Shown here piece after piece: positions 1-64,000 of a stretch of DNA of 64,000 bases. Position 1 is the first letter of the stretch. Each line of letters opens with the position of its first letter. This stretch comes from Paenibacillus sp. SZ31 (lineage in GTDB: Bacteria > Bacillota > Bacilli > Paenibacillales > Paenibacillaceae): the NCBI RefSeq assembly GCF_012912005.1, contig NZ_JABBEA010000006.1:1-64000 (forward strand). The letters run 5' to 3'. The position numbers were made by a program, and so were the translations under genes. Below the pieces are notes generated by a model. It was given only the letters and a program-made list of their open reading frames with translations, ran no database searches and was not told where the DNA came from.

Positions 1-118
1 GCTCATTTTGAATCTGACGAGATTAAAAATCTCATTTGTGCTCCAGTCGATTCAAGCCAAGGCTTGTCTCAAACTTTCGCGTTCATTCTGCAAGCAGAAT
101 GTTCACTCACTCGTTGTT

Positions 119-134
119 CAGTTTTCAAAGATCA
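119..134 (-). promoter_or_regulatory. boxA-like antitermination element of the rRNA leader
   Basis: The minus strand reads TGATCTTTGAAAACTG, close to the boxA sequence of Bacillus rRNA leaders, which loads Nus factors and protects rRNA transcription from Rho. This is inferred from resemblance and position. Confidence 0.55.
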
Positions 135-178
135 AACTTGTTTCGCTACCGAACATCGTTCTCTTCAGCAACTCTTAT

Positions 179-207
179 ATATTATCATGTCCGAACCAAC
201 TTTGCAA
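179..207 (-). promoter_or_regulatory. rRNA operon promoter P2
   Basis: On the minus strand a -35 TTGCAA (202-207) and a -10 TAATAT (179-184) are separated by exactly 17 bases. It lies about 110 bases downstream of P1 and about 45 bases before the boxA-like element. Confidence 0.7.
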
Positions 208-288
208 GCTCTTTTTTTAAGTTTCTTTCGAAGCTTATTTCATTCGCTTGCCGCACCGTGTAAACTGTGTTTTCTTGGCCGGATAAAT

Positions 289-318
289 AATATACCACGC
301 AGAACAAGCACTTGTAAA
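289..318 (-). promoter_or_regulatory. rRNA operon promoter P1
   Basis: On the minus strand there is a -35 TTTACA (313-318) and a -10 TATATT (289-294) separated by 18 bases. Transcription would start near position 282. Tandem promoters ahead of an rRNA leader are usual in Bacilli. Confidence 0.65.
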
Positions 319-453
319 GAGTTAATTATTAAAAATATTATATCCACATTTTAACTTCATCAAAGACCTTAAATCTAGGATGATATCTTAGTTTTAATTG
401 TAGTATCCTTTAGCTTAATCATCTCTACTTAATCTGTCTTTCTTCTATATATA

Positions 454-501
454 GAAGATAACCCTCTCAACTCTCATAATCGAGACAAAAGGGTTACCTT
501 C
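454..501 (-). terminator. Hairpin downstream of the TraB-family gene
   Basis: The arms GAAGATAACCCT (454-465) and AGGGTTACCTTC (490-501) pair over 12 bases with one wobble, starting 16 bases after the stop codon. No clear T run follows, so termination is likely but not certain. A perfect 18-base palindrome, 441-458, overlaps the distal arm. Confidence 0.45.
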
Positions 502-516
502 TAAAGTAATCTATAT

Positions 517-1737
517 TTATTTACGTTCTACTTTATATCCTTTATCCTCAAGCAGTTTCACGATGCCTTGATCGCCCAAGTAGTGTGCCGCGCCAACAAC
601 AATGAAATATTCCTCGCCTTTGCCGTTTTTCAGGTAGCCATCGATTTTATCTGCCATACCGATATTACGATCAACCAGCATTGCTTTGTTATATTCCGCG
701 TTAGTGGAGAAGCTGTTTGTCAGTTCAAGCAGTTGCTCGTCATTACCCGTTTTCCACATCTCCGCCGTTTCATTCACACTGCTATCTAGTACGTCAAAGT
801 TATCTATTGTTCCTTTTAACATTTCTTCTTGCAACTCTTTAGAAAAGTCATTAAACATACCGAGTTGAGACTCATAGGATTCTAGCCCAATGACTGGCAA
901 TTTCCGCTCAATAGCTTTCTGTATGAAATACATATCCACGCCGGATGACATTTCATATCCAGACGTCGTAGATTGCAATGTTACAAGCGCACTTTGTACC
1001 GCCCAAGGCTTAAATGCATCAAAAGCTTTCGGCTCTAAACCACTTTTCTTCAAAAGCTCGCCCAGACTGGTATACGTCTCACTGGAAATATGGTCTTTCA
1101 GTGTAGTTCCATCCTGATACATACTTAGATCCAGGATCAATTTTTGCGTGGCTTCATCGGCTGCATTACTAATATCAATCTCTACGCCAAGATAATCCGC
1201 TTCAGCAAATGCCTCTTCAAACTCCGGACGAAGCGGGTAGAAGCTTTCATCAGCAATATGCATTGAACCTACCAGATAGATCGTATTCCCATTGCTTTCA
1301 ACTTCCCACATGAAGCCACGTCCACCAGTTTGAGCAGTTTCGGATGCTCCACCTTTAGATACCAATAGTACTGTACGCGTTGTAGCATCCCAGCGGACTT
1401 CATAACCTGCTCCATCACCAACAATGCGGATTGGCGCATACGTTACACCATCAATGCGTGTTAACTTGCTTTTAAGTGTAATCGTTTTGCCATCCACCAC
1501 AGCTGTGATCGTATCATCTTTAGCAGTGGTCAGCTTTACATCCATAGCATCCAACGTCGTGCGCAATGGAACAAGTGTTGTGCCTTTATCTAAGATAGGT
1601 GCTCCTGTGGCATATTTCACAGCCTGATCGTTGACCTTGACCGAAGTCTCCTGCGAAGCAGCCATTGCCGGAACGGCAGTTCCAAGCAGGCCTAACGAGA
1701 TTGTAAGGGATAAGAGCATTCGTTTCCAATTCTTCAT
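517..1737 (-). CDS. Secreted TraB/GumN-family protein with copper-amine-oxidase-type stalk domain
   Basis: The start is the ATG at 1737, which has an AAAGGAG site 10 bases upstream; the frame stays open farther up to 1794 without a ribosome site. The 406-residue product begins with a signal peptide (MKNWKRM, a hydrophobic stretch, cleavage near AMAA). Residues ~30-130 resemble the copper amine oxidase N-terminal domain (VPLRTTLDAM, YAPIRIV), a wall-associated repeat common in Paenibacillus. The rest matches TraB/GumN, with GSMHIADESF near the start and GAAHYLGDQG near the end; the paired His-containing motifs fit a metal-dependent (Tiki-like) protease fold. Substrate is unknown. It is monocistronic, upstream of the rRNA operon on the same strand. 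Confidence 0.88.
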   Translation of the reverse strand: MKNWKRMLLSLTISLGLLGTAVPAMAASQETSVKVNDQAVKYATGAPILDKGTTLVPLRTTLDAMDVKLTTAKDDTITAVVDGKTITLKSKLTRIDGVTYAPIRIVGDGAGYEVRWDATTRTVLLVSKGGASETAQTGGRGFMWEVESNGNTIYLVGSMHIADESFYPLRPEFEEAFAEADYLGVEIDISNAADEATQKLILDLSMYQDGTTLKDHISSETYTSLGELLKKSGLEPKAFDAFKPWAVQSALVTLQSTTSGYEMSSGVDMYFIQKAIERKLPVIGLESYESQLGMFNDFSKELQEEMLKGTIDNFDVLDSSVNETAEMWKTGNDEQLLELTNSFSTNAEYNKAMLVDRNIGMADKIDGYLKNGKGEEYFIVVGAAHYLGDQGIVKLLEDKGYKVERK

Positions 1738-2293
1738 ATTATGTATTCTCCTTTGGTGAATTACTTTGCCTATCCATTTTAATAGAATAGACATACTTAG
1801 ATTCTACGAACAAAAGTGGGAAATGGTCCCAAAAATTATTATATCATAATAATTTGTTTGTACTTTGAAAATTTATTAGAAGAACCTACAAATTTCCTGT
1901 TTAACTCGATTCAAAAGTGAGGAGACGTCCTCGACCACTGCATAGCCCGACATTTCAACGATGAGTATCACTTGTACAATAAGTATGGCCAAGAACGTAT
2001 GTGTATGATATCTTGACCTTTTCACACCCAGTTATTACGAAATCACTGGAACGTGAAACTCTTTGTTCACGGGAGTATCCATCATTGTTTCAATGCGCGA
2101 CAACTCCTACTTCTGCAATCGGTACCGCGTAGCCGCTAGAACCGGAAATACGGACAATTCATCCGAAAACTGCGGTTTTGTAGTCATTGTTGCGAGATGG
2201 ATTTAAATGCATGAAGAAAAGCCCGTTGTCAAACAAGGGCTTTTCATTTGTATTTATGCTGTGAACATAGTAGTTCTTCACATCATTTTTTTT
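1738..2293. other. Non-coding flank left of the transposon
   Basis: No convincing gene is visible in these 556 bases. An AT-rich stretch around 1836-1860 with TATAAT on the minus strand could belong to the TraB-gene promoter. The terminator at 2217-2244 is described separately. The segment ends in eight T residues abutting the transposon. Confidence 0.5.
2217..2244 (-). terminator. Terminator, probably the original one of the yhaP-like gene
   Basis: AAAAGCCC and GGGCTTTT enclose an inner TTGT/ACAA stem with one bulged G; on the minus strand the hairpin is followed by TTTTCTT. No minus-strand gene lies directly upstream in the chromosome as it stands. If the 24.4-kb transposon is removed, this hairpin falls about 80 bases after the yhaP-like stop codon at 26714. 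Confidence 0.6.
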
Positions 2294-2301
2294 TGTGTGC
2301 T

Positions 2302-2434
2302 GTCATAATTAGTGAGACAGTTTTAGAGAAAAGGCCTATTGTAAGGCCTTTTCTTTCTGTGTATTTTCATAATCAATGAGACACATTTTAGAATACGTAT
2401 CTAACCTGTGCTGTATTTTCACAATTAGTGAGAC
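2302..2434 (+). repeat. Left-end TnsB-type repeats (three copies)
   Basis: Copies lie at 2302-2318, 2366-2382 and 2418-2434, with consensus TCANAATYRRTGAGAC. The two inner ones are preceded by TATTT. Their wide spacing resembles the three separated TnsB sites of the Tn7 left end. Confidence 0.8.
2327..2354 (-). terminator. Terminator hairpin inside the left end
   Basis: AGAAAAGGCCT (2327-2337) and AGGCCTTTTCT (2344-2354) pair perfectly between the first and second TnsB-type repeats. Both strands give a T-rich exit. It can end the PycTM transcript before it crosses the transposon boundary and can shield the element from outside transcription. Confidence 0.65.
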
Positions 2435-2574
2435 TATCTGCTAATCCACTTTTGTATATTTATGCATTAGTGCTAGTACTGTGTTTTATTTAACATATCA
2501 CCACAAAAGCTGTACATAGCAAGTCCTCTCTCTTCGGAACATGACAACGAGCTCTAAAGTCGTCATTGCATATA

Positions 2575-3147
2575 TTATGGTTTCACGATCGGAATGAAGG
2601 AAATAAACTTATAAATCACCAGAAAGACTAATCCCAACTTCAATAATGTTATTCCATGGTTATACACTCTAAATTTCGTAGTGGTAATAAAGGAGTTTAC
2701 ATAAATTTGTGTGTTCATATCATTCCTTAGCTGTTCCACCTTCACTTCATTTAAATCATCCACATATTCTTTGTATTTTCTATCCGCAATCCCTCCCCAA
2801 AACAGCAGAGATTTTTTTTCCAGGCCCCGTTGTCTAATCTTCTTTTGATCCACCTTTCCTCGAAGTGTGTTGAGGAAAGCCCAGAGCGCCAAGGTAATAC
2901 ATACAATAGCAAGAAAAAAAATTAAAATGTGGACAAGTCCTATTAAGGATTGAGTCTCCTTGTAATCGAAGTGATAGTACAGGTAGTCTACTGTTTTCTC
3001 TATAGATTCATTGGATAGAACAAAACCTAGAATAACTCCTGTAATACTTAACAGAAAGGATGCCTTGGCGTCCACGTTCCCAATCCAAAAAGAAGTACGC
3101 TCTAAGATCCCACCAATTAGTGCTTTTTTTTCATGCTCATCTTCCAT
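2575..3147 (-). CDS. pycTM: Pycsar effector, PycTM-like (DUF5706) membrane protein
   Basis: The 190-residue product carries the WIGNVDAKASFLLSITGV signature of the DUF5706/PycTM family, the membrane effectors of Pycsar anti-phage systems. Three hydrophobic segments are visible: residues ~30-46, ~68-92 and ~168-186. Family members respond to cCMP or cUMP and disrupt the inner membrane, stopping phage growth. The chosen ATG at 3147 has GGAG 8 bases upstream; the longer frame from 3195 has no ribosome site. Its partner cyclase is the divergent neighbour starting 101 bases away. Many Pycsar loci are co-directional, so the divergent arrangement is unusual. Family assignment is firm; the nucleotide ligand cannot be told from sequence alone. 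Confidence 0.85.
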   Translation of the reverse strand: MEDEHEKKALIGGILERTSFWIGNVDAKASFLLSITGVILGFVLSNESIEKTVDYLYYHFDYKETQSLIGLVHILIFFLAIVCITLALWAFLNTLRGKVDQKKIRQRGLEKKSLLFWGGIADRKYKEYVDDLNEVKVEQLRNDMNTQIYVNSFITTTKFRVYNHGITLLKLGLVFLVIYKFISFIPIVKP

Positions 3148-3248
3148 ATATAGATCTCCAGTCTCCCACTTAACAATATATAGTATTATTTTCATTTAGT
3201 TATGTTAGAATTAATTATACAATAACTTATCATTCAAGGAGTGACTTT

Positions 3249-3980
3249 ATGGAATCTAATTATAAAGCATTTAACTTTGAAAAAAGCCGTGAACGTCTCG
3301 ATGACATTCTAAATTCTACAAGTTCTTTTGAGGAGAAAGATACGATCCCCTCACGTGATCAACTTACTTACACTAACGGATACTACGTTAATTGTAGTTC
3401 TTTGTTCATTGATCTAAGGGACTCTTCCAAATTACCTGAGAGGCATCAATCTAAGGTATTAGCAAAAATATATAGAAGCTACATAAGCGAAGCTGTTGCA
3501 ATTATAAATGGGGAAATTAACTGTAAAGAAATTAATATTGTTGGAGATTGTGTATCAGCCATTTTCGAATCTCAGTATAAGTACCAGATAGATGGGGTAT
3601 TCTCAACTATTGCCAGACTAAAAAGTCTTATTGATGTTTTGAATTACAAATTAGAAAAAAAGGGATATTCCACGATAAAAGCCGGGATTGGTGCTTCCTA
3701 TGGAAGGGTCCTTATGATTAAAGCTGGATATAGTGGATCAACAATAAATGATGTCGTTTATATGGGTGAAGCTGTAAATAAAGCTTCTAAGATGTGTTCT
3801 AAAGCCAGTAAAGAAATATCGTCCCCTATTGTAGTGACATCTGTTTTTTTTAATAATCTTAATGCGGATAACCAAAAAATGCTCACTCACAAATATTTAG
3901 ACGATTTATACCACGGCAGTGTAGTTAATATTGAAATGAACAACTGGTTAGATGAGCAGCGTAAAAAAGATGAAGAATGA
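3249..3980 (+). CDS. pycC: Pycsar nucleotidyl cyclase, PycC-like
   Basis: The 243-residue product is a stand-alone class III nucleotidyl cyclase domain. SLFIDLRDSS (D55) and NIVGDCVSAIF (D100) supply the two metal-binding aspartates, and KAGIGASYGRV and VYMGEAVNKASKM follow in the usual order. Canonical class III cyclases have Asn then Arg four residues later in the last motif; here it is N177 and K181. With the adjacent PycTM gene this fits PycC, which makes cCMP or cUMP on phage infection. An ordinary adenylate cyclase is less likely because there are no fused sensor domains. AAGGAG sits 7 bases before the ATG, and a strong terminator follows at 4046. Confidence 0.85.
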   Translation: MESNYKAFNFEKSRERLDDILNSTSSFEEKDTIPSRDQLTYTNGYYVNCSSLFIDLRDSSKLPERHQSKVLAKIYRSYISEAVAIINGEINCKEINIVGDCVSAIFESQYKYQIDGVFSTIARLKSLIDVLNYKLEKKGYSTIKAGIGASYGRVLMIKAGYSGSTINDVVYMGEAVNKASKMCSKASKEISSPIVVTSVFFNNLNADNQKMLTHKYLDDLYHGSVVNIEMNNWLDEQRKKDEE

Positions 3981-4045
3981 AAGAAAAAGGATTCTAGTAA
4001 CTCTTGGAATTCTTGGTTGTAGCCCTACTCTTTCAAATAATACAG

Positions 4046-4079
4046 AAGTAGGTAACCATTCGCTGGTTACCTACTTTTT
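4046..4079 (+). terminator. Terminator of the cyclase gene
   Basis: AAGTAGGTAACCA (4046-4058) and TGGTTACCTACTT (4064-4076) pair perfectly around a five-base loop, followed by a T run. It separates the cyclase gene from the convergent tniQ. Confidence 0.85.
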
Positions 4080-4128
4080 CGTTCTTGGTAGACTAATAGC
4101 TAGATTAGCACGAGGTAATCAATTCATG

Positions 4129-5838
4129 CTATTCCATTTCATTAAGCCTGATACTCTGGAGGAAGGAATTTAACTCCGCAGTTCTACGGAGAACATACAA
4201 CTCATCACTATGCTTGTTCTCATTAACCGGCACAATGCCTATAGATTTCAATGTTCTTAGTAATTTTTCACTCGATTTAAACGGATTATCAGGAGCTCGC
4301 ACAATGTGAATCGCTAGGATATATTCTTCCTTAAACTTGTTATATTCTTGAATAGCAATAAGTTTTACTTTGGATTCTTCAAGCTCACTTTCACCGAGTA
4401 ATCCCCGGTAAATCCAATGATACACACCTTGTTTCTTAATCTGTAGATCCAATGCAATGTCTTCTATGCGTATATATGCCCCATTTAATTGTTTCTGTAC
4501 ATTCTCATAGTCAAAAAATAGAATATCCAGACCTTTTAATGTAGAAGAGTCACGTCTTTCATAGGGTTGTATTTTATCCTGCAGGATCAAAAGTAGGAAG
4601 CTAGGTAGATCACACTTAAACTGATAGGCTTTATAGAGTGCTTCTCTAAAGGTTAACAAACCTGTTCGTTCAGAAACAATACTTTTACTTCGTAGATTGT
4701 TGAGCAACTTATAAGCCTCATGTTTCTCAAATATATACTTGCAACTATCGGATTTTCTCACTAAAGCTTGGGTATCATTTTGGAGAATACCTTTAGCTAC
4801 CATCACTGGGATCTGATTCGGATAGACATTTAATATCTCAGCCACCTCTATCCGATTCACCTCCCCTATATCGACGTGCTTTCGAACAACTCGTTTACGA
4901 GCTGTAAATCGAGCTGAGAATCCAACTTTTAAATAACATTCAGTATAATAGTGAATAGCTTGCTCAAAAACTTCATATCCATGTATATCTGTTATAGGAT
5001 CAATGAACTTCTCTTTAATAGAATTTTTAGCGTAGTTCTTTTGTTTTCGCATCCGAACTTCATCAATAAGGGAATAAAAGTTATTTGGCCAGTTTTGGAA
5101 AGACTCAAAAGCTTTTTCACCGTTCTCATACTGATTACCAGCATAAATACGTTGAGAAGTATCACTATGCATCTTCCCTTCTGACTTCACCCACCTCACA
5201 CTAAAAAGCAATAAGTAGTACATCTGTTCAAAAGTCAATTTATCCAAGAAAAAGTTAGATTGCGGGTTATTTTCAATCGGATTTAACAACCGCCGTACTA
5301 AGTAAGAGGACAGGGCTCCATCTTTACAGAGTAGTTTGGATTTTTCGTATTGAAAGCCACATTGACACGTATATAAATCTATTTTCAAAACATTTAATGC
5401 TTTACCACAAGCCTGGCACTCATCAATTAAGAGGCATCCATGCTTAGGGCAAGATACCACTAAAGACATTTCCCACTCTAGGCGATGATAGGGTTCTTCA
5501 CTTATACATATTGGGCAAATTTTAGGCCGATGCGCGCTTGAACCAAACTGCTTTAATTGTACCTTAACCTTATCTTCTAGGCGTGCGTAGTTAGGGGACA
5601 TCCGATATCCTAAGATCATGTTACGCAGGACACGCTCCTCCTGTCCTAACATTTGACCTGGCAAATTCCAATCAACTGTTTCTGTTGGGAAATGAAGATT
5701 AATGGTTTTGTTATGTATCATCCAATACATCGATTTGTATAGCCACACCGTTTCCATATAGCCATTAAGCTGAGCACAGCGATGAATATACCCTCGTAAA
5801 CTTTCATTCACATATGGATTAGGTTGTATAAGTAACAT
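4129..5838 (-). CDS. tniQ: TniQ/TnsD-family transposition targeting protein (distal copy)
   Basis: The 569-residue protein opens with the TniQ-type start NPYVNESLRGYIHRC. A zinc-binding block follows: CPICISEEPYHRLEW near 108, then CPKHGCLLIDECQACGK near 130-146, with an extra CQC near 158-160. The C-terminal half contains a helix-turn-helix-like segment (IEDIALDLQIKKQGVYHWIYRG). TniQ and TnsD proteins recognise the target and recruit TnsC. At 569 residues it is nearer TnsD in length than the short TniQ of Tn5053-like elements. It is the last gene of the tns operon, 49 bases after tnsC, with GGAG 8 bases before its ATG. The element has a second such protein, so this one may serve an alternative target or have a structural role. 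Confidence 0.85.
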   Translation of the reverse strand: MLLIQPNPYVNESLRGYIHRCAQLNGYMETVWLYKSMYWMIHNKTINLHFPTETVDWNLPGQMLGQEERVLRNMILGYRMSPNYARLEDKVKVQLKQFGSSAHRPKICPICISEEPYHRLEWEMSLVVSCPKHGCLLIDECQACGKALNVLKIDLYTCQCGFQYEKSKLLCKDGALSSYLVRRLLNPIENNPQSNFFLDKLTFEQMYYLLLFSVRWVKSEGKMHSDTSQRIYAGNQYENGEKAFESFQNWPNNFYSLIDEVRMRKQKNYAKNSIKEKFIDPITDIHGYEVFEQAIHYYTECYLKVGFSARFTARKRVVRKHVDIGEVNRIEVAEILNVYPNQIPVMVAKGILQNDTQALVRKSDSCKYIFEKHEAYKLLNNLRSKSIVSERTGLLTFREALYKAYQFKCDLPSFLLLILQDKIQPYERRDSSTLKGLDILFFDYENVQKQLNGAYIRIEDIALDLQIKKQGVYHWIYRGLLGESELEESKVKLIAIQEYNKFKEEYILAIHIVRAPDNPFKSSEKLLRTLKSIGIVPVNENKHSDELYVLRRTAELNSFLQSIRLNEME

Positions 5839-5887
5839 TATAAGGACTCCTTTGCACTTGGAGTGGATAACTTTGATTTGGTATACG

Positions 5888-6904
5888 TTATTTTCTCCGT
5901 TTGCGTTTACCCTCTACAGGTTCGTGTTCTTTAACCCAACGTTTTTTTTCTTGTGATAACTCTTCTTCTAAATTGAATTGCTTGATATTAAATGGATTAG
6001 TACGGAATGGACGTGAAACTTGTTTGAGTCGGCTTAGTGCTTCTTGAAAATGAACTTCGGTAATCTTATCTTCTCCATCTTTCAGAGCAATCTCAGTTCC
6101 CAGTTCAAGCAACTTCATAATATAAAACGGAACGCCGAGTGAAATATAATACAGTTTATCTGCAATCCGTACATCCGACAGATGAGATCGATCTGGAAAG
6201 GGTAAGCCACTTTCAATTTTGTTTAGAAATGCCCGAAATAGGAGTTGTTCCTCTGGAGTCGTATAGTGGAACGGCTCTATAGCTAATTTTGAAGCATATC
6301 TTCGATCTAATTGTTCTTCCTTTTCGAAAATATGAATGGAACTGGGCATCCCACATAAAACAATAGGGATTCCACTCTCTTCAGAGAAAGTTTTAACCCA
6401 ATTGGCTGCTGTTGCGAGTACATGTTCTGTATCTGAATCAATTAAATGCTGAAACTCATCCAAGATAATCATCTTTATTTCGAGTTCTTCTATAAAATGA
6501 TGTATTCGACTAGTTAGTTGAATCTCTGTTCCTTGACTGTAAAACGGATCGCCAATTTTGTGCAAAATCTTTGATGCTAACGATTTCGGTGTAGCTTTAG
6601 GGGGGACTTTCATATGAAGAACAGGAATTCTTTTATATTTTTTTTGAGAATCATTGACTTGTTCGATGGGGTAACGATCCGTAAATTCTCTTGTAACTGT
6701 GCTTTTGCCCACACCCGTTGGCCCATAGATGAAAAGCTGATCCGGATTCACACTTCCCTCAGCATGATATATGATATCTTCCAAAAGTTCGAGAGTTTCA
6801 TTGTACTGGGGATAATGAATGATCATACTTTTGACATGTTCTTTTCTCCATTTTATATCTTGTCTCGTCGCCGGTATTCCACCAAGACGTTTATATTCAG
6901 CCAT
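5888..6904 (-). CDS. tnsC: TnsC/TniB-like AAA+ transposition ATPase
   Basis: The 338-residue ATPase shows Walker A GPTGVGKST at residues 61-69 and Walker B MIILDEFQHL at 145-154, followed by sensor-type motifs. TnsC forms ATP-dependent filaments on target DNA and couples target selection by TniQ/TnsD to the TnsA-TnsB transposase. The start used is the ATG at 6904: it overlaps the tnsB stop codon as TAATG and has AGGAAG 8 bases upstream, which suggests coupled translation. A start nine codons earlier (6931) is possible but lacks a good site. Confidence 0.9.
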   Translation of the reverse strand: MAEYKRLGGIPATRQDIKWRKEHVKSMIIHYPQYNETLELLEDIIYHAEGSVNPDQLFIYGPTGVGKSTVTREFTDRYPIEQVNDSQKKYKRIPVLHMKVPPKATPKSLASKILHKIGDPFYSQGTEIQLTSRIHHFIEELEIKMIILDEFQHLIDSDTEHVLATAANWVKTFSEESGIPIVLCGMPSSIHIFEKEEQLDRRYASKLAIEPFHYTTPEEQLLFRAFLNKIESGLPFPDRSHLSDVRIADKLYYISLGVPFYIMKLLELGTEIALKDGEDKITEVHFQEALSRLKQVSRPFRTNPFNIKQFNLEEELSQEKKRWVKEHEPVEGKRKRRK

Positions 6905-8997
6905 TATCTTAACTTCCTTTCTATTGTCCATGAAGCATTTATTTGCTCAAAATCAACCTTATCCAGTGCTTCCTCTTCTATGATCTTGGCAGCAGATATA
7001 TCCTCTGTAATTTGAGCCAATACATTTGACGGGTGTTCCGCTATCTGATCCGCTTCTTCTTGATTCACTAGAACTACGTTTGCATCATGAGGGATAGAAT
7101 CGGCCTTGTTCCCCACGCCAAATATAGCACTGAATTCCTTGGAGCTCTCTACGTCTTCTCTTCTTCTTTTACGCTTCGTCTGCTTGTATTCCTGATTTCC
7201 TTCTTGGACAATGGCCTCAAGTGAGGTTAGTGCATCTGTAACATGTTCTTGATTTTGAAGGAACTCGTTTGCGTCCCGATTGTTCATATAACACAACTGT
7301 GCAAGATGTTCTTCATGTATCGGATAATTGAAATCAACATGGTGCCTCATTAACCTGGAGTTCAATTTTAAATAGGCTAGAACATATCGTTTATTTTTCT
7401 CGTCGTATACATAAATATGTCTCATGTCCATTCCGTATCGTACACGAACTTTCTTATTACCTCCTGTGTTTTGAATCATTAATCGAAGTTCGTTTAATGG
7501 TTCACTATTATAAAACTGACCCTGAAGTTCAATTCCTTTTGGCCCTATAATCCGATAGGTTGAACTTGAAGCAAACAACAATTCAATGTACTCTTTCTGT
7601 TGTGGTAGTTGACGTCGGATTTTAGAGTCTTTAAGCGCCTCATTCCACAAATCCTCTGGTATACCACCTACGCCACGATTATATTTGTTAGCAACTAAAT
7701 CTACGATCACTATATGAATCATTTCATGCAGCTTATTGATGTCTACACATGCTTTTTTCTTTGAATTATAATGACCCTTTTCTTGGAAATTGGAGAAAGT
7801 GGTCCCTCTGTAGGCATGAAAAACGCGATTTATTTTCCCAAGCGCATTTTCAACAGTGCCCTTCTGATGACCTGATGCTTTTTCGTTAAATAGCAACCCG
7901 ATTCCGATGGCCCCACAAACTTCACTAACTTCCTCACAATCATTTACAGAGGCATTGTCCATAATAATCGTTTGTGGTTTTCCGTACCCTGACCACTCCT
8001 TTTGGACTCGAGGATATAATTCTTTTATATTCGTTTTCGGTGTCATAATTTGAAGTAAAAGTTGTTTCCAATCTCCTGCACTGGGTTGTTCTTTGAAAAT
8101 AACAATATAGCCTAAGGGCATATCTGTATATTTATCAACGGCGTACATCACAATAGGCCGGTATGTCTCATCTGTATCAAAGTTAACAATAATGTAGTCA
8201 AGCGGAGTCCAATCCAGTTCTACATATTGAAGAGGCCGTTCCGCTATGAACGAACTACGGACACCGTTCTGAGCTAAGTCGGCATGCGCAATACCCATAA
8301 TTTGAATTTGTCTAGGTCGAGGATCATGCATTTCCTTATATAGCCTGCGAAACGTGGATTCGGAAAGTATGGATAGTTGTTGTTTTTCTTCGCGAAAAGT
8401 ATTGTGGCGCTTAACTTCCTTTCCGTACAAAAGCCACTTATCTCTAGTAGTCTGTATTTCAGCCTTTTTATCTAACTCTTCAATAAAATCTCGTAAGAAC
8501 CCCATATTTTCGGTATCAATATGGCGACCTTTAGGACCCATTGCAGCTGGAAGCAGCGATAGTTTATTTTCTTGTCGGCTATATTTCTTGATCCAACGAT
8601 AAACTGTCGATCTATATAGTTTAGTTTGAGAAGAAGGTAATAAGGCAGTCGGATAGTTATCAACGTACTCCTTAACATTCTGGACACGTCCTTCAATAAT
8701 TGGTTGAATGATAGCGTACTTTCGATCCATGTCCAGCTTCTCAAGGGGCGTATGATTTTCCATATCCCATTTAGCTGTTTCATCGGAATCATCCTCAACG
8801 TAAAATCTCAGTTTCTTCGTCTCATCGTCTGTATAAAAGGACTCATGAAGTTCCTTTAGGGTAATTCGTTCTGTCATACGATAGTTTTTGTTAAATACTT
8901 CAAACGTTTTATCATCTACAATCGACTTGATTTCAAACTCCGTGTTACCTATCTTAAATTGAGTGCCACAATCTAGTGTAATAAACACATTTGTCAC
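6904..8997 (-). CDS. tnsB: TnsB-like DDE transposase
   Basis: The 697-residue protein has an integrase-core (rve) domain with D262 in VELDWTPLD, D347 in IIMDNASVND and E383 in GHQKGTVENAL. An N-terminal DNA-binding region and a C-terminal Mu-type domain flank it, as in TnsB. It would bind the repeats at the transposon ends and cut and join the 3' strands. Translation starts at GTG, and GTGA overlaps the tnsA stop codon. A Lys/Arg-rich tract (KQTKRKRRR) near the C terminus precedes a tail that in Tn7 contacts TnsC. Confidence 0.92.
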   Translation of the reverse strand: MTNVFITLDCGTQFKIGNTEFEIKSIVDDKTFEVFNKNYRMTERITLKELHESFYTDDETKKLRFYVEDDSDETAKWDMENHTPLEKLDMDRKYAIIQPIIEGRVQNVKEYVDNYPTALLPSSQTKLYRSTVYRWIKKYSRQENKLSLLPAAMGPKGRHIDTENMGFLRDFIEELDKKAEIQTTRDKWLLYGKEVKRHNTFREEKQQLSILSESTFRRLYKEMHDPRPRQIQIMGIAHADLAQNGVRSSFIAERPLQYVELDWTPLDYIIVNFDTDETYRPIVMYAVDKYTDMPLGYIVIFKEQPSAGDWKQLLLQIMTPKTNIKELYPRVQKEWSGYGKPQTIIMDNASVNDCEEVSEVCGAIGIGLLFNEKASGHQKGTVENALGKINRVFHAYRGTTFSNFQEKGHYNSKKKACVDINKLHEMIHIVIVDLVANKYNRGVGGIPEDLWNEALKDSKIRRQLPQQKEYIELLFASSSTYRIIGPKGIELQGQFYNSEPLNELRLMIQNTGGNKKVRVRYGMDMRHIYVYDEKNKRYVLAYLKLNSRLMRHHVDFNYPIHEEHLAQLCYMNNRDANEFLQNQEHVTDALTSLEAIVQEGNQEYKQTKRKRRREDVESSKEFSAIFGVGNKADSIPHDANVVLVNQEEADQIAEHPSNVLAQITEDISAAKIIEEEALDKVDFEQINASWTIERKLR

Positions 8998-9632
8998 TCC
9001 TTATATTCGATTTGGGAAAGATCCGTGATCGGGTTAGAGATTAAGTCACTATGAACTTCTTGAAAATAAATCAACTGATAAATCGCACTGTAATACTGTT
9101 CCTCAGTTAACTCTTCACAAAGCACTCGGAGTTCAGCAATTGTAGTTATGTTTACCTTCTCTAATTGAGACAAAACGAAGTCTAGTACATGTGGAGGTAT
9201 ATCTTCCGTTCCCAAACCACGTAACAAAGATAAATTAGGCTGCAAATATCCTGGGCGAATGTCATCTTCTGTAATGGTGATATACGTCCAGTCCCTTTCT
9301 TCACAGTAGGCTCGGCCAGCTAGATACTTTATGGGATTATTTTTTTCAAATACAAATCGGTTTGGTTTCACTTCAACAACAAACACCTGATTATCATACG
9401 TAATGATCTTAAAGTCTGGGTAATGTTCTCTAATTTCCCCATCGTACATGTACGTGATTTTTATATTTTGAGCAAAGATCAATTGCACATCTAAATCATA
9501 ATCAGCGAGTCTAATATAATCCCTCTCCAAAAAACTTTCCCACGGGATCATCTCACCTGTTTTTAAAAATGGCTCTTTACCACGGTACCCTTTAGTTTTC
9601 GGCTTAATCTTTCGAACGGGTCGATTGAACAT
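8994..9632 (-). CDS. tnsA: TnsA-like endonuclease
   Basis: The 212-residue protein matches the TnsA endonuclease fold: a glutamate in WESFLERDYIRL (residues 31-42), D73 in HYPDFKI, and the EVK triad at 87-89. TnsA makes the 5' strand cuts that let Tn7 relatives move by cut-and-paste; loss of it gives cointegrates. Its presence as a separate gene therefore predicts cut-and-paste transposition. GGGAGG lies 7 bases before the ATG, and the gap to the upstream tnsD-like gene is only 12 bases. Confidence 0.9.
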   Translation of the reverse strand: MFNRPVRKIKPKTKGYRGKEPFLKTGEMIPWESFLERDYIRLADYDLDVQLIFAQNIKITYMYDGEIREHYPDFKIITYDNQVFVVEVKPNRFVFEKNNPIKYLAGRAYCEERDWTYITITEDDIRPGYLQPNLSLLRGLGTEDIPPHVLDFVLSQLEKVNITTIAELRVLCEELTEEQYYSAIYQLIYFQEVHSDLISNPITDLSQIEYKE

Positions 9633-9644
9633 CTTCCGTCCTCC

Positions 9645-11396
9645 CTATTTCTCATTTCCACAATGATATGATTGATTATTATGGACTCGAACAGCCTCGG
9701 ATATAAAAAATGTCACATCAGGTGATATTTTTATTAAATATGATTGCCTTACATTTAAATGCGCATATACTTCCTTTATCATTAGTGTTTTGCCTTGATG
9801 ATCAGAGAGTAACCTCTTGATCTGGATATATAGTTCAGAGGTTCTTGCTTGATGTACTTCAGAGACCTGCTTCCGCTTAGCTTCAAGGTACAGATCGTAC
9901 CCTTCTTTCCAGGATCTTAGCGTTGCAACTGAAATATGAATACGTGATGCTAGATTCTGTAGTGTAATGCTTTCATTTCGCATTTTTATTTGTTCAACGG
10001 CATCCTTTAATTCTTTACGTTTAAGAGTGAAGTTCAATCGAGGGCCCAGAGACTTTTTCAGGTTATGTTTTAATCTTAGAATGGTAATATGGTATCTATA
10101 CATCAGATAGTGACTTTCCGACTTCCAGCATGACCACGACTTGATATGGTTTAAAGTCATATGCTCTAGCACCGCTTGTTGGAATCGGTTCAGCAATGTT
10201 TGATCAACGAACGAGTCAACGGTTGAAATAATTCTAGTCCTAAAAAAAGCGATATGTTTGAGAGACCCCCTCCAATGTTCAGGTGTCAGCTGTCTCCACT
10301 CTTCCTGAAACGTGTTAAACGCTTCAATATATCCATCCTTTTCTTTTTGCTGCCCTTGTTCATCAAAATAGTAAATACATCCGCATTGTGGACAAAATGA
10401 ATACTTTCGTCTTACTCGGTTATTCTTCAGTTTTTTATACGATGTTCCGGTATCACATAATTGATCTTTACATGGGTCAAAGATACACCAAGGAGCTATA
10501 CAAGTAGCCCCCTGGTCAATTGCAATTACATCTTTGGATTCTATATAGTTTGACCAATGTAGTGGTAGTTCATTGGATAGGAATGATGAAATATCTGTAG
10601 TAGTTTGAGAGAGGAAATTTAACAATGTCGAGATATGGACACTTCGTTTTCTCGTGTGAGTTCCACGAATTTGTTGTAATAATTCTTGATAATCCATTTT
10701 CAATTGATTACAAGCATCACGCAGAGAGAGATGAGGAGATTGTTGATGAATGACGTGCATTATTTTTTGGGCTACATTCTCTGGAGAATAAGATGCATCA
10801 CTACATTGCAAGAGGTACCCCCATTGACGTTCTAACCATTGTTGCTCAGGAATATTGATCACGACCTGCTCTTTATTCCTGGGTAACGTCCCTAAAAAGA
10901 TGCCACATAGTGGACAACAGTTCCCAGCCAGGAGCGTACTCCATGGAAGCGAGGAGTGGCACTTTAGACAAGTATGCCTCAAATAACATTGATGTTTTAG
11001 GCATATATCCAGTCCCACAATTCCCCATTGCAAACGTAAATAGTTCGCCTCATCGAGACAATGAGGACAATAACAAAACTCTTTTCGAATTAATCCTCTC
11101 AATATCCGTGAATGAGATTCCTTTTTACTATGCACAAATTTAGATATTGCATAATAGAAGGTTAATGTATAGATCTCCTCCTTATCTAGCTCAGTCCGTT
11201 TAGATAGATAACTGATATTCAAAATAAGGCTGGGATATTGATCAATGAGATAGATCCTGTCTGTACGTAACGTATAATCTGGACTAGATGCATCTTTAAG
11301 TAACGGGATTAAGGATACCCCATTCGCGTAAGCCAATCGACTCAAAAAACTAGAAAGTGATTCGTCTGAATAGGGCTTCAAGCGTATCAGATACAT
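9645..11396 (-). CDS. tnsD: TnsD/TniQ-family target-site selector (proximal copy)
   Basis: The 583-residue protein starts with the TniQ signature LKPYSDESLSSFLSRLAYAN. A first zinc block follows: CYCPHC at 108-113, CLKHQC near 132 and CLKCH near 143, with CCPLC near 160-164. A second zinc ribbon (FCPQCGCIYYF) lies near the middle. The C terminus has helix-turn-helix-like segments (LASRIHISVATLRSWKEGY). This architecture matches TnsD, which binds a specific chromosomal site. The obvious candidate target is the 3' end of the yhaP-like gene next to the right end. It is second in the tns operon, 20 bases after the DGQHR gene. Which of the two TniQ-like proteins reads the attachment site is an inference. 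Confidence 0.82.
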   Translation of the reverse strand: MYLIRLKPYSDESLSSFLSRLAYANGVSLIPLLKDASSPDYTLRTDRIYLIDQYPSLILNISYLSKRTELDKEEIYTLTFYYAISKFVHSKKESHSRILRGLIRKEFCYCPHCLDEANYLRLQWGIVGLDICLKHQCYLRHTCLKCHSSLPWSTLLAGNCCPLCGIFLGTLPRNKEQVVINIPEQQWLERQWGYLLQCSDASYSPENVAQKIMHVIHQQSPHLSLRDACNQLKMDYQELLQQIRGTHTRKRSVHISTLLNFLSQTTTDISSFLSNELPLHWSNYIESKDVIAIDQGATCIAPWCIFDPCKDQLCDTGTSYKKLKNNRVRRKYSFCPQCGCIYYFDEQGQQKEKDGYIEAFNTFQEEWRQLTPEHWRGSLKHIAFFRTRIISTVDSFVDQTLLNRFQQAVLEHMTLNHIKSWSCWKSESHYLMYRYHITILRLKHNLKKSLGPRLNFTLKRKELKDAVEQIKMRNESITLQNLASRIHISVATLRSWKEGYDLYLEAKRKQVSEVHQARTSELYIQIKRLLSDHQGKTLMIKEVYAHLNVRQSYLIKISPDVTFFISEAVRVHNNQSYHCGNEK

Positions 11397-11416
11397 TTCA
11401 GTTCCCCCAACCTTAA

Positions 11417-12406
11417 TTACTTTTTGACGAATATGTCAGCAATTAAATCTTGTGCGAGAATTCGAGAACCACTGATTCCTTTCAAATACTTTAAAGGACC
11501 TTCTGCAGCCCATACGGTATTCTTCATTTTCCGGACGCTTTTCTCTATAAAAGAATAGTCTGCTTTTCCTTTTTGCTTCGTAACAAATTCCTTCAGAATC
11601 TCAGATCCTGTAATCGCTAGTGCATGAAGACAAACAATGTGAGTGATACGGTATTCTTTATAGTTGAGCCACTCCATATTGAATTGCTCTTTGATGTAGT
11701 TAAAATAGATGAGGCTTAGATTCAGCTTTTCATCTTTACTTAAATTCGAGACTGGTTCAGCCTTTGTCAACAATTCAATCACTTTGTACAAATTCTGAAG
11801 AGTGACATGCCGGCCCACACTTCGCTTTCCCGTCACTGTACCAATAAAATGGAATGGACTATCTCCACGAGTAATGAGCTGGGTAGAAATCCAACTCAAT
11901 TCGTCCGAATTACGGTGTAGATATTTACTCAGTGAAGTGCCAATTCCTTTAGCTTTGGAGTTAATGACGTCAAACAAGATGATTTCTTCATCCTCATCTA
12001 AATAATGAAAGGCCAAAAAGGGAACAACGATTTCTGAATTGGTGTCCTGCGTATATCGTTTAATCCCACCCACACGATGCTGACCATCCATTAAAGAGGC
12101 TCTGTCTTTACAAAGCAATCTTCCGACATGTGGTCTTGTTTTGTCATAAGCGACAAACTCCCAATGCGATTCACCATTTAATATAATTGGAGTAAAGAGC
12201 GCATCATCTCCTTTGGAGAGATAGGATGCAAAATCATTACATCGTTTACTATCTACTGGGCGTTGATAACCTTTGCCTGATGGATGATCATATGGTTTTA
12301 CATATGTCATTTGTAACACTGAAGCCGCGGATACATTGCCTAAGTAGGTCACCTTTCCACGCATTTTAGATTGCAGCACATTCTCAATTACTTGTTGTTG
12401 GCTCAT
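11417..12406 (-). CDS. DGQHR-domain protein, DndB-like
   Basis: The 329-residue product contains the family signature LMDGQHRVGGIKRY (DGQHR near 106), seen in DndB and related proteins. DndB represses phosphorothioation genes and influences where DNA is modified; other DGQHR proteins are uncharacterised. No dndC, dndD or dndE gene lies in the window, so this is an orphan. It is the first gene of the tns operon, 20 bases ahead of tnsD, and diverges from an XRE regulator across a large palindrome. That position suggests a role in regulating transposition or protecting the element. The ATG at 12406 has AAGGAG 9 bases upstream, better than the start at 12442. Confidence 0.75.
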   Translation of the reverse strand: MSQQQVIENVLQSKMRGKVTYLGNVSAASVLQMTYVKPYDHPSGKGYQRPVDSKRCNDFASYLSKGDDALFTPIILNGESHWEFVAYDKTRPHVGRLLCKDRASLMDGQHRVGGIKRYTQDTNSEIVVPFLAFHYLDEDEEIILFDVINSKAKGIGTSLSKYLHRNSDELSWISTQLITRGDSPFHFIGTVTGKRSVGRHVTLQNLYKVIELLTKAEPVSNLSKDEKLNLSLIYFNYIKEQFNMEWLNYKEYRITHIVCLHALAITGSEILKEFVTKQKGKADYSFIEKSVRKMKNTVWAAEGPLKYLKGISGSRILAQDLIADIFVKK

Positions 12407-12448
12407 AGTTGTATTCTCCTTATAATCATATGCTAATCTCATTTTAGG

Positions 12449-12491
12449 ATATTTAACTCCTAATTACAATTGGAATTAAGTAGTTAAATAT
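12449..12491. promoter_or_regulatory. Large palindromic operator between tns operon and XRE gene
   Basis: ATATTTAACT (12449-12458) and AGTTAAATAT (12482-12491) form outer arms. Nested on the same axis is AATTACAATTGGAATT (12462-12477). This is a plausible binding site for the divergent XRE regulator, which could silence both its own gene and the transposition operon. Confidence 0.6.
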
Positions 12492-12540
12492 TCTTCATTC
12501 CAGGTCATATCTTACCTACTCTTATATAGAGGTGGCATGA

Positions 12541-12885
12541 ATGTCCAATATATATTTAAGAGTCGGAAAAAGAATCCGCTTATACCGAAAAGCGAGAAAG
12601 CTAACTCAAGAAGAATTAGGAGAACAACTTCGAATAGATCAGTCTTACTTAGGGAGAATTGAACGCGGGGAAGTCAATATTACGATAGAGACTCTGGATA
12701 AAATTGCAATTTCACTCGGTATTGTACCGTCTCAATTACTTGAGGATGAGAAGCGAGATGCGATGAATAAATCTAAAACAGATCTGTTGGAGAAGATCGA
12801 TACCACCTTATTATCTTTATCCAGTAAAGAACTTGAAGTGGTTCATCGTTTAATTAAAGATGCCCTCCTATTGAAAGAAATGTAA
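12541..12885 (+). CDS. XRE-family transcriptional regulator
   Basis: The 114-residue protein has a classic N-terminal helix-turn-helix (residues ~8-62, GKRIRLYRKARKLTQEELGE then LGRIERGEVNITIETLDKIA). A short C-terminal helical tail may dimerise. GAGGTGG precedes the ATG. Divergent placement next to the tns operon and the palindrome at 12449-12491 suggests it represses transposition, as small XRE proteins do in many mobile elements. A strong terminator follows directly. Confidence 0.88.
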   Translation: MSNIYLRVGKRIRLYRKARKLTQEELGEQLRIDQSYLGRIERGEVNITIETLDKIAISLGIVPSQLLEDEKRDAMNKSKTDLLEKIDTTLLSLSSKELEVVHRLIKDALLLKEM

Positions 12886-12900
12886 TACGTCCTACATTAA

Positions 12901-12950
12901 AAAAAGCACTTTTGGAATTTGTACGATACAACATTCCAAAAGTGCTTTTT
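12901..12950 (+). terminator. Bidirectional terminator after the XRE gene
   Basis: An 18-base perfect stem (12901-12918 with 12933-12950) with GCACTTTTGGAAT arms ends in T5. The A run on the other side lets it also terminate the minus-strand OLD transcript. Confidence 0.9.
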
Positions 12951-12962
12951 GTTTTATGGACG

Positions 12963-13142
12963 TTAAAGATTATCCGATAAATCCAGTACTCTTTTACATA
13001 CATCACATCTGACTTGCGTCACCAGCCCAAGGCTAGTGGGGATAAAAATATACTCAAATTTAGCACCCGTTGCATCCATTGCAACACATGAATCCCATGC
13101 TCTGATGAAATTCATCATTTCGTCCGTAATTTCAAAATTCAC
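12963..13142 (-). CDS. Small 59-residue protein with CxxC, downstream of the OLD nuclease
   Basis: A GTG at 13142, with AAGGAAGGTG upstream, opens a 59-codon frame that ends just inside the terminator at 12901-12950. The product contains FIPTSLGLV and then CDVC near the C terminus; the lone CxxC pair could bind metal if the protein dimerises. It begins 46 bases after the OLD-family stop codon and is probably co-transcribed. The ribosome site, operon fit and terminator support it as a gene. I do not recognise the family; it could be an accessory or immunity partner of the nuclease. Confidence 0.6.
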   Translation of the reverse strand: MNFEITDEMMNFIRAWDSCVAMDATGAKFEYIFIPTSLGLVTQVRCDVCKRVLDLSDNL

Positions 13143-13188
13143 TAGACACCTTCCTTCTTACTACGCTATATTACAAAGTTTTCCGTTT

Positions 13189-14913
13189 CTAATGATCTCT
13201 TTCCCACCACTGCATAATCGCTTTAACGAACGGAAAGTCCAATGCTTCCTCAGGGGTTATGACCTCCGCCATTTTTATGGCTAAGTTGATTTTATTTGTA
13301 ATCCAAGGTGAGAGGTCCATAAAGGGATCATCCCCAACTCCGTCCTCAGATGAGTTGAGAACGTTCAACAAAGCATGCACAGGATACATGTTTTCAATTG
13401 TACGATAATCCGTTGAAATATAACATTCTACTCCATGTTTATGACACTCTTGTTGGTACTCGATTTTTTTCTTCGTCAGGTTCCCACCTGAACTTAACGG
13501 TTTGACTAGATCACTATCTAGAATAACCATGGCTTTCGGATGTATTTTAGTCAGGTCCGATGGTGAAATACTGTATATATTTTCTCCACCCATGGGTATA
13601 ATCACGAGTCCTTCTTGTTCTATATCCACTTCACACTTTTTCAAGAGTAAGGGCAACAATGTACTTTCCGTTGTTCCTTCTACAAAAATAAACCCTTTAG
13701 ATGAAATTGTATCTGGCAAATATGCGCCAATTGCTTGAAATACAGTCGATTTGTCATTAGGCTCGATTGCTCTAGCAATAGTTTCTGATCCATCATGTTG
13801 AATAAGATATAACCGATCTTTGTCCTTTAGATTTTTCATAATAAATGGGGAATGCGTTGAAACAATCCATTGAATTTCAAAGTCTTCGGAGAGTTCTCTT
13901 AGTAATTTTAGAAACCGTACTTGTAGTTTGGGATGCATACCAGTCTCAGGCTCATCAATGAAACCGATCGTTTGATGATCTGAACCAGACAATAGGCGTC
14001 CAGCTAAATATACAGCACTAACTACACCAGATCCACTACGAGTCAAAGGTTGAGTTTTCGAAACTCCGTTCACTTTCCACTCAATGAAAACATCATGATG
14101 GTCCATTCCTTCTGGAATATTGGTTGATATTGAAATAACCTCAGGGAACAACACTTTCACATAACGCAACAGTCTGTTGTATAGCCCTTTCCGCATCATC
14201 TCCTCTGTTTTAATCTTTTTAACAAACCCTACAAGTTCTGAAACATTATATCCTAAATAAAATTCGTCTTTTGATGATTCCTTTTCTTGATGCTGTGGAA
14301 TATAGTTTCGATGTGGCGAAATAAAGAAACAGCCGTGATTAAACACTTTTCCTTTACTTATGTTCATCAAGAGCAAATCACACAAATTTGACAAATCTCC
14401 AACTTCATCAGTAGTGAGCATATGTTGTTTTAGTATGAGGTTATACCTATTTTTTACAGAGGGATCAAAAACAAAGTGACCTGCTGTCCCAAAAAAATCT
14501 TCTTTAAAATTGATAACTTCATATAGCATTTCTATACTTTCTTCAAACAAGAGCATCAAGATTTCCAGAAACTCTGGGTCTCTTTTCTTCCAGATTACGT
14601 TATGATTAAACTGATTCTTTATTTGACTTTTTAACTCAGTGGAAAGAGTGCTTAAAACAGAAGTGTAGCTTTGATCAGCAATTTCCCCGTTACTTTTTTG
14701 GTGTTTGCTACCTGCAGGATGCAAGTTCTCTTCTAAGAATTCATCATGACTGGTTCTAAGAGCTCTCATAGCTCCATAAAGCCCCAATAAAATTGCTGTT
14801 TTTCCAGAATCATTCTCTCCTGAAAGCACAGTAATTCTCCCTAAATCAAGTTCAACTCCTGGATCTCCTCCGATGGATCTCCAATGTTTTATCTTCACTT
14901 TGTGAATAGTCAT
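13189..14913 (-). CDS. OLD-family ATP-dependent endonuclease (AAA ATPase plus TOPRIM)
   Basis: The N terminus (IHKVKIKHWRSIGG) and Walker A GENDSGKTA mark an SMC/ABC-like AAA_15 ATPase. The signature and Walker B region lies at TRSGSGVVSAVYLAG and IGFIDEPETGMHPK, with WIVSTHSPF after it. The C-terminal TOPRIM domain shows FVEGTTESTLLPLL and AMVILDSD. Single-gene OLD nucleases protect against phages; GajA of Gabija is a relative, but no gajB helicase is adjacent. The ATG at 14913 gives the usual OLD N terminus and follows GGGGG; an upstream TTG at 14979 is possible but sits just past a hairpin. It is likely phage-defence cargo of the transposon. Confidence 0.85.
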   Translation of the reverse strand: MTIHKVKIKHWRSIGGDPGVELDLGRITVLSGENDSGKTAILLGLYGAMRALRTSHDEFLEENLHPAGSKHQKSNGEIADQSYTSVLSTLSTELKSQIKNQFNHNVIWKKRDPEFLEILMLLFEESIEMLYEVINFKEDFFGTAGHFVFDPSVKNRYNLILKQHMLTTDEVGDLSNLCDLLLMNISKGKVFNHGCFFISPHRNYIPQHQEKESSKDEFYLGYNVSELVGFVKKIKTEEMMRKGLYNRLLRYVKVLFPEVISISTNIPEGMDHHDVFIEWKVNGVSKTQPLTRSGSGVVSAVYLAGRLLSGSDHQTIGFIDEPETGMHPKLQVRFLKLLRELSEDFEIQWIVSTHSPFIMKNLKDKDRLYLIQHDGSETIARAIEPNDKSTVFQAIGAYLPDTISSKGFIFVEGTTESTLLPLLLKKCEVDIEQEGLVIIPMGGENIYSISPSDLTKIHPKAMVILDSDLVKPLSSGGNLTKKKIEYQQECHKHGVECYISTDYRTIENMYPVHALLNVLNSSEDGVGDDPFMDLSPWITNKINLAIKMAEVITPEEALDFPFVKAIMQWWERDH

Positions 14914-14980
14914 CCAAGGAAGCCCCCTACCACTCGAAATAAAAAATGAGTTAATGATTCGCTTATACTTACTCCACAAC

Positions 14981-15013
14981 AGGTATAGCTCTCCATATAA
15001 GAGGGCTATACCT
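14981..15013 (-). promoter_or_regulatory. Hairpin ahead of the OLD-family gene
   Basis: AGGTATAGCTCT and AGGGCTATACCT pair over 12 bases with one wobble. The hairpin lies 67 bases before the chosen OLD start and could be an operator or an attenuator. The rest of the 329-base gap to 15243 shows no gene. Confidence 0.4.
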
Positions 15014-15242
15014 GATTACTGGGTAACATTAGTTGATTCTATCTGATTTATCGACTTCTATTCATAATTTGTGTAGGCGTATAACTCAAATGCAAAGTTG
15101 TACTTCCTTTTCTCCTTTTAATTTATTTATTTCTTACTATTAGCCATCCATAGACCACAATACCGAGAACATATCTCATTTCATCTTATATTAAATGAAT
15201 CAAAGGAGCACTCCGATAAAATCTTTATAGAGGAGTGATTTA

Positions 15243-15959
15243 ATGAATAGACATTCTGTATCTGATCAAAAATTAAAACATCAGATCTACAAAATTTGTT
15301 TCGAGGAACTAACTCTACAAAATAAACTTTTTAATCAGCGCGCCCGTAGATTTGAGGTAGTATTTGTATTATCATTTTCGTTACTCATGGTACAACTGCT
15401 ACTTTACATTGTTCTATTGTTAGTATGGGATTACTCACCTAGTTACTTTTACGGAATCTTCTTACTATGCCTAGGTACAATTACTCTTTTATCTCACTTA
15501 GTCACAATTCAATCTTCACGAAAATACATTCGGACAGAATATAAGGAACTATCGTACCTCATTGGAAAATCAAAATTTACATATGATAAAGAAATTCTTT
15601 TTGCTTTACGGTGTGATGAAGTTTATTACTTTTTGAGAAACAATAGATTTAACCACACTAACATTGATAGTCTAATCCAATATTACTCACATAAAGGAGA
15701 CTCTATAAGGAAACAACGCTGGCTTCCTATTGCCATTTTTGCAACATTTATATTGCCTTTTTGGAATGCTAGTGTAACTAAAAATCTTGTTTGGACTGAA
15801 ATAGATAAAGTTGTCCCATTGGCCTTATTCGCTATTTTCCTCCCAACTGCTGTTTGGGTATGGAGAAAAAATATTGAAATGATCTTTCTATCCAAATCTA
15901 ATAACTACAATGAACTTACAATTATTCTGCGCACTGTTAAGTCATTTCCAAAGTTTTAG
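15243..15959 (+). CDS. Uncharacterised four-TM membrane protein
   Basis: The 238-residue product has two adjacent membrane segments near the N terminus (~40-62 and ~69-90), a soluble middle of about 70 residues, and two more near the C terminus (~158-175 and ~186-206). A charged tail follows. I do not recognise a named family. The paired N-terminal segments followed by a cytosolic stretch recall membrane effectors such as SLATT proteins, but no diagnostic motif was seen. It stands alone between the OLD and PLD-like genes, so it may be defence cargo. It is very AT-rich, like its neighbours. Confidence 0.7.
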   Translation: MNRHSVSDQKLKHQIYKICFEELTLQNKLFNQRARRFEVVFVLSFSLLMVQLLLYIVLLLVWDYSPSYFYGIFLLCLGTITLLSHLVTIQSSRKYIRTEYKELSYLIGKSKFTYDKEILFALRCDEVYYFLRNNRFNHTNIDSLIQYYSHKGDSIRKQRWLPIAIFATFILPFWNASVTKNLVWTEIDKVVPLALFAIFLPTAVWVWRKNIEMIFLSKSNNYNELTIILRTVKSFPKF

Positions 15960-16063
15960 TATCGGTTCTAGTGGTATCTAGTTGTCTTCAATATATGGAA
16001 CTAGTACGATCATCTTCAGGTTCAGCTAAGATTTTTGGTAGAACTTTAGAATTGATATCAAAA

Positions 16064-16097
16064 AAGGAGCAATCTACTAAACCACAGAATGCTCCTT
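16064..16097 (-). terminator. Terminator of the PLD-like gene
   Basis: AAGGAGCA and TGCTCCTT pair; on the minus strand the hairpin is followed by a run of six T. A second small hairpin, CTAACG/CGTTAG at 16104-16120, lies between it and the stop codon and has TTTT on the plus side. Confidence 0.6.
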
Positions 16098-16142
16098 GCT
16101 AAGCTAACGTTTCACGTTAGTTTTAAAGATAGATATTGAAAT

Positions 16143-16883
16143 TTAATTTCCTACATACAACCGCATAAATTCATCAGCAAATTTCTTTACAAAGTCTCTG
16201 TCAAGTGCAGTTGCTAAGGTTTCGTCGTTTTCTCTTGCATTTTTACTCCAATTATATGAACCATGCATCACAAACTCAAAATCAATTATACAAAACTTGT
16301 CATGAAGTCTATTTGACAAATATTTGCCCTTTAACGGAATCTTCTTCACTTCAAAATTACTTTCTAATTCGTGCATTATGTGTTTGTTGGTAGCTTCATC
16401 TGATGTGATTATTCTTATATTAACCCCAGCGTTTTTTCTTAGTAATAACTCTTCAAATATCTCATTATCAGTAAACCATGCTACTGCAATCCATATCGAA
16501 TATTTTGCATTTCTAATACCTTGAATTATTGTCTCTTTTATCTCATCAAAAAATACATCATGTTCTGTTGTTTCATCTTCCTCTAGATCAACAGGTTTTG
16601 GTTTTATATTTAATCCGTAAAAGTCATATTCGGCCGTTTCTATATATACTAAAGCTGCTATTGTTTCTAATTGGCTCTTGTAAGTTCGTGCTACCTTTAA
16701 TAAAGGCACGGGTACTCTTAAATCAACATACTCTTTATATTGATAAGATTTGCGGGTAAAGTCACTTGTTTTAAGGTAAGTGATCATAGAATTTCTTAAT
16801 ATCCCAAGTAACTCATCTTTATTCTTATAATCATCATACTTAACCGTTTCAAACATAGTTTTCAAGAACTGTTTCTCGTCCAC
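16143..16883 (-). CDS. PLD-superfamily protein (HKD nuclease-like)
   Basis: The 246-residue protein has one HKD motif, LHDKFCIIDFEFVMHGSYN (H-K-D near 205-212), typical of PLDc_2 proteins that act as dimeric nucleases or phosphodiesterases. The segment starting SIWIAVAWFTDNEIF is the usual strand-helix before it. The N-terminal ~90 residues are unlike known domains. Similar single-HKD proteins occur as orphan nucleases in defence islands. It has its own terminator and no operon partner. The fold is well supported; the substrate is unknown. Confidence 0.75.
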   Translation of the reverse strand: MDEKQFLKTMFETVKYDDYKNKDELLGILRNSMITYLKTSDFTRKSYQYKEYVDLRVPVPLLKVARTYKSQLETIAALVYIETAEYDFYGLNIKPKPVDLEEDETTEHDVFFDEIKETIIQGIRNAKYSIWIAVAWFTDNEIFEELLLRKNAGVNIRIITSDEATNKHIMHELESNFEVKKIPLKGKYLSNRLHDKFCIIDFEFVMHGSYNWSKNARENDETLATALDRDFVKKFADEFMRLYVGN

Positions 16884-16971
16884 TTTATCCCCCCATTTTC
16901 TTCTATCCAGCCATAATTATTTCATTTTAACACAGATAATTAAACATAACTGCCCGTTAGTTGAAGAAAAA

Positions 16972-16994
16972 CAGCCGGTCAATTTGATCGGCTG
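16972..16994 (-). terminator. Terminator of the arsenic operon
   Basis: CAGCCGGTC (16972-16980) and GATCGGCTG (16986-16994) pair with one wobble. The minus strand continues with TTTTTCTT. It lies about 60 bases after the phosphatase stop codon. Confidence 0.75.
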
Positions 16995-17052
16995 CTTTCT
17001 TGATTGTATTGAGCAAACGTTTCTCGTTAGCGTAACTATTAAAAGCCTTGTT

Positions 17053-17490
17053 TCAGAATATTTTATTTAATATTTCCTTTTGCAGCGGCTTAATATTAAT
17101 GATACTTCTAATGCCTTTTGCCTTCAGTTCAGCATCCTCTATTGTATTGGCTAACCCTAGCTCCAACAGAGTGCCAGCTGCAACAGTTCCCGTTCTGCCC
17201 TTGCCTCCACCACAATGAAAGGCGACCTTCTTGCCGACATTATATGCTCCAACAACCTCATGAATGGCTTGTTTAAAAAGCTCGGCTTCATGTTCTTTCG
17301 TATCGTCATCAAGCGGCACCTTTACCCACATCACATGATCTGCTGGATACGCGCATTCTGTTGCTTCTTCCCGAAGATCCACCACGACTTCAATACCTTC
17401 GTTCAGAACCATTGCCTTTACGTCAGCAGCTCCGCCCATAAAAACTTTATCAGCAATAAGTGCATGGTATTTCTTTTCGGCGTGGTCCAT
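17053..17490 (-). CDS. Protein-tyrosine-phosphatase-like protein of the ars operon
   Basis: The 145-residue protein has the CX5R loop HCGGGKGRTG (C93, R99) of cysteine phosphatases and a preceding general-acid region (VKVPLDDDT). It begins one base after the arsC stop codon and is the last gene of the operon. Low-molecular-weight phosphatases and ArsC share chemistry, but this is a dual-specificity-type fold, separate from the adjacent ArsC. A role in arsenate handling or in dephosphorylating a regulator is inferred only from position. Confidence 0.75.
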   Translation of the reverse strand: MDHAEKKYHALIADKVFMGGAADVKAMVLNEGIEVVVDLREEATECAYPADHVMWVKVPLDDDTKEHEAELFKQAIHEVVGAYNVGKKVAFHCGGGKGRTGTVAAGTLLELGLANTIEDAELKAKGIRSIINIKPLQKEILNKIF

Positions 17491-17491
17491 T

Positions 17492-17917
17492 TTACTTACC
17501 TTCTTTCAAGAACTGCTCGATACGAGCTTTAATTGAATCGCGGACCTCAGCGAATGTAGCTGTGATTTCTTCCTCTGTACCTGTCGCCTTGGCTGGATCA
17601 TCGAAGCCCCAGTGCCATCTTTCAGCTTTGTCATTACGTACAACTGGACAATTATCGTTGGCATGACCACAAAGTGTGATGATGTAGTCTGCTTGTTTTA
17701 AAATCTCAGGATCAATCACATCGGATGTATGACCCGAAATATCGATTCCAGCTTCTTTCATCGTTTGAACAGCACGAGGATTTAAGCCATGTGCCTCTAA
17801 TCCTGCACTTCTCACCTCATATTTATCACTACCAAGTGCCTTTAAAAATCCATCGGCGATTTGGCTTCTGCAAGAGTTTCCTGTACACAAAAAGTAAACA
17901 AGTGGTTTGTTGTTCAT
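17492..17917 (-). CDS. arsC: Thioredoxin-coupled arsenate reductase
   Basis: The 141-residue protein has the P-loop [11 protein letters not shown] (C11, C16, R17) and the redox pair C83 and C90 in [10 protein letters not shown]. This is the three-cysteine relay of the pI258-type enzyme. It reduces As(V) to As(III), which the neighbouring ArsB exports. It is two bases after arsB and one base before the phosphatase gene. Confidence 0.95.
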
Positions 17918-17919
17918 GA

Positions 17920-19356
17920 TTATTGATCTCCTTTATCTTTGGTTTGGCTTACTTGCACTTTCGCTTCGCCCATTTTAGAGTTAATTAACGTTTTTACGAC
18001 CGTAGCGATAACAACCAATGCTACTGTGATTATGCCAATCATTAACCAAACGTTTATGTTTGTTGAATGAATCAAGTGTAGCCACAAATACAGTCCTGTT
18101 AACGTGATAAAGAGCGTTGGGATGGTGAGCACAATCCCGATTTTGAAATAACTACCCCACGTGATTTTTACATCCTTACGGGACAGTACATGTAGCCACA
18201 AAAGTGTTGCGAGAGATCCGATCGGTGTGATTTTTGGACCCAAGTCACTGCCGATAATATTGGCATAAATCAGCGATTCCCGGATGACACCTTGCGTACT
18301 CGTTCCATCAATGGCAAGTGCATCAATCATCACTGTCGGCATATTGTTCATAACCGAAGACAATATTGCAGCTAGAAAGCCCATACCAAGTGTGGAGATG
18401 TAGAGCCCCTGGTCGGCGATGGCTTGAATGACTTTCCCTAGTTCATCCGTCAATCCCACATTTCGCAGTCCATAAACGACGACGTACATACCGATAGAGA
18501 AAATTACTACTGCCCATGGAGCCCCTTTAATGAGCTTCCACGTTTGAATAGCGTGACTCCGTCGTGCAGCTAATATAAACAAGATTGCAATAACCCCAGC
18601 GATAACAGACACGGGAACTTGAATGAACTCGCTCATCAAGTATGCAACCAGTAATACGGCTAAAATCACCCAAGATATTTTGAACAGTTTCTTGTCCTTA
18701 ATCACTTCAGCGGGCTTTTTGAGCTGACTGACTTCGTAGTTCCTTGGAATACTCTTTCTAAAAAACAAGAACAAGACCAGAAGACTCGCTAATATTGAAA
18801 AGAAATTCGGAACAATCATACGACTTGCGTACTCCACAAAACCAATACCGAAGTAATCCGCAGAAACGATATTGACGAGGTTACTCACGACGAGTGGGAG
18901 CGAAGTTGTATCTGCAATGAAACCACTCGCGATAATAAAAGGTAAAATCATCTTTTGATCAAATTTGAGCGCTCGGACCATAGCAAGCACAATGGGCGTT
19001 AAGATCAGTGCGGCACCGTCATTTGCAAAGAACGCTGCAACCGCTGCTCCAAGCAGCACAACATAAACGAACATCAGCTTGCCATTACCTCTTGCGAGCC
19101 TTGCCATGTGCAGTGCAGCCCATTCAAAAAATCCGATTTCATCTAAGATTAGCGAAATTAAGATAATAGCTACGAAAGCAAGCGTGGCGTTCCATACGAT
19201 TCCTGTGACCGTACCTACATCGGATAGACTCACAACTCCAAAAAGAAGAGCAAGGACAGCTCCAGCTGACGCTGACCATCCAATATTAAGCCCCTTAGGT
19301 TGCCAGATCACAAAAGTCAGTGTAAGTAAAAAGATTAAAATCGCGATAATGGTCAT
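17920..19356 (-). CDS. arsB: Arsenite efflux permease ArsB
   Basis: The 478-residue protein is almost entirely hydrophobic, with about 12 membrane segments. It has ArsB/NhaD-family stretches such as [15 protein letters not shown] and [16 protein letters not shown]. ArsB exports As(III) and Sb(III) using the proton-motive force. Its ATG overlaps the arsR stop codon (ATGA). No arsA ATPase gene is present, so it works as a secondary transporter here. Confidence 0.95.
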
Positions 19357-19682
19357 GCTTCCTCCTGAGGACCGCAGCAGTTGTTCAATCCTGCTATTTT
19401 ATCTTTCATGGATGGCAGATACGGATACACACACTGAACATATGCTTCTGCATCTGGATTAAGAGAGTAGTACACCCACTGCCCTCTTTTCTTTTCATTT
19501 AGTAGACCGGCTGCCTTTAGTTTTCGAAGATGCTGACTGGCGTTTGGTTGTGACATGCCAATAATGTCTGTGATATCACATACACAGAGTTCCTGTTCCT
19601 GAAGTAGCGCAATGATGGTCAAACGTGTTTTATCAGCTAATAACTTATACGCCTCAGCCATCTCCTGAATGTTTTGTTCCAT
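19353..19682 (-). CDS. arsR: ArsR-family arsenic-responsive repressor
   Basis: The 109-residue winged-helix protein contains the [16 protein letters not shown] segment: the CVC pair is the classic As(III)/Sb(III)-binding site on the recognition helix. A further CC (NNCCGPQ) lies near the C terminus. The ATG at 19682 follows a perfect AGGAGGTG; the upstream extension to 19745 would cover the promoter. It should repress the arsRBC-phosphatase operon until arsenite binds. Confidence 0.95.
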
Positions 19683-19728
19683 ATGTACACCTCCTGTGAT
19701 ATTCTCGTTGGTTTCATTTAGTAATATA

Positions 19729-19757
19729 ATTATATAATAAACCACTTATATAATCAA
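19729..19757 (-). promoter_or_regulatory. arsR operon promoter
   Basis: On the minus strand a -35 TTGATT (19752-19757) and a -10 TATAAT (19729-19734) are spaced by 17 bases. A 12-base palindrome ATATAATTATAT at 19724-19735 covers the -10 and could be the ArsR operator. Confidence 0.7.
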
Positions 19758-19787
19758 TCACGAATATATTAGGTTTACCACACCAAA

Positions 19788-19815
19788 AAAGTCGGCAATA
19801 ATGATTACCGACTTT
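19788..19815 (-). terminator. Terminator of the small gene upstream of arsR
   Basis: AAAGTCGG and CCGACTTT pair, and the minus strand continues with T. It overlaps the stop codon of the 64-residue gene and insulates the arsR promoter. Confidence 0.7.
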
Positions 19816-20008
19816 ACTCTCGAACTAAAAATTCACATTTTGACTTAATAAAATAATGACTGTCTTTCATCTTAACTATATCTCTCGTTTGATACTCAAT
19901 GACTCCACCTTGATCTAATAATTCATCATGCTGATATACCTTTACGTGCCATTTTTTTAAGATTGCATCATTAAGTTGTGCTGCGGTATACAACAGTGTG
20001 CCCTTCAT
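19814..20008 (-). CDS. Small uncharacterised protein in the arsenic island
   Basis: This 64-residue protein (MKGTLLYTAAQLNDAILKK...) is charged and soluble, with one Cys. The ATG at 20008 has GAGGTG 6 bases upstream; the GTG three codons earlier lies inside that site. Its own dyad-containing promoter region and terminator support a real gene. I do not recognise the family, and no link to arsenic is visible in the sequence. Confidence 0.65.
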   Translation of the reverse strand: MKGTLLYTAAQLNDAILKKWHVKVYQHDELLDQGGVIEYQTRDIVKMKDSHYFIKSKCEFLVRE

Positions 20009-20025
20009 TATAGTCACCTCGAGAA

Positions 20026-20046
20026 GTTATAATCATCAATTATAAC
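20026..20046. promoter_or_regulatory. Dyad upstream of the 64-residue gene
   Basis: GTTATAAT and ATTATAAC flank a five-base centre. Each arm contains a -10-like TATAAT, so this may be an operator overlapping the promoter. Confidence 0.4.
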
Positions 20047-20067
20047 ATCCTCCTGAAATTCGATAGC

Positions 20068-21105
20068 TCACAATATTTTCACAAGCGATTGTACAGCTTT
20101 TTTCGCGTCATTCCCAGAACCTCGAATCGTCGCAGACGCAAATGAGGTCTGCCACGGTATACCTACGAAATGGATACTTTCATCGCTTTGTTTTACAGGT
20201 ACACCTGATGAATCAAGAACGTTCAATCCACTAAGATATTCGAAATTCGGAATATAACCTGTGGCAAAAATAACGGTATCCACATTTTCACGAGTCTCAT
20301 CTGCCCACACTAACCCATTTTCCGTAAAAGCTTTAAACATCAGTTTGGCATCTGGCTTACCTTGATCGATTGCATTTTTATATGTACCGGTATCAAGGAC
20401 ACCGTCACTACTTTTCTGCAATAATCGTTTGCCCCAATTGGATTGATCAAGCCTGAGTATAGTTAGCCAAAAGTGAATATCTTTCCCTGCAATGACCTGC
20501 GGCTTGAATTTGATCGGGCTTCTGGATGCAATCGTTACATGCGCCGTCTTAGCCAGTTCAACCGCTATTTGTACCGCCGAATTACCTCCTCCCACAACAA
20601 TGATCCGTTTGTTTTTAAACTCTTTCTCATTTCGGTAGTCCTTGGCATGAAGTATTTCTCCCTTAAATTCATGCATGCCAGGAATGTTTGGAATATGAGG
20701 ATTTACGAATGCCCCGCTTGCACTAATGATGGACCGTGTACGAAACTGTTCTCCGCTTGAGGTATGGACTGTATAGATATTACTTTCCTTATCCACTTTA
20801 ATTACTTCTTGCCCTGTGTGTATTGGAAAATTGTATGTAGCCGCATAAGACTTTAAGTATTGAACAACCTCATCTCTACGCGGATAAACATTTGCTCCAC
20901 CTGGAAATGGGAGTCCTGGCAATGAAGAATACGGTGCAGGCGAGAACAACGTTAAGCTATCATAGTAATTTGCCCATGATCCTAAATGCTCTTCACTTTT
21001 TTCAAGGATGATAAAGTTCCGTTTAGCTTCTTGTAAGTAATAGGCTGCTGCCAAACCGGATTGACCACCACCAATAACGATGCAATCATAAATCATATTT
21101 TTCAA
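20068..21105 (-). CDS. arsO: ArsO-like flavin-dependent monooxygenase
   Basis: The 345-residue protein has an FAD-binding GGGQSGLAAAYYLQ motif at residues ~12-25 and an NADPH-binding VVGGGNSAVQIA near 170. An FATGYIPN near 280 also fits flavin monooxygenases. Length and spacing match ArsO proteins, found in ars operons, whose exact reaction is debated. Its start follows a GGAGG-type site. It lies downstream of the Cys-tailed flavoprotein gene with a hairpin between, so read-through may set its level. Confidence 0.8.
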   Translation of the reverse strand: MKNMIYDCIVIGGGQSGLAAAYYLQEAKRNFIILEKSEEHLGSWANYYDSLTLFSPAPYSSLPGLPFPGGANVYPRRDEVVQYLKSYAATYNFPIHTGQEVIKVDKESNIYTVHTSSGEQFRTRSIISASGAFVNPHIPNIPGMHEFKGEILHAKDYRNEKEFKNKRIIVVGGGNSAVQIAVELAKTAHVTIASRSPIKFKPQVIAGKDIHFWLTILRLDQSNWGKRLLQKSSDGVLDTGTYKNAIDQGKPDAKLMFKAFTENGLVWADETRENVDTVIFATGYIPNFEYLSGLNVLDSSGVPVKQSDESIHFVGIPWQTSFASATIRGSGNDAKKAVQSLVKIL

Positions 21106-21127
21106 TTTTCTCCCTCCTTCTATAAAA

Positions 21128-21159
21128 AGCTACTGCATCACGATTCGGATGCAATAGCT
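21128..21159 (-). terminator. Hairpin between the two flavoprotein genes
   Basis: AGCTACTGCATC and GATGCAATAGCT pair with one mismatch, and the minus strand continues with TTTTTAT. It can terminate or attenuate transcription before arsO. Confidence 0.65.
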
Positions 21160-21172
21160 CTGAATTCTTGAT

Positions 21173-22585
21173 TTATCCGCAGCAAGAATCTGATCCTGCC
21201 TTTTCCGTTTTTGAAGTAGAGCAGCAATTTGTAGTGGCTTCCTCTACCTGAACTGGTTCACAGCAGCTGTCCGTGCTACTAGCACCTAAACTGCAAACAC
21301 CTGTCTCCGGCAGTTCCAGTTCTACTTTTTGAGCTGACTCCATATCTCCCACCAAAGCCGCTACAATGGATCTGACTTGCTCATATCCCGTTGCCATGAG
21401 GAAAGTTGGCGCTCTTCCATAACTTTTGGCACCTACGATATAAAAGCCCTTTTCTGGTTGACGGAGTTCTTTTTCGCCATGTGGTCGAACTGTTCCGCAG
21501 CTGTGGATATTGGGGTCAATTAATGGCGCAAGCTCATAAACACATTCTAAGCCTGGGTCCGTCAATACTCGTACTTCTCTCAACATCGATAAGTCAGGAC
21601 GAGAACCTGTGTTACCTACAATTTCATCGATGTGATCAATAACCACTTGTTCATCTATGATGGTTCCGGAAACCTGAATCTGTTCACCTTGTTTTTGAAG
21701 TTTTTCAATATGAAATGCTGTCAGGACCTTTACGGCACTGGATTCAACCACCTTTTGGATACGAGTACCCAGTTCACCTCTTGCCTGAAGCCCATCTAGT
21801 TCTCGTCCGCCATAAACATCCTCGATATTTGCTTTGCGAACAACCCACACAATCTCAGTTCTTGATTCTTCTTTTTGAAGCTCTACAAGTTCAAGCAACG
21901 TGTTAATCGCAGAATGTCCACTTCCTACAACAAGCACCTTCTTGCCGCTATATCGATTTCTCTCTTTTCCTAATACAGCAGGAATACCGTATGAAATATG
22001 GCTATTAAGCGCTTTTTCCTCTTCTGAAAATATACCGTCTGAACGAAGAGGGTTCGGATTGGACCATGTCCCCGTCGCATCGATAACAGCCCGCGCTTCA
22101 TAAATAAACGAAGATCCGTTTTGTTCAACATGAATCACAAACGGGAGTTTCTCACGCCCATTTGTTTTTACTTTACTTAACCCTTTACGACTGATCGCAG
22201 TAACTTTCGTATTCAAATGTATATGTGGACTTAATTCAGGCAGCTCAGCCAAAGGTTTTAGATAATACTCGACAATCTCCTTACCCGTTGGGATCGTTTC
22301 GGTTTGTGGAGCGACCCAATTGGCCGATAGCAGCAACTCTTTAGCAGCTTTATCGATGTTATACTGCCATGGTGAGAACAGTCGTACATGTTCCCATTTT
22401 CGAATGTTTGTCCCTACTTCATCTCCAGCTTCAAACAACATAAACGGCTCACCTTTTGAAATGAGTTGTGCTGCTGCCGCAAGACCAACCGGTCCAGCTC
22501 CAATGATCGCGACAGGTAATTTGCCCTTCTCTTGTACTGGTGCTTCGCAGCAGCTCACTTGGTTCACAGGGATATGTTTAATCAT
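21173..22585 (-). CDS. FAD/NAD(P)-dependent oxidoreductase with a Cys-rich tail
   Basis: The 470-residue flavoprotein has a dinucleotide motif IIGAGPVGLAAAAQL near residue 30 and a second one VLVVGSGHSAINTL near 215. Vicinal cysteines stand out: SCCEAP near residue 10, then DSCCEP, NCCSTS and DSCCG in the last 35 residues. Such pairs bind As(III) tightly, so the tail may dock or sense arsenite. The ATG at 22585 has GAGGAGG upstream; the frame is open to 22621, across a putative MarR operator. The reaction is unknown. Context points to arsenical oxidation or reduction. Confidence 0.8.
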   Translation of the reverse strand: MIKHIPVNQVSCCEAPVQEKGKLPVAIIGAGPVGLAAAAQLISKGEPFMLFEAGDEVGTNIRKWEHVRLFSPWQYNIDKAAKELLLSANWVAPQTETIPTGKEIVEYYLKPLAELPELSPHIHLNTKVTAISRKGLSKVKTNGREKLPFVIHVEQNGSSFIYEARAVIDATGTWSNPNPLRSDGIFSEEEKALNSHISYGIPAVLGKERNRYSGKKVLVVGSGHSAINTLLELVELQKEESRTEIVWVVRKANIEDVYGGRELDGLQARGELGTRIQKVVESSAVKVLTAFHIEKLQKQGEQIQVSGTIIDEQVVIDHIDEIVGNTGSRPDLSMLREVRVLTDPGLECVYELAPLIDPNIHSCGTVRPHGEKELRQPEKGFYIVGAKSYGRAPTFLMATGYEQVRSIVAALVGDMESAQKVELELPETGVCSLGASSTDSCCEPVQVEEATTNCCSTSKTEKAGSDSCCG

Positions 22586-22608
22586 CTTAGTTTCCTCCTC
22601 ATAATTAG

Positions 22609-22621
22609 TTGCATTTTGCAA
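22609..22621. promoter_or_regulatory. Putative MarR operator upstream of the flavoprotein gene
   Basis: TTGCATTTTGCAA is a perfect 5-3-5 dyad. It matches the core of the larger palindrome upstream of the marR-like gene, suggesting control by the same regulator. Confidence 0.55.
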
Positions 22622-22649
22622 GTATTATATTAAATAAATGGGATAAGTA

Positions 22650-23099
22650 TTATCCCAGTGGTGTACAGCATACGCTGGATTTCGCCATACTTTCGTTTAG
22701 CAGTTTGACGGCGTTGATGACCATATCCCGTTCAAACTCAGACATATGAGAAAAGACTTCTTTTAAATAATCATTCATTTGCTCATCAATGACCGTAGCA
22801 ACAAACTTCCCTTGTGTAGTCAAGGATAATATGTAAATCCGTCGATCTTCAGGTAGAGGCGTTTTTTGAACCAAACCCAACTTTACAAGACTTTGAACCT
22901 GCCGGCTAAACGTCGTGATGTCAATGGAGAGTGCATCTGCCACTTGTTGAATGGATGGATTATGTTTACGATCAATTTCATAAACGATATGACTTTGAAT
23001 AAGTGAAATATCCAAACCTCCTGCGGTGCAACAGTTTTTATCCAACAATCCAAAACGCCGTGTCATGATCTGAAACATCTCTCTTACGTTGTTTTCCAA
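22650..23099 (-). CDS. MarR-family regulator with cysteine pairs
   Basis: The 149-residue protein has a MarR winged helix (ADALSIDITTFSRQVQSLVK and the wing PLPEDRRIYILSLT). A CC pair lies near the N terminus (DKNCCTAGG) and another near the C terminus (SSVCCTPLG). In a dimer these could form an As(III)-binding or thiol-redox site, an unusual feature for MarR. It sits between the flavoprotein and arsN1 genes, and matching TTGCA-N3-TGCAA dyads occur on both sides of it. It probably represses both neighbours and itself. Confidence 0.85.
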   Translation of the reverse strand: MENNVREMFQIMTRRFGLLDKNCCTAGGLDISLIQSHIVYEIDRKHNPSIQQVADALSIDITTFSRQVQSLVKLGLVQKTPLPEDRRIYILSLTTQGKFVATVIDEQMNDYLKEVFSHMSEFERDMVINAVKLLNESMAKSSVCCTPLG

Positions 23100-23133
23100 T
23101 TACCTCACCTCTTGTTATAGTTATACCCTGATT

Positions 23134-23150
23134 ATTTGCAATATGCAAAT
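23134..23150. promoter_or_regulatory. Putative MarR operator between marR and arsN1
   Basis: ATTTGCAATATGCAAAT is a perfect 17-base palindrome with a three-base centre. It lies in the divergent promoter region of the marR-like and arsN1 genes. Confidence 0.65.
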
Positions 23151-23240
23151 GTTTTTTTATTATTTTTCTTCCCCACTTCACATTTCAAGTTACATTGTGA
23201 TATATAAAAAAATACAAAACAAAACGTAGGAGTGATGTTG

Positions 23241-23729
23241 ATGCTTTTAGTGCGACAAGCTACAGTTGCTGATCTCAGCGACATTTTAACGATTTATAAC
23301 CAAGGTATTGAAGACCGTATTGCCACGCTTGAAACAGATATAAAAGATGAAGCTTACATGTCTGAATGGTTTAACAAGCACAAAGGACGTTACTCGATAC
23401 TTATAGCCGAACAGAATGATCTAGTGGTTGGATGGGCTTCTATCAATACGTATAGCCCAAGAAGCGCGTATGACGGTGTCGGTGACCTCTCCATTTATAT
23501 TCATCGTGATCATCGTGGCAAAGGGGTTGGAAAACAATTACTTCAGAAATTAGAGCAAATCGGTAAGCAGAATAACTTTTATAAGTTTGTTCTTTTCACC
23601 TTTCCATTTAATACGCTAGGTCAGAGCTTATATCATAAAGCTGGATATCGAGAAGTAGGTGTATTTCAGAATCAAGGCGTTTTAGAAGGGAAATTTGTAG
23701 ATGTGATGGCAATGGAGAAAATTTTATAA
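23241..23729 (+). CDS. arsN1: ArsN1-like GNAT N-acetyltransferase
   Basis: The 162-residue protein has the GNAT acetyl-CoA loop RDHRGKGVGKQLL and the phosphinothricin-acetyltransferase-like pattern IYNQGIEDRIATLET, SPRSAYDGVGDLSIY and AGYREVGVFQNQG. This matches ArsN1, which acetylates the arsenic-containing antibiotic arsinothricin. The ATG at 23241 lies 8 bases after AGGAG. It diverges from marR across a palindromic operator. A glufosinate acetyltransferase is the main alternative, but the ars context favours ArsN1. Confidence 0.8.
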   Translation: MLLVRQATVADLSDILTIYNQGIEDRIATLETDIKDEAYMSEWFNKHKGRYSILIAEQNDLVVGWASINTYSPRSAYDGVGDLSIYIHRDHRGKGVGKQLLQKLEQIGKQNNFYKFVLFTFPFNTLGQSLYHKAGYREVGVFQNQGVLEGKFVDVMAMEKIL

Positions 23730-23833
23730 GTATTGATATGTAGCAAGTATGGTTTAATGTCTAATCGGTAATCTCTCAATTGAAATTCTATAACATAAAT
23801 CCAGAGAATTGCTGACAAGTTCTACAACGAAAA

Positions 23834-23854
23834 AAGCCGCTATACTAGCGACTT
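23834..23854 (-). terminator. Terminator of the parA-like operon
   Basis: AAGCCGCTA and TAGCGACTT pair with one wobble around a three-base loop; the minus strand continues with T. It lies about 80 bases after the 235-residue gene. Confidence 0.6.
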
Positions 23855-23931
23855 CGTTTGGATAAAATTTCAATCTTCACTTTTGACATTACTCTATTAT
23901 CTACAGACTAATTAGCGAAACTAGAACGAGG

Positions 23932-24639
23932 TTATGCCATCTCTTTAATTATAGCCAAATTTTCTGGATCTAAATTTCTCTCTAAACGAATAATAGAGGC
24001 AAAGGTAAGTTCTTGAAAATTAAAGTTTATTGCTTCACAAAGAAGCTCTATAAATAATTTAAATATAGCATTCACATCTTTGACAAAGTGGCTCATTTTT
24101 TCAAAATAATTGCTAACATAGTAATCTAGAGTACCTAAAGCATTAAAATTGTTCGTTAAATGAGCATGAATTTCTTTTGAATATGTTCCATACAAAGAAA
24201 ACAGTTGTGAAAGTTTAGGCAGTTTAGTACTTTCTTTTATTTTGTATGCCTCTTTCAATTCATCTTTTAAATTTCTAAAAGCAGTCCGAGCTATAGTACT
24301 CTGATCTTTATCAGGATATGCTAATGAATAAAGCATCTTTAACAGAGTCTCTACTGCCGAACGAATGAGATATCCTACAAATCCAACGTGATTGACTGGT
24401 AAAGCAACAAGAATCGAATTTATATATTCTTTAAAATCACTTAAAAATTGTTTGTTACATTGGCATGCATGCTCTTCAATCCAACTTTGAAAAACTTCAA
24501 TCAGAATCAAATTATCATAGGCTAGCGAATGCAGTTTATCTATTGTCTTAAGCCTTCCTTGTTTCGATGTCCATACATTTGAAGGGAAGTGTGTATCAAT
24601 AAATTCTTTATAGCGAGTAAGTTCATTTTGCTTAGACAT
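23932..24639 (-). CDS. Uncharacterised helical protein, third gene of the ParA module
   Basis: The 235-residue product appears all-helical and soluble. A segment VGYLIRSAVETLLKMLYSLAY followed later by SKEIHAHL gives an R...H arrangement that loosely recalls HEPN-type proteins, but the spacing is not the standard RX4-6H motif. No family is assigned. It follows the 135-residue gene by three bases, so the two are translated together with ParA. The operon may be a partition, defence or transposon-maintenance module. Confidence 0.6.
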   Translation of the reverse strand: MSKQNELTRYKEFIDTHFPSNVWTSKQGRLKTIDKLHSLAYDNLILIEVFQSWIEEHACQCNKQFLSDFKEYINSILVALPVNHVGFVGYLIRSAVETLLKMLYSLAYPDKDQSTIARTAFRNLKDELKEAYKIKESTKLPKLSQLFSLYGTYSKEIHAHLTNNFNALGTLDYYVSNYFEKMSHFVKDVNAIFKLFIELLCEAINFNFQELTFASIIRLERNLDPENLAIIKEMA

Positions 24640-24642
24640 TAA

Positions 24643-25050
24643 CTATTTACCTCGACTGTATTTATTCACAATATCATTTACATAATCGTCAGAAGAATTT
24701 GATCGCTTGGTACTCTCAAGCTCGTAGTTATCATCATTAATATCACCGTGTTTATACAGAAAGTCCATGGTTCTAGACTGCAATACCATAAGATTTTTCA
24801 AATCCATTTTTTGCAATTTTCTAATCGTCATGGCTATTAACGAAGTTCGATTAGAATAAAGATATTCTCTATGTGCTATGCTAATGAACTCAAAAAATTC
24901 AGGTAAATCTTTGTTACTTTTAAATAACTCAGTTGAGAGAATAATTTCAGATAAATAGCCATACAGATTTACTCTCAAAGTGTTCTCATTTTGTATTTTT
25001 TTAACTTCCTTAAACTTGTTGATTAAATTTTTCTTGTCCATTAGCAGCAT
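24643..25050 (-). CDS. Uncharacterised 135-residue protein overlapping parA
   Basis: The frame overlaps the end of the parA-like gene by 41 bases, with GGGAGG four bases before its first ATG. A second ATG three codons on has longer spacing. The product is Lys-rich and helical, with a polar tail (STKRSNSSDDY). No known motif was found. It could be an adaptor of the ParA-like ATPase, in the place where parB often lies, but it has no recognisable ParB or helix-turn-helix domain. Confidence 0.6.
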   Translation of the reverse strand: MLLMDKKNLINKFKEVKKIQNENTLRVNLYGYLSEIILSTELFKSNKDLPEFFEFISIAHREYLYSNRTSLIAMTIRKLQKMDLKNLMVLQSRTMDFLYKHGDINDDNYELESTKRSNSSDDYVNDIVNKYSRGK

Positions 25051-25867
25051 CTATCCTCCCTTCGAACTCTTCACAAATGTTTTGTACAGTCTGCAATAAA
25101 AGAGCATCATTTCTATCAGTTACAAAAGTATCCATTCGGCTTGTTGCGATTTTCGGCATGTACTTAAATTCTTGTTTAAATCTATATAAACCTTTCTTCC
25201 TTGCAAAAGTATCTATACTACTGATTATTTTACTGACGCCACCATCAAGGTCCACCTTCGTTAAAACTACCCCTAGACACAAGAGAGTTCTAGATTTCAT
25301 TAAAGCAGCCTGATCATCATTTTTAAAGTTTTCTACTACATTATTCAGTAAATCAAGTCCCAAAATAGAGTACAAATCTGGTTGAGCTGGGGCTAGATAA
25401 AAATCGGAAGCTAATAATGCTGAAACTGTATAAAATGAGTATGTAGGAGGACAGTCTATAAATATATAATCAAACTCTCTTTTTAGCTCCCACTGATCAA
25501 TTAAAGTAAGGAGTCTTTGCTCATTCTTACTGTTTACTTCTCTTTCCATAAAAACTGTAGAAAGATCACCTGGAATTATACTTAGGTTTTCTGTCAATTT
25601 CAAAATAACATTTTGCCTTTGAATATTTACTAATTTTGACTCATACATATTTTGAATTGTTGGCATGCCCTCAAGTTTAACTCCCTCATCATTTACTGTA
25701 TCTACAGAAAACTTTTCAAAAAGCGACTGAGTACAATTTGATTGAGGATCTACATCAACCACCAAAACTTTTTTACCGCTATTCTGTAAATAATAAGCTA
25801 TTTCTCTACAAAGTGTTGTTTTACCTACTCCACCTTTCATATTTAAAAAAGAAATAACGTGCCCCAT
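25010..25867 (-). CDS. ParA/Soj-family ATPase
   Basis: The 285-residue protein has the deviant Walker A motif NMKGGVGKTTLC, Walker A' VVDVDPQSNCT and Walker B FIDCPPTYS of ParA/MinD ATPases. The ATG at 25867 has AAGGAGG upstream and gives the standard N terminus. ParA proteins pattern DNA or protein cargo on the nucleoid or membrane. No parB gene or clear parS repeats are nearby; two unknown genes follow. Its role in a transposon is unclear: partition remnant, targeting factor or defence component. Confidence 0.85.
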   Translation of the reverse strand: MGHVISFLNMKGGVGKTTLCREIAYYLQNSGKKVLVVDVDPQSNCTQSLFEKFSVDTVNDEGVKLEGMPTIQNMYESKLVNIQRQNVILKLTENLSIIPGDLSTVFMEREVNSKNEQRLLTLIDQWELKREFDYIFIDCPPTYSFYTVSALLASDFYLAPAQPDLYSILGLDLLNNVVENFKNDDQAALMKSRTLLCLGVVLTKVDLDGGVSKIISSIDTFARKKGLYRFKQEFKYMPKIATSRMDTFVTDRNDALLLQTVQNICEEFEGRIDAANGQEKFNQQV

Positions 25868-26648
25868 ATATACCCCTCCTTGATAAAATATCAACTAGTT
25901 TGTTTGTTGTTAAATCAAATATACCTGTAATACAAGGGACTAATCAACCAATTTACTATAATATTTCCTCTCTCGCTTTTTTAAATTTTCTTCAGTTAAT
26001 ACATTAGTCAACTGAACACAGTAAAAGGCCAGGATTTTCATTCTGACCATAGTTATTTTTATTGTTTTCACTTACTTTTTCACTTTAAGTAACATTAAAC
26101 ATACTAACATTGGAATTCAATCGATCACAAATTGATCATCACAGTGCCCTGCTAAATTAATTATATAGAGGAGAATTACACATAAAGTAACTTTACTACT
26201 TCAATTTACCTAGTGCTTCCGATTATCTAAAGCTTGAAGGTAGCAAAACGGATCATCCGCTTAAGAGGAATTACATCAAAAAAATCCCAAAATTTTTCGA
26301 ACTCTTTGCACAGAATAGAAGTTTTATGTGAGCTAATGCGATATTGAGAATGAGAAGGTACTCTTCTTGAAAATGAAGAGCATCTTCTCCTATAAAATCA
26401 ATTATAAACTTGACCACAGCTTCACTCATTCTCAAATTTATAAAAACTACATAATACTATAAAGACAATTTAGTTCTGGATTCATGGTTGCTTTAATGAG
26501 AAAACTTGATTTATCAAGGAGAAACGACAATTTAAATTAAAGTTACCGACAAAACACCATCAAGTTAACGACATTTTAATTTAAAGTTAACATCGGGAGA
26601 TGAATGACAATGAATAAATATTCAGTTCCCATCGATTATGAAAAAGTT
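25868..26648. other. Non-coding region between parA and the right end
   Basis: No credible gene was found in these 780 AT-rich bases. A two-part hairpin lies at 26352-26389 (GAGAAG/CTTCTC and CTCTTC/GAAGAG arms). A pair of direct repeats at 26523-26594 is listed separately. The parA promoter probably lies near 25880-25960. The size and structure leave room for an unannotated RNA. Confidence 0.4.
26523..26594. repeat. Two 28-base direct repeats near the right end
   Basis: The copies are 26523-26550 and 26567-26594; they begin AACGACA, share TTAAAGTTA, and start 44 bases apart. They are unlike the TnsB-type repeats at the termini. Their form recalls ends of other Tn7/Tn5053-type elements, so they may be a remnant of another end or extra protein sites. 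Confidence 0.5.
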
Positions 26649-26686
26649 GTCTCATCAATTCTGAAAATAGTCCCACTAATTATGAC
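26649..26686 (-). repeat. Right-end TnsB-type repeats (two copies)
   Basis: The copies are 26649-26665 and 26670-26686, closely packed, in inverted orientation relative to the left-end set. Compact spacing resembles the Tn7 right end, which also lies next to its target gene. Confidence 0.75.
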
Positions 26687-26713
26687 GACGCACATTTTTT
26701 TTGAGTTCCTATC

Positions 26714-28009
26714 TTAGATCTTATAAGCCTTCATGGCCTTAAATAACTCTTTAAAGGTTGGACGTTTACCGTACATCAACACACCTGTGCGATAAATTTT
26801 CGCTGCAAGCCATCCGAAGATGACAATGGATACGACGAGAATCGCTAAGGATGTTAGAATCTCCCAAGTTGGTGCAACTCCTGCGCCAATCCGTACCAGA
26901 ATCGCGGTCGGCGACGTAAACGGAATGAAACTTGCGATTTTCAACAACAGAATGTTTGGCGTAGCAATACTGAAGATCGCAATATAGAAGGAAACGAGCG
27001 ACAGCATCGTGATCGGCAGAACAGCCTGACCGAGTTCTTCAGTACGACTTACCATTGAACCAATGGCAGCAAACAACACGGCATACAGGAAGTAACCCAG
27101 AATGTAGAATATGAGTCCGTACACAATAACTGCAATATTCACATCACTTACATTCATATTGAAGTCACCTAATACTGCACGGTTATGCGGCAGCAAGATA
27201 TTTCCGGCAACCACTGCTCCGAAGATCCCAATTTGCAGCATCCCCACCATGAAAATACCGATGATTTTACCAAACATCTGACTGAGCGGTGATACACTCG
27301 TAATCAGAATCTCCATAATACGTGAGCTCTTCTCAGCTGTGATCTCGGAGGCAATCATGTTGCCTGTCATCATCGTCGAGGTGAACAGCAGGATGATCAG
27401 CAAGTACACCACAATATAGTTAATCGGGCTCATTGCACCTTCAGAATCAGTACCAGCTCCGCTCTCATCTGTACTCAAGCTTTGCTCGGTGAGTTTCACA
27501 GGTGTTGTAATCAGTTCCTTCTGCTCCGCTGTGAGTACATCCTTCACAACCACATCCAACTTCACACTCTGCAACGCAGCTTCAATAGATGCGATAATCT
27601 GAGGTGATACGTCTTCTGCTGAATAGAGAATCGGCTGCGGGAACTCTTGCCCGGCAACGGCTTCAAACTTCAGATAACCATCGGTAAGCCCTGCTTCCAC
27701 ATCTGCCGCAAGAGCAGCCTCATCTTTGTCACCACTGGTGATGAATCGATAGGCCTGATCTCCTTGAGCCGCAGAGAAGCTCTCCAGTTTCTCGGAAACT
27801 TCAAGCTGCCCCGTACTTAAAAGACCAATATTTACAGGATTACTGCTTGAAGCTCCGCCAATGGGACCCCCGTTGAATAAGGTAATGAAATATGGAACAT
27901 TGAGTCCTATAGAAATTAAAAGTGCAAGTACAATGGTCGTCACCATGAATGATTTCGTTTTAACCTTGTTCTTAAAAGTAAATCCCGTAATCGTTCCCAT
28001 TTTATTCAT
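26714..28009 (-). CDS. yhaP: ABC-2-type exporter permease (YhaP/NatB-like)
   Basis: The 431-residue permease has one N-terminal membrane segment, a large extracytoplasmic domain of about 150 residues, and five or six C-terminal segments (STMMTGNMIASEITAEKSSR, the usual ABC-2 turn). This is the NatB/YhaP layout, exporting sodium or a toxic solute. The ATG at 28009 overlaps the yhaQ stop codon and follows AGGTGAG. The conserved C terminus (MYGKRPTFKELFKAMKAY) ends 20 bases from the transposon right end, so its coding 3' end may be the transposon's recognition site. The insertion left the protein intact. Confidence 0.85.
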   Translation of the reverse strand: MNKMGTITGFTFKNKVKTKSFMVTTIVLALLISIGLNVPYFITLFNGGPIGGASSSNPVNIGLLSTGQLEVSEKLESFSAAQGDQAYRFITSGDKDEAALAADVEAGLTDGYLKFEAVAGQEFPQPILYSAEDVSPQIIASIEAALQSVKLDVVVKDVLTAEQKELITTPVKLTEQSLSTDESGAGTDSEGAMSPINYIVVYLLIILLFTSTMMTGNMIASEITAEKSSRIMEILITSVSPLSQMFGKIIGIFMVGMLQIGIFGAVVAGNILLPHNRAVLGDFNMNVSDVNIAVIVYGLIFYILGYFLYAVLFAAIGSMVSRTEELGQAVLPITMLSLVSFYIAIFSIATPNILLLKIASFIPFTSPTAILVRIGAGVAPTWEILTSLAILVVSIVIFGWLAAKIYRTGVLMYGKRPTFKELFKAMKAYKI

Positions 28010-28907
28010 TCGACTCACCTACCTCACGAATAAAGATTTGGTTAAGCGTTGGTTCCTTGATCTCAAAGTGCTCCACTGTCGTCTGTGCCATCGCTGTTCT
28101 GAGAATCTCCTGAGCGGCTTCCACCTGTCCAATATGTATCAGGTATCCACGCTCGTTCCGCTCGACTTTCTTCACACCAGGCAATAGCTCCAATCCATCC
28201 ACATTTCCAAGCGTACTCAGATACACTTGCTCACGCGGATAACGGCTCTTGATCTCTTTGATCTCTCCTTGCACTACGGTATTGGAACTATGCAGAATGG
28301 TGATCTGACGACACAACTCCTCAACGTGTTCCATCCGGTGTGTGGAGAACAGTATCGCTGTTCCTTCATCACGCAATTCCTTAACGGTGGATTTGAGTAT
28401 CTCTACATTGACAGGGTCCAGTCCGCTGAACGCTTCATCCAGAATGAGAATCTGAGGTCTATGAACCACCGCGGCGATAAAGCCCATTTTCTGCTGGTTA
28501 CCTTTGGATAACTCCTCAATCTTCTTGTCGTAATACTCGGGTACCTCAAAACGATCCAACCAGTACTTGAGGCTCTGGTCTGCATCCTTGCCATTCATAC
28601 CACGGAGCCGTGCCAGGTAATTAATCTGTTCGCTGACTTTCACCTTCGGGTACAATCCGCGCTCTTCCGGAAGATAACCCATAATCTGTTGTAGCTCCGT
28701 GTTGTAGGGCTTGCCGTTGTACAGGATATTACCTCCGTCAGGGTGAATCAGTCCGAGCACCATACGCATTGTTGTTGTTTTACCTGCACCATTGGCTCCG
28801 AGCAGTCCGTAAATCTCCCCCTCTTTTACATTGAGCGTGACTCCATTAACGGCTGTTTTGTCTGCATATTGCTTGACGACTTGCTTCAATTCCAATCGGT
28901 TCATCAT
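28002..28907 (-). CDS. yhaQ: ABC transporter ATPase (YhaQ/NatA-like)
   Basis: The 301-residue ATPase has Walker A LLGANGAGKTTTMR, signature LSKGNQQKMGF and Walker B ILILDEAFSGLDP, with a C-terminal domain of about 90 residues, as in YhaQ. It pairs with the overlapping permease gene downstream. GGGAG lies 7 bases before the ATG. The preceding ATPase gene ends 17 bases upstream, so the operon is continuous. Confidence 0.9.
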   Translation of the reverse strand: MMNRLELKQVVKQYADKTAVNGVTLNVKEGEIYGLLGANGAGKTTTMRMVLGLIHPDGGNILYNGKPYNTELQQIMGYLPEERGLYPKVKVSEQINYLARLRGMNGKDADQSLKYWLDRFEVPEYYDKKIEELSKGNQQKMGFIAAVVHRPQILILDEAFSGLDPVNVEILKSTVKELRDEGTAILFSTHRMEHVEELCRQITILHSSNTVVQGEIKEIKSRYPREQVYLSTLGNVDGLELLPGVKKVERNERGYLIHIGQVEAAQEILRTAMAQTTVEHFEIKEPTLNQIFIREVGESNE

Positions 28908-28924
28908 TTATCGTCTCCCTTCGG

Positions 28925-29821
28925 TTATTTCCACTGTACGGGTGCATACCCGGCAATCCAGAATGCCAGCACTTCATCCAATTCCAAGTTACGTATCTTC
29001 AATACCCGGTTATTGGACAGCTCCAGCCTCTCCTGCGCTTCACTGATCCGGGTTGTAATTACGCGAATCAGACCTCTCTCTTCCAAAGAAGATTCCACAA
29101 CACCAGGAATACTCTCTGGCCTTAAATCTCCTTCATACCAGACTTCTTTCCATTGATCGAGCACCATATCTTTTTCGGCCATCCCCAGCGACTGACCACG
29201 GTGCATCAATACGATGTAATCCGCAAGCCTTTTGACTTCATCCGCAATATGGGTGGCAATCAGAATCGTGGTGTCTCCCCCAGCCATGAAGGTACGGAAC
29301 TGCTCAACCATCACTTTCCAGGCAAAGGGGTCCAGTCCTGATGACGGCTCATCCAAAAGTAATAATCTTGGGCGAGCTGCAATTGCAGCTGCAATCTCAA
29401 ACTTTCGCCGTTCTCCCTTGGACATCTTGTTCAGCTTCACATCAACAGGTACTTCCATGTCATGAATCAGTTGGTCGAACAACTTCATATCCCAACGCGG
29501 GTACCAGTAGGACCGGAAATGGGCTGCTTCCTGAGCTGTTATACGGTTCTCTTCCGAACCCGCGTTATCTGCCACAAAACCGATCTGTTGTCTCAGTTCA
29601 ATGGGGAGCAGCCCCTCATGTTCCTTCCCAAACCATATAATCTGTCCGGCATCTGGCAGCACTACTTGCTGCAGCATGTTAAGAAGTGTACTTTTACCTG
29701 AACCGTTATGACCGAGAATAGCGACTACATACCCTTCCGGAATGGAAAGATCAATCGGGCCAATAATTCTGCGTTTTCGCATTTTGGATACGCCGTTCAA
29801 CTGGATTGCTATAGGTTCCAT
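28925..29821 (-). CDS. ABC transporter ATPase (YtrB-like)
   Basis: The 298-residue ATPase has Walker A ILGHNGSGKSTLLN, signature MSKGERRKFEI and Walker B LLLLDEPSSGLDP. It differs from YhaQ in lacking a long Q-loop extension and resembles YtrB. It lies directly after the GntR gene and may pair with the 237-residue membrane protein encoded first in the operon. Confidence 0.85.
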   Translation of the reverse strand: MEPIAIQLNGVSKMRKRRIIGPIDLSIPEGYVVAILGHNGSGKSTLLNMLQQVVLPDAGQIIWFGKEHEGLLPIELRQQIGFVADNAGSEENRITAQEAAHFRSYWYPRWDMKLFDQLIHDMEVPVDVKLNKMSKGERRKFEIAAAIAARPRLLLLDEPSSGLDPFAWKVMVEQFRTFMAGGDTTILIATHIADEVKRLADYIVLMHRGQSLGMAEKDMVLDQWKEVWYEGDLRPESIPGVVESSLEERGLIRVITTRISEAQERLELSNNRVLKIRNLELDEVLAFWIAGYAPVQWK

Positions 29822-29836
29822 GTATGCATCACTCCC

Positions 29837-30235
29837 TTACTTCGCGTAAATAGTCTTCAGGACTTCCCGGAACAGGCTCTCCATCTCTTCTTCCGTACAT
29901 CCTACCGATTTCCCCGACTGCACCGCTGCCTGCATCGCTTCCTGTGCGGCCTTCAATCTATAATTTTCTCTGTCGCCGGCTTCTACCTGGGCCACAAATG
30001 TACCTGTCCCCTGCTTCGTACGAAGCAGGCCTTCATTCTCCAGATCCTGATAGACCCGTCTAACCGTAATGACACTACAATTCAGCGCTCCGGCGAACTC
30101 ACGAATGGACGGCAAATGTGTTCCCTCCCCCAACTGACCCGTAATAATTAACGATCTTAACTGATTTTCAATTTGGTGGTATAAAGGTTCAGCGCTATTT
30201 TCATTAATTTGAATGGGTATTTTCACATCTTGCAC
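29837..30235 (-). CDS. GntR/YtrA-family repressor
   Basis: The 132-residue protein has an N-terminal winged helix (EPLYHQIENQLRSLI, LPSIREFAGALNCSVITVRR) and a short C-terminal dimerisation helix, the YtrA subfamily layout. YtrA represses its own ABC operon and is relieved by cell-wall-active antibiotics. Its likely operator overlaps the operon promoter at 31089-31139. Confidence 0.88.
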   Translation of the reverse strand: MQDVKIPIQINENSAEPLYHQIENQLRSLIITGQLGEGTHLPSIREFAGALNCSVITVRRVYQDLENEGLLRTKQGTGTFVAQVEAGDRENYRLKAAQEAMQAAVQSGKSVGCTEEEMESLFREVLKTIYAK

Positions 30236-30315
30236 CTCGCCCTCCGGTACACTCCAGTCTGTTACCTGACCGTGCCGGTTTCATCCTGTATTCGTACATA
30301 AGCTCAACTCTCATT

Positions 30316-31029
30316 TTAATTCAAATCCCGAAGAACCAACTTCTTCAGCGTCAAGCGACTAAACAGCCATAATCCAGCTACGCCAGCTATCAGAGCAATC
30401 CACATGATCGGGGAAAGCAGCCCCCATGATTTACTTCCATCCATTACAATCCGTAATCCGTAACTGCCTGACATTCGAATCAGTATGGATATGCCAATGG
30501 CGAATGGTATAAAAAGCGTACTGAGAAACAAGTATTTCTTGCCACTGTTCAGAAACTCTCCGTAAATATAGAATCCTGTTACCAAGAGGCCATAACCTGT
30601 ACAGGTAAGGCTAAAAGCCAGATACTGATCCCATCGGAATCCTTCGGTATGAAGGTTAACCACGTATAACGATCCGTAGAAAAAGATTCCATTGTACGTA
30701 AACGCCATCAGAGACTGCTGTAGCCTTGACCACATCACCACTTGTTCAGGGATGGGGATTCTGCGATAGTAGGCCAGCATCTGCGTATAGGAATCCTCCT
30801 GTATGTAACGGAAGGAGCGCCTGCAGAACATGAACCCTTGAAATGGCAACATGATCAAAAAGAAGGAATCCACTACTGGATTAATAATATCTGTCTGTTG
30901 TTGTCCTAAAAACATCACACCGCTCATGCCGCCAGTGTATATCATGAATAATGCAGACCATAGCCATTGGAGCTTATCCTTACTCATCTGGCTGCGGGTC
31001 AACCACCACGCCTGCTTCCATTCGTTCAT
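30316..31029 (-). CDS. Membrane protein, first gene of the ABC operon
   Basis: The 237-residue protein has six predicted membrane segments and resembles small ABC-2 permeases. The ATG at 31029 is preferred over the GTG two codons earlier. It is the likely membrane partner of the YtrB-like ATPase. It carries no identifiable motif beyond topology. Confidence 0.7.
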   Translation of the reverse strand: MNEWKQAWWLTRSQMSKDKLQWLWSALFMIYTGGMSGVMFLGQQQTDIINPVVDSFFLIMLPFQGFMFCRRSFRYIQEDSYTQMLAYYRRIPIPEQVVMWSRLQQSLMAFTYNGIFFYGSLYVVNLHTEGFRWDQYLAFSLTCTGYGLLVTGFYIYGEFLNSGKKYLFLSTLFIPFAIGISILIRMSGSYGLRIVMDGSKSWGLLSPIMWIALIAGVAGLWLFSRLTLKKLVLRDLN

Positions 31030-31088
31030 ATGCACGCCTGCCTTTCACCTGTCATCTACTCATCTTGCTTATGGTGTTCACTGTGTTT

Positions 31089-31139
31089 ACTGTATATATC
31101 AATATACACAGTATACAGACCGATTTCTCATCCCGTCAA
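31089..31139 (-). promoter_or_regulatory. ABC operon promoter with GntR-type operator
   Basis: On the minus strand a -35 TTGACG (31134-31139) and a -10 TATACT (31110-31115) are 18 bases apart. A dyad, ACTGTATATATC/AATATACACAGT at 31089-31112, covers the start site and touches the -10, a fitting place for YtrA-type repression. Confidence 0.65.
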
Positions 31140-31238
31140 CCCCTAATTTTCCTGAATCAGGAAGACGAGATGGGACATAGTTCGAATTTACGTTAAAATA
31201 AATTATAGTAACGAATTAATGAAAGGAAGGTTATAGCT

Positions 31239-31568
31239 ATGGATTGGCTGGTCGAGCTCGGGTTTGTCCTCCTTTTCCTTATCGTCGTCATCTGGTTGAT
31301 CCTCCGGGATGAACCTCATCGTCATTCTGCTAAGAAAGGCAGACATCGCATCCGTCGTAACAATGGTTATACGGACTCTGCTTCGGGATATCCGGTCATT
31401 ACAGGAGATGACTCCTATGATCGACATTCCAGACACACATCGGATCACAAACATCATGATTCGGATTCTTCATCAAGCACACATTCTCATCACAACAGCG
31501 ATAGTGGTAGCAGCAATGACAGCGGTGGAGATAGCGGTGGCGGAGACAGTGGAGGTGGCGGGGATTAG
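31239..31568 (+). CDS. Small single-TM protein with His/Ser/Gly-rich tail
   Basis: The 109-residue protein has one N-terminal membrane segment (LGFVLLFLIVVIWLIL) followed by a disordered tail rich in His, Ser, Asp and Gly. The tail could bind metal ions. GAAAGGAAGG precedes the ATG and a strong hairpin follows the stop codon. Function unknown. Confidence 0.7.
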   Translation: MDWLVELGFVLLFLIVVIWLILRDEPHRHSAKKGRHRIRRNNGYTDSASGYPVITGDDSYDRHSRHTSDHKHHDSDSSSSTHSHHNSDSGSSNDSGGDSGGGDSGGGGD

Positions 31569-31591
31569 ACTTCATTCCGCAAATACAAAAG

Positions 31592-31638
31592 AAGGGCTGT
31601 ACCCATTATTGTGTGAACACAATTCGGGTACAGCCCTT
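31592..31638 (+). terminator. Strong hairpin terminator
   Basis: AAGGGCTGTACCC and GGGTACAGCCCTT pair perfectly, with an inner ATTGTGT/ACACAAT stem. The T run is short, so strength rests on the stem. It is bidirectional between convergent genes. Confidence 0.75.
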
Positions 31639-31678
31639 TGCCGTTCTCTAGCACCTGTTAGAAGAAGAGGCCTTGCGA

Positions 31679-32050
31679 TTAAATGAGGTTATAGCCACTA
31701 GGCAGACTGCGGTTGCTACGGATCGCACGAATCTCGGCCAGAGTCAACCGCTGATTCGTAGAGATCAGGGATTCCACGTCATTGCCACGGATCAGATCAT
31801 CCAAATCTCTCAAGTTGGTGTTGCCTCGGAAGACACGGAATCCACCCTGAAAGTTAGGCCGCGTAAACACAACCAGTGTTGCATTGGAACTTGTTGAGAA
31901 AAAGCGCAGGCTCTCTACCCCGTCCAAAATATTGTCCAGGTTACGAAGACCTGTGTTGCCACGATAGATGCGGCTTCTCCCTCTGTAGTTCTCTTCTGAA
32001 TACACGGTAAGACGTGGATACGTTTGACTGACGTTGACTGTTTTTTTCAT
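31679..32050 (-). CDS. Beta/gamma-crystallin-like protein
   Basis: The 123-residue protein has two Greek-key-type repeats: LTVYSEENYRGRSRIYRG with LRNLDNI, and LVVFTRPNFQGGFRVFRG with LRDLDDL. This is the pattern of bacterial beta/gamma-crystallins, small, often Ca-binding proteins. There is no signal peptide. The ATG at 32050 follows GAGGGGG; the frame extends 8 codons upstream without a site. Confidence 0.75.
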   Translation of the reverse strand: MKKTVNVSQTYPRLTVYSEENYRGRSRIYRGNTGLRNLDNILDGVESLRFFSTSSNATLVVFTRPNFQGGFRVFRGNTNLRDLDDLIRGNDVESLISTNQRLTLAEIRAIRSNRSLPSGYNLI

Positions 32051-32192
32051 TTTGTTTCCCCCTCTCGAACTCATTCTATGAACGAATGAGAGGGAAAGCG
32101 TGGACGAATGATCTGCTAGATTCGTCCATTTTCATATTTTCAGAAGAAAGTAGTGACGCACGCCCAAGTAACCGGAGGTTATGTCTCTACTT

Positions 32193-32657
32193 TTATACGC
32201 CGAGGATAGCTTCCCATACCGGACGTGTATGACCACCAGGATATAAGAGATACAACAGGACATACACGACAACACCTGTCAGTGCTGAGCCGAACCAGAT
32301 CATGGACGTGAACTTGCCCCAGCGGCGATGCGTTCCGAACTTCTTTTTGAATCCCAACACCAGTGTGGAGATGCCGAATACCGCAGCCACGGTAGCCAAG
32401 ATAATATGAAATATCAGAAATATCCGGTAAAAGATCTCCAGATCCGGGTCCCCGCCCCAAGCCGTATTGCCCACGAACACCGTGCGCGACATATAGATCA
32501 CAAAAAAGATTAAAGCCGCAATCGCTCCTGCGACCATAGCAGACTGGTGTGCCTCACGTTTGCCCCGAATAATCAGTGCCCACCCGATTCCCACCAGTAC
32601 TGCACTAATCACAATGAAAGAAGTACTGATCGTGGGTAGCAAAAAATACATATCCAT
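32193..32657 (-). CDS. DUF420 membrane protein, oxidase assembly (CtaM/YozB-like)
   Basis: The 154-residue protein has four membrane segments and matches DUF420, the family of staphylococcal CtaM, required for heme-copper oxidase activity. It follows ctaG in the same orientation by 35 bases and so belongs to the cytochrome oxidase cluster. Confidence 0.8.
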   Translation of the reverse strand: MDMYFLLPTISTSFIVISAVLVGIGWALIIRGKREAHQSAMVAGAIAALIFFVIYMSRTVFVGNTAWGGDPDLEIFYRIFLIFHIILATVAAVFGISTLVLGFKKKFGTHRRWGKFTSMIWFGSALTGVVVYVLLYLLYPGGHTRPVWEAILGV

Positions 32658-32692
32658 CGTGTGTTCCCCCTCTTGTTAGAACATTGACTTCA

Positions 32693-33616
32693 TTATTTGG
32701 CAGCCGGATTGAGCGGCCCTCCAGAGCCACCTGCAGGATACGAATCATCGTCATCTTCCTGTTTCTCTTTCCGATACCACTGGAAAAATACATAGGCCAG
32801 CATAGAGGCAAAGATCCCCTCCTGAATAAACTTCATCACAATGCCACCGACCTGCTGATCTTCCTTCGCGGAAGACAGAAAGTTGAAGAAGGCCGGCCCA
32901 CCAAATGAGCGAAGTAACGCCGTAGAATCTCCAGACACACAATACTGCATCGCTTCAGCCCACACTGCCGGGTTGCTGTACGTCTGATACAACGGCTCGG
33001 ATGCAAAGATAATTAATCCACAAGCAGGCGTAAGCAGTACCATATTTAAGAAAATAAACCCGATCTTGGATAACCCAGATGCTTGTCTGCCTTCTGGCAA
33101 TGGATTCAGCAATGTCCACCACATGAGCATAGAGGTAATGAACAGTGCAATATAATACAACCGGTGAACGGTAAAATTCAACATCACGTAGTCATGTACA
33201 ATCGGCAGGTGATACAGCGAGAACAGTCCATTAAAGAGCACTGCCGCAACGATCGGATGAGCCAGGAAAGATAGCTGGCGTGTAGGCAACCAACGCACGA
33301 TTCTGCGCCATACCCAGATCGGTAACCCTTTCATCATCAGCGGCGGCGCTACCAGATAGGAGAATGCCATGCTTACCATGTGGAAGCTAAACATCACGTG
33401 ACCGAGCAGATTAAAGGGCCCTGCTTGAGCCAGATACAGGACAAACAGCCCTGTAATAAACATGATTTTCTGCACAGCAGTCGCTGGCTCTGCATCCTTT
33501 ATTTGCTCGCTTAATGGTCCGACAAGCACCAAATAAGCTGCAGCAATGATCAGAAATAAAGCCAATATAAGCGGACTCCATAAGTCGTTAAAACTAAAGT
33601 ATTGCAACCCGAGCAT
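32693..33616 (-). CDS. ctaG: Cytochrome c oxidase assembly factor CtaG
   Basis: The 307-residue protein has seven membrane segments and fits the caa3-type CtaG family (HVMFSFHMVSMAFSYLVAPPLM, LYHLPIV). The frame is open to 33676, but the ATG at 33616 has a strong GGGGAGG 8 bases upstream and is preferred. Its His residues may help copper delivery. It follows ctaF. Confidence 0.85.
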   Translation of the reverse strand: MLGLQYFSFNDLWSPLILALFLIIAAAYLVLVGPLSEQIKDAEPATAVQKIMFITGLFVLYLAQAGPFNLLGHVMFSFHMVSMAFSYLVAPPLMMKGLPIWVWRRIVRWLPTRQLSFLAHPIVAAVLFNGLFSLYHLPIVHDYVMLNFTVHRLYYIALFITSMLMWWTLLNPLPEGRQASGLSKIGFIFLNMVLLTPACGLIIFASEPLYQTYSNPAVWAEAMQYCVSGDSTALLRSFGGPAFFNFLSSAKEDQQVGGIVMKFIQEGIFASMLAYVFFQWYRKEKQEDDDDSYPAGGSGGPLNPAAK

Positions 33617-33724
33617 ACGGGAAACCTCCCCGTGACCTAATTTGATTGTTGCCAGTATTCCTTTGAGTAGATCCACTCGCTACAAAGGGGAAAAGACGGC
33701 GGCAATGCGCCGCCGCCATCTCTT

Positions 33725-34045
33725 TTACCACCAGACCCAATACAGTGCCATAATGATGCACGTAAAGGCTACGAAAAAGCCAAAGGCCATGAACAGGATC
33801 GGCATCAAATGCCCTTTATCCTTCATGTGCATCCAGTAACCCAATTGAACGAATACCTGAAGAATCGCCATGACGAGTAAAATAATAATGGTAAAGGTTG
33901 TGTTGACCCCTCCGGCAGAAGCAGCCGCAAACGCAATCAGCGTGAGAATAATGGAGAAGATAAACACCACGACGTGTTTCTGCGGCCCTTCCGTCCGGTG
34001 ACGGTGTTTCACAGGCTGTTCATCTGTCTTATCCTGTGTCGACAT
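33725..34045 (-). CDS. ctaF: Cytochrome c oxidase subunit IV
   Basis: The 106-residue protein has three membrane segments and matches COX4_pro-type subunits. A basic N-terminal tail (VKHRHRTEGPQKH) faces the cytoplasm. It lies three bases after ctaE in the operon. Confidence 0.85.
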   Translation of the reverse strand: MSTQDKTDEQPVKHRHRTEGPQKHVVVFIFSIILTLIAFAAASAGGVNTTFTIIILLVMAILQVFVQLGYWMHMKDKGHLMPILFMAFGFFVAFTCIIMALYWVWW

Positions 34046-34048
34046 GTG

Positions 34049-34675
34049 TTACCCCACCTTTCCGAGCAGGTACACGACCGTAAAGATGAACACCCAGACC
34101 ACGTCAATAAAGTGCCAATACATTGCGGAGACGTATACTTTAGGTGCAGTTACGACCGTCAATCCTTTTTTGAACAGCTGCCCGATAATGATTCCGATCC
34201 ACACAATACCGAAAGCAACGTGGGCTCCGTGGAACCCGACCAGTGTATAGAATGCTGAACTGAATGCACTGGTGGTCATACCGAACTCTTTATGTTTCAC
34301 ATATTCATAGAACTCGTATATTTCCAGTGCAAGAAATCCCATACCCAGTACTACAGTGATACCCAGCCACAATGCCAGTGCATCTCGCTTGCCCTTATGC
34401 ATGGCCTGAATTGCAAATACACTTGTCAAACTACTGACTAGGAGAATGAATGTTGCAGCGGCCACGAGCGGCAGGTGGAACAATTCATTCGCCGTAGGTC
34501 CATCATTGGTTTGACCACGAAGAGCCAGGAAGGTAGCAAAGAGTGTCCCGAACAGTACCGTTTCGCCGCCAAGGAACAACCAGAAGGCGATAAGCTTGTT
34601 ACGTCCTTCCAGCGTTGCTTTCTCCGGTTCATGCGGCAATTTGTCGTTCACCGGTTCGGCATGTGAGGTTGTCAT
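34049..34675 (-). CDS. ctaE: Cytochrome c oxidase subunit III
   Basis: The 208-residue protein has five membrane segments, with family motifs FWLFLGGETVLFGTLFATF and FHGAHVAFG. Its ATG overlaps the ctaD stop codon (ATGA), implying translational coupling. Confidence 0.92.
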   Translation of the reverse strand: MTTSHAEPVNDKLPHEPEKATLEGRNKLIAFWLFLGGETVLFGTLFATFLALRGQTNDGPTANELFHLPLVAAATFILLVSSLTSVFAIQAMHKGKRDALALWLGITVVLGMGFLALEIYEFYEYVKHKEFGMTTSAFSSAFYTLVGFHGAHVAFGIVWIGIIIGQLFKKGLTVVTAPKVYVSAMYWHFIDVVWVFIFTVVYLLGKVG

Positions 34676-36561
34676 GTTCTCGCCCCCTTCTCATCCTGAT
34701 CCTCCGGTTCAATATGCCAGCCATGATCATCATAAAGTGAACGAAGGGCCATTGCGCCAAATGTGATTACGAGACCAATAATAACTACAATATAATTGTT
34801 GAATAATCCGTTCATAAACGCATTACCGAAATCATCCTTGCTAAACATCAAGCCAAGTCCTGCGATAAAGATACCTACGGACATTACAAACGGCAACGGC
34901 GTTGCTGAAGGCATATGAATCGAACCAACGGGTTCTGCCGGTGTCATCTCTGTATGTCCTGCCATCTTTTCCTTCCAATACGCATCGATTCCGCGTACCA
35001 GTGGAGTCTGCTTGAAGTTATATTCCGGTGGCGGGGAAGGAATGGACCATTCCAGTGTACGTCCGTCTTCCCACGGATCGTTCGGCGCACCAGCCGGTTT
35101 TCTTGTTGTGATCACGATGTTCACGAGGAACATGATAACCCCAACACCCATCAGAAACGCACCGACAGAGCTGACCAGATTGAGCAGGTCAAAGTCCTGA
35201 TTCGGCAAGTATGTAACGATCCGGCGCTGCATCCCCATCAGACCGAGGAAATGCTGTACAAAGAACGTTAATTGGAAACCGATCATAAATGTCCAGAATG
35301 TCCATTTACCCAGTGTTTCGCTCAGAATACGTCCGAACATCTTCGGCCACCAGTAATGCAGTCCCGAGAACAATCCGAGCACCAGTCCCCCTACAATAAC
35401 GTAGTGAAAGTGGGCCACAACAAAGTACGTATCATGGAACTGGAAATCCGCCGGAGCAGATGCCAGCATGACGCCTGTAACACCGCCCATAACGAAGGTT
35501 GGAACGAATCCAACCGCAAACAGATTTGCCGCAGTAAAGCGGATCTGTCCACCCCACATCGTAAAGAGCCAGTTAAAGATTTTGATCCCGGTAGGTACGG
35601 CAATCAACATCGTGGAAATAGAGAATAGCGCGTTGGCTACGTTCCCTAGACCTGTTGTAAACATGTGATGCGCCCATACCATGAAGCCCAGGAAGGCAAT
35701 CAGGATGGTTGCAAATACCATGGAGCTGTATCCAAACAACCGCTTACGCGAGAAGGTCGGAATAACCTCCGAGATGATACCAAATGCCGGCAAAATCAGA
35801 ATGTATACTTCCGGGTGCCCGAAGATCCAGAAGATGTGCTGCCAGAGTACCGGATTACCGCCACCTGCGACATCGAAGAAATTCGCTCCCAGAATACGAT
35901 CAAACGTTAAAAGTACAAGCCCTACCGTGATGGCAGGAAAAGCAAAAAGGATAATGGCAGATGTAATAAATGTCGTCCATGTAAACATCGGCATCCGCAT
36001 GTAAGACATGCCTGGAGCACGCATGGTAATAATCGTTGCGAGAAAGTTAATACCACCGATGAGTGTTCCCAGACCCGCGATCTGAAGACCTATGGTGTAG
36101 AAATCCACGCCATGCGTTCCACTATATTCACTGCCCGAAAGCGGCGTATATGAAGTCCAGCCCGCATCAGGCGCTCCGCCCATAACCCAGCTCAAGTTCA
36201 GCAACAATCCCCCAAACAGGAACGTCCAGAAACCGAGCGCGTTAAGAAATGGAAAAGCAACGTCCCGTGCCCCGATCTGTAAAGGCACAACAGCATTCAT
36301 AATGGCGAATATAAGTGGCATGACACCAAGGAAAATCATCGTTGTTCCGTGCATGGTAATCAATTCGTTAAAGACCTGTGCCGATACAAAATCATTCATC
36401 GGTTTCATCAGTTGAATCCGAATCAAAATGGCTTCAATGCCGCCGATTCCAAAGAAAAACCCACCCGCAACCAAATAGAGAATGGCGATTTTTTTGTGAT
36501 CGACGGTGGTGATCCAATCCATCAAGCCCCTGTACCTCTTGACGCTATGCGCATGAGCCAA
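34672..36561 (-). CDS. ctaD: Cytochrome c oxidase subunit I (caa3-type)
   Basis: The 629-residue protein has the heme-copper oxidase landmarks: IFGHPEVYILILPAFG (CuB His and covalent-type Tyr), HDTYFVVAHFHYVIVGG (heme a and a3 His) and AHHMF. It reduces O2 to water and pumps protons. The start is TTG at 36561, preceded by GGGGG 9 bases away. It lies 32 bases after ctaC. Confidence 0.95.
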   Translation of the reverse strand: MAHAHSVKRYRGLMDWITTVDHKKIAILYLVAGGFFFGIGGIEAILIRIQLMKPMNDFVSAQVFNELITMHGTTMIFLGVMPLIFAIMNAVVPLQIGARDVAFPFLNALGFWTFLFGGLLLNLSWVMGGAPDAGWTSYTPLSGSEYSGTHGVDFYTIGLQIAGLGTLIGGINFLATIITMRAPGMSYMRMPMFTWTTFITSAIILFAFPAITVGLVLLTFDRILGANFFDVAGGGNPVLWQHIFWIFGHPEVYILILPAFGIISEVIPTFSRKRLFGYSSMVFATILIAFLGFMVWAHHMFTTGLGNVANALFSISTMLIAVPTGIKIFNWLFTMWGGQIRFTAANLFAVGFVPTFVMGGVTGVMLASAPADFQFHDTYFVVAHFHYVIVGGLVLGLFSGLHYWWPKMFGRILSETLGKWTFWTFMIGFQLTFFVQHFLGLMGMQRRIVTYLPNQDFDLLNLVSSVGAFLMGVGVIMFLVNIVITTRKPAGAPNDPWEDGRTLEWSIPSPPPEYNFKQTPLVRGIDAYWKEKMAGHTEMTPAEPVGSIHMPSATPLPFVMSVGIFIAGLGLMFSKDDFGNAFMNGLFNNYIVVIIGLVITFGAMALRSLYDDHGWHIEPEDQDEKGART

Positions 36562-36593
36562 GGTTGTGTACCCCCTTCTTCGTCCTTGCTGTT

Positions 36594-37646
36594 CTATTCA
36601 TAGTCCAATTTGTAGTTGGCCAGATATTCGGCAATTCCGTCGATTTCTTCATCCGTCAACCCAAGATCTTTGGGATTCGGCATGGTGTTACCCGGCTTCA
36701 CGGATTGTGGGTCATGGAGCCATTCTTTCATGTTATCCAATACCGGATTACCTTCTTCCTGTCCCTCACGATAATTCAGCAGAATACCTGCGACAGATTC
36801 TTTGCCGCCGATTCCCGTCAGGTCAGGTGCAACAGGTCCACCTTGATCGCCAACAGCGTGGCAGGAAAGGCAGTTTGTTTTGAATTTTTCGGCCAATTGA
36901 GCATCTTCAGGAAGGACTGCGGGTGCTTTCATTTGATTCACCCATCTGTCAAAGGATTCCTGACTCACTGCCTTTACCTTAAATTCCATGAAAGCATGCG
37001 ATCTGCCGCATAACTCGGCACATTTACCGCGGTAAACGCCTTCATTTGGTGCGGAGAAACTGAACTTGTTAAGCGTTCCATCCGGGTTTGTGTCCATTTT
37101 GCCCGCAAGTGACGGCACCCAGAAGGAGTGAAGCACGTCAGCGGTTTTTAATTCGAATGCGATTTTGGTTCCGGTCGGGATGATGAGATCTTGAGCGGTG
37201 GTTACGTCATATTGAGGATAAGTGAATTCCCACCAGTACTGATGCGAGGTGACTTGGACCTTAAGTGCGTTTTTGTCATTGGACAAATCTTCGCCTTGGG
37301 CAAAAATCGTTTGTACCGTCGGTACTGCCAGCACAATAACCAGCAATAACGGAATGGCTGTCCATATTACTTCCAGCTTGAAATTACCTTCAACCTGTTC
37401 GGGCATCTCAGTCTGCCCGGCTCGTCTGCGAAACCGGATCAGGACATAGGCCGCTATGGCGAATACAATGATGAGCACCACAATCATAATCGCGATGGAC
37501 AGCTTCATCAGATCATATTGGCCTTGCGCCACAGGACCCTGAGGTTTCATTACCGACAAGTCTTCCCGCCCGCATGCGGATAGCAGCAAAGAGAACACCG
37601 CCAGCAAGGGGAGAATTCGCTTTGCAACCTGCCACTGTTTCATCAT
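36594..37646 (-). CDS. ctaC: Cytochrome c oxidase subunit II with fused cytochrome c domain
   Basis: The 350-residue lipoprotein has lipobox LLLSAC, two membrane segments, a CuA site (CAELCGRSHAFM near 230) and a C-terminal cytochrome c domain with heme motif CLSCH and distal GNTMPNP. This fusion defines caa3 oxidases. The ATG at 37646 is preferred over the longer frame to 37709. It is the first gene of ctaCDEFG. Confidence 0.93.
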   Translation of the reverse strand: MMKQWQVAKRILPLLAVFSLLLSACGREDLSVMKPQGPVAQGQYDLMKLSIAIMIVVLIIVFAIAAYVLIRFRRRAGQTEMPEQVEGNFKLEVIWTAIPLLLVIVLAVPTVQTIFAQGEDLSNDKNALKVQVTSHQYWWEFTYPQYDVTTAQDLIIPTGTKIAFELKTADVLHSFWVPSLAGKMDTNPDGTLNKFSFSAPNEGVYRGKCAELCGRSHAFMEFKVKAVSQESFDRWVNQMKAPAVLPEDAQLAEKFKTNCLSCHAVGDQGGPVAPDLTGIGGKESVAGILLNYREGQEEGNPVLDNMKEWLHDPQSVKPGNTMPNPKDLGLTDEEIDGIAEYLANYKLDYE

Positions 37647-37855
37647 TGATCTACCCCACTTTTTTACGTTTTCGTAGATTACCGTTGTCGTTCGGTAGAA
37701 AGGCAACAAAAGGTACGTTTCAGCACGATACGCATAATCCTCTTCGTCATACAGAACGCTTACAAAAATAACGCTTCCAGTACTCCCGTCATTTCCTGCT
37801 CAGGGCATGTCTGCGCATTCTTCCAATTCATTCTATATGCTTCAATCACTTATTA

Positions 37856-37884
37856 AATATAAGTTGAGGGTATGATTTTGTCAA
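37856..37884 (-). promoter_or_regulatory. cta operon promoter
   Basis: On the minus strand a perfect -35 TTGACA (37879-37884) and a -10 TATATT (37856-37861) are separated by 17 bases. About 205 bases of leader precede ctaC. Confidence 0.8.
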
Positions 37885-37897
37885 TCTTTGGACACAT

Positions 37898-37917
37898 GTT
37901 CACAAATTGTTCACTTT
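37898..37917 (-). promoter_or_regulatory. Tandem ResD-like boxes upstream of cta
   Basis: TTTGTGAAC (37898-37906) and AAAGTGAAC (37909-37917) on the minus strand resemble the ResD consensus TTTGTGAAT. They are 11 bases apart, one helical turn, just upstream of the -35. ResD activates cta genes in Bacillus. The remaining bases to 38244 show no gene. Confidence 0.5.
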
Positions 37918-38244
37918 ATGTAAAAAACCGCTCTGTAACTTGATTTGTAAACGATTTCAGTTAAAAATATTACTCTCTACATTTGAAAATTTTTGCCAAA
38001 TTTCGGTGATGAAACTTGATTTATTGGCGGTTTTTCTCACACTGAAAACATGCGGGATTATGCAAAAGAAAGATTCAATTTAATGGATAACATCTTCCAT
38101 ATTCACCTGGAAGTCATACATACCGCTCCATACTGCTTTATTCAAACTCTAACAGCATGGAGCATTTGAAGAATTTTGAAATAATTTTGATTCCGAACTC
38201 TCGAATTGTAGCTCAATCAGCTTATCATCTTCACTGACCTCACC

Positions 38245-39006
38245 TTACGTGCCATTGGTCAGGATCAATGGACCGTCTCCGGTTATGGCAACCGTGTGCT
38301 CATACTGAACTCCCCAGCTGCCATCCACCGTCCTCACCGTCCACCCATCCTCATCCCATACAACGGCTCCTGAACTGCCTTTCGTAAAGATCGGTTCAAT
38401 GGTAATAACCATGCCCTCGGTAAGCATCATGCCCGTTCTGCGTTTGCCATAAGGCAGTACATTCGGCGGTTCATGAATATACTGACCAATCCCATGACCG
38501 ATGAGGGGCTTCACAATGCCATATCGATATAGTCTCGCTGTTCGTTCAATGGCACTTCCAATATCTCCGAGCGTGTTGCCCGGAACTGCTTGTGCAATGG
38601 CCCGCTCAAGCGCCTTCTCTGTACGCCTCATCAGCTTGCGAACGGATCTGCTTGGTTCATCAATTCCATATGTCCAGGCCGAGTCAGCAAGCCAGCCGTC
38701 TTTGTTTACCACCATATCGATGGTCACCACATCTCCGCTCGCCAGCACCTCATCACCCGGAAATCCGTGGCAGACCACTTCATTGACGGAGGCACAAGTC
38801 GCGTAAGGATATCCTTTGTACCCTTTCTGCTCCGGTGTGGCCCCATGTTCTGCGAGAAATTCTTCTACCCGCTCGTTGATTTCTGCTGTCGTGATACCGG
38901 GGACCATCCACTGCTCAATATGCTGGTGACAGCTTCGCAAAATACGTCCTGCTTCCCGCATGTAGCCAATCTCTTCTTTGGTTTTCAAAATAGGGTCCAC
39001 ATGCAT
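38245..39006 (-). CDS. map: Type I methionine aminopeptidase
   Basis: The 253-residue enzyme has the five metal ligands in order: D in VTIDMVVNKDG, D in WLADSAWTYG, H in GHGIGQYIHE, E in VITIEPIF and E in QYEHTVAI. It removes the initiator Met. It is a paralogue away from the ribosomal-protein cluster where map usually lies. GGAAGGATG precedes the ATG. Confidence 0.92.
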   Translation of the reverse strand: MHVDPILKTKEEIGYMREAGRILRSCHQHIEQWMVPGITTAEINERVEEFLAEHGATPEQKGYKGYPYATCASVNEVVCHGFPGDEVLASGDVVTIDMVVNKDGWLADSAWTYGIDEPSRSVRKLMRRTEKALERAIAQAVPGNTLGDIGSAIERTARLYRYGIVKPLIGHGIGQYIHEPPNVLPYGKRRTGMMLTEGMVITIEPIFTKGSSGAVVWDEDGWTVRTVDGSWGVQYEHTVAITGDGPLILTNGT

Positions 39007-39061
39007 TCATCCTTCCCGCTGTAGGTGTACTCCCATATATATGCAGCAGGAACGCAAAAAA

Positions 39062-39097
39062 AACCGCCTGCCGGAGCTTAACGCCCGAGAGACGGTT
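39062..39097 (-). terminator. Terminator of the 62-residue gene
   Basis: AACCG and CGGTT form the base of a longer imperfect stem, and the minus strand continues with eight T. It separates this gene from map. Confidence 0.65.
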
Positions 39098-39139
39098 CTA
39101 TTCATTATCGGAACAGTATAATCAGAGTTGTGTGTTGTT

Positions 39140-39328
39140 TCAGGACACGGAAGAATCCATCTTGACAAGCTCATGCTCAACCACAGAAGTCAATTCTTCC
39201 TCATATCCACCCGTAATCCGGTATTTTCTCACGTACTCCTTCACGAATTTTTTTGGATCCTTAGGACGGAAAATCCGAGTCATTTCCCTCAAACTTTCTT
39301 TGACCTCATTGTGACCTTTCGTTGCCAT
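39140..39328 (-). CDS. Small charged protein (62 residues)
   Basis: A good GGGAGG precedes the ATG and a terminator follows the stop codon. The product is Lys/Glu-rich (RIFRPKDPKKFVKEYVRKYR) and soluble. Family not recognised. The 399-base gap to 39727 holds a dyad, TGATTC/GAATCA at 39487-39503, but no other gene. Confidence 0.6.
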   Translation of the reverse strand: MATKGHNEVKESLREMTRIFRPKDPKKFVKEYVRKYRITGGYEEELTSVVEHELVKMDSSVS

Positions 39329-39727
39329 TGTAATTCCCTCCCAAAACGTTGAAAGTGAATGCTCCGTTTAGAGAATGCCGAATAAGTCTTAAATGCCATC
39401 CATGAAGTTGTGTGCGCGGCTTAAAGCAAGCTTTAGGTCGGGAACCTCGCTAGAAAGCAAGTACCTGACACTATAAATACCCGATATGATTCGGAATGAA
39501 TCATAATCTTATTGTATCATATTCGGAAGTATCTTACGACTTGACGATTTCCTCTAATAAATATAACGGTTTTCATGCCCAAAAAGTTTAATTCCGAATC
39601 ATATGTTATGATTGCCACCATTCTATACGGAATTAATATATCCAGCATAACACTGAACTATTCGGGGGATATTATCACGGACAACCCATATAGTTAAATT
39701 ACTGGTATCCAAAGGAGGCGCCGTTTC

Positions 39728-40003
39728 ATGGAACGCAAAGAACAGGATATGCTGCCCCTTTCGCATGAAAAGGTGGAAGTAGACGGAGTCTACATCAACG
39801 AAGCCGGACGTGAGGAACATCTGCATCGGGGGCAACACTTCCCGGCTGATCCCGTTCTCGGCAAGTCGGAATGGAAACTGACGGAATATGCATTTGATAA
39901 TCACCACGAAGGACGTACCGATGAACGTTTGGTGCCCAAAGAAAACGACACCGATAAAATTGGCAAGATCACAAACCCTCGCAGGCAGATCAAGGGAGGA
40001 TAA
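39728..40003 (+). CDS. Small YjzC-like hydrophilic protein
   Basis: The 91-residue protein contains VDGVYINEAGREEHLHRGQ and then HFPADPVLGKSEWKLTEYAF, loosely like Bacillus YjzC-type proteins of unknown role. AAAGGAGG precedes the ATG and a strong terminator follows. Confidence 0.6.
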   Translation: MERKEQDMLPLSHEKVEVDGVYINEAGREEHLHRGQHFPADPVLGKSEWKLTEYAFDNHHEGRTDERLVPKENDTDKIGKITNPRRQIKGG

Positions 40004-40035
40004 GGATTTCGTACGTTAAAGTATGCTGAACCACA

Positions 40036-40086
40036 AAAAACAAGGGCAGAACAAGCCATAGTTCGGCTGCTACTGCCCTTGTTTTT
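40036..40086 (+). terminator. Bidirectional terminator
   Basis: AAAAACAAGGGCAG and CTGCCCTTGTTTTT pair perfectly over 14 bases, with A and T runs on both sides. It lies between convergent genes. Confidence 0.9.
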
Positions 40087-40118
40087 ATTTGCAATGATAT
40101 CCATTAAAAGTGTGCTGA

Positions 40119-41357
40119 TTAATTCCCCCTCAGATCACTCAGCAGAATTTTCTGGGAGCTTTGCTCCAATAGACGAAACTCCTCGTTAATTCTCCGTTCT
40201 TTCGCTCCATCAGGTCGATAACCAGGAATCATTGCCCAATGCTCCTTTATCAATCCGATGCGATTCTTCATTGGAGGATGGTAGCTACGGCTTTGAGTAT
40301 CATTCATTTCCTGTACCCGCTGAATACGAAGGAGCTCTTGAGTTGGAACAGCAGAAATCCGTTTTCTAAACTCCTCATATAGCTCCTTGTTATATTGATA
40401 TTCTGCCACCTGTTCAGCCGTATGTGCAAAAAGGCCTTCCATCTCGGACTTCAAAAATAGAGATAACACTGCCTCACTGCCAGCTGTCTCTGATGCTTCA
40501 TGATCTGCGATGTAGAATACTCGCTGCATCTCATTCCGCATGCTTTTGATTAACAATGAATAGACACCGGCTATAATAGCAAATAACAATAAGCGTAGTA
40601 TTATGAGTGGAAATACCACCCAATATAACAGACCGCTGTCTTGTGGATCAACGGTGTCAATCCAAGAATTCAGTACATGCCTGGCTCGCTCGACCAGTGA
40701 GCTGTTGGAAATGTTCGGATGTGCAAATTGACTCATTTGGTGACTGATCGCGGCTATCTTCTCCTGTAACGTTAGGGCTGCAAAAAAGGGAATACCTATG
40801 ACAAGTACTCTCTTTTTTCTTTTGAGATGCAGGTTGTATGTGGTATATTCTTCGCTAATGATGACCATATCCACAGGTGGAACATTCAAGCGCTCACCAA
40901 TCTCATCAATCATTCCACACAATTCTGGATATTCGTCTCTAGAGATCACCCTGCCCGGAAGTCGCTTCCGATATGGCAATATAATTGTGATCCAGAGGAA
41001 AAGCAGCGCAATACCTAATATACCTAGCCATGTTGAATTGGTTGAAAAGAAATAGATTGCCACGCCCAAGATGGCTAATGTTGAAAAATGAACGAGAAGC
41101 GCAATCGAATAGGTAAATACGCTCTGTTTGGTGAAGGGGAGACTTCGATCTATACTATACTTGAATGCTTCGAGCAATCGGTCAGAGGAATACTCCCCCG
41201 ATTCTTTGTTCAATTTTTCAGATGCAGATTCTCTCCCTTGATTCCCTTCTCCGTAAATGTTCCAGTTACAATTCACGCACCAGGTCATATACGCTGGATT
41301 TATCTCCATCTGATGTCCGCATTCCGGACAGTGTTCTTGCTCAGTCTGATACAACAT
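40119..41357 (-). CDS. Zinc-ribbon membrane protein with degenerate M48 peptidase domain
   Basis: The 412-residue protein starts with a zinc ribbon (HCPECGHQM, WCVNCNW). Two membrane segments follow near ~88-130, then an M48-like domain and a further membrane segment. The site where HExxH is expected reads AAISHQMSQFAH, so the catalytic Glu and second His are missing (HQMSQ). The later ADHEASETAGSEAV matches the third-ligand region of M48. It looks like a pseudoprotease. AAGGAG precedes the ATG. Confidence 0.7.
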   Translation of the reverse strand: MLYQTEQEHCPECGHQMEINPAYMTWCVNCNWNIYGEGNQGRESASEKLNKESGEYSSDRLLEAFKYSIDRSLPFTKQSVFTYSIALLVHFSTLAILGVAIYFFSTNSTWLGILGIALLFLWITIILPYRKRLPGRVISRDEYPELCGMIDEIGERLNVPPVDMVIISEEYTTYNLHLKRKKRVLVIGIPFFAALTLQEKIAAISHQMSQFAHPNISNSSLVERARHVLNSWIDTVDPQDSGLLYWVVFPLIILRLLLFAIIAGVYSLLIKSMRNEMQRVFYIADHEASETAGSEAVLSLFLKSEMEGLFAHTAEQVAEYQYNKELYEEFRKRISAVPTQELLRIQRVQEMNDTQSRSYHPPMKNRIGLIKEHWAMIPGYRPDGAKERRINEEFRLLEQSSQKILLSDLRGN

Positions 41358-41672
41358 TCTTCCACTCCTTGATTACACTATGTATTGGGCAGACAATCGC
41401 TAGAAAAATCTTCTTCCTCCCTAAAAAGATATTGTTTATAGCGCACTCATATAAATCGGAATTTTATGGAATATTTTGAATATGTAGAAAGTCTCATATT
41501 GAATGTGTGTATGTGCACTTAAATTTTGAAATGAATCTATAGTCTCACTTGTTTACCTATATTGTGTCTTACCTTTTGTTCTGTCCATCCGGAACATTCC
41601 TTGGTCAAACCGGTTCAGTTCTGTCCATCTCCTTCATAGCCTAGTTAAAAAGGACAAAGGAGGCTGGACCGG

Positions 41673-42011
41673 ATGTCCCCCATGAAATCGTCTAGCGGTC
41701 TGGATGAAAATATTGCCGGTATGCTCTGTTATCTGTTTACCTTTGTAGGTGGAATTGTCTTTCTCGCTGTAGAGAAGCGGAGTCGATTCGTGCTATTCCA
41801 TGCGCTGCAATCCGTAACGGTCTTTGGCATCATTATGGTCGGGCATGTCTTATCGGCCTTTCTTCCGTTGTTTGGCCCCCTGGTGGCATCGCTATTATCC
41901 CTGCTCGGTGTGGTGGTCTGGCTCATCATGGTCGTCACCAGCCTGCAGGGGAAATGGTTGAAGCTGCCATGGGTTGGCGATTTTGCAGAAAAACAGATGC
42001 GTCACCTGTAA
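41673..42011 (+). CDS. DUF4870/Tic20-like membrane protein
   Basis: The 112-residue protein has three membrane segments and the DUF4870-type start GMLCYLFTFVGGIVFL followed by FVLFHALQS. AAAGGAGG lies upstream. Function unknown. The 315-base gap before it shows only two copies of TTCTGTCCATC at 41579 and 41619. Confidence 0.8.
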   Translation: MSPMKSSSGLDENIAGMLCYLFTFVGGIVFLAVEKRSRFVLFHALQSVTVFGIIMVGHVLSAFLPLFGPLVASLLSLLGVVVWLIMVVTSLQGKWLKLPWVGDFAEKQMRHL

Positions 42012-42042
42012 CTTCAAGCAAAAGGTACAAGTGTTCCAAAAG

Positions 42043-42086
42043 AAAAGATGGTCCATCCCCTTTCAACCGGGTGTGGATCGTCTTTT
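42043..42086 (+). terminator. Terminator of the DUF4870 gene
   Basis: Long imperfect stem with AAAAGATGGTCCA and TGGATCGTCTTTT arms, several G-U pairs and a T exit, 31 bases after the stop codon. Confidence 0.65.
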
Positions 42087-42492
42087 GATCATTAAGAGGA
42101 AAACGAGATATAAAGATCAGCAAAATTTTTAACCTTTGCTCCTTGTGTCATGAACACATGGCTCAGTTTGCTTTTTACGAATCGGCATGAAGCTTAAATA
42201 GGTACCACATCTCCATATCCATTCCAGTGGTCCATACTGGAACCAGCGCATCCAAAGATTACTCGCGATGACCTGCACAATAACCATTTAGACCTATCAA
42301 GGAAAACCCTCGAAACACATCCAGAAACTTCATTCGTGCTGCCCCCGTGCATGATAACAGTCTATCCTTCATCCAACTTGCCTTGCCATCGAATTAGGTG
42401 AATATCTTCTTACATCCGGCATAAGGTCCTGTTCCCTTATTGTTCCTGTACATCATCAACTTTGGACGCTGTGCTGATGATAAAAAAACAAA

Positions 42493-42537
42493 AAACACCG
42501 AAAACACGACTCTGTTGAGCCTGTATCTTCGGTGTTT
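42493..42537 (-). terminator. Terminator of the xpt-pbuX operon
   Basis: AAACACCGAA and TTCGGTGTTT pair; the minus strand continues with TTTGTTTTTTT. It lies about 185 bases after the pbuX stop codon. The rest of the 710-base gap shows no gene. Confidence 0.8.
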
Positions 42538-42721
42538 CGCAATGTAAAGAGGACTTGTTCATGTGATTGAATATTCATAGCATAAATGATGTATGTCATA
42601 AATCATTCATGCTGTATATCATCATGCTTGACCTGCTTCAATGTTCATCCTGTTAAGCATCTATTCAGAACAGTTAACATAACAATCATGTTGGATGATA
42701 AGCCTAGCCTAATTTAGCTAA

Positions 42722-44083
42722 TTAAGCCGATTTGCCCGTCTCTCCCAGGATGGCATCTGCCTGTTGTTCAGCCATCTTGGCAGCCGTTTCTTTGGTACCA
42801 AGACCATTAAACAGCAGATTCATGAAGATCGCCGTGAAGCTACCTGCAATGATGCCGTTACCGAGCATAATCTGCGCCCAGTCCGGTGCACCAGCGAACA
42901 ACTCAGGCACAACAGTCACCCCCAGGCCCATACCTACAGAACAAGCAATGACAAACAGATTCTCATGTCGGTTCAGATCAACCTGACTGCCGATAATCCG
43001 AATACCGGAGGAGACCACCATACCGAACAAGGCTACCATGGCTCCGCCAAGAACTGCCCCTGGAACGAGCTGTGCGAGTGCTGCAATCTTCGGTACAAAT
43101 CCGATGACTACCAGGATTCCACCAGCCACCACAATGACATCACGTGTCTTCACACGTGTCATCTGTACAAGTCCTACATTTTGCGAATACGTTGTATATG
43201 GGAACGAGTTGAAAATACCGCCTAAGACAATAGCCAGACCTTCCGCACGATAACCACGGGCCAGATCCTTGGAGGACAGGTCCTTGTCCATAATTTTGCC
43301 TAGAGCCATAAATACGCCTGTAGACTCGGCCACGCTGACAATCGCCACCAGAATCATTGTCAGGATCGGTACAATCTCAAATGTCGGTCTACCGAAGTAA
43401 AACGGCTGAACAACATGGAACCAACTTGCATCGCGAATAGGAGCAAAATTAACTTCACCCATAAACCCTGCCGCAATCGTACCTGCGAGCAGACCAATCA
43501 GTACCGAGATGGAACGGATAAAGCCTGTCGTGAAACGAGTCATCAGAATGATAAAGAGCAGCACGCCGAAACCGAGTAACAAGTTCACTCCGCTACCGAA
43601 ATCTTCTGACCCCTGTCCGCCACCCAGATCGTGGAAAGCAACCGGAATCAGAGTCAGACCAATAATGGTCACAACGGAACCCGTTACTACTGGAGGAAAG
43701 AGCCTGATGAGCTTCCCGAATAGACCGGAGAAGATCAATACGAACAATCCTGAGGCAATAATCGCTCCGTAAATGGCAGATACCCCACTGTTTATCCCGA
43801 TGAGAATCATCGGAGACACAGCCTGGAATGCACAACCGAGCATGACAGGCAGCCCAACGCCGAAGTATTTATTTCCCCATACCTGAAGCAGAGTAGCCAC
43901 ACCACAAGCAAGCAAGTCGATGGCAATCAGATAGGTTAGTTGTTCCTGTGTAAAACCCAATGCGTTACTGACGATCAGTGGAACAACGACGGCTCCTGCA
44001 TACATCGCAAGCACGTGTTGAAGTCCGAGTGAGAAGGTTTTGATTGGATGCCGATGCCGCTGAAAAATACGTTCGCGTGCCAT
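42722..44083 (-). CDS. pbuX: Xanthine permease (NCS2 family)
   Basis: The 453-residue protein has about 12-14 membrane segments and NCS2 motifs: VPLIVSNALGFT, ESTGVFMALG, and NSFPYTTYSQNVGLVQMT, the family QNxG signature. It imports xanthine. The ATG at 44083 follows the xpt stop codon by one base; the frame extends upstream inside xpt. Control is through the guanine riboswitch. Confidence 0.9.
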   Translation of the reverse strand: MARERIFQRHRHPIKTFSLGLQHVLAMYAGAVVVPLIVSNALGFTQEQLTYLIAIDLLACGVATLLQVWGNKYFGVGLPVMLGCAFQAVSPMILIGINSGVSAIYGAIIASGLFVLIFSGLFGKLIRLFPPVVTGSVVTIIGLTLIPVAFHDLGGGQGSEDFGSGVNLLLGFGVLLFIILMTRFTTGFIRSISVLIGLLAGTIAAGFMGEVNFAPIRDASWFHVVQPFYFGRPTFEIVPILTMILVAIVSVAESTGVFMALGKIMDKDLSSKDLARGYRAEGLAIVLGGIFNSFPYTTYSQNVGLVQMTRVKTRDVIVVAGGILVVIGFVPKIAALAQLVPGAVLGGAMVALFGMVVSSGIRIIGSQVDLNRHENLFVIACSVGMGLGVTVVPELFAGAPDWAQIMLGNGIIAGSFTAIFMNLLFNGLGTKETAAKMAEQQADAILGETGKSA

Positions 44084-44084
44084 A

Positions 44085-44861
<777 letters not shown>

Positions 44862-44988
44862 TCACTCCTGACGCGAGAAATTCCAAACAGTCTCCTCAGA
44901 AACAGATCGAAGCTACCTGAACCTGCTCTTCAGTCAAACTGTCTGAGAATGATCTCATTCCAACCACACAAAATATTGCAACATCTTT

Positions 44989-45053
44989 CCCGTAGTCCGA
45001 TCATTCCGGTGATCGGGTAGAGACATGCAGGCCTATTCCTGCACATATACGAG
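44989..45053 (-). ncRNA. Guanine riboswitch (purine aptamer)
   Basis: On the minus strand, 65 bases contain the purine-aptamer core: P1 arms CTCGTA and TACGGG, the conserved GTCTCTACCCGATCACCGG region, and GGACTACGGG at the 3' end. The discriminator base before the 3' P1 strand (the C of GGACTACG) is C, which specifies guanine rather than adenine. The terminator lies almost 200 bases downstream, unusually far. Confidence 0.9.
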
Positions 45054-45338
45054 TAACGGCATATTTAATTTTTGGCTCCATGATTCGTTACAATGTATGA
45101 TCGCGAACCTGAATGTAAATGGTTAAACATAACTGACAATGTTAGAAGTATACCCAATCGGCGGCGTGAAATAAAGAAGTATTTTCATGGAAGTTGCGGA
45201 AACTTGTCTTAATTTGCAAACAAGGGGTGATTGGATTGCGTTTTTTATGTACAATATGAGAACGGAAGCGCGGATCTGAACGGAGAATGCATGGAGACGC
45301 GGCCTATATTATGAATTGATCAAAGGAGATATGTAGAC

Positions 45339-45833
45339 ATGAAAGGCGTACTTAACGAATTCAAAGAGTTTGCCGTCCGCGGCAACGTCATCGATCTGGC
45401 AGTTGGTGTCATTATCGGGGCTGCTTTTGGTAAAATCGTCACGTCCCTTGTGAATGATATTATTATGCCTCCGGTTGGAAAACTGATGGGTGGAATCGAC
45501 TTCAGTCAGAAAATCATCAACCTGGATGGAGATATCAAAACAGCAAACGGGCAGGACATCACCACACTTGCTCAAGCGAATGAAGCTGGCGCTACGGTAA
45601 TTGCTTACGGACAATTCATCAACGTCATGATTGATTTTCTCATCGTTGCGTTCTGTATCTTCATGCTCGTGAAAGGCATCAACTATTTGAAAAGCAAAGA
45701 ACACAAAAAGCCCGAGCCGAAAAAAACGACCAAGGCTTGCAAGTATTGCCTATCTGAAATTCCGGCTGCGGCTACCCGCTGCTCGCACTGTACTTCAGAG
45801 CTCGAAGCAGAAGGCAGCGGCGCACCAGCGTAA
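45339..45833 (+). CDS. mscL: Large-conductance mechanosensitive channel MscL with C-terminal zinc ribbon
   Basis: The 164-residue protein has the MscL core ([22 protein letters not shown]1; [20 protein letters not shown]2) and releases osmolytes on hypo-osmotic shock. After the usual C-terminal helix comes a zinc ribbon, [25 protein letters not shown] precedes the ATG. Confidence 0.93.
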
Positions 45834-45982
45834 CCCCAATGAGCGTATAAAGACTCTCCGAGTTGAATTACGGATATAAATCCTGATGCGGGGGACAACC
45901 TCTCACGTGCTAGAGTTTATGTATGAAAAGCTAGCCATATGGGCTTCATTAACAATTCGTTGCGTAGCTTAAAGGTTTGAAG

Positions 45983-46012
45983 GGTTCCACCGTAAAGGTG
46001 GGGCCTTTTTTT
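45983..46012 (+). terminator. Terminator downstream of mscL
   Basis: GGTTCCACC and GGTGGGGCC pair around a GTAAA loop, followed by seven T. Confidence 0.85.
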
Positions 46013-46076
46013 ATGCCTAACATACATGTATTATATGTGCTCCCCCATGAATTTCATGTGCACCCATGCTTATAAA

Positions 46077-46379
46077 CTAGAAACGGCGTGGCAGCAAATG
46101 CTCCAGGATCGACTTCAGATCCTTATCTTCCTTGTAAACTTCTTCTCCGGTATCAAGCTCCGTTACACGAATATATTCAAAGTTAGCCGAAGCATCCAAT
46201 GGCTTGAACAACAGTTGGGCCTCATCTTCCAAACGTACATTGAATCCCATATCCTTAAACATGGTGGTTAACTGACTGTTAGCCGGTTCCTGACCTTGCC
46301 CTACAAATATAAGTCCTCTAAGACTTTTACGCTCCTGAGGTTGCGGATAAATCACCTGAAAGTGTACAATGCATTCCAT
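46077..46379 (-). CDS. Uncharacterised 100-residue protein
   Basis: The product is soluble, with mixed alpha/beta character (FQVIYPQPQERKSLRGLIFVG, LEHLLPRRF) and no known motif. AAAGGGG precedes the ATG. It is convergent with mscL and divergent from the Nudix gene. Confidence 0.65.
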   Translation of the reverse strand: MECIVHFQVIYPQPQERKSLRGLIFVGQGQEPANSQLTTMFKDMGFNVRLEDEAQLLFKPLDASANFEYIRVTELDTGEEVYKEDKDLKSILEHLLPRRF

Positions 46380-46458
46380 ACGATCGTTCCCCTTTCGTTT
46401 AAAACATACTTTGTGAAATTTTGAACTTTAAAAACTGCTATATAAGGAGATACGTTTC

Positions 46459-47151
46459 ATGACCCCAGAACGTTTCGACATTTATGACAATATGCAAAAT
46501 TGGATCGGTACAGCGCTACGCAGCGAGGTCCATGCCAAAGGATATTGGCACCGTTCATTCCACTGCTGGATCGTGCGTGACGAAGGCGAGCAGCGACAGG
46601 TTCTTTTTCAGCGGCGACGTGATATTAAGGATACCTTTCCCGGATGTTATGACATTACAGCAGCAGGTCATCTCACCGCTGGTGAGCAACTGCAAGACGC
46701 AAGTCGCGAGCTAGAGGAAGAATTGGGTGTGCATGTATCTTTCGATGCACTAACCTATCTACTCACGGCTACACAGCAACTCCAAGGAGAGGTCCGTGGT
46801 GTGCCATTTGTAGATCGGGAATTCAGCTCGGTCTATGGATTATGTCTGAATCAGCCTCTCGAATCCTACGTTCTGCAACCCAGCGAGGTAGATAACCTGT
46901 ATGAAGTGCCTTTGGCTAATCTGCTCGCTTTGTTCCGTAGTGAGATCGACGTCATTTACGCTACTGGAGTTCAGACTCACCCGTTGACATCACCGCCACA
47001 TTCCATCGGTCATAAGGACTCGTTAAGCGATCATGCAGCTCATGAACCGGAACGTATTGTTCGCGAGATTCGGGCAACGGATTTCGTGCCCCATGGCACA
47101 GCTTATTATACGGACGTGCTGGAAGCTCTGTATCACGTGCCTAAAAATTGA
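46459..47151 (+). CDS. Nudix hydrolase
   Basis: The 230-residue protein has a complete Nudix box at ~73-95 (GX5EX7REXXEEXG pattern, with RELEEELGV), preceded by an RxxHCW-like strand. Length and N-terminal DNMQNWIGTALRSEVHAKGYWHR-type stretch resemble isopentenyl-diphosphate isomerase-like Nudix proteins. Substrate unknown. AAGGAG lies 10 bases before the ATG. Confidence 0.85.
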   Translation: MTPERFDIYDNMQNWIGTALRSEVHAKGYWHRSFHCWIVRDEGEQRQVLFQRRRDIKDTFPGCYDITAAGHLTAGEQLQDASRELEEELGVHVSFDALTYLLTATQQLQGEVRGVPFVDREFSSVYGLCLNQPLESYVLQPSEVDNLYEVPLANLLALFRSEIDVIYATGVQTHPLTSPPHSIGHKDSLSDHAAHEPERIVREIRATDFVPHGTAYYTDVLEALYHVPKN

Positions 47152-47314
47152 TCATGTAGAATCATTTGCAATCCTGTTCAAACCCGATCCCGTTCAATCG
47201 AATGTTCATAGCTTCATTTTCTCAAAAATAGCATAACTTCATACCCTTACTATCGACTTGACTGGAAACAGATGCTGTGACGAACATCACTGTCATATCT
47301 CAAACCAGCACAAA

Positions 47315-47341
47315 CAGGCGTCTGCCTCTGGGCAGCGCCTG
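47315..47341. terminator. Hairpin between Nudix and TrmB genes
   Basis: CAGGCG-CTGCC and GGCAG-GCCTG arms pair with small mismatches around a short loop. T runs are weak, so it may be a bidirectional terminator of modest strength. Confidence 0.5.
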
Positions 47342-47429
47342 CTTTATGTACACACATATTCGTTCATCAAGAAAGATAACCTGTGCTGGCGTGTTCACTC
47401 CATCAGAAGTGGATTAATCATCGATCTGC

Positions 47430-48236
47430 CTAGCTCTTGTTATCCTCTCCTGAAGGAGAAGACCAGTAACGTGCAGAGAGATCTTCGTACCGGTGCCCAT
47501 AGCGGGACCCCAGTTCCTCACCCATATCCTGTTCCAGTTCGTACAACACCAGTTCTTGAGCAAAATGATTCAGCAGCAGTCCGGTCATTACCGGATGCTC
47601 CGTCACCACTGCTTGTGTAGCGCATGATTCACCGCGCATGCCCAGCATGCACCAGCGGCGATCCACCACCAGGGAGAATTTCCGACCATTACCTGTGCCG
47701 TACAAAGGTAATCCCGGCAAAGGAACGGGCTGATCGATCATGCCTTCGCCACCATCACATGACCATAACAGCCGCACACCGCGAGCTTCAGCCTGCTGTA
47801 AGTCATTACGTAGCAGCTCTGCCTCTTCACGCCAAACATCTACGACAATCTCATGCTGAGCCTCGGCCAATTCACGGCTCAGATTCTCAAACACATTTTT
47901 GTCACCCTCGATGTTATAGAAGACAGGTTTCTCTGGTTCACTCTTGGGCATGCTGCTCTGGACATAATTCAGAGAGGTACGCATTTGATCGGAGATCATG
48001 CGTGTCATCTCCTCAGGCTTCAGCACACTATACTTCGCTGGTTCCCCCGGACTACACCGCAAGAACCCACGCTGTTCCAGCCGTTGCAGGGTCGCATATA
48101 CATTGGAACGGGACACGCCCAGCCGCTTCGCAACCTCATATCCTGAGGCTGATCCCTGACGAGCGAGTTCCACCATAATTTTAGATTCCATCTCGGTAAA
48201 CCCGAGATGACGCAAATGATGCAGCAGTTGGTCCAT
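47430..48236 (-). CDS. TrmB-family transcriptional regulator
   Basis: The 268-residue protein has a TrmB winged helix (LRHLGFTEMESKIMVELARQG, SGYEVAKRLGVSRSNVYATL) and a C-terminal PLD-like sensor domain without catalytic HKD. Such regulators respond to sugars or other metabolites. The ATG at 48236 follows GGGGGGA. Confidence 0.85.
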   Translation of the reverse strand: MDQLLHHLRHLGFTEMESKIMVELARQGSASGYEVAKRLGVSRSNVYATLQRLEQRGFLRCSPGEPAKYSVLKPEEMTRMISDQMRTSLNYVQSSMPKSEPEKPVFYNIEGDKNVFENLSRELAEAQHEIVVDVWREEAELLRNDLQQAEARGVRLLWSCDGGEGMIDQPVPLPGLPLYGTGNGRKFSLVVDRRWCMLGMRGESCATQAVVTEHPVMTGLLLNHFAQELVLYELEQDMGEELGSRYGHRYEDLSARYWSSPSGEDNKS

Positions 48237-48309
48237 ATTCCCGTCCCCCCATGCTGTCAGCAACCCACACTGCCTCACACTGATGCGGCAGAGCTTCTAC
48301 TGCATCAGA

Positions 48310-49125
48310 TCAGATCTGTTCGGCACCGCAGCGCGGACACCATTTTGAACCTTTGGGCAGCTCGGCTGCACAAATCTGACAACTCACCATTTCGCGTGAC
48401 ACTTCGGTCTGTACATCCACCGTATTCACGATCGGGTTATTTTCTTTCCAGTAGCGGATGCGTTCGTCCAACTCCTGCTGACGCTCACGTTCCCGTTGCA
48501 TCTCTTCATCTCTGCGACGTTCCCACTCCGCATCGAACGCTTCCTTTTCTTCTTGGGTAAACTCGGTACTGTTATATTCCGATTCCGTCTCCAGATCGGC
48601 TATGGACGGAATGACCGTGTGATACGGCTCGTCTTCCTCCAGTTCCAATTCAGGTGGCGCATCGTAGAAGTCCGGCTCTGGAGTTTGGGTTTGAGCTACA
48701 GCTGCCTCCTGTCTCGCGGCTGTGGTGGCTCCTGCGACTCCTACAGCACCTACTGTAGGTGCTGGTGTCTTGAATTCACCCAACTTGCGTCCGCATTTAG
48801 GACAGAAGTTGGCATCCAGGGAAGCGACGTGTCCACATTCGCACAACCGTTCATTCTTGAGCTGTGCAATCTTGTTGCGCAGACCATCAATCTCGTCCTG
48901 CAATTCGTCGCAGAGCTGCGACAGATCAACCATCTCTTTTTCCGCACGCGTCATATCCTGTGCCCGATAACCCTCATAGAAGATGCGACCCATATCTGTA
49001 AAATGGACTTCCTGTTCCTGTTGCAAGCCCACAATCTGGTTGTTCAATTTCCCAATCTCAACGGCGTGCTGGGCACGCTCTGTTGCTTTGTTCGCTCCGT
49101 CTTTGATGCGCTGAAGCAGTTTCAT
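48310..49125 (-). CDS. Coiled-coil protein with two zinc ribbons
   Basis: The 271-residue protein has an N-terminal coiled coil (~25-95), a first zinc ribbon CECGHVASLDANFCPKCG, an acidic linker, and a second ribbon CQICAAELPKGSKWCPRCG at the C terminus. Likely a scaffold or regulator. The ATG at 49125 fits AGGAGGA spacing better than the one two codons earlier. Confidence 0.75.
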   Translation of the reverse strand: MKLLQRIKDGANKATERAQHAVEIGKLNNQIVGLQQEQEVHFTDMGRIFYEGYRAQDMTRAEKEMVDLSQLCDELQDEIDGLRNKIAQLKNERLCECGHVASLDANFCPKCGRKLGEFKTPAPTVGAVGVAGATTAARQEAAVAQTQTPEPDFYDAPPELELEEDEPYHTVIPSIADLETESEYNSTEFTQEEKEAFDAEWERRRDEEMQRERERQQELDERIRYWKENNPIVNTVDVQTEVSREMVSCQICAAELPKGSKWCPRCGAEQI

Positions 49126-49474
49126 GACCATTCCTCCTCTGTCCCGTCAAAACCAATATTATCATTTCTATTTAGTAGTAAATTAGCATATTACATCCTT
49201 CTTGCAAAATGCTCAGGCCTATAACTTATACGATATCATGCCAAAAAGTTGCGTAATCTCGTGCAGTTGCCCGTTTTATACCGATACTGGATGAAATCGG
49301 GGGCTTTCGTCAAGACCATATGTTCGGGTATAATGAAGCTTTGGCCATACTTAACCGCCTGTTTAGGCGACTAACTCTATCATACCAATTTACAATGCGA
49401 TTGTGAAAAGGGCAAATGGTTTACTTTTAACCGGGATAGTCCTATCCCTGAATGCATACAGAGGTGGATGAAAC

Positions 49475-52054
49475 ATGTTAAGTCCGAACTCAACGTTCTA
49501 CCCCCGTCCGCTTGGGGTTACCCCGGCGGCGTCCCTGCCCCAGTCCCCGTCTGCTCCGCTAGAGACCAGTCGGCAACTCGTGGGCAATGATCAACAGGAT
49601 GCCTTTTATTTTCGTTTACTTGAAGAGGCAGGCATCAAACTAAACGCACCACAAATCTCGGCAGTCCGACACGGCAGAGGACCGATTCTTACGCTCGCCG
49701 GAGCTGGTTGTGGCAAAACGACTGTGCTGGCTGCAAGAGCCGGCTACCTCATAGAGGTCAGTGGCGTACATGCAGGCAGCATCCTGCTGGTGACGTTCAC
49801 GAACAAGGCCGCCACCGAGATGAAAGACCGGATCGCCGCATTGCCAGGTATACGCCCGGCAGCCGCAAGAGCCGTACAGGCTCGCACCTTCCACTCTTTT
49901 GCGCTGACATTATTGCGTCATTACGGTGTGCAGGAAGAGATCTTTGGCGAGTCACGGGCTCAGCATACGGTGCTGAAGATGCTTCTTCGCCAAAACGGCA
50001 TGAGTGAGGCCTTCCAGCCTGAAAGTCTGCTGGCGATGCTGTCCGCATGGAAGATGCAAGGATCGGAAACCACCGATCTGCCTGAGAAATCACAGGAAGA
50101 ACGTGATGCCAAGCGTGTCCTGCTAGGTTACGAAGCCTGGAAGCAGGATCGGGGCAAAATGGATTTTGATGATATTTTACTGCGGGCAGCCGCGCTGCTA
50201 CGTGATCCTGCTGTTCTGGGGCCACTTCAGAAGCGTTTCCAGTACATTATGGTAGATGAGTTCCAGGATACCAACCATCTGCAGTATGAAATTGTGCAAA
50301 AACTGGCTTCCGCCCACCGCAACCTGATGGTTGTGGGAGACGATGACCAGACGATCTATACCTTTAATGGCGCACGCCAGGAATCGATTTTGGAATTCGA
50401 TAAAGTATACCCCGGCGCACGCATTGTGACGCTGGATATCAATTATCGTAGTGATGCACGCATTCTGGGACTCGGAAGCGAACTGGTCGCTCGTAATAAA
50501 CGTAGACGTGACAAACGGCTTCGTGCCGCCGGAAATCGCGGAGATGCGCCTCGTTTCGCTACACCATCCAATGCGGAGGAAGAAGCCGCGTGGGTCGTAA
50601 ACCAGCTGTGCCAGCAGGTTGAAGAAGGGCAACACACCTATCGTGATATTGCGATTCTGCACCGGACAGCCAGCAGCAGCCGGGCTGTCTTCGAGCAGCT
50701 TGTGTTGAAAGACGTACCTTTTGTACAGCATGGTGCTTCTCCGGTGTTCTATGACCAGTCTCTCATCAGACCCCTGATGGATCATCTGCGTCTGTCTCTT
50801 GATCCACGTGCCATGGATGCTCTTCCCAGTGCGCTGGGACCGCTCTATGTATCACGGGATGCGGGTCTGGAATGGATTCAACGCTCCGAGCAACAACAAG
50901 CCAAGAAATACCCACTCATCCATCTGGTGAAATGGGACAAGCTGAAACCTTTCCAACAGGAACAGGTCAAGGAACGCATCAAGCTGATCAAATCACTGCA
51001 CAAACTAAAGCCCATCATCGCCATTCAGGAGATGCGCAGGCAGTTCTACGACAAGTATATGGAAAGCGGCGATCCCAGCATCTTCACCCATTATAAGGAA
51101 ACGATGCTGGAAACTCTGGATGAATTTGAAGCTGCCGTCAAAAAATTCGAAACGGTAGAAGAGTTCATTCAATTCGCGGATGAACTCTCCCGCAGACACC
51201 GTGAGATGGAATCTCTACGCCGTACACAGGACAGTGACGCGGTACAGCTGATGACCATTCACCGGGCCAAAGGATTGGAGTTCCCTTGTGTATACTGGAT
51301 TGGAGCCAGTGAAGGCATTGTGCCTCATAGTACAGCACTGCGCCAGGATATCCCTGAGGATCAGAAAGCTGCGCTTGCTGTGCAACAGACAGACGCCGAG
51401 CTGGACATGGCGCTGGAGGAAGAACGCAGGCTCGCCTACGTTGCTATCACACGGGCCAAGCAGTACTTGTATGTCACCTCACCGGCAAGTCATCACGGAA
51501 AGCCAGCGGATGTGTCCCGCTTCCTGCTTGAAGCCTTCGGCATGGAAGTTCCGGACAAACGCAAACCTCGTGAGGAGAGCCGGACGAGCGGTCAGACTTC
51601 ATATGGTAAAGGTAATGGACAATATACACGCTCGGGCTCTAGTGTTCGTTCCGAGGGTCGGGATATGGCTCAGCGTCGTGCCATCAGCCATAGTGACCGT
51701 CGTGACTACGAGGTCCACAACGAACGTGACGAGGATCGCCTTGGTGAACGGCGTGGCAGTGGTGAAATTCGCAACCATAAGGCGTTCAGCACTCCGGGTG
51801 TGAGTCCGACCGCTGCGAGTTCCTCCAGTTCGCAGTCGCACACTTCAGGTTCAGGTAATGCTGAGCGTACGGAGACCGTTGCGATCTGGAAATGCAGTTC
51901 GTCCACCTGCAAAGCGTGGCTAAGACAGAAACCGGCTGTACCTTCAAAAGCAACCAAGAAGGCATCATCGGGTCCACCTGCCTGCCCTCTATGTTCAGGA
52001 TCGATGGAGGCCGGTACTCGCCAGGTTCCTGTAACGGGGAGATTTGGGAAATAA
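49475..52054 (+). CDS. UvrD/PcrA-like DNA helicase with C-terminal zinc motif
   Basis: The 859-residue SF1A helicase has Walker A LAGAGCGKTTVL (K81), VDEFQDTNHLQY, GDDDQTIYTFNGA, and the C-terminal MTIHRAKGLEFPCVYWIG and YVAITRAKQ. A Ser-rich linker leads to a small Cys motif (WKCSSSTCKAW, CPLCSG). It is a paralogue of PcrA, perhaps like YjcD, that unwinds or remodels DNA. AGAGGTGG precedes the ATG. Confidence 0.9.
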   Translation: MLSPNSTFYPRPLGVTPAASLPQSPSAPLETSRQLVGNDQQDAFYFRLLEEAGIKLNAPQISAVRHGRGPILTLAGAGCGKTTVLAARAGYLIEVSGVHAGSILLVTFTNKAATEMKDRIAALPGIRPAAARAVQARTFHSFALTLLRHYGVQEEIFGESRAQHTVLKMLLRQNGMSEAFQPESLLAMLSAWKMQGSETTDLPEKSQEERDAKRVLLGYEAWKQDRGKMDFDDILLRAAALLRDPAVLGPLQKRFQYIMVDEFQDTNHLQYEIVQKLASAHRNLMVVGDDDQTIYTFNGARQESILEFDKVYPGARIVTLDINYRSDARILGLGSELVARNKRRRDKRLRAAGNRGDAPRFATPSNAEEEAAWVVNQLCQQVEEGQHTYRDIAILHRTASSSRAVFEQLVLKDVPFVQHGASPVFYDQSLIRPLMDHLRLSLDPRAMDALPSALGPLYVSRDAGLEWIQRSEQQQAKKYPLIHLVKWDKLKPFQQEQVKERIKLIKSLHKLKPIIAIQEMRRQFYDKYMESGDPSIFTHYKETMLETLDEFEAAVKKFETVEEFIQFADELSRRHREMESLRRTQDSDAVQLMTIHRAKGLEFPCVYWIGASEGIVPHSTALRQDIPEDQKAALAVQQTDAELDMALEEERRLAYVAITRAKQYLYVTSPASHHGKPADVSRFLLEAFGMEVPDKRKPREESRTSGQTSYGKGNGQYTRSGSSVRSEGRDMAQRRAISHSDRRDYEVHNERDEDRLGERRGSGEIRNHKAFSTPGVSPTAASSSSSQSHTSGSGNAERTETVAIWKCSSSTCKAWLRQKPAVPSKATKKASSGPPACPLCSGSMEAGTRQVPVTGRFGK

Positions 52055-52152
52055 ACAAAACAGGATACCGTTATAGCTTCGTTTCAGGGCGCTTTTTGCT
52101 GTTTATTAACAGTAGAAGCGTCTTTTTTCCATTTCAGAATGGGGGTTGGATT

Positions 52153-52521
52153 ATGCAGGACGGCAAACAACATCTGTATGTATCGGTCACTCATAACCTG
52201 ATTGAACGAACAAAGAACGAATCTACACCTTTTGAAGTGTTGGTGGATGACGGGCAGTTGGGCCGATTGAAGGATCTGATGAAGGTGCTGGAGGATGACG
52301 ATGCCTATACTTTGCAACGGGCTCCGGTACCCTACAAATCGGCAGACCATGATGAGGCAACAGAGCAATTTTCGGATGGTATGACCTTGCTGTACACCTT
52401 TTTGTATGACCATGGCACGCCGGACACCCGGCAGGCAATTGAGAGCATGAACGTGCTTCCAAGACTGCAGGATACGGATTACGATGATCCGGGATACGAG
52501 AATTCACCACTGAACAAATGA
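52153..52521 (+). CDS. Uncharacterised 122-residue protein
   Basis: The ATG at 52153 has GGGGGTTGG upstream; the longer frame from 51892 overlaps the helicase gene and is unlikely. The product is soluble and acidic (DGKQHLYVSVTHNLIER). Family unknown. It follows the helicase gene by about 100 bases and may be co-transcribed. Confidence 0.65.
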   Translation: MQDGKQHLYVSVTHNLIERTKNESTPFEVLVDDGQLGRLKDLMKVLEDDDAYTLQRAPVPYKSADHDEATEQFSDGMTLLYTFLYDHGTPDTRQAIESMNVLPRLQDTDYDDPGYENSPLNK

Positions 52522-52531
52522 CAGGACGCCA

Positions 52532-52574
52532 AAAAGCATGCGTAGCCGCAGATCACGCGGAAGACGCATGCTTT
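52532..52574. terminator. Bidirectional terminator
   Basis: AAAAGCATGCGT and ACGCATGCTTTT pair perfectly, with an inner CCGC/GCGG stem. Confidence 0.85.
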
Positions 52575-52609
52575 TGTTATATGAAGCATAACTGCAACTT
52601 GAAGCGTGC

Positions 52610-53680
52610 TTAATCCAGACGAATCTCCTGCCCTTTCTCAGCGGATTCGTAGATTCCGCACAACATGCGCGTGGAAGCCACACCATCCGCAATTGGACTG
52701 ATCGGCTCTGTCCCGTTAAGGCAACAATCCACAAAGTGGTCAATCTGGTTCTGGAATGCACTATGAATATGGAGACCCGTGTTATCCGTCTGGGGTTCAA
52801 TATTCAGAATGGTGTTATTTTTCTCCGTGACGATCAGTGTCTCCGGCTCCAGTTCAAATCCACCGCGCTCGCCGTATAATTTCACCGATGATTCATCTCC
52901 GCGTGCATGCAGGGTAAAACTCACATCCACCGCCAGCGAAGCTCCGTTTTCAAATCGAATGAGCGCATTTGCCATATCCTCTACGTCATTCACAGCTGCG
53001 CTGTAGTCGGCCGCTTTGTAAAAAGAAAGATGTTCGATATGGGCACGATTGCCCAACTTCCGATACGTATTACCACTGACCGAAACAGGTTTCGGCCTGC
53101 CCATCAGATACCAGCACTGGTCAATGATATGTACGCCCAGATCAATGAGGGGACCTCCGCCGGAACGGCTTTTGTCAGCGAACCAACCGCCTGGATTGCC
53201 GTGACGCCGCAGAATGGAGGCTTTGGCATAATACAGTTCACCAAACTCCCCGGCATCAATGAATCTGCGCATCATCTGCATATTGTTATCATAACGGCGC
53301 ACAAATCCAACGATAAACGTTCGTCCGCTCTTCTTCACCGCTTCTTCAATCCGGAGCGCATCTTCCACATTGGTTGCGACCGGTTTCTCCAGCAACACAT
53401 GCTTGCCTGCCTCCAGTGCAGCAATGGCAAATTCGGCGTGTGTATTGTTCCAGGTACAGATACTGACGGCATCCACATGCGGGTCCTCCAGCATCTCCCG
53501 ATAATCGGTGTACACGGATTGAGCATCATACTTCTGTGCCGCAGCTTTAGCCCGCTCCTCGTTCAGATCGCAGATCGCATAGATGACAGCATCCTCGTTC
53601 TTGGCATAACACCTCATATGAAGATCCGAGATAGACCCCGTACCGATCATTCCAATGTGTAGCATTTGTTTCTTGCTCAT
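52610..53680 (-). CDS. Gfo/Idh/MocA-family oxidoreductase
   Basis: The 356-residue protein has an NAD(P) Rossmann motif GMIGTGSISDLHMR, the family EKPVATNVEDA motif (Lys catalytic) and GGPLIDLGVHIIDQ with catalytic His. It oxidises or reduces a sugar or inositol derivative. The ATG at 53680 follows GGGAGG; 88 extra upstream codons lie in the GNAT gene region. Confidence 0.9.
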   Translation of the reverse strand: MSKKQMLHIGMIGTGSISDLHMRCYAKNEDAVIYAICDLNEERAKAAAQKYDAQSVYTDYREMLEDPHVDAVSICTWNNTHAEFAIAALEAGKHVLLEKPVATNVEDALRIEEAVKKSGRTFIVGFVRRYDNNMQMMRRFIDAGEFGELYYAKASILRRHGNPGGWFADKSRSGGGPLIDLGVHIIDQCWYLMGRPKPVSVSGNTYRKLGNRAHIEHLSFYKAADYSAAVNDVEDMANALIRFENGASLAVDVSFTLHARGDESSVKLYGERGGFELEPETLIVTEKNNTILNIEPQTDNTGLHIHSAFQNQIDHFVDCCLNGTEPISPIADGVASTRMLCGIYESAEKGQEIRLD

Positions 53681-53718
53681 AATCATCCTCCCTTCCTTTT
53701 CCACAACTTCATTATCGT

Positions 53719-54195
53719 CTAGTCTGCCCGCAGCATGCCTTCGTAAATACCCGGCGTCGAATTTTCGATCTTCACAGCACCCAACGTTCGGGCATAGAAA
53801 TCCACAGGTCCCGCTGACCCGATAATGGCATATCCGTAACCGTCCGCCTTCATCGCATGCATACAGGCCAGTAACAGGGCTGTGCCAACACCTTTGCCCC
53901 GCGCATCCTGGCTCACACCTGTCGGGCCGAAGAAGTTGCGACATGTCGCTTCGTAACAGGCAAAACCGATCATTTTCCCATGCTCAACCGCAATATAACA
54001 AGATACGGGCTGACGCGCAAAAGCGACATCACATTCATCCACCCAAGCCTGGCTAAAATGTGACCTCACCCAATCCAGTACAAGCTGCTTCTCTGGGGCA
54101 ATGACTCTTCGAATCACAATGGAGGATTTCTCCAACGTTCTCAGTCCACTCTCTTGCTCCGGCAAACGATAGAGTGCTACCAACATATCACTCAT
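53719..54195 (-). CDS. GNAT N-acetyltransferase
   Basis: The 158-residue protein has the acetyl-CoA motif SQDARGKGVGTALLLA and the C-terminal IIGSAGPVDFYARTLGA typical of GNAT enzymes. AGGAGG lies upstream. It precedes the oxidoreductase gene by 38 bases and may be co-transcribed. Substrate unknown. Confidence 0.85.
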   Translation of the reverse strand: MSDMLVALYRLPEQESGLRTLEKSSIVIRRVIAPEKQLVLDWVRSHFSQAWVDECDVAFARQPVSCYIAVEHGKMIGFACYEATCRNFFGPTGVSQDARGKGVGTALLLACMHAMKADGYGYAIIGSAGPVDFYARTLGAVKIENSTPGIYEGMLRAD

Positions 54196-54444
54196 CTAAT
54201 TCGTTCCTCCTCGTACTTGAATGTGAAATAGGACAAAGGTTAGGCCACTCACCTGAAATTAACCTGATCTTGCTGCTGATAACCTGCAATACATACGATA
54301 TTTCAAAACTAAACTAACATGTTGCTTACATTCATTGCATTCCAACTGCAACAATGGATCAAGTTGTCCCGTCTATAAACATGTATCGCGGCCCTAAGGA
54401 AGATTTTACCGCGACAGTACACAGATTAGAAGGGATGATTATTG

Positions 54445-55515
54445 ATGAATAACAACATGAAAAAAGTAAGTGCCCTGATGGCTTTAACCATGGCACTGGG
54501 CGGTGGAGCCGCTTACGCAGCAGCACTGGACAACACACAGCCAGTCCATCAAACATCCGTTTCAGCGAATAGTAATGCAGCTGATGCAGTAAACGTATCC
54601 GTGAATGGTGCATCCATCTCCGATGGTTATTGGAACAAGGATGGTAAAGTAGCCATGATCCCGCTGCGTGATCTTACCGAAGCACTGGGTATTGAACTGA
54701 AATGGAATAAAGAAAACAAATCCGCAGAGCTGACACGAGGTGTTCTCTGGACACAAGTAACCACAAGCAAGGATCAATATTCCGTAAATAAAATGCTGCT
54801 CACGCTGGGTACAGCGCCCGAAATCACAGGTGGCACATTGTATGTACCGGCTTCTTTTGCCGAAAAGGTACTGCATGGACAAGTGAACACAACAGGAAAT
54901 CAGGTGACGATCTCTAGTGAAGAGGACGTGAAGACGGTTACTGAACGTGGTGTAATTACCAAAATCACGAATAATGGTGAATATAGATCGATTCAAATTG
55001 GGGGCGCTATCATGGATGGCGTTGTGCTCAATCTGAGCGATGAGACTAAATTCACCTCAGTTGAGGGGAAAGAGATTGCACTAACCGATCTGACCATTGG
55101 CATGAACGTGGAGGCTGAACATTCCCAGATTACAACACGCAGTCTGCCACCACAAACGCCGACCTATAAAGTCACTGTACTGGATGACGCTGCAGAATCT
55201 GAAACACAATTGAAAGAGGTTCTGGGAACGGCCGGTACGATTGAAAATGTAACAACAGCTGAGGGCAGCATCTCACAAATTGAGATCACAGGTACACGGT
55301 TAACAGAAACAGCTCCTGACCATGTCGTGCTGAATATCGCTAAAGATACACTTCTTGTGAACCACGAAGGAGAGACGGTGAAAGCTGAAGAACTGACTAA
55401 AGGAACTAAAGTCATTGGGTTCTACAGTCCTATGCTGACACGCAGCCTGCCTCCGATCGGAACAGCGTGGAAAGTGGTTGTTGAAGCACCCGCAGCAGAG
55501 CTGGAAGCGAATTAA
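54445..55515 (+). CDS. Secreted protein with copper-amine-oxidase-type stalk domain
   Basis: The 356-residue protein has a signal peptide (KKVSALMALTMALGGGAAYA) and a stalk-type domain (~48-150, MIPLRDLTEALGIELKWNKE, YVPASFAEKVL). The C-terminal part has two similar repeats, each ending with TRSLPP (TTRSLPPQTPTYKVTV and LTRSLPPIGTAWKVVV). Likely cell-wall-associated; function unknown. It shares the stalk domain with the TraB-like gene at the window start. Confidence 0.8.
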   Translation: MNNNMKKVSALMALTMALGGGAAYAAALDNTQPVHQTSVSANSNAADAVNVSVNGASISDGYWNKDGKVAMIPLRDLTEALGIELKWNKENKSAELTRGVLWTQVTTSKDQYSVNKMLLTLGTAPEITGGTLYVPASFAEKVLHGQVNTTGNQVTISSEEDVKTVTERGVITKITNNGEYRSIQIGGAIMDGVVLNLSDETKFTSVEGKEIALTDLTIGMNVEAEHSQITTRSLPPQTPTYKVTVLDDAAESETQLKEVLGTAGTIENVTTAEGSISQIEITGTRLTETAPDHVVLNIAKDTLLVNHEGETVKAEELTKGTKVIGFYSPMLTRSLPPIGTAWKVVVEAPAAELEAN

Positions 55516-55644
55516 TACGTTTAGTGAGAAGTGCGGGCTATGCTGATGCTGAATATTGCAAACCACATGTATCTTCTGGCATGTGTTGTAAATGAGTGTA
55601 ACGCATCACGATGACCAGCCCGCAGCTATACGGCTATCCTAATC

Positions 55645-55694
55645 AAAATAACCTTATCCGCCTGTCTTATGACAGACACGGGTAAGGTTATTTT
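55645..55694 (+). terminator. Terminator of the stalk-domain gene
   Basis: A 16-base stem (AAAATAACCTTATCCG with CGGGTAAGGTTATTTT), an inner CTGTC/GACAG stem and a T6 tail form a strong terminator. Confidence 0.9.
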
Positions 55695-56066
55695 TTAGTT
55701 TATGGTTTTGGTTCTAGGTTTGTAGAATGTATCTTCAATGTTGCTTCAAACCCAAGCGCACCTGAACTTGTCCAGAGCAGGCATGCGCGACGTGCGCTGC
55801 ATACGACATGGATTGCCTACTGAATGTACGAGCAAGTGGACTTAGCGCTAACGAATCTGAGGCGTCTTATTCAAGGATTTGAAGCACTCGCAGAAATTGA
55901 AGGAACCTGAGACAAGCTATATCACAATAAATAGCCTTTTACATCGTTTTTATCAGAGAAATTCGGGAAATAAACTGTCTGATGTTCCTTACATTTTTAA
56001 AAGAGGACCTGAGGGCCAAATAAGACGTCCTGTGTTCCTTAGGAAACCCTCAGATCATCGCCAGGA
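55695..56066. other. Non-coding gap
   Basis: No supported feature in these 372 bases. A 63-codon frame at 55879-56070 lacks a ribosome site and overlaps the ridA-like stop codon. Confidence 0.5.
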
Positions 56067-56468
56067 TTAGCCGGATTGGACTTCATCTTCAACGATCGCT
56101 TCCACTTCAATCTCAACCATCAACAAGGGATCAATGAGTGCGCTAACTTCAACCATGGTGGCTACAGGCTGGATCTGTCCAAAAAACTCACCGTGTGCCT
56201 TGCCAACTTCCTCCCATCTGGAGATATCGGTCACAAACATCCGGGTTCTCACCACATGCGACATGTCAGCCCCCAGTTCTTTCAGTGCATTCTCGATCGT
56301 CTGCAAAACGAACCTTGTCTGTGCATACGGATCACCTGCCCCAACAACTACACCATCTTGCATCGCGGTTGTACCCGCCACTTCGATTCGGTTCCCTACA
56401 CGGATGGCACGGCAATATCCCACCAACGGTTCCCATGGGGAGCCGGTAAATACCTGCTGTCTACTCAT
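56067..56468 (-). CDS. RidA/YjgF-family protein
   Basis: The 133-residue protein matches the Rid family (VAGTTAMQDGVVVGAGDPYAQ, VVRTRMFVTDI, MVEVSALIDP, VEIEVEAIV). The position of the catalytic Arg in true RidA reads PVATM, without Arg, so it may belong to a subgroup with a different or no deaminase activity. Confidence 0.85.
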   Translation of the reverse strand: MSRQQVFTGSPWEPLVGYCRAIRVGNRIEVAGTTAMQDGVVVGAGDPYAQTRFVLQTIENALKELGADMSHVVRTRMFVTDISRWEEVGKAHGEFFGQIQPVATMVEVSALIDPLLMVEIEVEAIVEDEVQSG

Positions 56469-56553
56469 TCTCTCGTCCCTCGCTTTGATTGTATTTGTCT
56501 CTTCTTCTGATTAAACATGAATTATATCAGTCCAACATCATTTACGCACAAAA

Positions 56554-56608
56554 AAATCCCTGAATGGCTGCCCATTGGTTAGATCACGGACAGACATTCA
56601 GGGGATTT
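56554..56608 (-). terminator. Terminator of the VanY-like gene
   Basis: AAATCCCTGAATG and CATTCAGGGGATTT pair; the minus strand continues with seven T. Confidence 0.85.
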
Positions 56609-56645
56609 CAGGAAAATTAGTATCTTTAAGAATAAAACATTCGGA

Positions 56646-57614
56646 TTACAACTTGATATTAGCCTCATCAAAGTATTCTTCCAGAGTTAATCCACTCTTC
56701 GCTACATCCAACGCCAAATCCGTACCGATGTACCGGATATGCCAAGGCTCATAGACGTATCCTGTTGTATCTTCTTCACCTTGCAGATAACGGATGACAT
56801 ATCCGTATTCTGCAGCATGTTCAGCCAACCACTGGCCTTCCTTCGATGTGCCAAATACCTCTTCCAGCACATTGCCCACACTCGGGCTGGATACATCAAT
56901 GGCAAGACCCGTCTGATGTTCGCTTCGGCCTGGCACAGAGCTCACGCGATCCGTGTATTCTTGACCTTTGGTTTTGACATTATTGTTATAGATGGATACC
57001 TGACGCTGATATGAACGATAACCGGACACCGCACGAAGCTCAATGCCATCCGCTTTTGCACCTGCAAACAACTTCTCCAGCGCCTCCGCAGCTTCCTTGC
57101 GCATATGCCGCTTCTCGTGTGGTTCGTCGAAGGAGAACGGTACATTCGGCTCCACCAGATCGTCCGGCTCGTACCCTTCAGGCAGACTACGTTGCTTGTT
57201 CACAATGACGGTCATAGACTCGGCATTGGTCACCACAGATTGTGCATCAATCGTCGTTTGCAGTGCGCTGATGCTGCGTTTCTCCATCAATGGATCTTCC
57301 GTTGTCGCCCCGTTACCATCGTCTGAAGAATCCTGCTCTTCGCCTGATGAACCATTATCTGACTCGCTATCCGTCCCTTCACCACTGTTGCCTGAAGCTG
57401 ACGTATCATCCCCGCCAGTATTATCGCCGTCAGTTCCCTTATCTTCCGTAAAATGAACGGTTGTTCCGTCCGACTCTTGTTGTGTGTTGCCTGTTCCATT
57501 CGGATCCTGGCTCTCCTCTGTGCCATTCTGGCACGCGGCAAGCAATGCTCCGCATATCATCAATGAGGACAGCATAACCACCATGCGGCGCTGTCTTCCT
57601 GTACGTGATTTCAT
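56646..57614 (-). CDS. VanY/DacB-like D-alanyl-D-alanine carboxypeptidase lipoprotein (M15)
   Basis: The 322-residue protein has a lipobox (LLAAC), a long acidic Asp/Ser/Gly linker (~30-110), and an M15 peptidase domain with SGYRSY, SEHQTGLAIDVSS (metal His and Asp) and EPWHIRYIG (metal His). It trims peptidoglycan stem peptides at the cell surface. No van regulators are adjacent, so it is a housekeeping-type enzyme. Confidence 0.88.
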   Translation of the reverse strand: MKSRTGRQRRMVVMLSSLMICGALLAACQNGTEESQDPNGTGNTQQESDGTTVHFTEDKGTDGDNTGGDDTSASGNSGEGTDSESDNGSSGEEQDSSDDGNGATTEDPLMEKRSISALQTTIDAQSVVTNAESMTVIVNKQRSLPEGYEPDDLVEPNVPFSFDEPHEKRHMRKEAAEALEKLFAGAKADGIELRAVSGYRSYQRQVSIYNNNVKTKGQEYTDRVSSVPGRSEHQTGLAIDVSSPSVGNVLEEVFGTSKEGQWLAEHAAEYGYVIRYLQGEEDTTGYVYEPWHIRYIGTDLALDVAKSGLTLEEYFDEANIKL

Positions 57615-57881
57615 GTAAAAACTCCTATCGCCATAATATAAATGTTGTCTAGTTGTCTGCTCGCAGTCTTCCTGCGACAGTATACCTTAATTGGGAGCGA
57701 AGCTCCACCGGTAAAGACCTCCTTTAGAAGAGATCCGGATGAACGTATACGCGCTGTACAGCCTGTATGATCGTTTTTTGGACTTTTAGAGCAACATCCC
57801 AGTGCTGTACACAATAGAAGTGAAATGGGAATATGCCTTCATATATCCAATATACAAAAAAGTGATTATGCAATAAAAACA

Positions 57882-57910
57882 AGCAGGGGTGATCTGAGAT
57901 CTCCCCCGCT
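57882..57910 (-). terminator. Terminator of the ywqA-ywqB pair
   Basis: Arms beginning AGCAGGGGTGATC and ending GATCTCCCCCGCT pair; the minus strand continues with TTGTTTTTATT. The 308-base gap here holds no other feature. Confidence 0.75.
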
Positions 57911-57922
57911 CTGATGAGTGCA

Positions 57923-58735
57923 TCATTTGGTTGCCGGACTGTCCGTCTTCTTCTGGACAGCCTGCCACATCCGCGCGGCTACACGCTCGCGGATCAGATC
58001 CAGCCCTGCGGTGGCCGGCACGCCCGGCAGCAGCGCCGTCAGCTCCGGCAACGCCGGCGGCTTGCCCGGCTGCGCAAGGCGCACCTCAACGGCGCCGAAA
58101 CCTGGCCCCGGCTGGTGCATGGCGCCGTCCGCGGCTGCCTCGGCGATCCACTCGCCGACGGCTGCGCCGCCTTCGCCGCCCCGCACCTGCGGGCGGCCAG
58201 CTGTTTCCGCTGCGCGGCCGGGGCCGCTGGGATCATGGGCGAGTTCCTCCGCCCATGCCCCCAGCACGCCGGCGAGCAGCGCTTCGCGCGGCAGGCCGGC
58301 GTGCGCCAGCTGCAGCAGCGGCTCAGCCGCGAGGCGCGCGGCTACGGCGCGCGAGGCGGCTGCGGCATGCGCGCAGCCTGGGCGGCCGCAGGTGCACGCC
58401 ACGGCCGCGCTGGCCGTTGCTGCGCCTGGCGAGCCCTCGGGCGCGAGCGTTGCCGGCAGTAGCCCGGCAAGCTCTTCGGGCGCCGGGCCGCCGCGCAGCA
58501 GGGCGTACAGCGTCAGCGGACGCTTCCGCAGCTGAGCCAGTACAGCCTCGCGCTGGGCTTCGCTCAGTCGCGCTGGCGTTCCCGTGACCGTGAACATGCC
58601 TGCGGCTGATCCGGTCTTGCCCTCAGCAGCGAAAGCCCGAACGGAAATTTCCTGATCCGCATCCGCTGCTGTATTTACTTCTGCTGTCCATCCACTGGGG
58701 GACATATGCAGCTCGATCTTCCATTTTTCACTCAC
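57923..58735 (-). CDS. ywqB: SWIM zinc-finger protein (YwqB-like)
   Basis: The 270-residue protein has a short SWIM-type motif CTCGRPGCAH near 113-122, the CxCxnCxH zinc finger that often accompanies SNF2 helicases. Its middle is Ala/Gly/Pro-rich and the DNA is strikingly GC-rich compared with neighbours. It begins 46 bases after the SNF2 gene and probably works with it. Long plus-strand frames here are by-products of the GC bias. Confidence 0.75.
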   Translation of the reverse strand: MSEKWKIELHMSPSGWTAEVNTAADADQEISVRAFAAEGKTGSAAGMFTVTGTPARLSEAQREAVLAQLRKRPLTLYALLRGGPAPEELAGLLPATLAPEGSPGAATASAAVACTCGRPGCAHAAAASRAVAARLAAEPLLQLAHAGLPREALLAGVLGAWAEELAHDPSGPGRAAETAGRPQVRGGEGGAAVGEWIAEAAADGAMHQPGPGFGAVEVRLAQPGKPPALPELTALLPGVPATAGLDLIRERVAARMWQAVQKKTDSPATK

Positions 58736-58781
58736 AACAATCCCCCTTTCTCAACATCTATATTCTCCTGATCTTTCAAGG

Positions 58782-61700
58782 TCACAGCCACGTCTCTCCC
58801 TGAAGCGAGATCAGGCCACGCAACTCATCATCCGACATCTCGGTCAGCCAGTTCTCACCTGAACCAACAACCTGCTCAGAGAGTGCCTTCTTGCTCTCAA
58901 TCAGCTCATCAATCCGTTCCTCCAGCGTTCCCTGACAGATTAGCTTGTGCACCTGCACATTGCGATTCTGCCCGATTCGGAATACACGGTCCGTCGCCTG
59001 GTTCTCAACCGCGGGATTCCACCACCGATCATAGTGAACTACGTGACTCGCGCGTGTCAGATTCAGACCTACACCACCGGCACGAAGAGATAGAACAAAC
59101 ATGGACGGCCCTTCTCCTTTTTGGAAAGTCTCTACCATATCGTCTCTTTGCGACTTCGATACACCGCCATGCAGGAAATACGGTTCTTCCTCGTATCGCT
59201 GTTTCAACCTCGACACCAATAGATCTCCCATGGCAACATACTGCGTGAAGATCAGGGCAGATTCCCCATTATCACGGATGGCGTCCAGCAGTTCAAGCAA
59301 ACGTTCCATCTTACCAGATGCCTCAGCCTTACCGTGGTCTTTCCGATTGCTGTCCGCCAGCACCGGATGATCGCAGATCTGCTTGAGCTTGGTCAGAGAT
59401 GACAGAACAATCCCCTTCCGGGCAATACCGTTTCTGCCGTCCAAACCACCCATGAGATCGTCCACCACACGTTGATACAACACCGTCTGCTCCGGCGTCA
59501 GAGAACAATAGGATTTCAGTTCAAGCTTCTCTGGCAGATCCTTGCGAATATCCGGATCACTTTTCAACCTGCGCAGCATGAATGGAGATACCAATCGATG
59601 AAGCTCACGCAAGGATGCTGCATTTTCTTCGGATGGGCCGAGTCCCGTATACCGCTGACGGAACGATGAAGCTGTGCCCAGATACCCAGGATTGAGGAAC
59701 TGGAAAATGGACCAAAGTTCGCTCAGTCGGTTCTCTACTGGTGTTCCTGTCATCGCAATACGATGAAGTGTAGACAGACGCATCACACTTTGCGCTTGTT
59801 TAGTACGATAGTTCTTAATATATTGAGCCTCATCCAGCACGATGGTGGACCAGTGCAGCGAAGCCAGATCTGGCCCATCTCTGCCTGCCAGATGATAGGT
59901 CGTGAGTACAATGTCATGCGTCTGCGCTTCTGCCTGAAATTCGGTCCCGTGCAACCGTTGTCCGCCATGGTGAATGTACAGCGACAGATCCGGGGCAAAC
60001 CGTTTCAGTTCACGCTGCCAGTTCCCAAGCAACGAGGTTGGACACACAATGAGCGCAGGCAGATGAACGGGTTGCACATTCGTGTGCTCAGCCGCCGTGA
60101 ATGAATCATCTGCTTCGTTCAGCATGTCATTCTCACGCGCTTCCTCTTCGGCTGCCTGCCGTTCCTCATGTTTTCGGTCCAGCAAACAGGTAATTACCTG
60201 AATGGTCTTCCCAAGTCCCATATCGTCCGCGAGACATACGCCAAAGCCCAACTCACGCATAGCGGATAACCATTGGTATCCCCGTTCCTGATAAGGACGC
60301 AATTCACCATGCAATTCTGCCGGAACCTGACGAGGTTCAATGCTGCGAAGCACCTGTCCATCGAGCAGGAAAGCCAGCAGCCCATCAGATTCTGCACCAA
60401 AGACGGATAGCCCCTTCCATGCGGAATCTTCCCCTTCATCCGCGGCCAAATGCAGCCATTCGGAAAGAGGCATATATTGTTCTTCTTCTTTTTTCATATA
60501 ACGCAGGACTTGGCGAATTTCTTTCGTATCCACTTCAATCCATTCACCGCGGAACATGACATACGGGACTGAGGAATCAGCCAGTGCTGCAAGTTCCTCG
60601 GCCGTGACTGGTTTACCATCCAGCATAGGCTCCGCCTTGAAAGCAACCAATTGTTCCATGCCAAGTGCCGATGTAGCTCCAGGCAACCGCTCATTTCCCC
60701 GATTCAACATCTGCAGACGCAGTCCCGCACGACGTTTACCGGCACGACTCCATTTGGAAGGCATGAGAACGGTTATCCCGGCCTTTTGCAGACGCGGAAC
60801 GGCATGCGTAAGGAATTCAAAGAAACCTTGCTGCTCCAGTTTGATTCCCTCTGGACGAGCGGTGAGTAACGCCGTCTCTAGCTCAGGTGCCAGTTCTGCT
60901 GCATGCCCGAGTGCCATCAACAACTGTTCTGCAGCCGAGGTATATAACACTTTCCCCCGGTCTAGATCACGCTCTGGATGTGCCCAGACGGTGCGTACAG
61001 GCAACCTCAGGCTCGTTTCCTGCTCACTGTCTACCCAAAAGCTTATTCCCCAGATCGATTCATGTTCGCCCAGTGGCGGCTCCAAGCGGAGTACCAGCTT
61101 CAATTGGCCTTCAGCAGGAGCCATTTCTTCGGCTCCCACGATCGGCATCGTCGTTCCACCAGCTTCTTGCAACGTATGAATAAATGCTGTCATGTCGTCC
61201 GTCGGCCCTTGCACCGTTACAGGACGGAACATCGAGATCAGACTGTTCCACCAGAGCTCAGCTACTGGCGAAGATCCGCGTCGATAAGGAGTGCGGTAAC
61301 GGGACAGTTCACTGTCCATACCTTCAAGTTCACTTGTCACTACAGCATGAATCATTCCACTCATGAATGAAAATAATACCGCCGCCCCTGCTTCTTCACG
61401 CGTTTCCGGTTCCAATGAAGCATAAGCTCCGGGAGCAGCCAAACCAATGGGAGGCATCGCTTCAGCAAGATCGCGGAATCGTTCGATGTCCTCCTCCTGC
61501 TCCAAGCGTGGCCGCCATACTCCCGTCAATGTCTCTTGCCCGGTCCGTCGCCTTGCGCCGGTCTTTGCTGCGAATTCAGCCGATGGAGCAATTGCTCCCC
61601 GCAACAGCAGCTCCTGTGTGAACTGCGCCGCCTTGATCCAGTAACGCATTTCTTCTCCAACCTGAATTCCAGCTGCATTTAACAAACGGTCATCCCATTG

Positions 61701-61985
61701 CAGCAGCAGCCTGAAGGCATCCTTAGGCGAGACTGCCAATCCTTCCAATGTGCGTCCCAGCAGCTGACGCCGCTTCGTGTTCTTGGCTTCAGCCGTGTTC
61801 CTCAGCGGATTCGGCCAGCGCAGCTCCGCAAGACGCAGAGCGGCAGGCTGAAACAGACGACCCCCGTCGCCAAAATTCAACCTTCTTACCACGTGGCTCC
61901 ATGCATCCACACGTGGTTCCGATGTTTCACCGGAAAAACAAAAAAATACGTCACCAAGCCATACTCCATACAGCGATTGCATCAT
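58782..61985 (-). CDS. ywqA: SNF2-family helicase (YwqA-like)
   Basis: The 1067-residue protein has an N-terminal bacterial SNF2-associated domain, then Walker A LADDMGLGKTIQV, DEAQ box IVLDEAQYIKN, MTGTPVENRLSELWS, and C-terminal HGGVSKSQRD and GGVGLNLTRASHVVHYDRWW with FRIGQ. It is an ATP-dependent DNA translocase. GGGAG precedes the ATG. The SWIM gene follows in the operon. Confidence 0.92.
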   Translation of the reverse strand: MMQSLYGVWLGDVFFCFSGETSEPRVDAWSHVVRRLNFGDGGRLFQPAALRLAELRWPNPLRNTAEAKNTKRRQLLGRTLEGLAVSPKDAFRLLLQWDDRLLNAAGIQVGEEMRYWIKAAQFTQELLLRGAIAPSAEFAAKTGARRRTGQETLTGVWRPRLEQEEDIERFRDLAEAMPPIGLAAPGAYASLEPETREEAGAAVLFSFMSGMIHAVVTSELEGMDSELSRYRTPYRRGSSPVAELWWNSLISMFRPVTVQGPTDDMTAFIHTLQEAGGTTMPIVGAEEMAPAEGQLKLVLRLEPPLGEHESIWGISFWVDSEQETSLRLPVRTVWAHPERDLDRGKVLYTSAAEQLLMALGHAAELAPELETALLTARPEGIKLEQQGFFEFLTHAVPRLQKAGITVLMPSKWSRAGKRRAGLRLQMLNRGNERLPGATSALGMEQLVAFKAEPMLDGKPVTAEELAALADSSVPYVMFRGEWIEVDTKEIRQVLRYMKKEEEQYMPLSEWLHLAADEGEDSAWKGLSVFGAESDGLLAFLLDGQVLRSIEPRQVPAELHGELRPYQERGYQWLSAMRELGFGVCLADDMGLGKTIQVITCLLDRKHEERQAAEEEARENDMLNEADDSFTAAEHTNVQPVHLPALIVCPTSLLGNWQRELKRFAPDLSLYIHHGGQRLHGTEFQAEAQTHDIVLTTYHLAGRDGPDLASLHWSTIVLDEAQYIKNYRTKQAQSVMRLSTLHRIAMTGTPVENRLSELWSIFQFLNPGYLGTASSFRQRYTGLGPSEENAASLRELHRLVSPFMLRRLKSDPDIRKDLPEKLELKSYCSLTPEQTVLYQRVVDDLMGGLDGRNGIARKGIVLSSLTKLKQICDHPVLADSNRKDHGKAEASGKMERLLELLDAIRDNGESALIFTQYVAMGDLLVSRLKQRYEEEPYFLHGGVSKSQRDDMVETFQKGEGPSMFVLSLRAGGVGLNLTRASHVVHYDRWWNPAVENQATDRVFRIGQNRNVQVHKLICQGTLEERIDELIESKKALSEQVVGSGENWLTEMSDDELRGLISLQGETWL

Positions 61986-62085
61986 TAAAGTCTCCCGTCA
62001 TCCCTTCGCATTGTTACTCTCCATCATATACGAAAATGACCGGATTTAAAAACCTTTACCCACAAAAAGTGGATATTTCGATGGT

Positions 62086-62143
62086 TAGGGCGTGTCTCAA
62101 AACTCGCTGAAGTGCATCTTTCGGAGTTTTCAGACACGCCCTA
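62086..62143. repeat. 58-base palindromic repeat
   Basis: TAGGGCGTGTCT and AGACACGCCCTA form perfect outer arms, with inner AAAACTC/GAGTTTT. There is no T run. It looks like a MITE- or REP-type dispersed repeat rather than a terminator. Confidence 0.55.
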
Positions 62144-62154
62144 GCGGCACAAAA

Positions 62155-62192
62155 AAATGTCCCTTCTCCCGAAAAGCGGATGAGGAACATTT
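62155..62192 (-). terminator. Terminator of the cheW gene
   Basis: AAATGTCCCT and AGGAACATTT pair with one wobble; the minus strand continues with seven T. Confidence 0.7.
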
Positions 62193-62246
62193 GGGTCAAA
62201 CTAAGGATAATACTGAATATTCAAAGAATTACGGATCGTTATATTA

Positions 62247-62678
62247 CTATGATCTGATCAAGCTGCCCAGCAATACATCCAGGTTCAAAATGCCTGCACG
62301 ATGATCTTCGCAGAACCCGATTTTGTCAAAAACTCCAAGCATGAAACGGCGATGTTCCTCAGCAGGTTCCTCGAAACGATCGTAACTTACGACAGAATCG
62401 ACCATATCTACGATCAGCGGTACAAATCCACCTTTGTAAGGCACCACAATAATACGTGTAGAAGTGGTATCCTCCTGGTCCGGCATGCCTAACAATACAC
62501 GTAGACTCACAACCGAAACGACCTTACCATACAACGAAGCAAAACCTCGGATCTCCGGACTTCCAAATGGGACCGTTGTCACCTGCACCATTCTGATGAT
62601 CTCATGAACTTCATCAATTCGTAGTGCAAAGATCTGGTCTCCTACCGAAAAATTAATATATTGCATGCCCTCATCCAT
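62247..62678 (-). CDS. cheW: CheW-like chemotaxis coupling protein
   Basis: The 143-residue protein matches CheW (YINFSVGDQIFALRIDEVHEI, VPFGSPEIRGFASLYGKVVSVVSL, RIIVVPYKG). CheW links chemoreceptors to the CheA kinase. The ATG at 62678 is preferred for spacing, but 62690 is possible. The neighbouring receptor gene supports the assignment. Confidence 0.88.
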   Translation of the reverse strand: MDEGMQYINFSVGDQIFALRIDEVHEIIRMVQVTTVPFGSPEIRGFASLYGKVVSVVSLRVLLGMPDQEDTTSTRIIVVPYKGGFVPLIVDMVDSVVSYDRFEEPAEEHRRFMLGVFDKIGFCEDHRAGILNLDVLLGSLIRS

Positions 62679-62736
62679 AATTATCCCCATACCCTCTCAT
62701 TCCGTATAATCAGATCACTATAAATATTAAAACAAA

Positions 62737-62782
62737 ACCACAAGAAGAGCACTTTTTTTGGGAAAAGTGACCTGCTTGTGGT
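62737..62782 (-). terminator. Terminator hairpin downstream of the small frame at 62789
   Basis: ACCACAAG and CTTGTGGT with inner CACTTTT/AAAAGTG form a two-part stem; the minus strand continues with TTTTGTTTTA. Confidence 0.7.
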
Positions 62783-62788
62783 TCGCAT

Positions 62789-63040
62789 TCACCAAGTCAC
62801 CACAGGTACTTTCGTCCCATTAGATGTTACTTTGGTGTATCGGTTATTTTCAGTCAAATGTTTAGGCTTCAGATCAATTTTTCCAACTTCAACAAACGTT
62901 GCATTACAGTTGCTGTCTCCGCTCTGCTCATTTGCCCTGTCGGATTCAACAAAGTTCCATTTTCTTGGATCACGCCGGGTGAAAGAGCTACTTGTGTAGC
63001 TGCTTGTGCCCGTGAAGAAATCTGATCTTGAACCGCTCAC
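62789..63040 (-). CDS. Possible small protein (83 residues)
   Basis: The frame has an AGGAGG at its start and a terminator right after its stop codon. The only start in range is a GTG that overlaps the ribosome site itself, so the true start is uncertain and may be non-canonical. The product is Ser/Thr-rich, then charged (RRDPRKWNFVESDRANEQ). Not recognised. Confidence 0.4.
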   Translation of the reverse strand: MSGSRSDFFTGTSSYTSSSFTRRDPRKWNFVESDRANEQSGDSNCNATFVEVGKIDLKPKHLTENNRYTKVTSNGTKVPVVTW

Positions 63041-63120
63041 CTCCTATTAAATGCCATATAAAATTACTGCATCAACTGCCGATATAAATAGTATATACAG
63101 GATTAGAAAAGAGGAAAATC

Positions 63121-64000
63121 ATGACGCTCAAAACCAAAGTCATTGTCATCGTCACCACCATCTGCATTCTGCTCGCTGCGCCACTCAGCTATATCGCGCT
63201 GTACGTGATTGAGAAGCAAGCGACAGAATCCGTAGACAATGAGCTGCAAAGCACAGTTCAAAAAGCAGTAACAGAAGTCGATGGATGGGCTTTGACTCAA
63301 GCCAAAGTCATCGAAACACTGGGCAAAGTCATTGATGATACGGTACCACTCAATGAGATCAGCATGGAACATTTACAAGCATTCCAACTGGCCTCTAACA
63401 AAGAGGATATCGCCACCATTTACTTCGGCCTCGAAGACGGTACATATTTAGACGGAGCAGGCTTCATACCAGATGCCACCTTCGATGCACGCGAGCGTCC
63501 ATGGTACGTAGCCATCAAAGCTTCGAACGCACTTACGTTCAGTGATGCCTATGTCACCAAAGCCGGTATACAGTCCATTTTCATCGGCGTGCCGTTACAT
63601 GACGAGAACGGGAATTTCCAAGGGGCCATATCGGAAAATATATCACTCGATTCCATTAAGGATGAGATCAGTTCGATCCACACAGACAACGGATTCACCT
63701 TTTTGCTGGACCAGAAGGGTGTTGTGCTCTCACATCCGAATCAAGAGCTATTGAACACACCACTCGCCGAACAGAGTGACTATACAGAGATCGTGGGCAC
63801 GATGCTTAATCAACCTAGCGGATTGTCCGAATATACGTATAATAACGATCGGCAGTTAATCTATTACGAGAAAATTCCGAATACCAACTGGATTGTAGCA
63901 ACCTCCATCTCCAAAGCTGCCGCCTTGGCGGAATTCACCAAGACAAGACAGCTGTATCTGGCGTTTATCGTTATTTTCACCGTGGTGCTGGCGGCTCTGG
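63121..64000 (+). CDS. Methyl-accepting chemotaxis protein, N-terminal part (dCache sensor)
   Basis: The ATG at 63121 opens a frame that runs off the window. The visible ~293 residues are an N-terminal membrane segment (VIVIVTTICILLAAPLSYIA), a dCache extracellular sensor domain with the amino-acid-binding-type motif ARERPWYV and a downstream TFSDAYV, and the start of a second membrane segment (LAFIVIFTVVLAAL). HAMP and signalling domains should follow outside. It is divergent from cheW. Confidence 0.8.
   Translation, partial: MTLKTKVIVIVTTICILLAAPLSYIALYVIEKQATESVDNELQSTVQKAVTEVDGWALTQAKVIETLGKVIDDTVPLNEISMEHLQAFQLASNKEDIATIYFGLEDGTYLDGAGFIPDATFDARERPWYVAIKASNALTFSDAYVTKAGIQSIFIGVPLHDENGNFQGAISENISLDSIKDEISSIHTDNGFTFLLDQKGVVLSHPNQELLNTPLAEQSDYTEIVGTMLNQPSGLSEYTYNNDRQLIYYEKIPNTNWIVATSISKAAALAEFTKTRQLYLAFIVIFTVVLAAL

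Follow-up and report, generated by a model that had tools for sequence, protein, structure and literature searches.

The window, a stretch of 64,000 nucleotides from a Paenibacillus genome (G000, contig C29), harbors a Tn7-like element of 24.4 kb (positions 2294-26694) situated between the genes for an ABC-2 permease and a TraB/PrgY-like protein (Table 1). Pfam searches recognized TniQ, TniB/TnsC, Mu-transposase C-terminal, and TnsA domains within it, and by its content of TnsA, TnsB, and TnsC together with TniQ/TnsD proteins the element is a Tn7-like transposon. The genes for the DndB-like protein, TniQ1, TnsA, TnsB, TnsC, and TniQ2 form a block on the minus strand. Among the 23 element proteins, the Pfam scan recognized neither TnsE nor a Cas domain, so that the element does not group with the CRISPR-associated transposons, and it is also distinct from Tn7 proper because its attachment gene is a PF12698 permease rather than glmS. 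With regard to the cargo, ars genes 72-94% identical to those of the window adjoin a lower-scoring TniQ1 relative at another site in G355 (L189:11303-14491), indicating that cargo is common to different genera.

Table 1. Features of the window around the Tn7-like element and its attachment site
Feature	Position	Strand	Basis
TraB/PrgY-like gene, downstream neighbor of the permease at empty sites	517..1794	-	TraB start within 600 bp in 29/59 flanks
Second candidate copy of the 5-bp duplication, homopolymeric	2289..2293	.	sequence
Left end, A-type, three widely spaced repeats	2294..2440	+	repeats, pattern matches
Cargo on both sides of the tns block (2575-3980, 13189-25894)	2575..25894	.	domain searches
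Pycsar cargo	2575-3980		PycC cyclase E 6.5e-97, PycTM effector E 3.2e-31
TniQ2, second selector; relatives in elements away from the permease site	4129..5838	-	PF06527
TnsC-like AAA+ ATPase	5888..6931	-	PF05621, PF13401
TnsB-like transposase	6904..8997	-	PF09299
TnsA-like protein	8994..9632	-	PF08722; NF033179 below its cut-off
TniQ1, TnsD-type, proposed selector for the permease site	9645..11396	-	PF06527, relatives at same site, tree, TnsD-like fold
DndB/DGQHR-like protein, conserved neighbor of TniQ1	11417..12442	-	PF14072, TIGR03187; 75-81% in three relatives
HTH regulator paired with the DndB-like gene	12541..12885	+	PF01381; 72-76% in three relatives
OLD-like AAA-TOPRIM cargo	13189-14979		
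PLD-like cargo	16143-16883		
ars (arsenic) operon cargo	17053-19745		
B-type right-end sequence, ~100 bp inside the A-type right end	26499..26592	-	nhmmer 75.9 bits
A-type right end with three transposase-site-like repeats at close spacing	26610..26694	-	repeats, end-model and pattern matches
Spacer between stop codon and element, 19 bp; possible duplication copy at 26695-26699	26695..26713	.	sequence
yhaP-like ABC-2 permease, attachment gene at its 3' end	26714..28018	-	PF12698, E 1.6e-49
Last 36 bp of the permease coding sequence, predicted selector binding site	26717..26752	-	analogy to TnsD at glmS (PMC2918618)

The original prediction had placed the right end of the element about 20 bases after the stop codon of a yhaP-like gene, with the end of compact repeats facing that gene as in Tn7 at glmS, and both statements hold: 19 bp separate the permease stop codon (26714-26716) from the terminal TGT at 26694 (minus strand), and the repeats of the right end (26627, 26650, and 26671) are spaced by 23 and 21 bp, compared with 64 and 52 bp for those of the left end (2286, 2350, and 2402). 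The repeat TGTCATAATTAGTGAGA, with up to 3 mismatches, occurs four times in the window, always within the two ends (shuffle mean 0.22), and a terminal TGT together with transposase-site repeats arrayed asymmetrically at the two ends is a Tn7-like trait. The name yhaP comes from the original prediction; no NCBIfam model scored above its cut-off for the permease, leaving the label without confirmation from a family model. The element is flanked by AAAAA (in the orientation of the gene) at 26695-26699 and 2289-2293, a possible 5-bp duplication that proves little, because both copies lie within runs of eight A. The B-type right-end sequence nested inside the A-type right end shows that another kind of element has left a trace in the window, and given its presence the 24.4-kb unit may be composite.

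The permease is present as one full-length copy in 60/60 genus genomes searched. Its C terminus had been proposed as a stable recognition site for TnsD, and the conservation part of that proposal is borne out: across 37 diverged copies (G032 being counted twice), the last 30 residues show 87% identity against 48% for the rest of the protein, and this segment ranks 20 of 405 for conservation. At third codon positions, conservation is 0.61 in the last 30 codons and 0.60 in the preceding 20; the DNA at the 3' end is therefore not specially conserved, and any protein reading it would have to accommodate wobble, like TnsD at glmS. Judged by these comparisons, the C terminus of the permease is a good address, the recognition of which by a TnsD-type protein is suggested by analogy.

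Across 75 genomes of the genus, TniQ1 matched in 7, its own included. Relatives of nearly full length (37-43% identity) were found in 3 of the 74 other genomes, namely G037, G030, and G045, in all of which the permease lies on the strand of the TniQ1 relative, 12-20 kb from it, and the permease stop codon is followed by an A-type right end at 18, 22, and 22 bp, respectively; a scan of genome contigs with TniQ1 returned only these three loci. The remaining matches were a relative of 26% identity and nearly full length on a contig other than that of the permease (G032), a partial one of 28% at 4.8 Mb from the permease (G035), and short matches only (G054). A model of the A-type right end, built from the window and these three congeners, was scanned against 841,149 bases, drawn from the window and from 93 loci, some of which overlap and many of which had been selected around the permease; the remaining matches above 40 bits lie 18, 19, 21, and 18 bp past the permease stop codon in G063, G019, G028, and G031, and the weaker ones are mostly left ends and remnants.

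A 24-base terminal pattern, searched with 1 mismatch allowed across all 75 genus genomes, gave 38 matches in 25 genomes, and its reversed control none. Twelve of these lie directly behind the permease stop codon (G000, G019, G028, G030, G031, G037, G038, G045, G060, G062, G063, and G067), and 13 more are outer ends of elements at the permease site, adjoin TraB or a fragment of it, or fall within ~27 kb on the downstream side of the permease (G000, G002, G019, G025, G027, G028, G030, G037, G041, G045, G061, G066, and G071); the least sure among the latter are G041 and also G025 and G066, both of which rest on short TraB fragments. The remaining 13 show no link to the permease (G005 twice, G020, G027 contig C2 twice, G031, G032, G040, G045, G057, G059 twice, and G066), and 5 of these fall outside the loci inspected. 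As for unoccupied sites, TraB starts within 600 bp of the permease stop codon in 29 of the 59 genus flanks, meaning that little or nothing is inserted there, and G041 holds a TraB fragment only. G040, which is of the same species as the window, has an empty site with TraB 161 bp after the stop codon.

The 13 unlinked pattern matches would fit the view of the intergenic region as simply a permissive hotspot, with elements landing widely and surviving at a harmless spot without any dedicated selector. We consider this very unlikely in view of the ends themselves, which were scored in 74 flanks from 73 genomes, consisting of the 59 genus flanks (G045 being read apart) and 15 flanks from genomes selected for having a TniQ match. 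A-type ends lie 18-22 bp after the permease stop codon in 8 flanks, to which the pattern search adds a ninth, partial match in G060 with its terminal TGT 18 bp after the stop; C-type ends (TGTGAGTAAC...) lie at 14-20 bp in 10 flanks, and B-type ends (TGTTAACTTT...) at 16-18 bp in 3, the latter occupying the permease site in G004 and G047. The right ends of three sequence types thus all fall 14-22 bp past the permease stop in one orientation, offsets too narrow for survival bias. Moreover, the distance to the permease is kept where an element has inserted into an older one: in both G045 and G028, the element lies 6 nt into a resident C-type end, 9 bases separate two A-type ends in G030, and tandem arrays are present at several permease sites. 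Clean 5-bp duplications of non-homopolymer sequence flank six elements, in G030 (ATGTT), G037 (GGTGT, with 76.7 kb between the ends), G045 (GTGAG), G028 (GTGAG), G230 (TCGGG), and G255 (ATTTA, read across two contigs); G334 resembles the window in having AAAAA in A-runs, and the target duplication of G019 is not clean. Comparison of these sites shows, at the level of sequence, insertion at a fixed 14-22 bp and in one orientation, repeated independently, with 5-bp duplications and the gene left intact.

Several occupied sites carry A-, B-, or C-type ends and no tns genes recognized in the ~18-20 kb examined. For example, G019 (L118:92-5131) has ~5.0 kb between A-type ends with beta-lactamase-family and erythromycin-esterase-family domains and no recognizable tns gene, and G028 (L120:133-19229) has 19.1 kb between such ends with sugar uptake and GH32 genes, again with no recognizable tns gene; these tns-less A-type elements were possibly moved in trans. 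In G004 (L126), a B-type end 16 bp past the permease stop is accompanied by a sugar-PTS island that extends to TraB ~16 kb away; no tns gene was recognized in this island, and the transposase of the B-type ends was not found. Another end-like sequence (TGTGGGTAATAC...) lies ~13-15 bp past the permease stop in G196 and G355 (L166 and L173), where no tns gene was recognized in the stretches examined.

The region beyond the left end bears on what the site looked like before insertion. The original prediction had it that removing the element would join the gene to a terminator at 2217-2244. This is literally correct, although the hairpin is not the ancestral terminator: similarity to congeners begins at 1831, and 1832-2293 matched no empty site among the loci compared. 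For these ~460 bp, which contain the hairpin, the only close match seen is in G002, at 95%, where it adjoins a similar element in decayed form; the hairpin was accordingly rejected as the native terminator of the permease. The empty sites compared lack the 2217-2244 hairpin, and a different hairpin stands between the permease and TraB in 15 of the 29 flanks in which TraB starts within 600 bp. In G230, the outer duplication is followed by a hairpin, which would adjoin the gene if the element were absent. The C-type right ends examined by eye (L167, L171, L172, and L178) show a hairpin followed by a T-run ~95-145 bp past the permease stop, and the C-type element may thereby supply the terminator of the permease.

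The left flank that the window has in common with G002 at 95% indicates that some copies were probably inherited together. That all of them descend from one old insertion, with no repeated targeting, is extremely improbable given the different duplications, the three end types, the tandem insertions, the empty site of G040, and transposases that are down to 22-24% alike.

TniQ1 was sought in 394 genomes of Paenibacillaceae and matched in 31 at E <= 1e-10; 16 of these 31 were searched for the permease, which was found in all 16. In two other genera, TniQ1 and the permease are 6-16 kb apart in G345, G197, and G230. The two are on separate contigs in G255 and G334, where a C-type right end lies 16 and 19 bp, respectively, after the permease stop. 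The left ends of the G345 and G197 elements were not found. Lower-scoring TniQ1 relatives are off-contig or at least 0.5 Mb from the permease in G143, G357, G355, G196, G032, and G035, and the remaining five of the 16 genomes have partial, weaker matches only. A second TniQ1 copy in G255 has a different neighbor, a SpoU-type methylase gene that ends 15-21 bp before it (PF00588, E 2.3e-6, just short of the cut-off with 41 residues available). The survey of related elements downstream of permease homologues therefore finds insertions at the same distance and in the same orientation behind the same gene in several species of three genera, and the proposal of a new attachment site is well supported.

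Within this set, the site follows TniQ1 and not the transposase. On the one hand, the TnsB proteins of C-type elements at the permease are 22-24% like A-type TnsB over the matched parts, and these elements, with a TniQ1 that is 31-35% identical to that of G045 and 28-29% to that of the window, keep the permease site. On the other hand, G285, from another genus, has an A-type right end and TnsA, TnsB, and TnsC that are 57-68% like those of G045 but carries a relative of TniQ2 (36-37%) in the position of TniQ1, and its element is 3.9 Mb from the permease, with the right end between unrelated genes; the permease flank in this genome has a hairpin (by eye) and no end. The 13 unlinked end matches run against the expectation that related elements would keep to one kind of site; the one tns-bearing case of such an end that was examined away from the permease, G285, has a different selector, which agrees with the proposal. 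The selector is most likely TniQ1 (9645-11396) and not TniQ2 (4129-5838), as judged from these sequence relationships. TniQ2 is less likely in this role, as the other genus elements have no close relative of it and its relatives in G285 and G215 sit elsewhere.

In the phylogenetic tree, a branch (96/98) separates all TniQ1 proteins from the second TniQ proteins, the placement of which is unsure because of long branches. The permease-site TniQ1 proteins need 2 changes (32% of bootstrap trees have 1), so that they may have one origin or more than one; the other TniQ1 proteins group at 79/88. Outside Paenibacillaceae, members of the TniQ1 family were found in G742, G745, G657, G585, and G729; four of these five genomes have no permease match, G657 has a partial one (31%) at ~0.36 Mb, and the addresses of the five were not found.

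TniQ1 has an N-terminal TniQ domain (PF06527), and C110, C113, C132, H135, C143, C146, C161, and C164 are invariant in 19 sequences, a pattern from which these residues are predicted to bind zinc. Its profile matches solved TniQ and TnsD chains. The structural model (mean pLDDT 83.3, pTM 0.53) has as its best fold match 8v32_J, from a TnsD-TnsC-DNA complex (Z 20.8, rmsd 10.5 over 379 residues), followed by a CAST I-B TniQ (Z 18.8) and E. coli TnsD(1-318) (8glu, Z 14.5), although the comparison is thin beyond residue ~280; TniQ1 thus models as a TnsD-like fold. TniQ1 also has a long C-terminal extension, which the model renders as mostly helical, and the G030 copy gave a weak HTH match, below the cut-off.

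An alternative is that TniQ1 acts as an adaptor only and that the site is read by TniQ2 or by the DndB-like/HTH pair. This pair accompanies TniQ1 in all four genus elements and is conserved far above the transposition proteins, at 75-81% for the DndB-like protein and 72-76% for the HTH protein compared with 36-42% for TniQ1, and target selection of the adaptor type has a precedent in TnsF with TniQ, as described in PMC10293859. Yet DndB-like homologues (57-79%) occur in nine other stretches without a match to the Tns proteins of the window, and no DndB-like gene was found beside TniQ1 in G345, G197, or G230. The second selectors differ among the four genus elements, TniQ2 having no close relative in the other three, and its relatives in G285 and G215 are off the permease. 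We therefore regard the adaptor reading as unlikely, and the DndB-like/HTH pair perhaps has a role in regulation or defense. A DndB-like gene (74%) also adjoins TniQ1 in G334.

Our results argue that the window contains a Tn7-like transposon that very probably homes to an attachment site at the conserved 3' end of an ABC-2 permease gene, with TniQ1 as the predicted selector. By analogy to Tn7, the C-terminal part of TniQ1 would bind the conserved last codons of the permease gene and recruit TnsC through the TniQ domain; TnsC would then assemble toward the downstream side and bring in end-bound TnsAB, which would join the ends ~20 bp after the permease stop, with strand transfer as in Tn7. The permease gene would be left whole and the site usable again, and because the spacing is measured from the gene, any sequence can be inserted into, even an older element's end, giving rise to tandem arrays. 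TniQ2, or whichever protein replaces it in other elements, probably works in a second pathway.

From a broader point of view, we lean slightly toward the view that the permease 3' end is a hub across the Paenibacillaceae, where a portable TnsD-type selector has been passed between transposase lineages and used in trans by tns-less elements, and where elements stack serially. If so, unrelated islands would be stacked one after another at a single address, and the stacked arrays show cargo for defense and metal resistance accumulating at one place. To our knowledge, Tn7-like elements of Firmicutes have been little studied. The elements described here form a natural control set, with the same selector beside different transposases and related transposases beside a different selector, and so make it possible to test directly whether the address resides in the TnsD protein alone and which residues read it. 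Being single-copy in 60/60 genus genomes and gene-sparing, the site might also be exploited in Paenibacillus genetics as a landing site for tools.

Compared with known systems, the element resembles Tn7 at attTn7 (glmS), with which it shares TnsABC together with a TnsD-type protein and insertion in one orientation, ~20 bp past a conserved stop codon, and six of its relatives also share the 5-bp duplication; a conserved C terminus with wobble divergence tolerated by TnsD is described for glmS in PMC2918618. It differs in its ABC-2 permease target, in having two long TniQ proteins, and in the absence of a recognized TnsE among its 23 proteins scanned with Pfam. Tn6022 is described in PMC10293859 as using a TniQ and TnsF pair at comM. 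The G030 and G045 elements (L060:8856-10651 and L062:6199-8049) likewise have a short TniQ followed by a tyrosine-recombinase-like protein, a module that is absent from the window element, but Tn6022 lies inside comM, whereas the permease elements insert behind their gene. In the CAST types I-B1, I-B2, I-D, and parE-type I-F3, as presented in the review PMC11406308, a DNA-binding TniQ targets a chromosomal site and a second TniQ serves another pathway; the best fold match of TniQ1 is likewise a TnsD-TnsC-DNA complex, 8v32. The window element has no cas gene among its 23 scanned proteins and targets neither glmS nor a tRNA gene nor parE. Table 1 of the same review names few chromosomal addresses for Tn7-like elements and includes Tn6230, a Tn7-like element with an att site at yhiN whose molecular details it lists as unknown, and which, like the permease elements, has its own chromosomal gene as an address, albeit a different gene. 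The literature searched on Tn7-like elements with yhaP or Paenibacillus attachment sites, supplementary tables being outside its scope, does not name the site: within their main texts, Faure et al. do not use the terms "permease," "Paenibacillus," or "ABC transporter," nor Benler et al. "permease," "Paenibacillus," or "transporter." Set against these systems, what we describe is a Tn7-like element with a new address, and not a new kind of machine.
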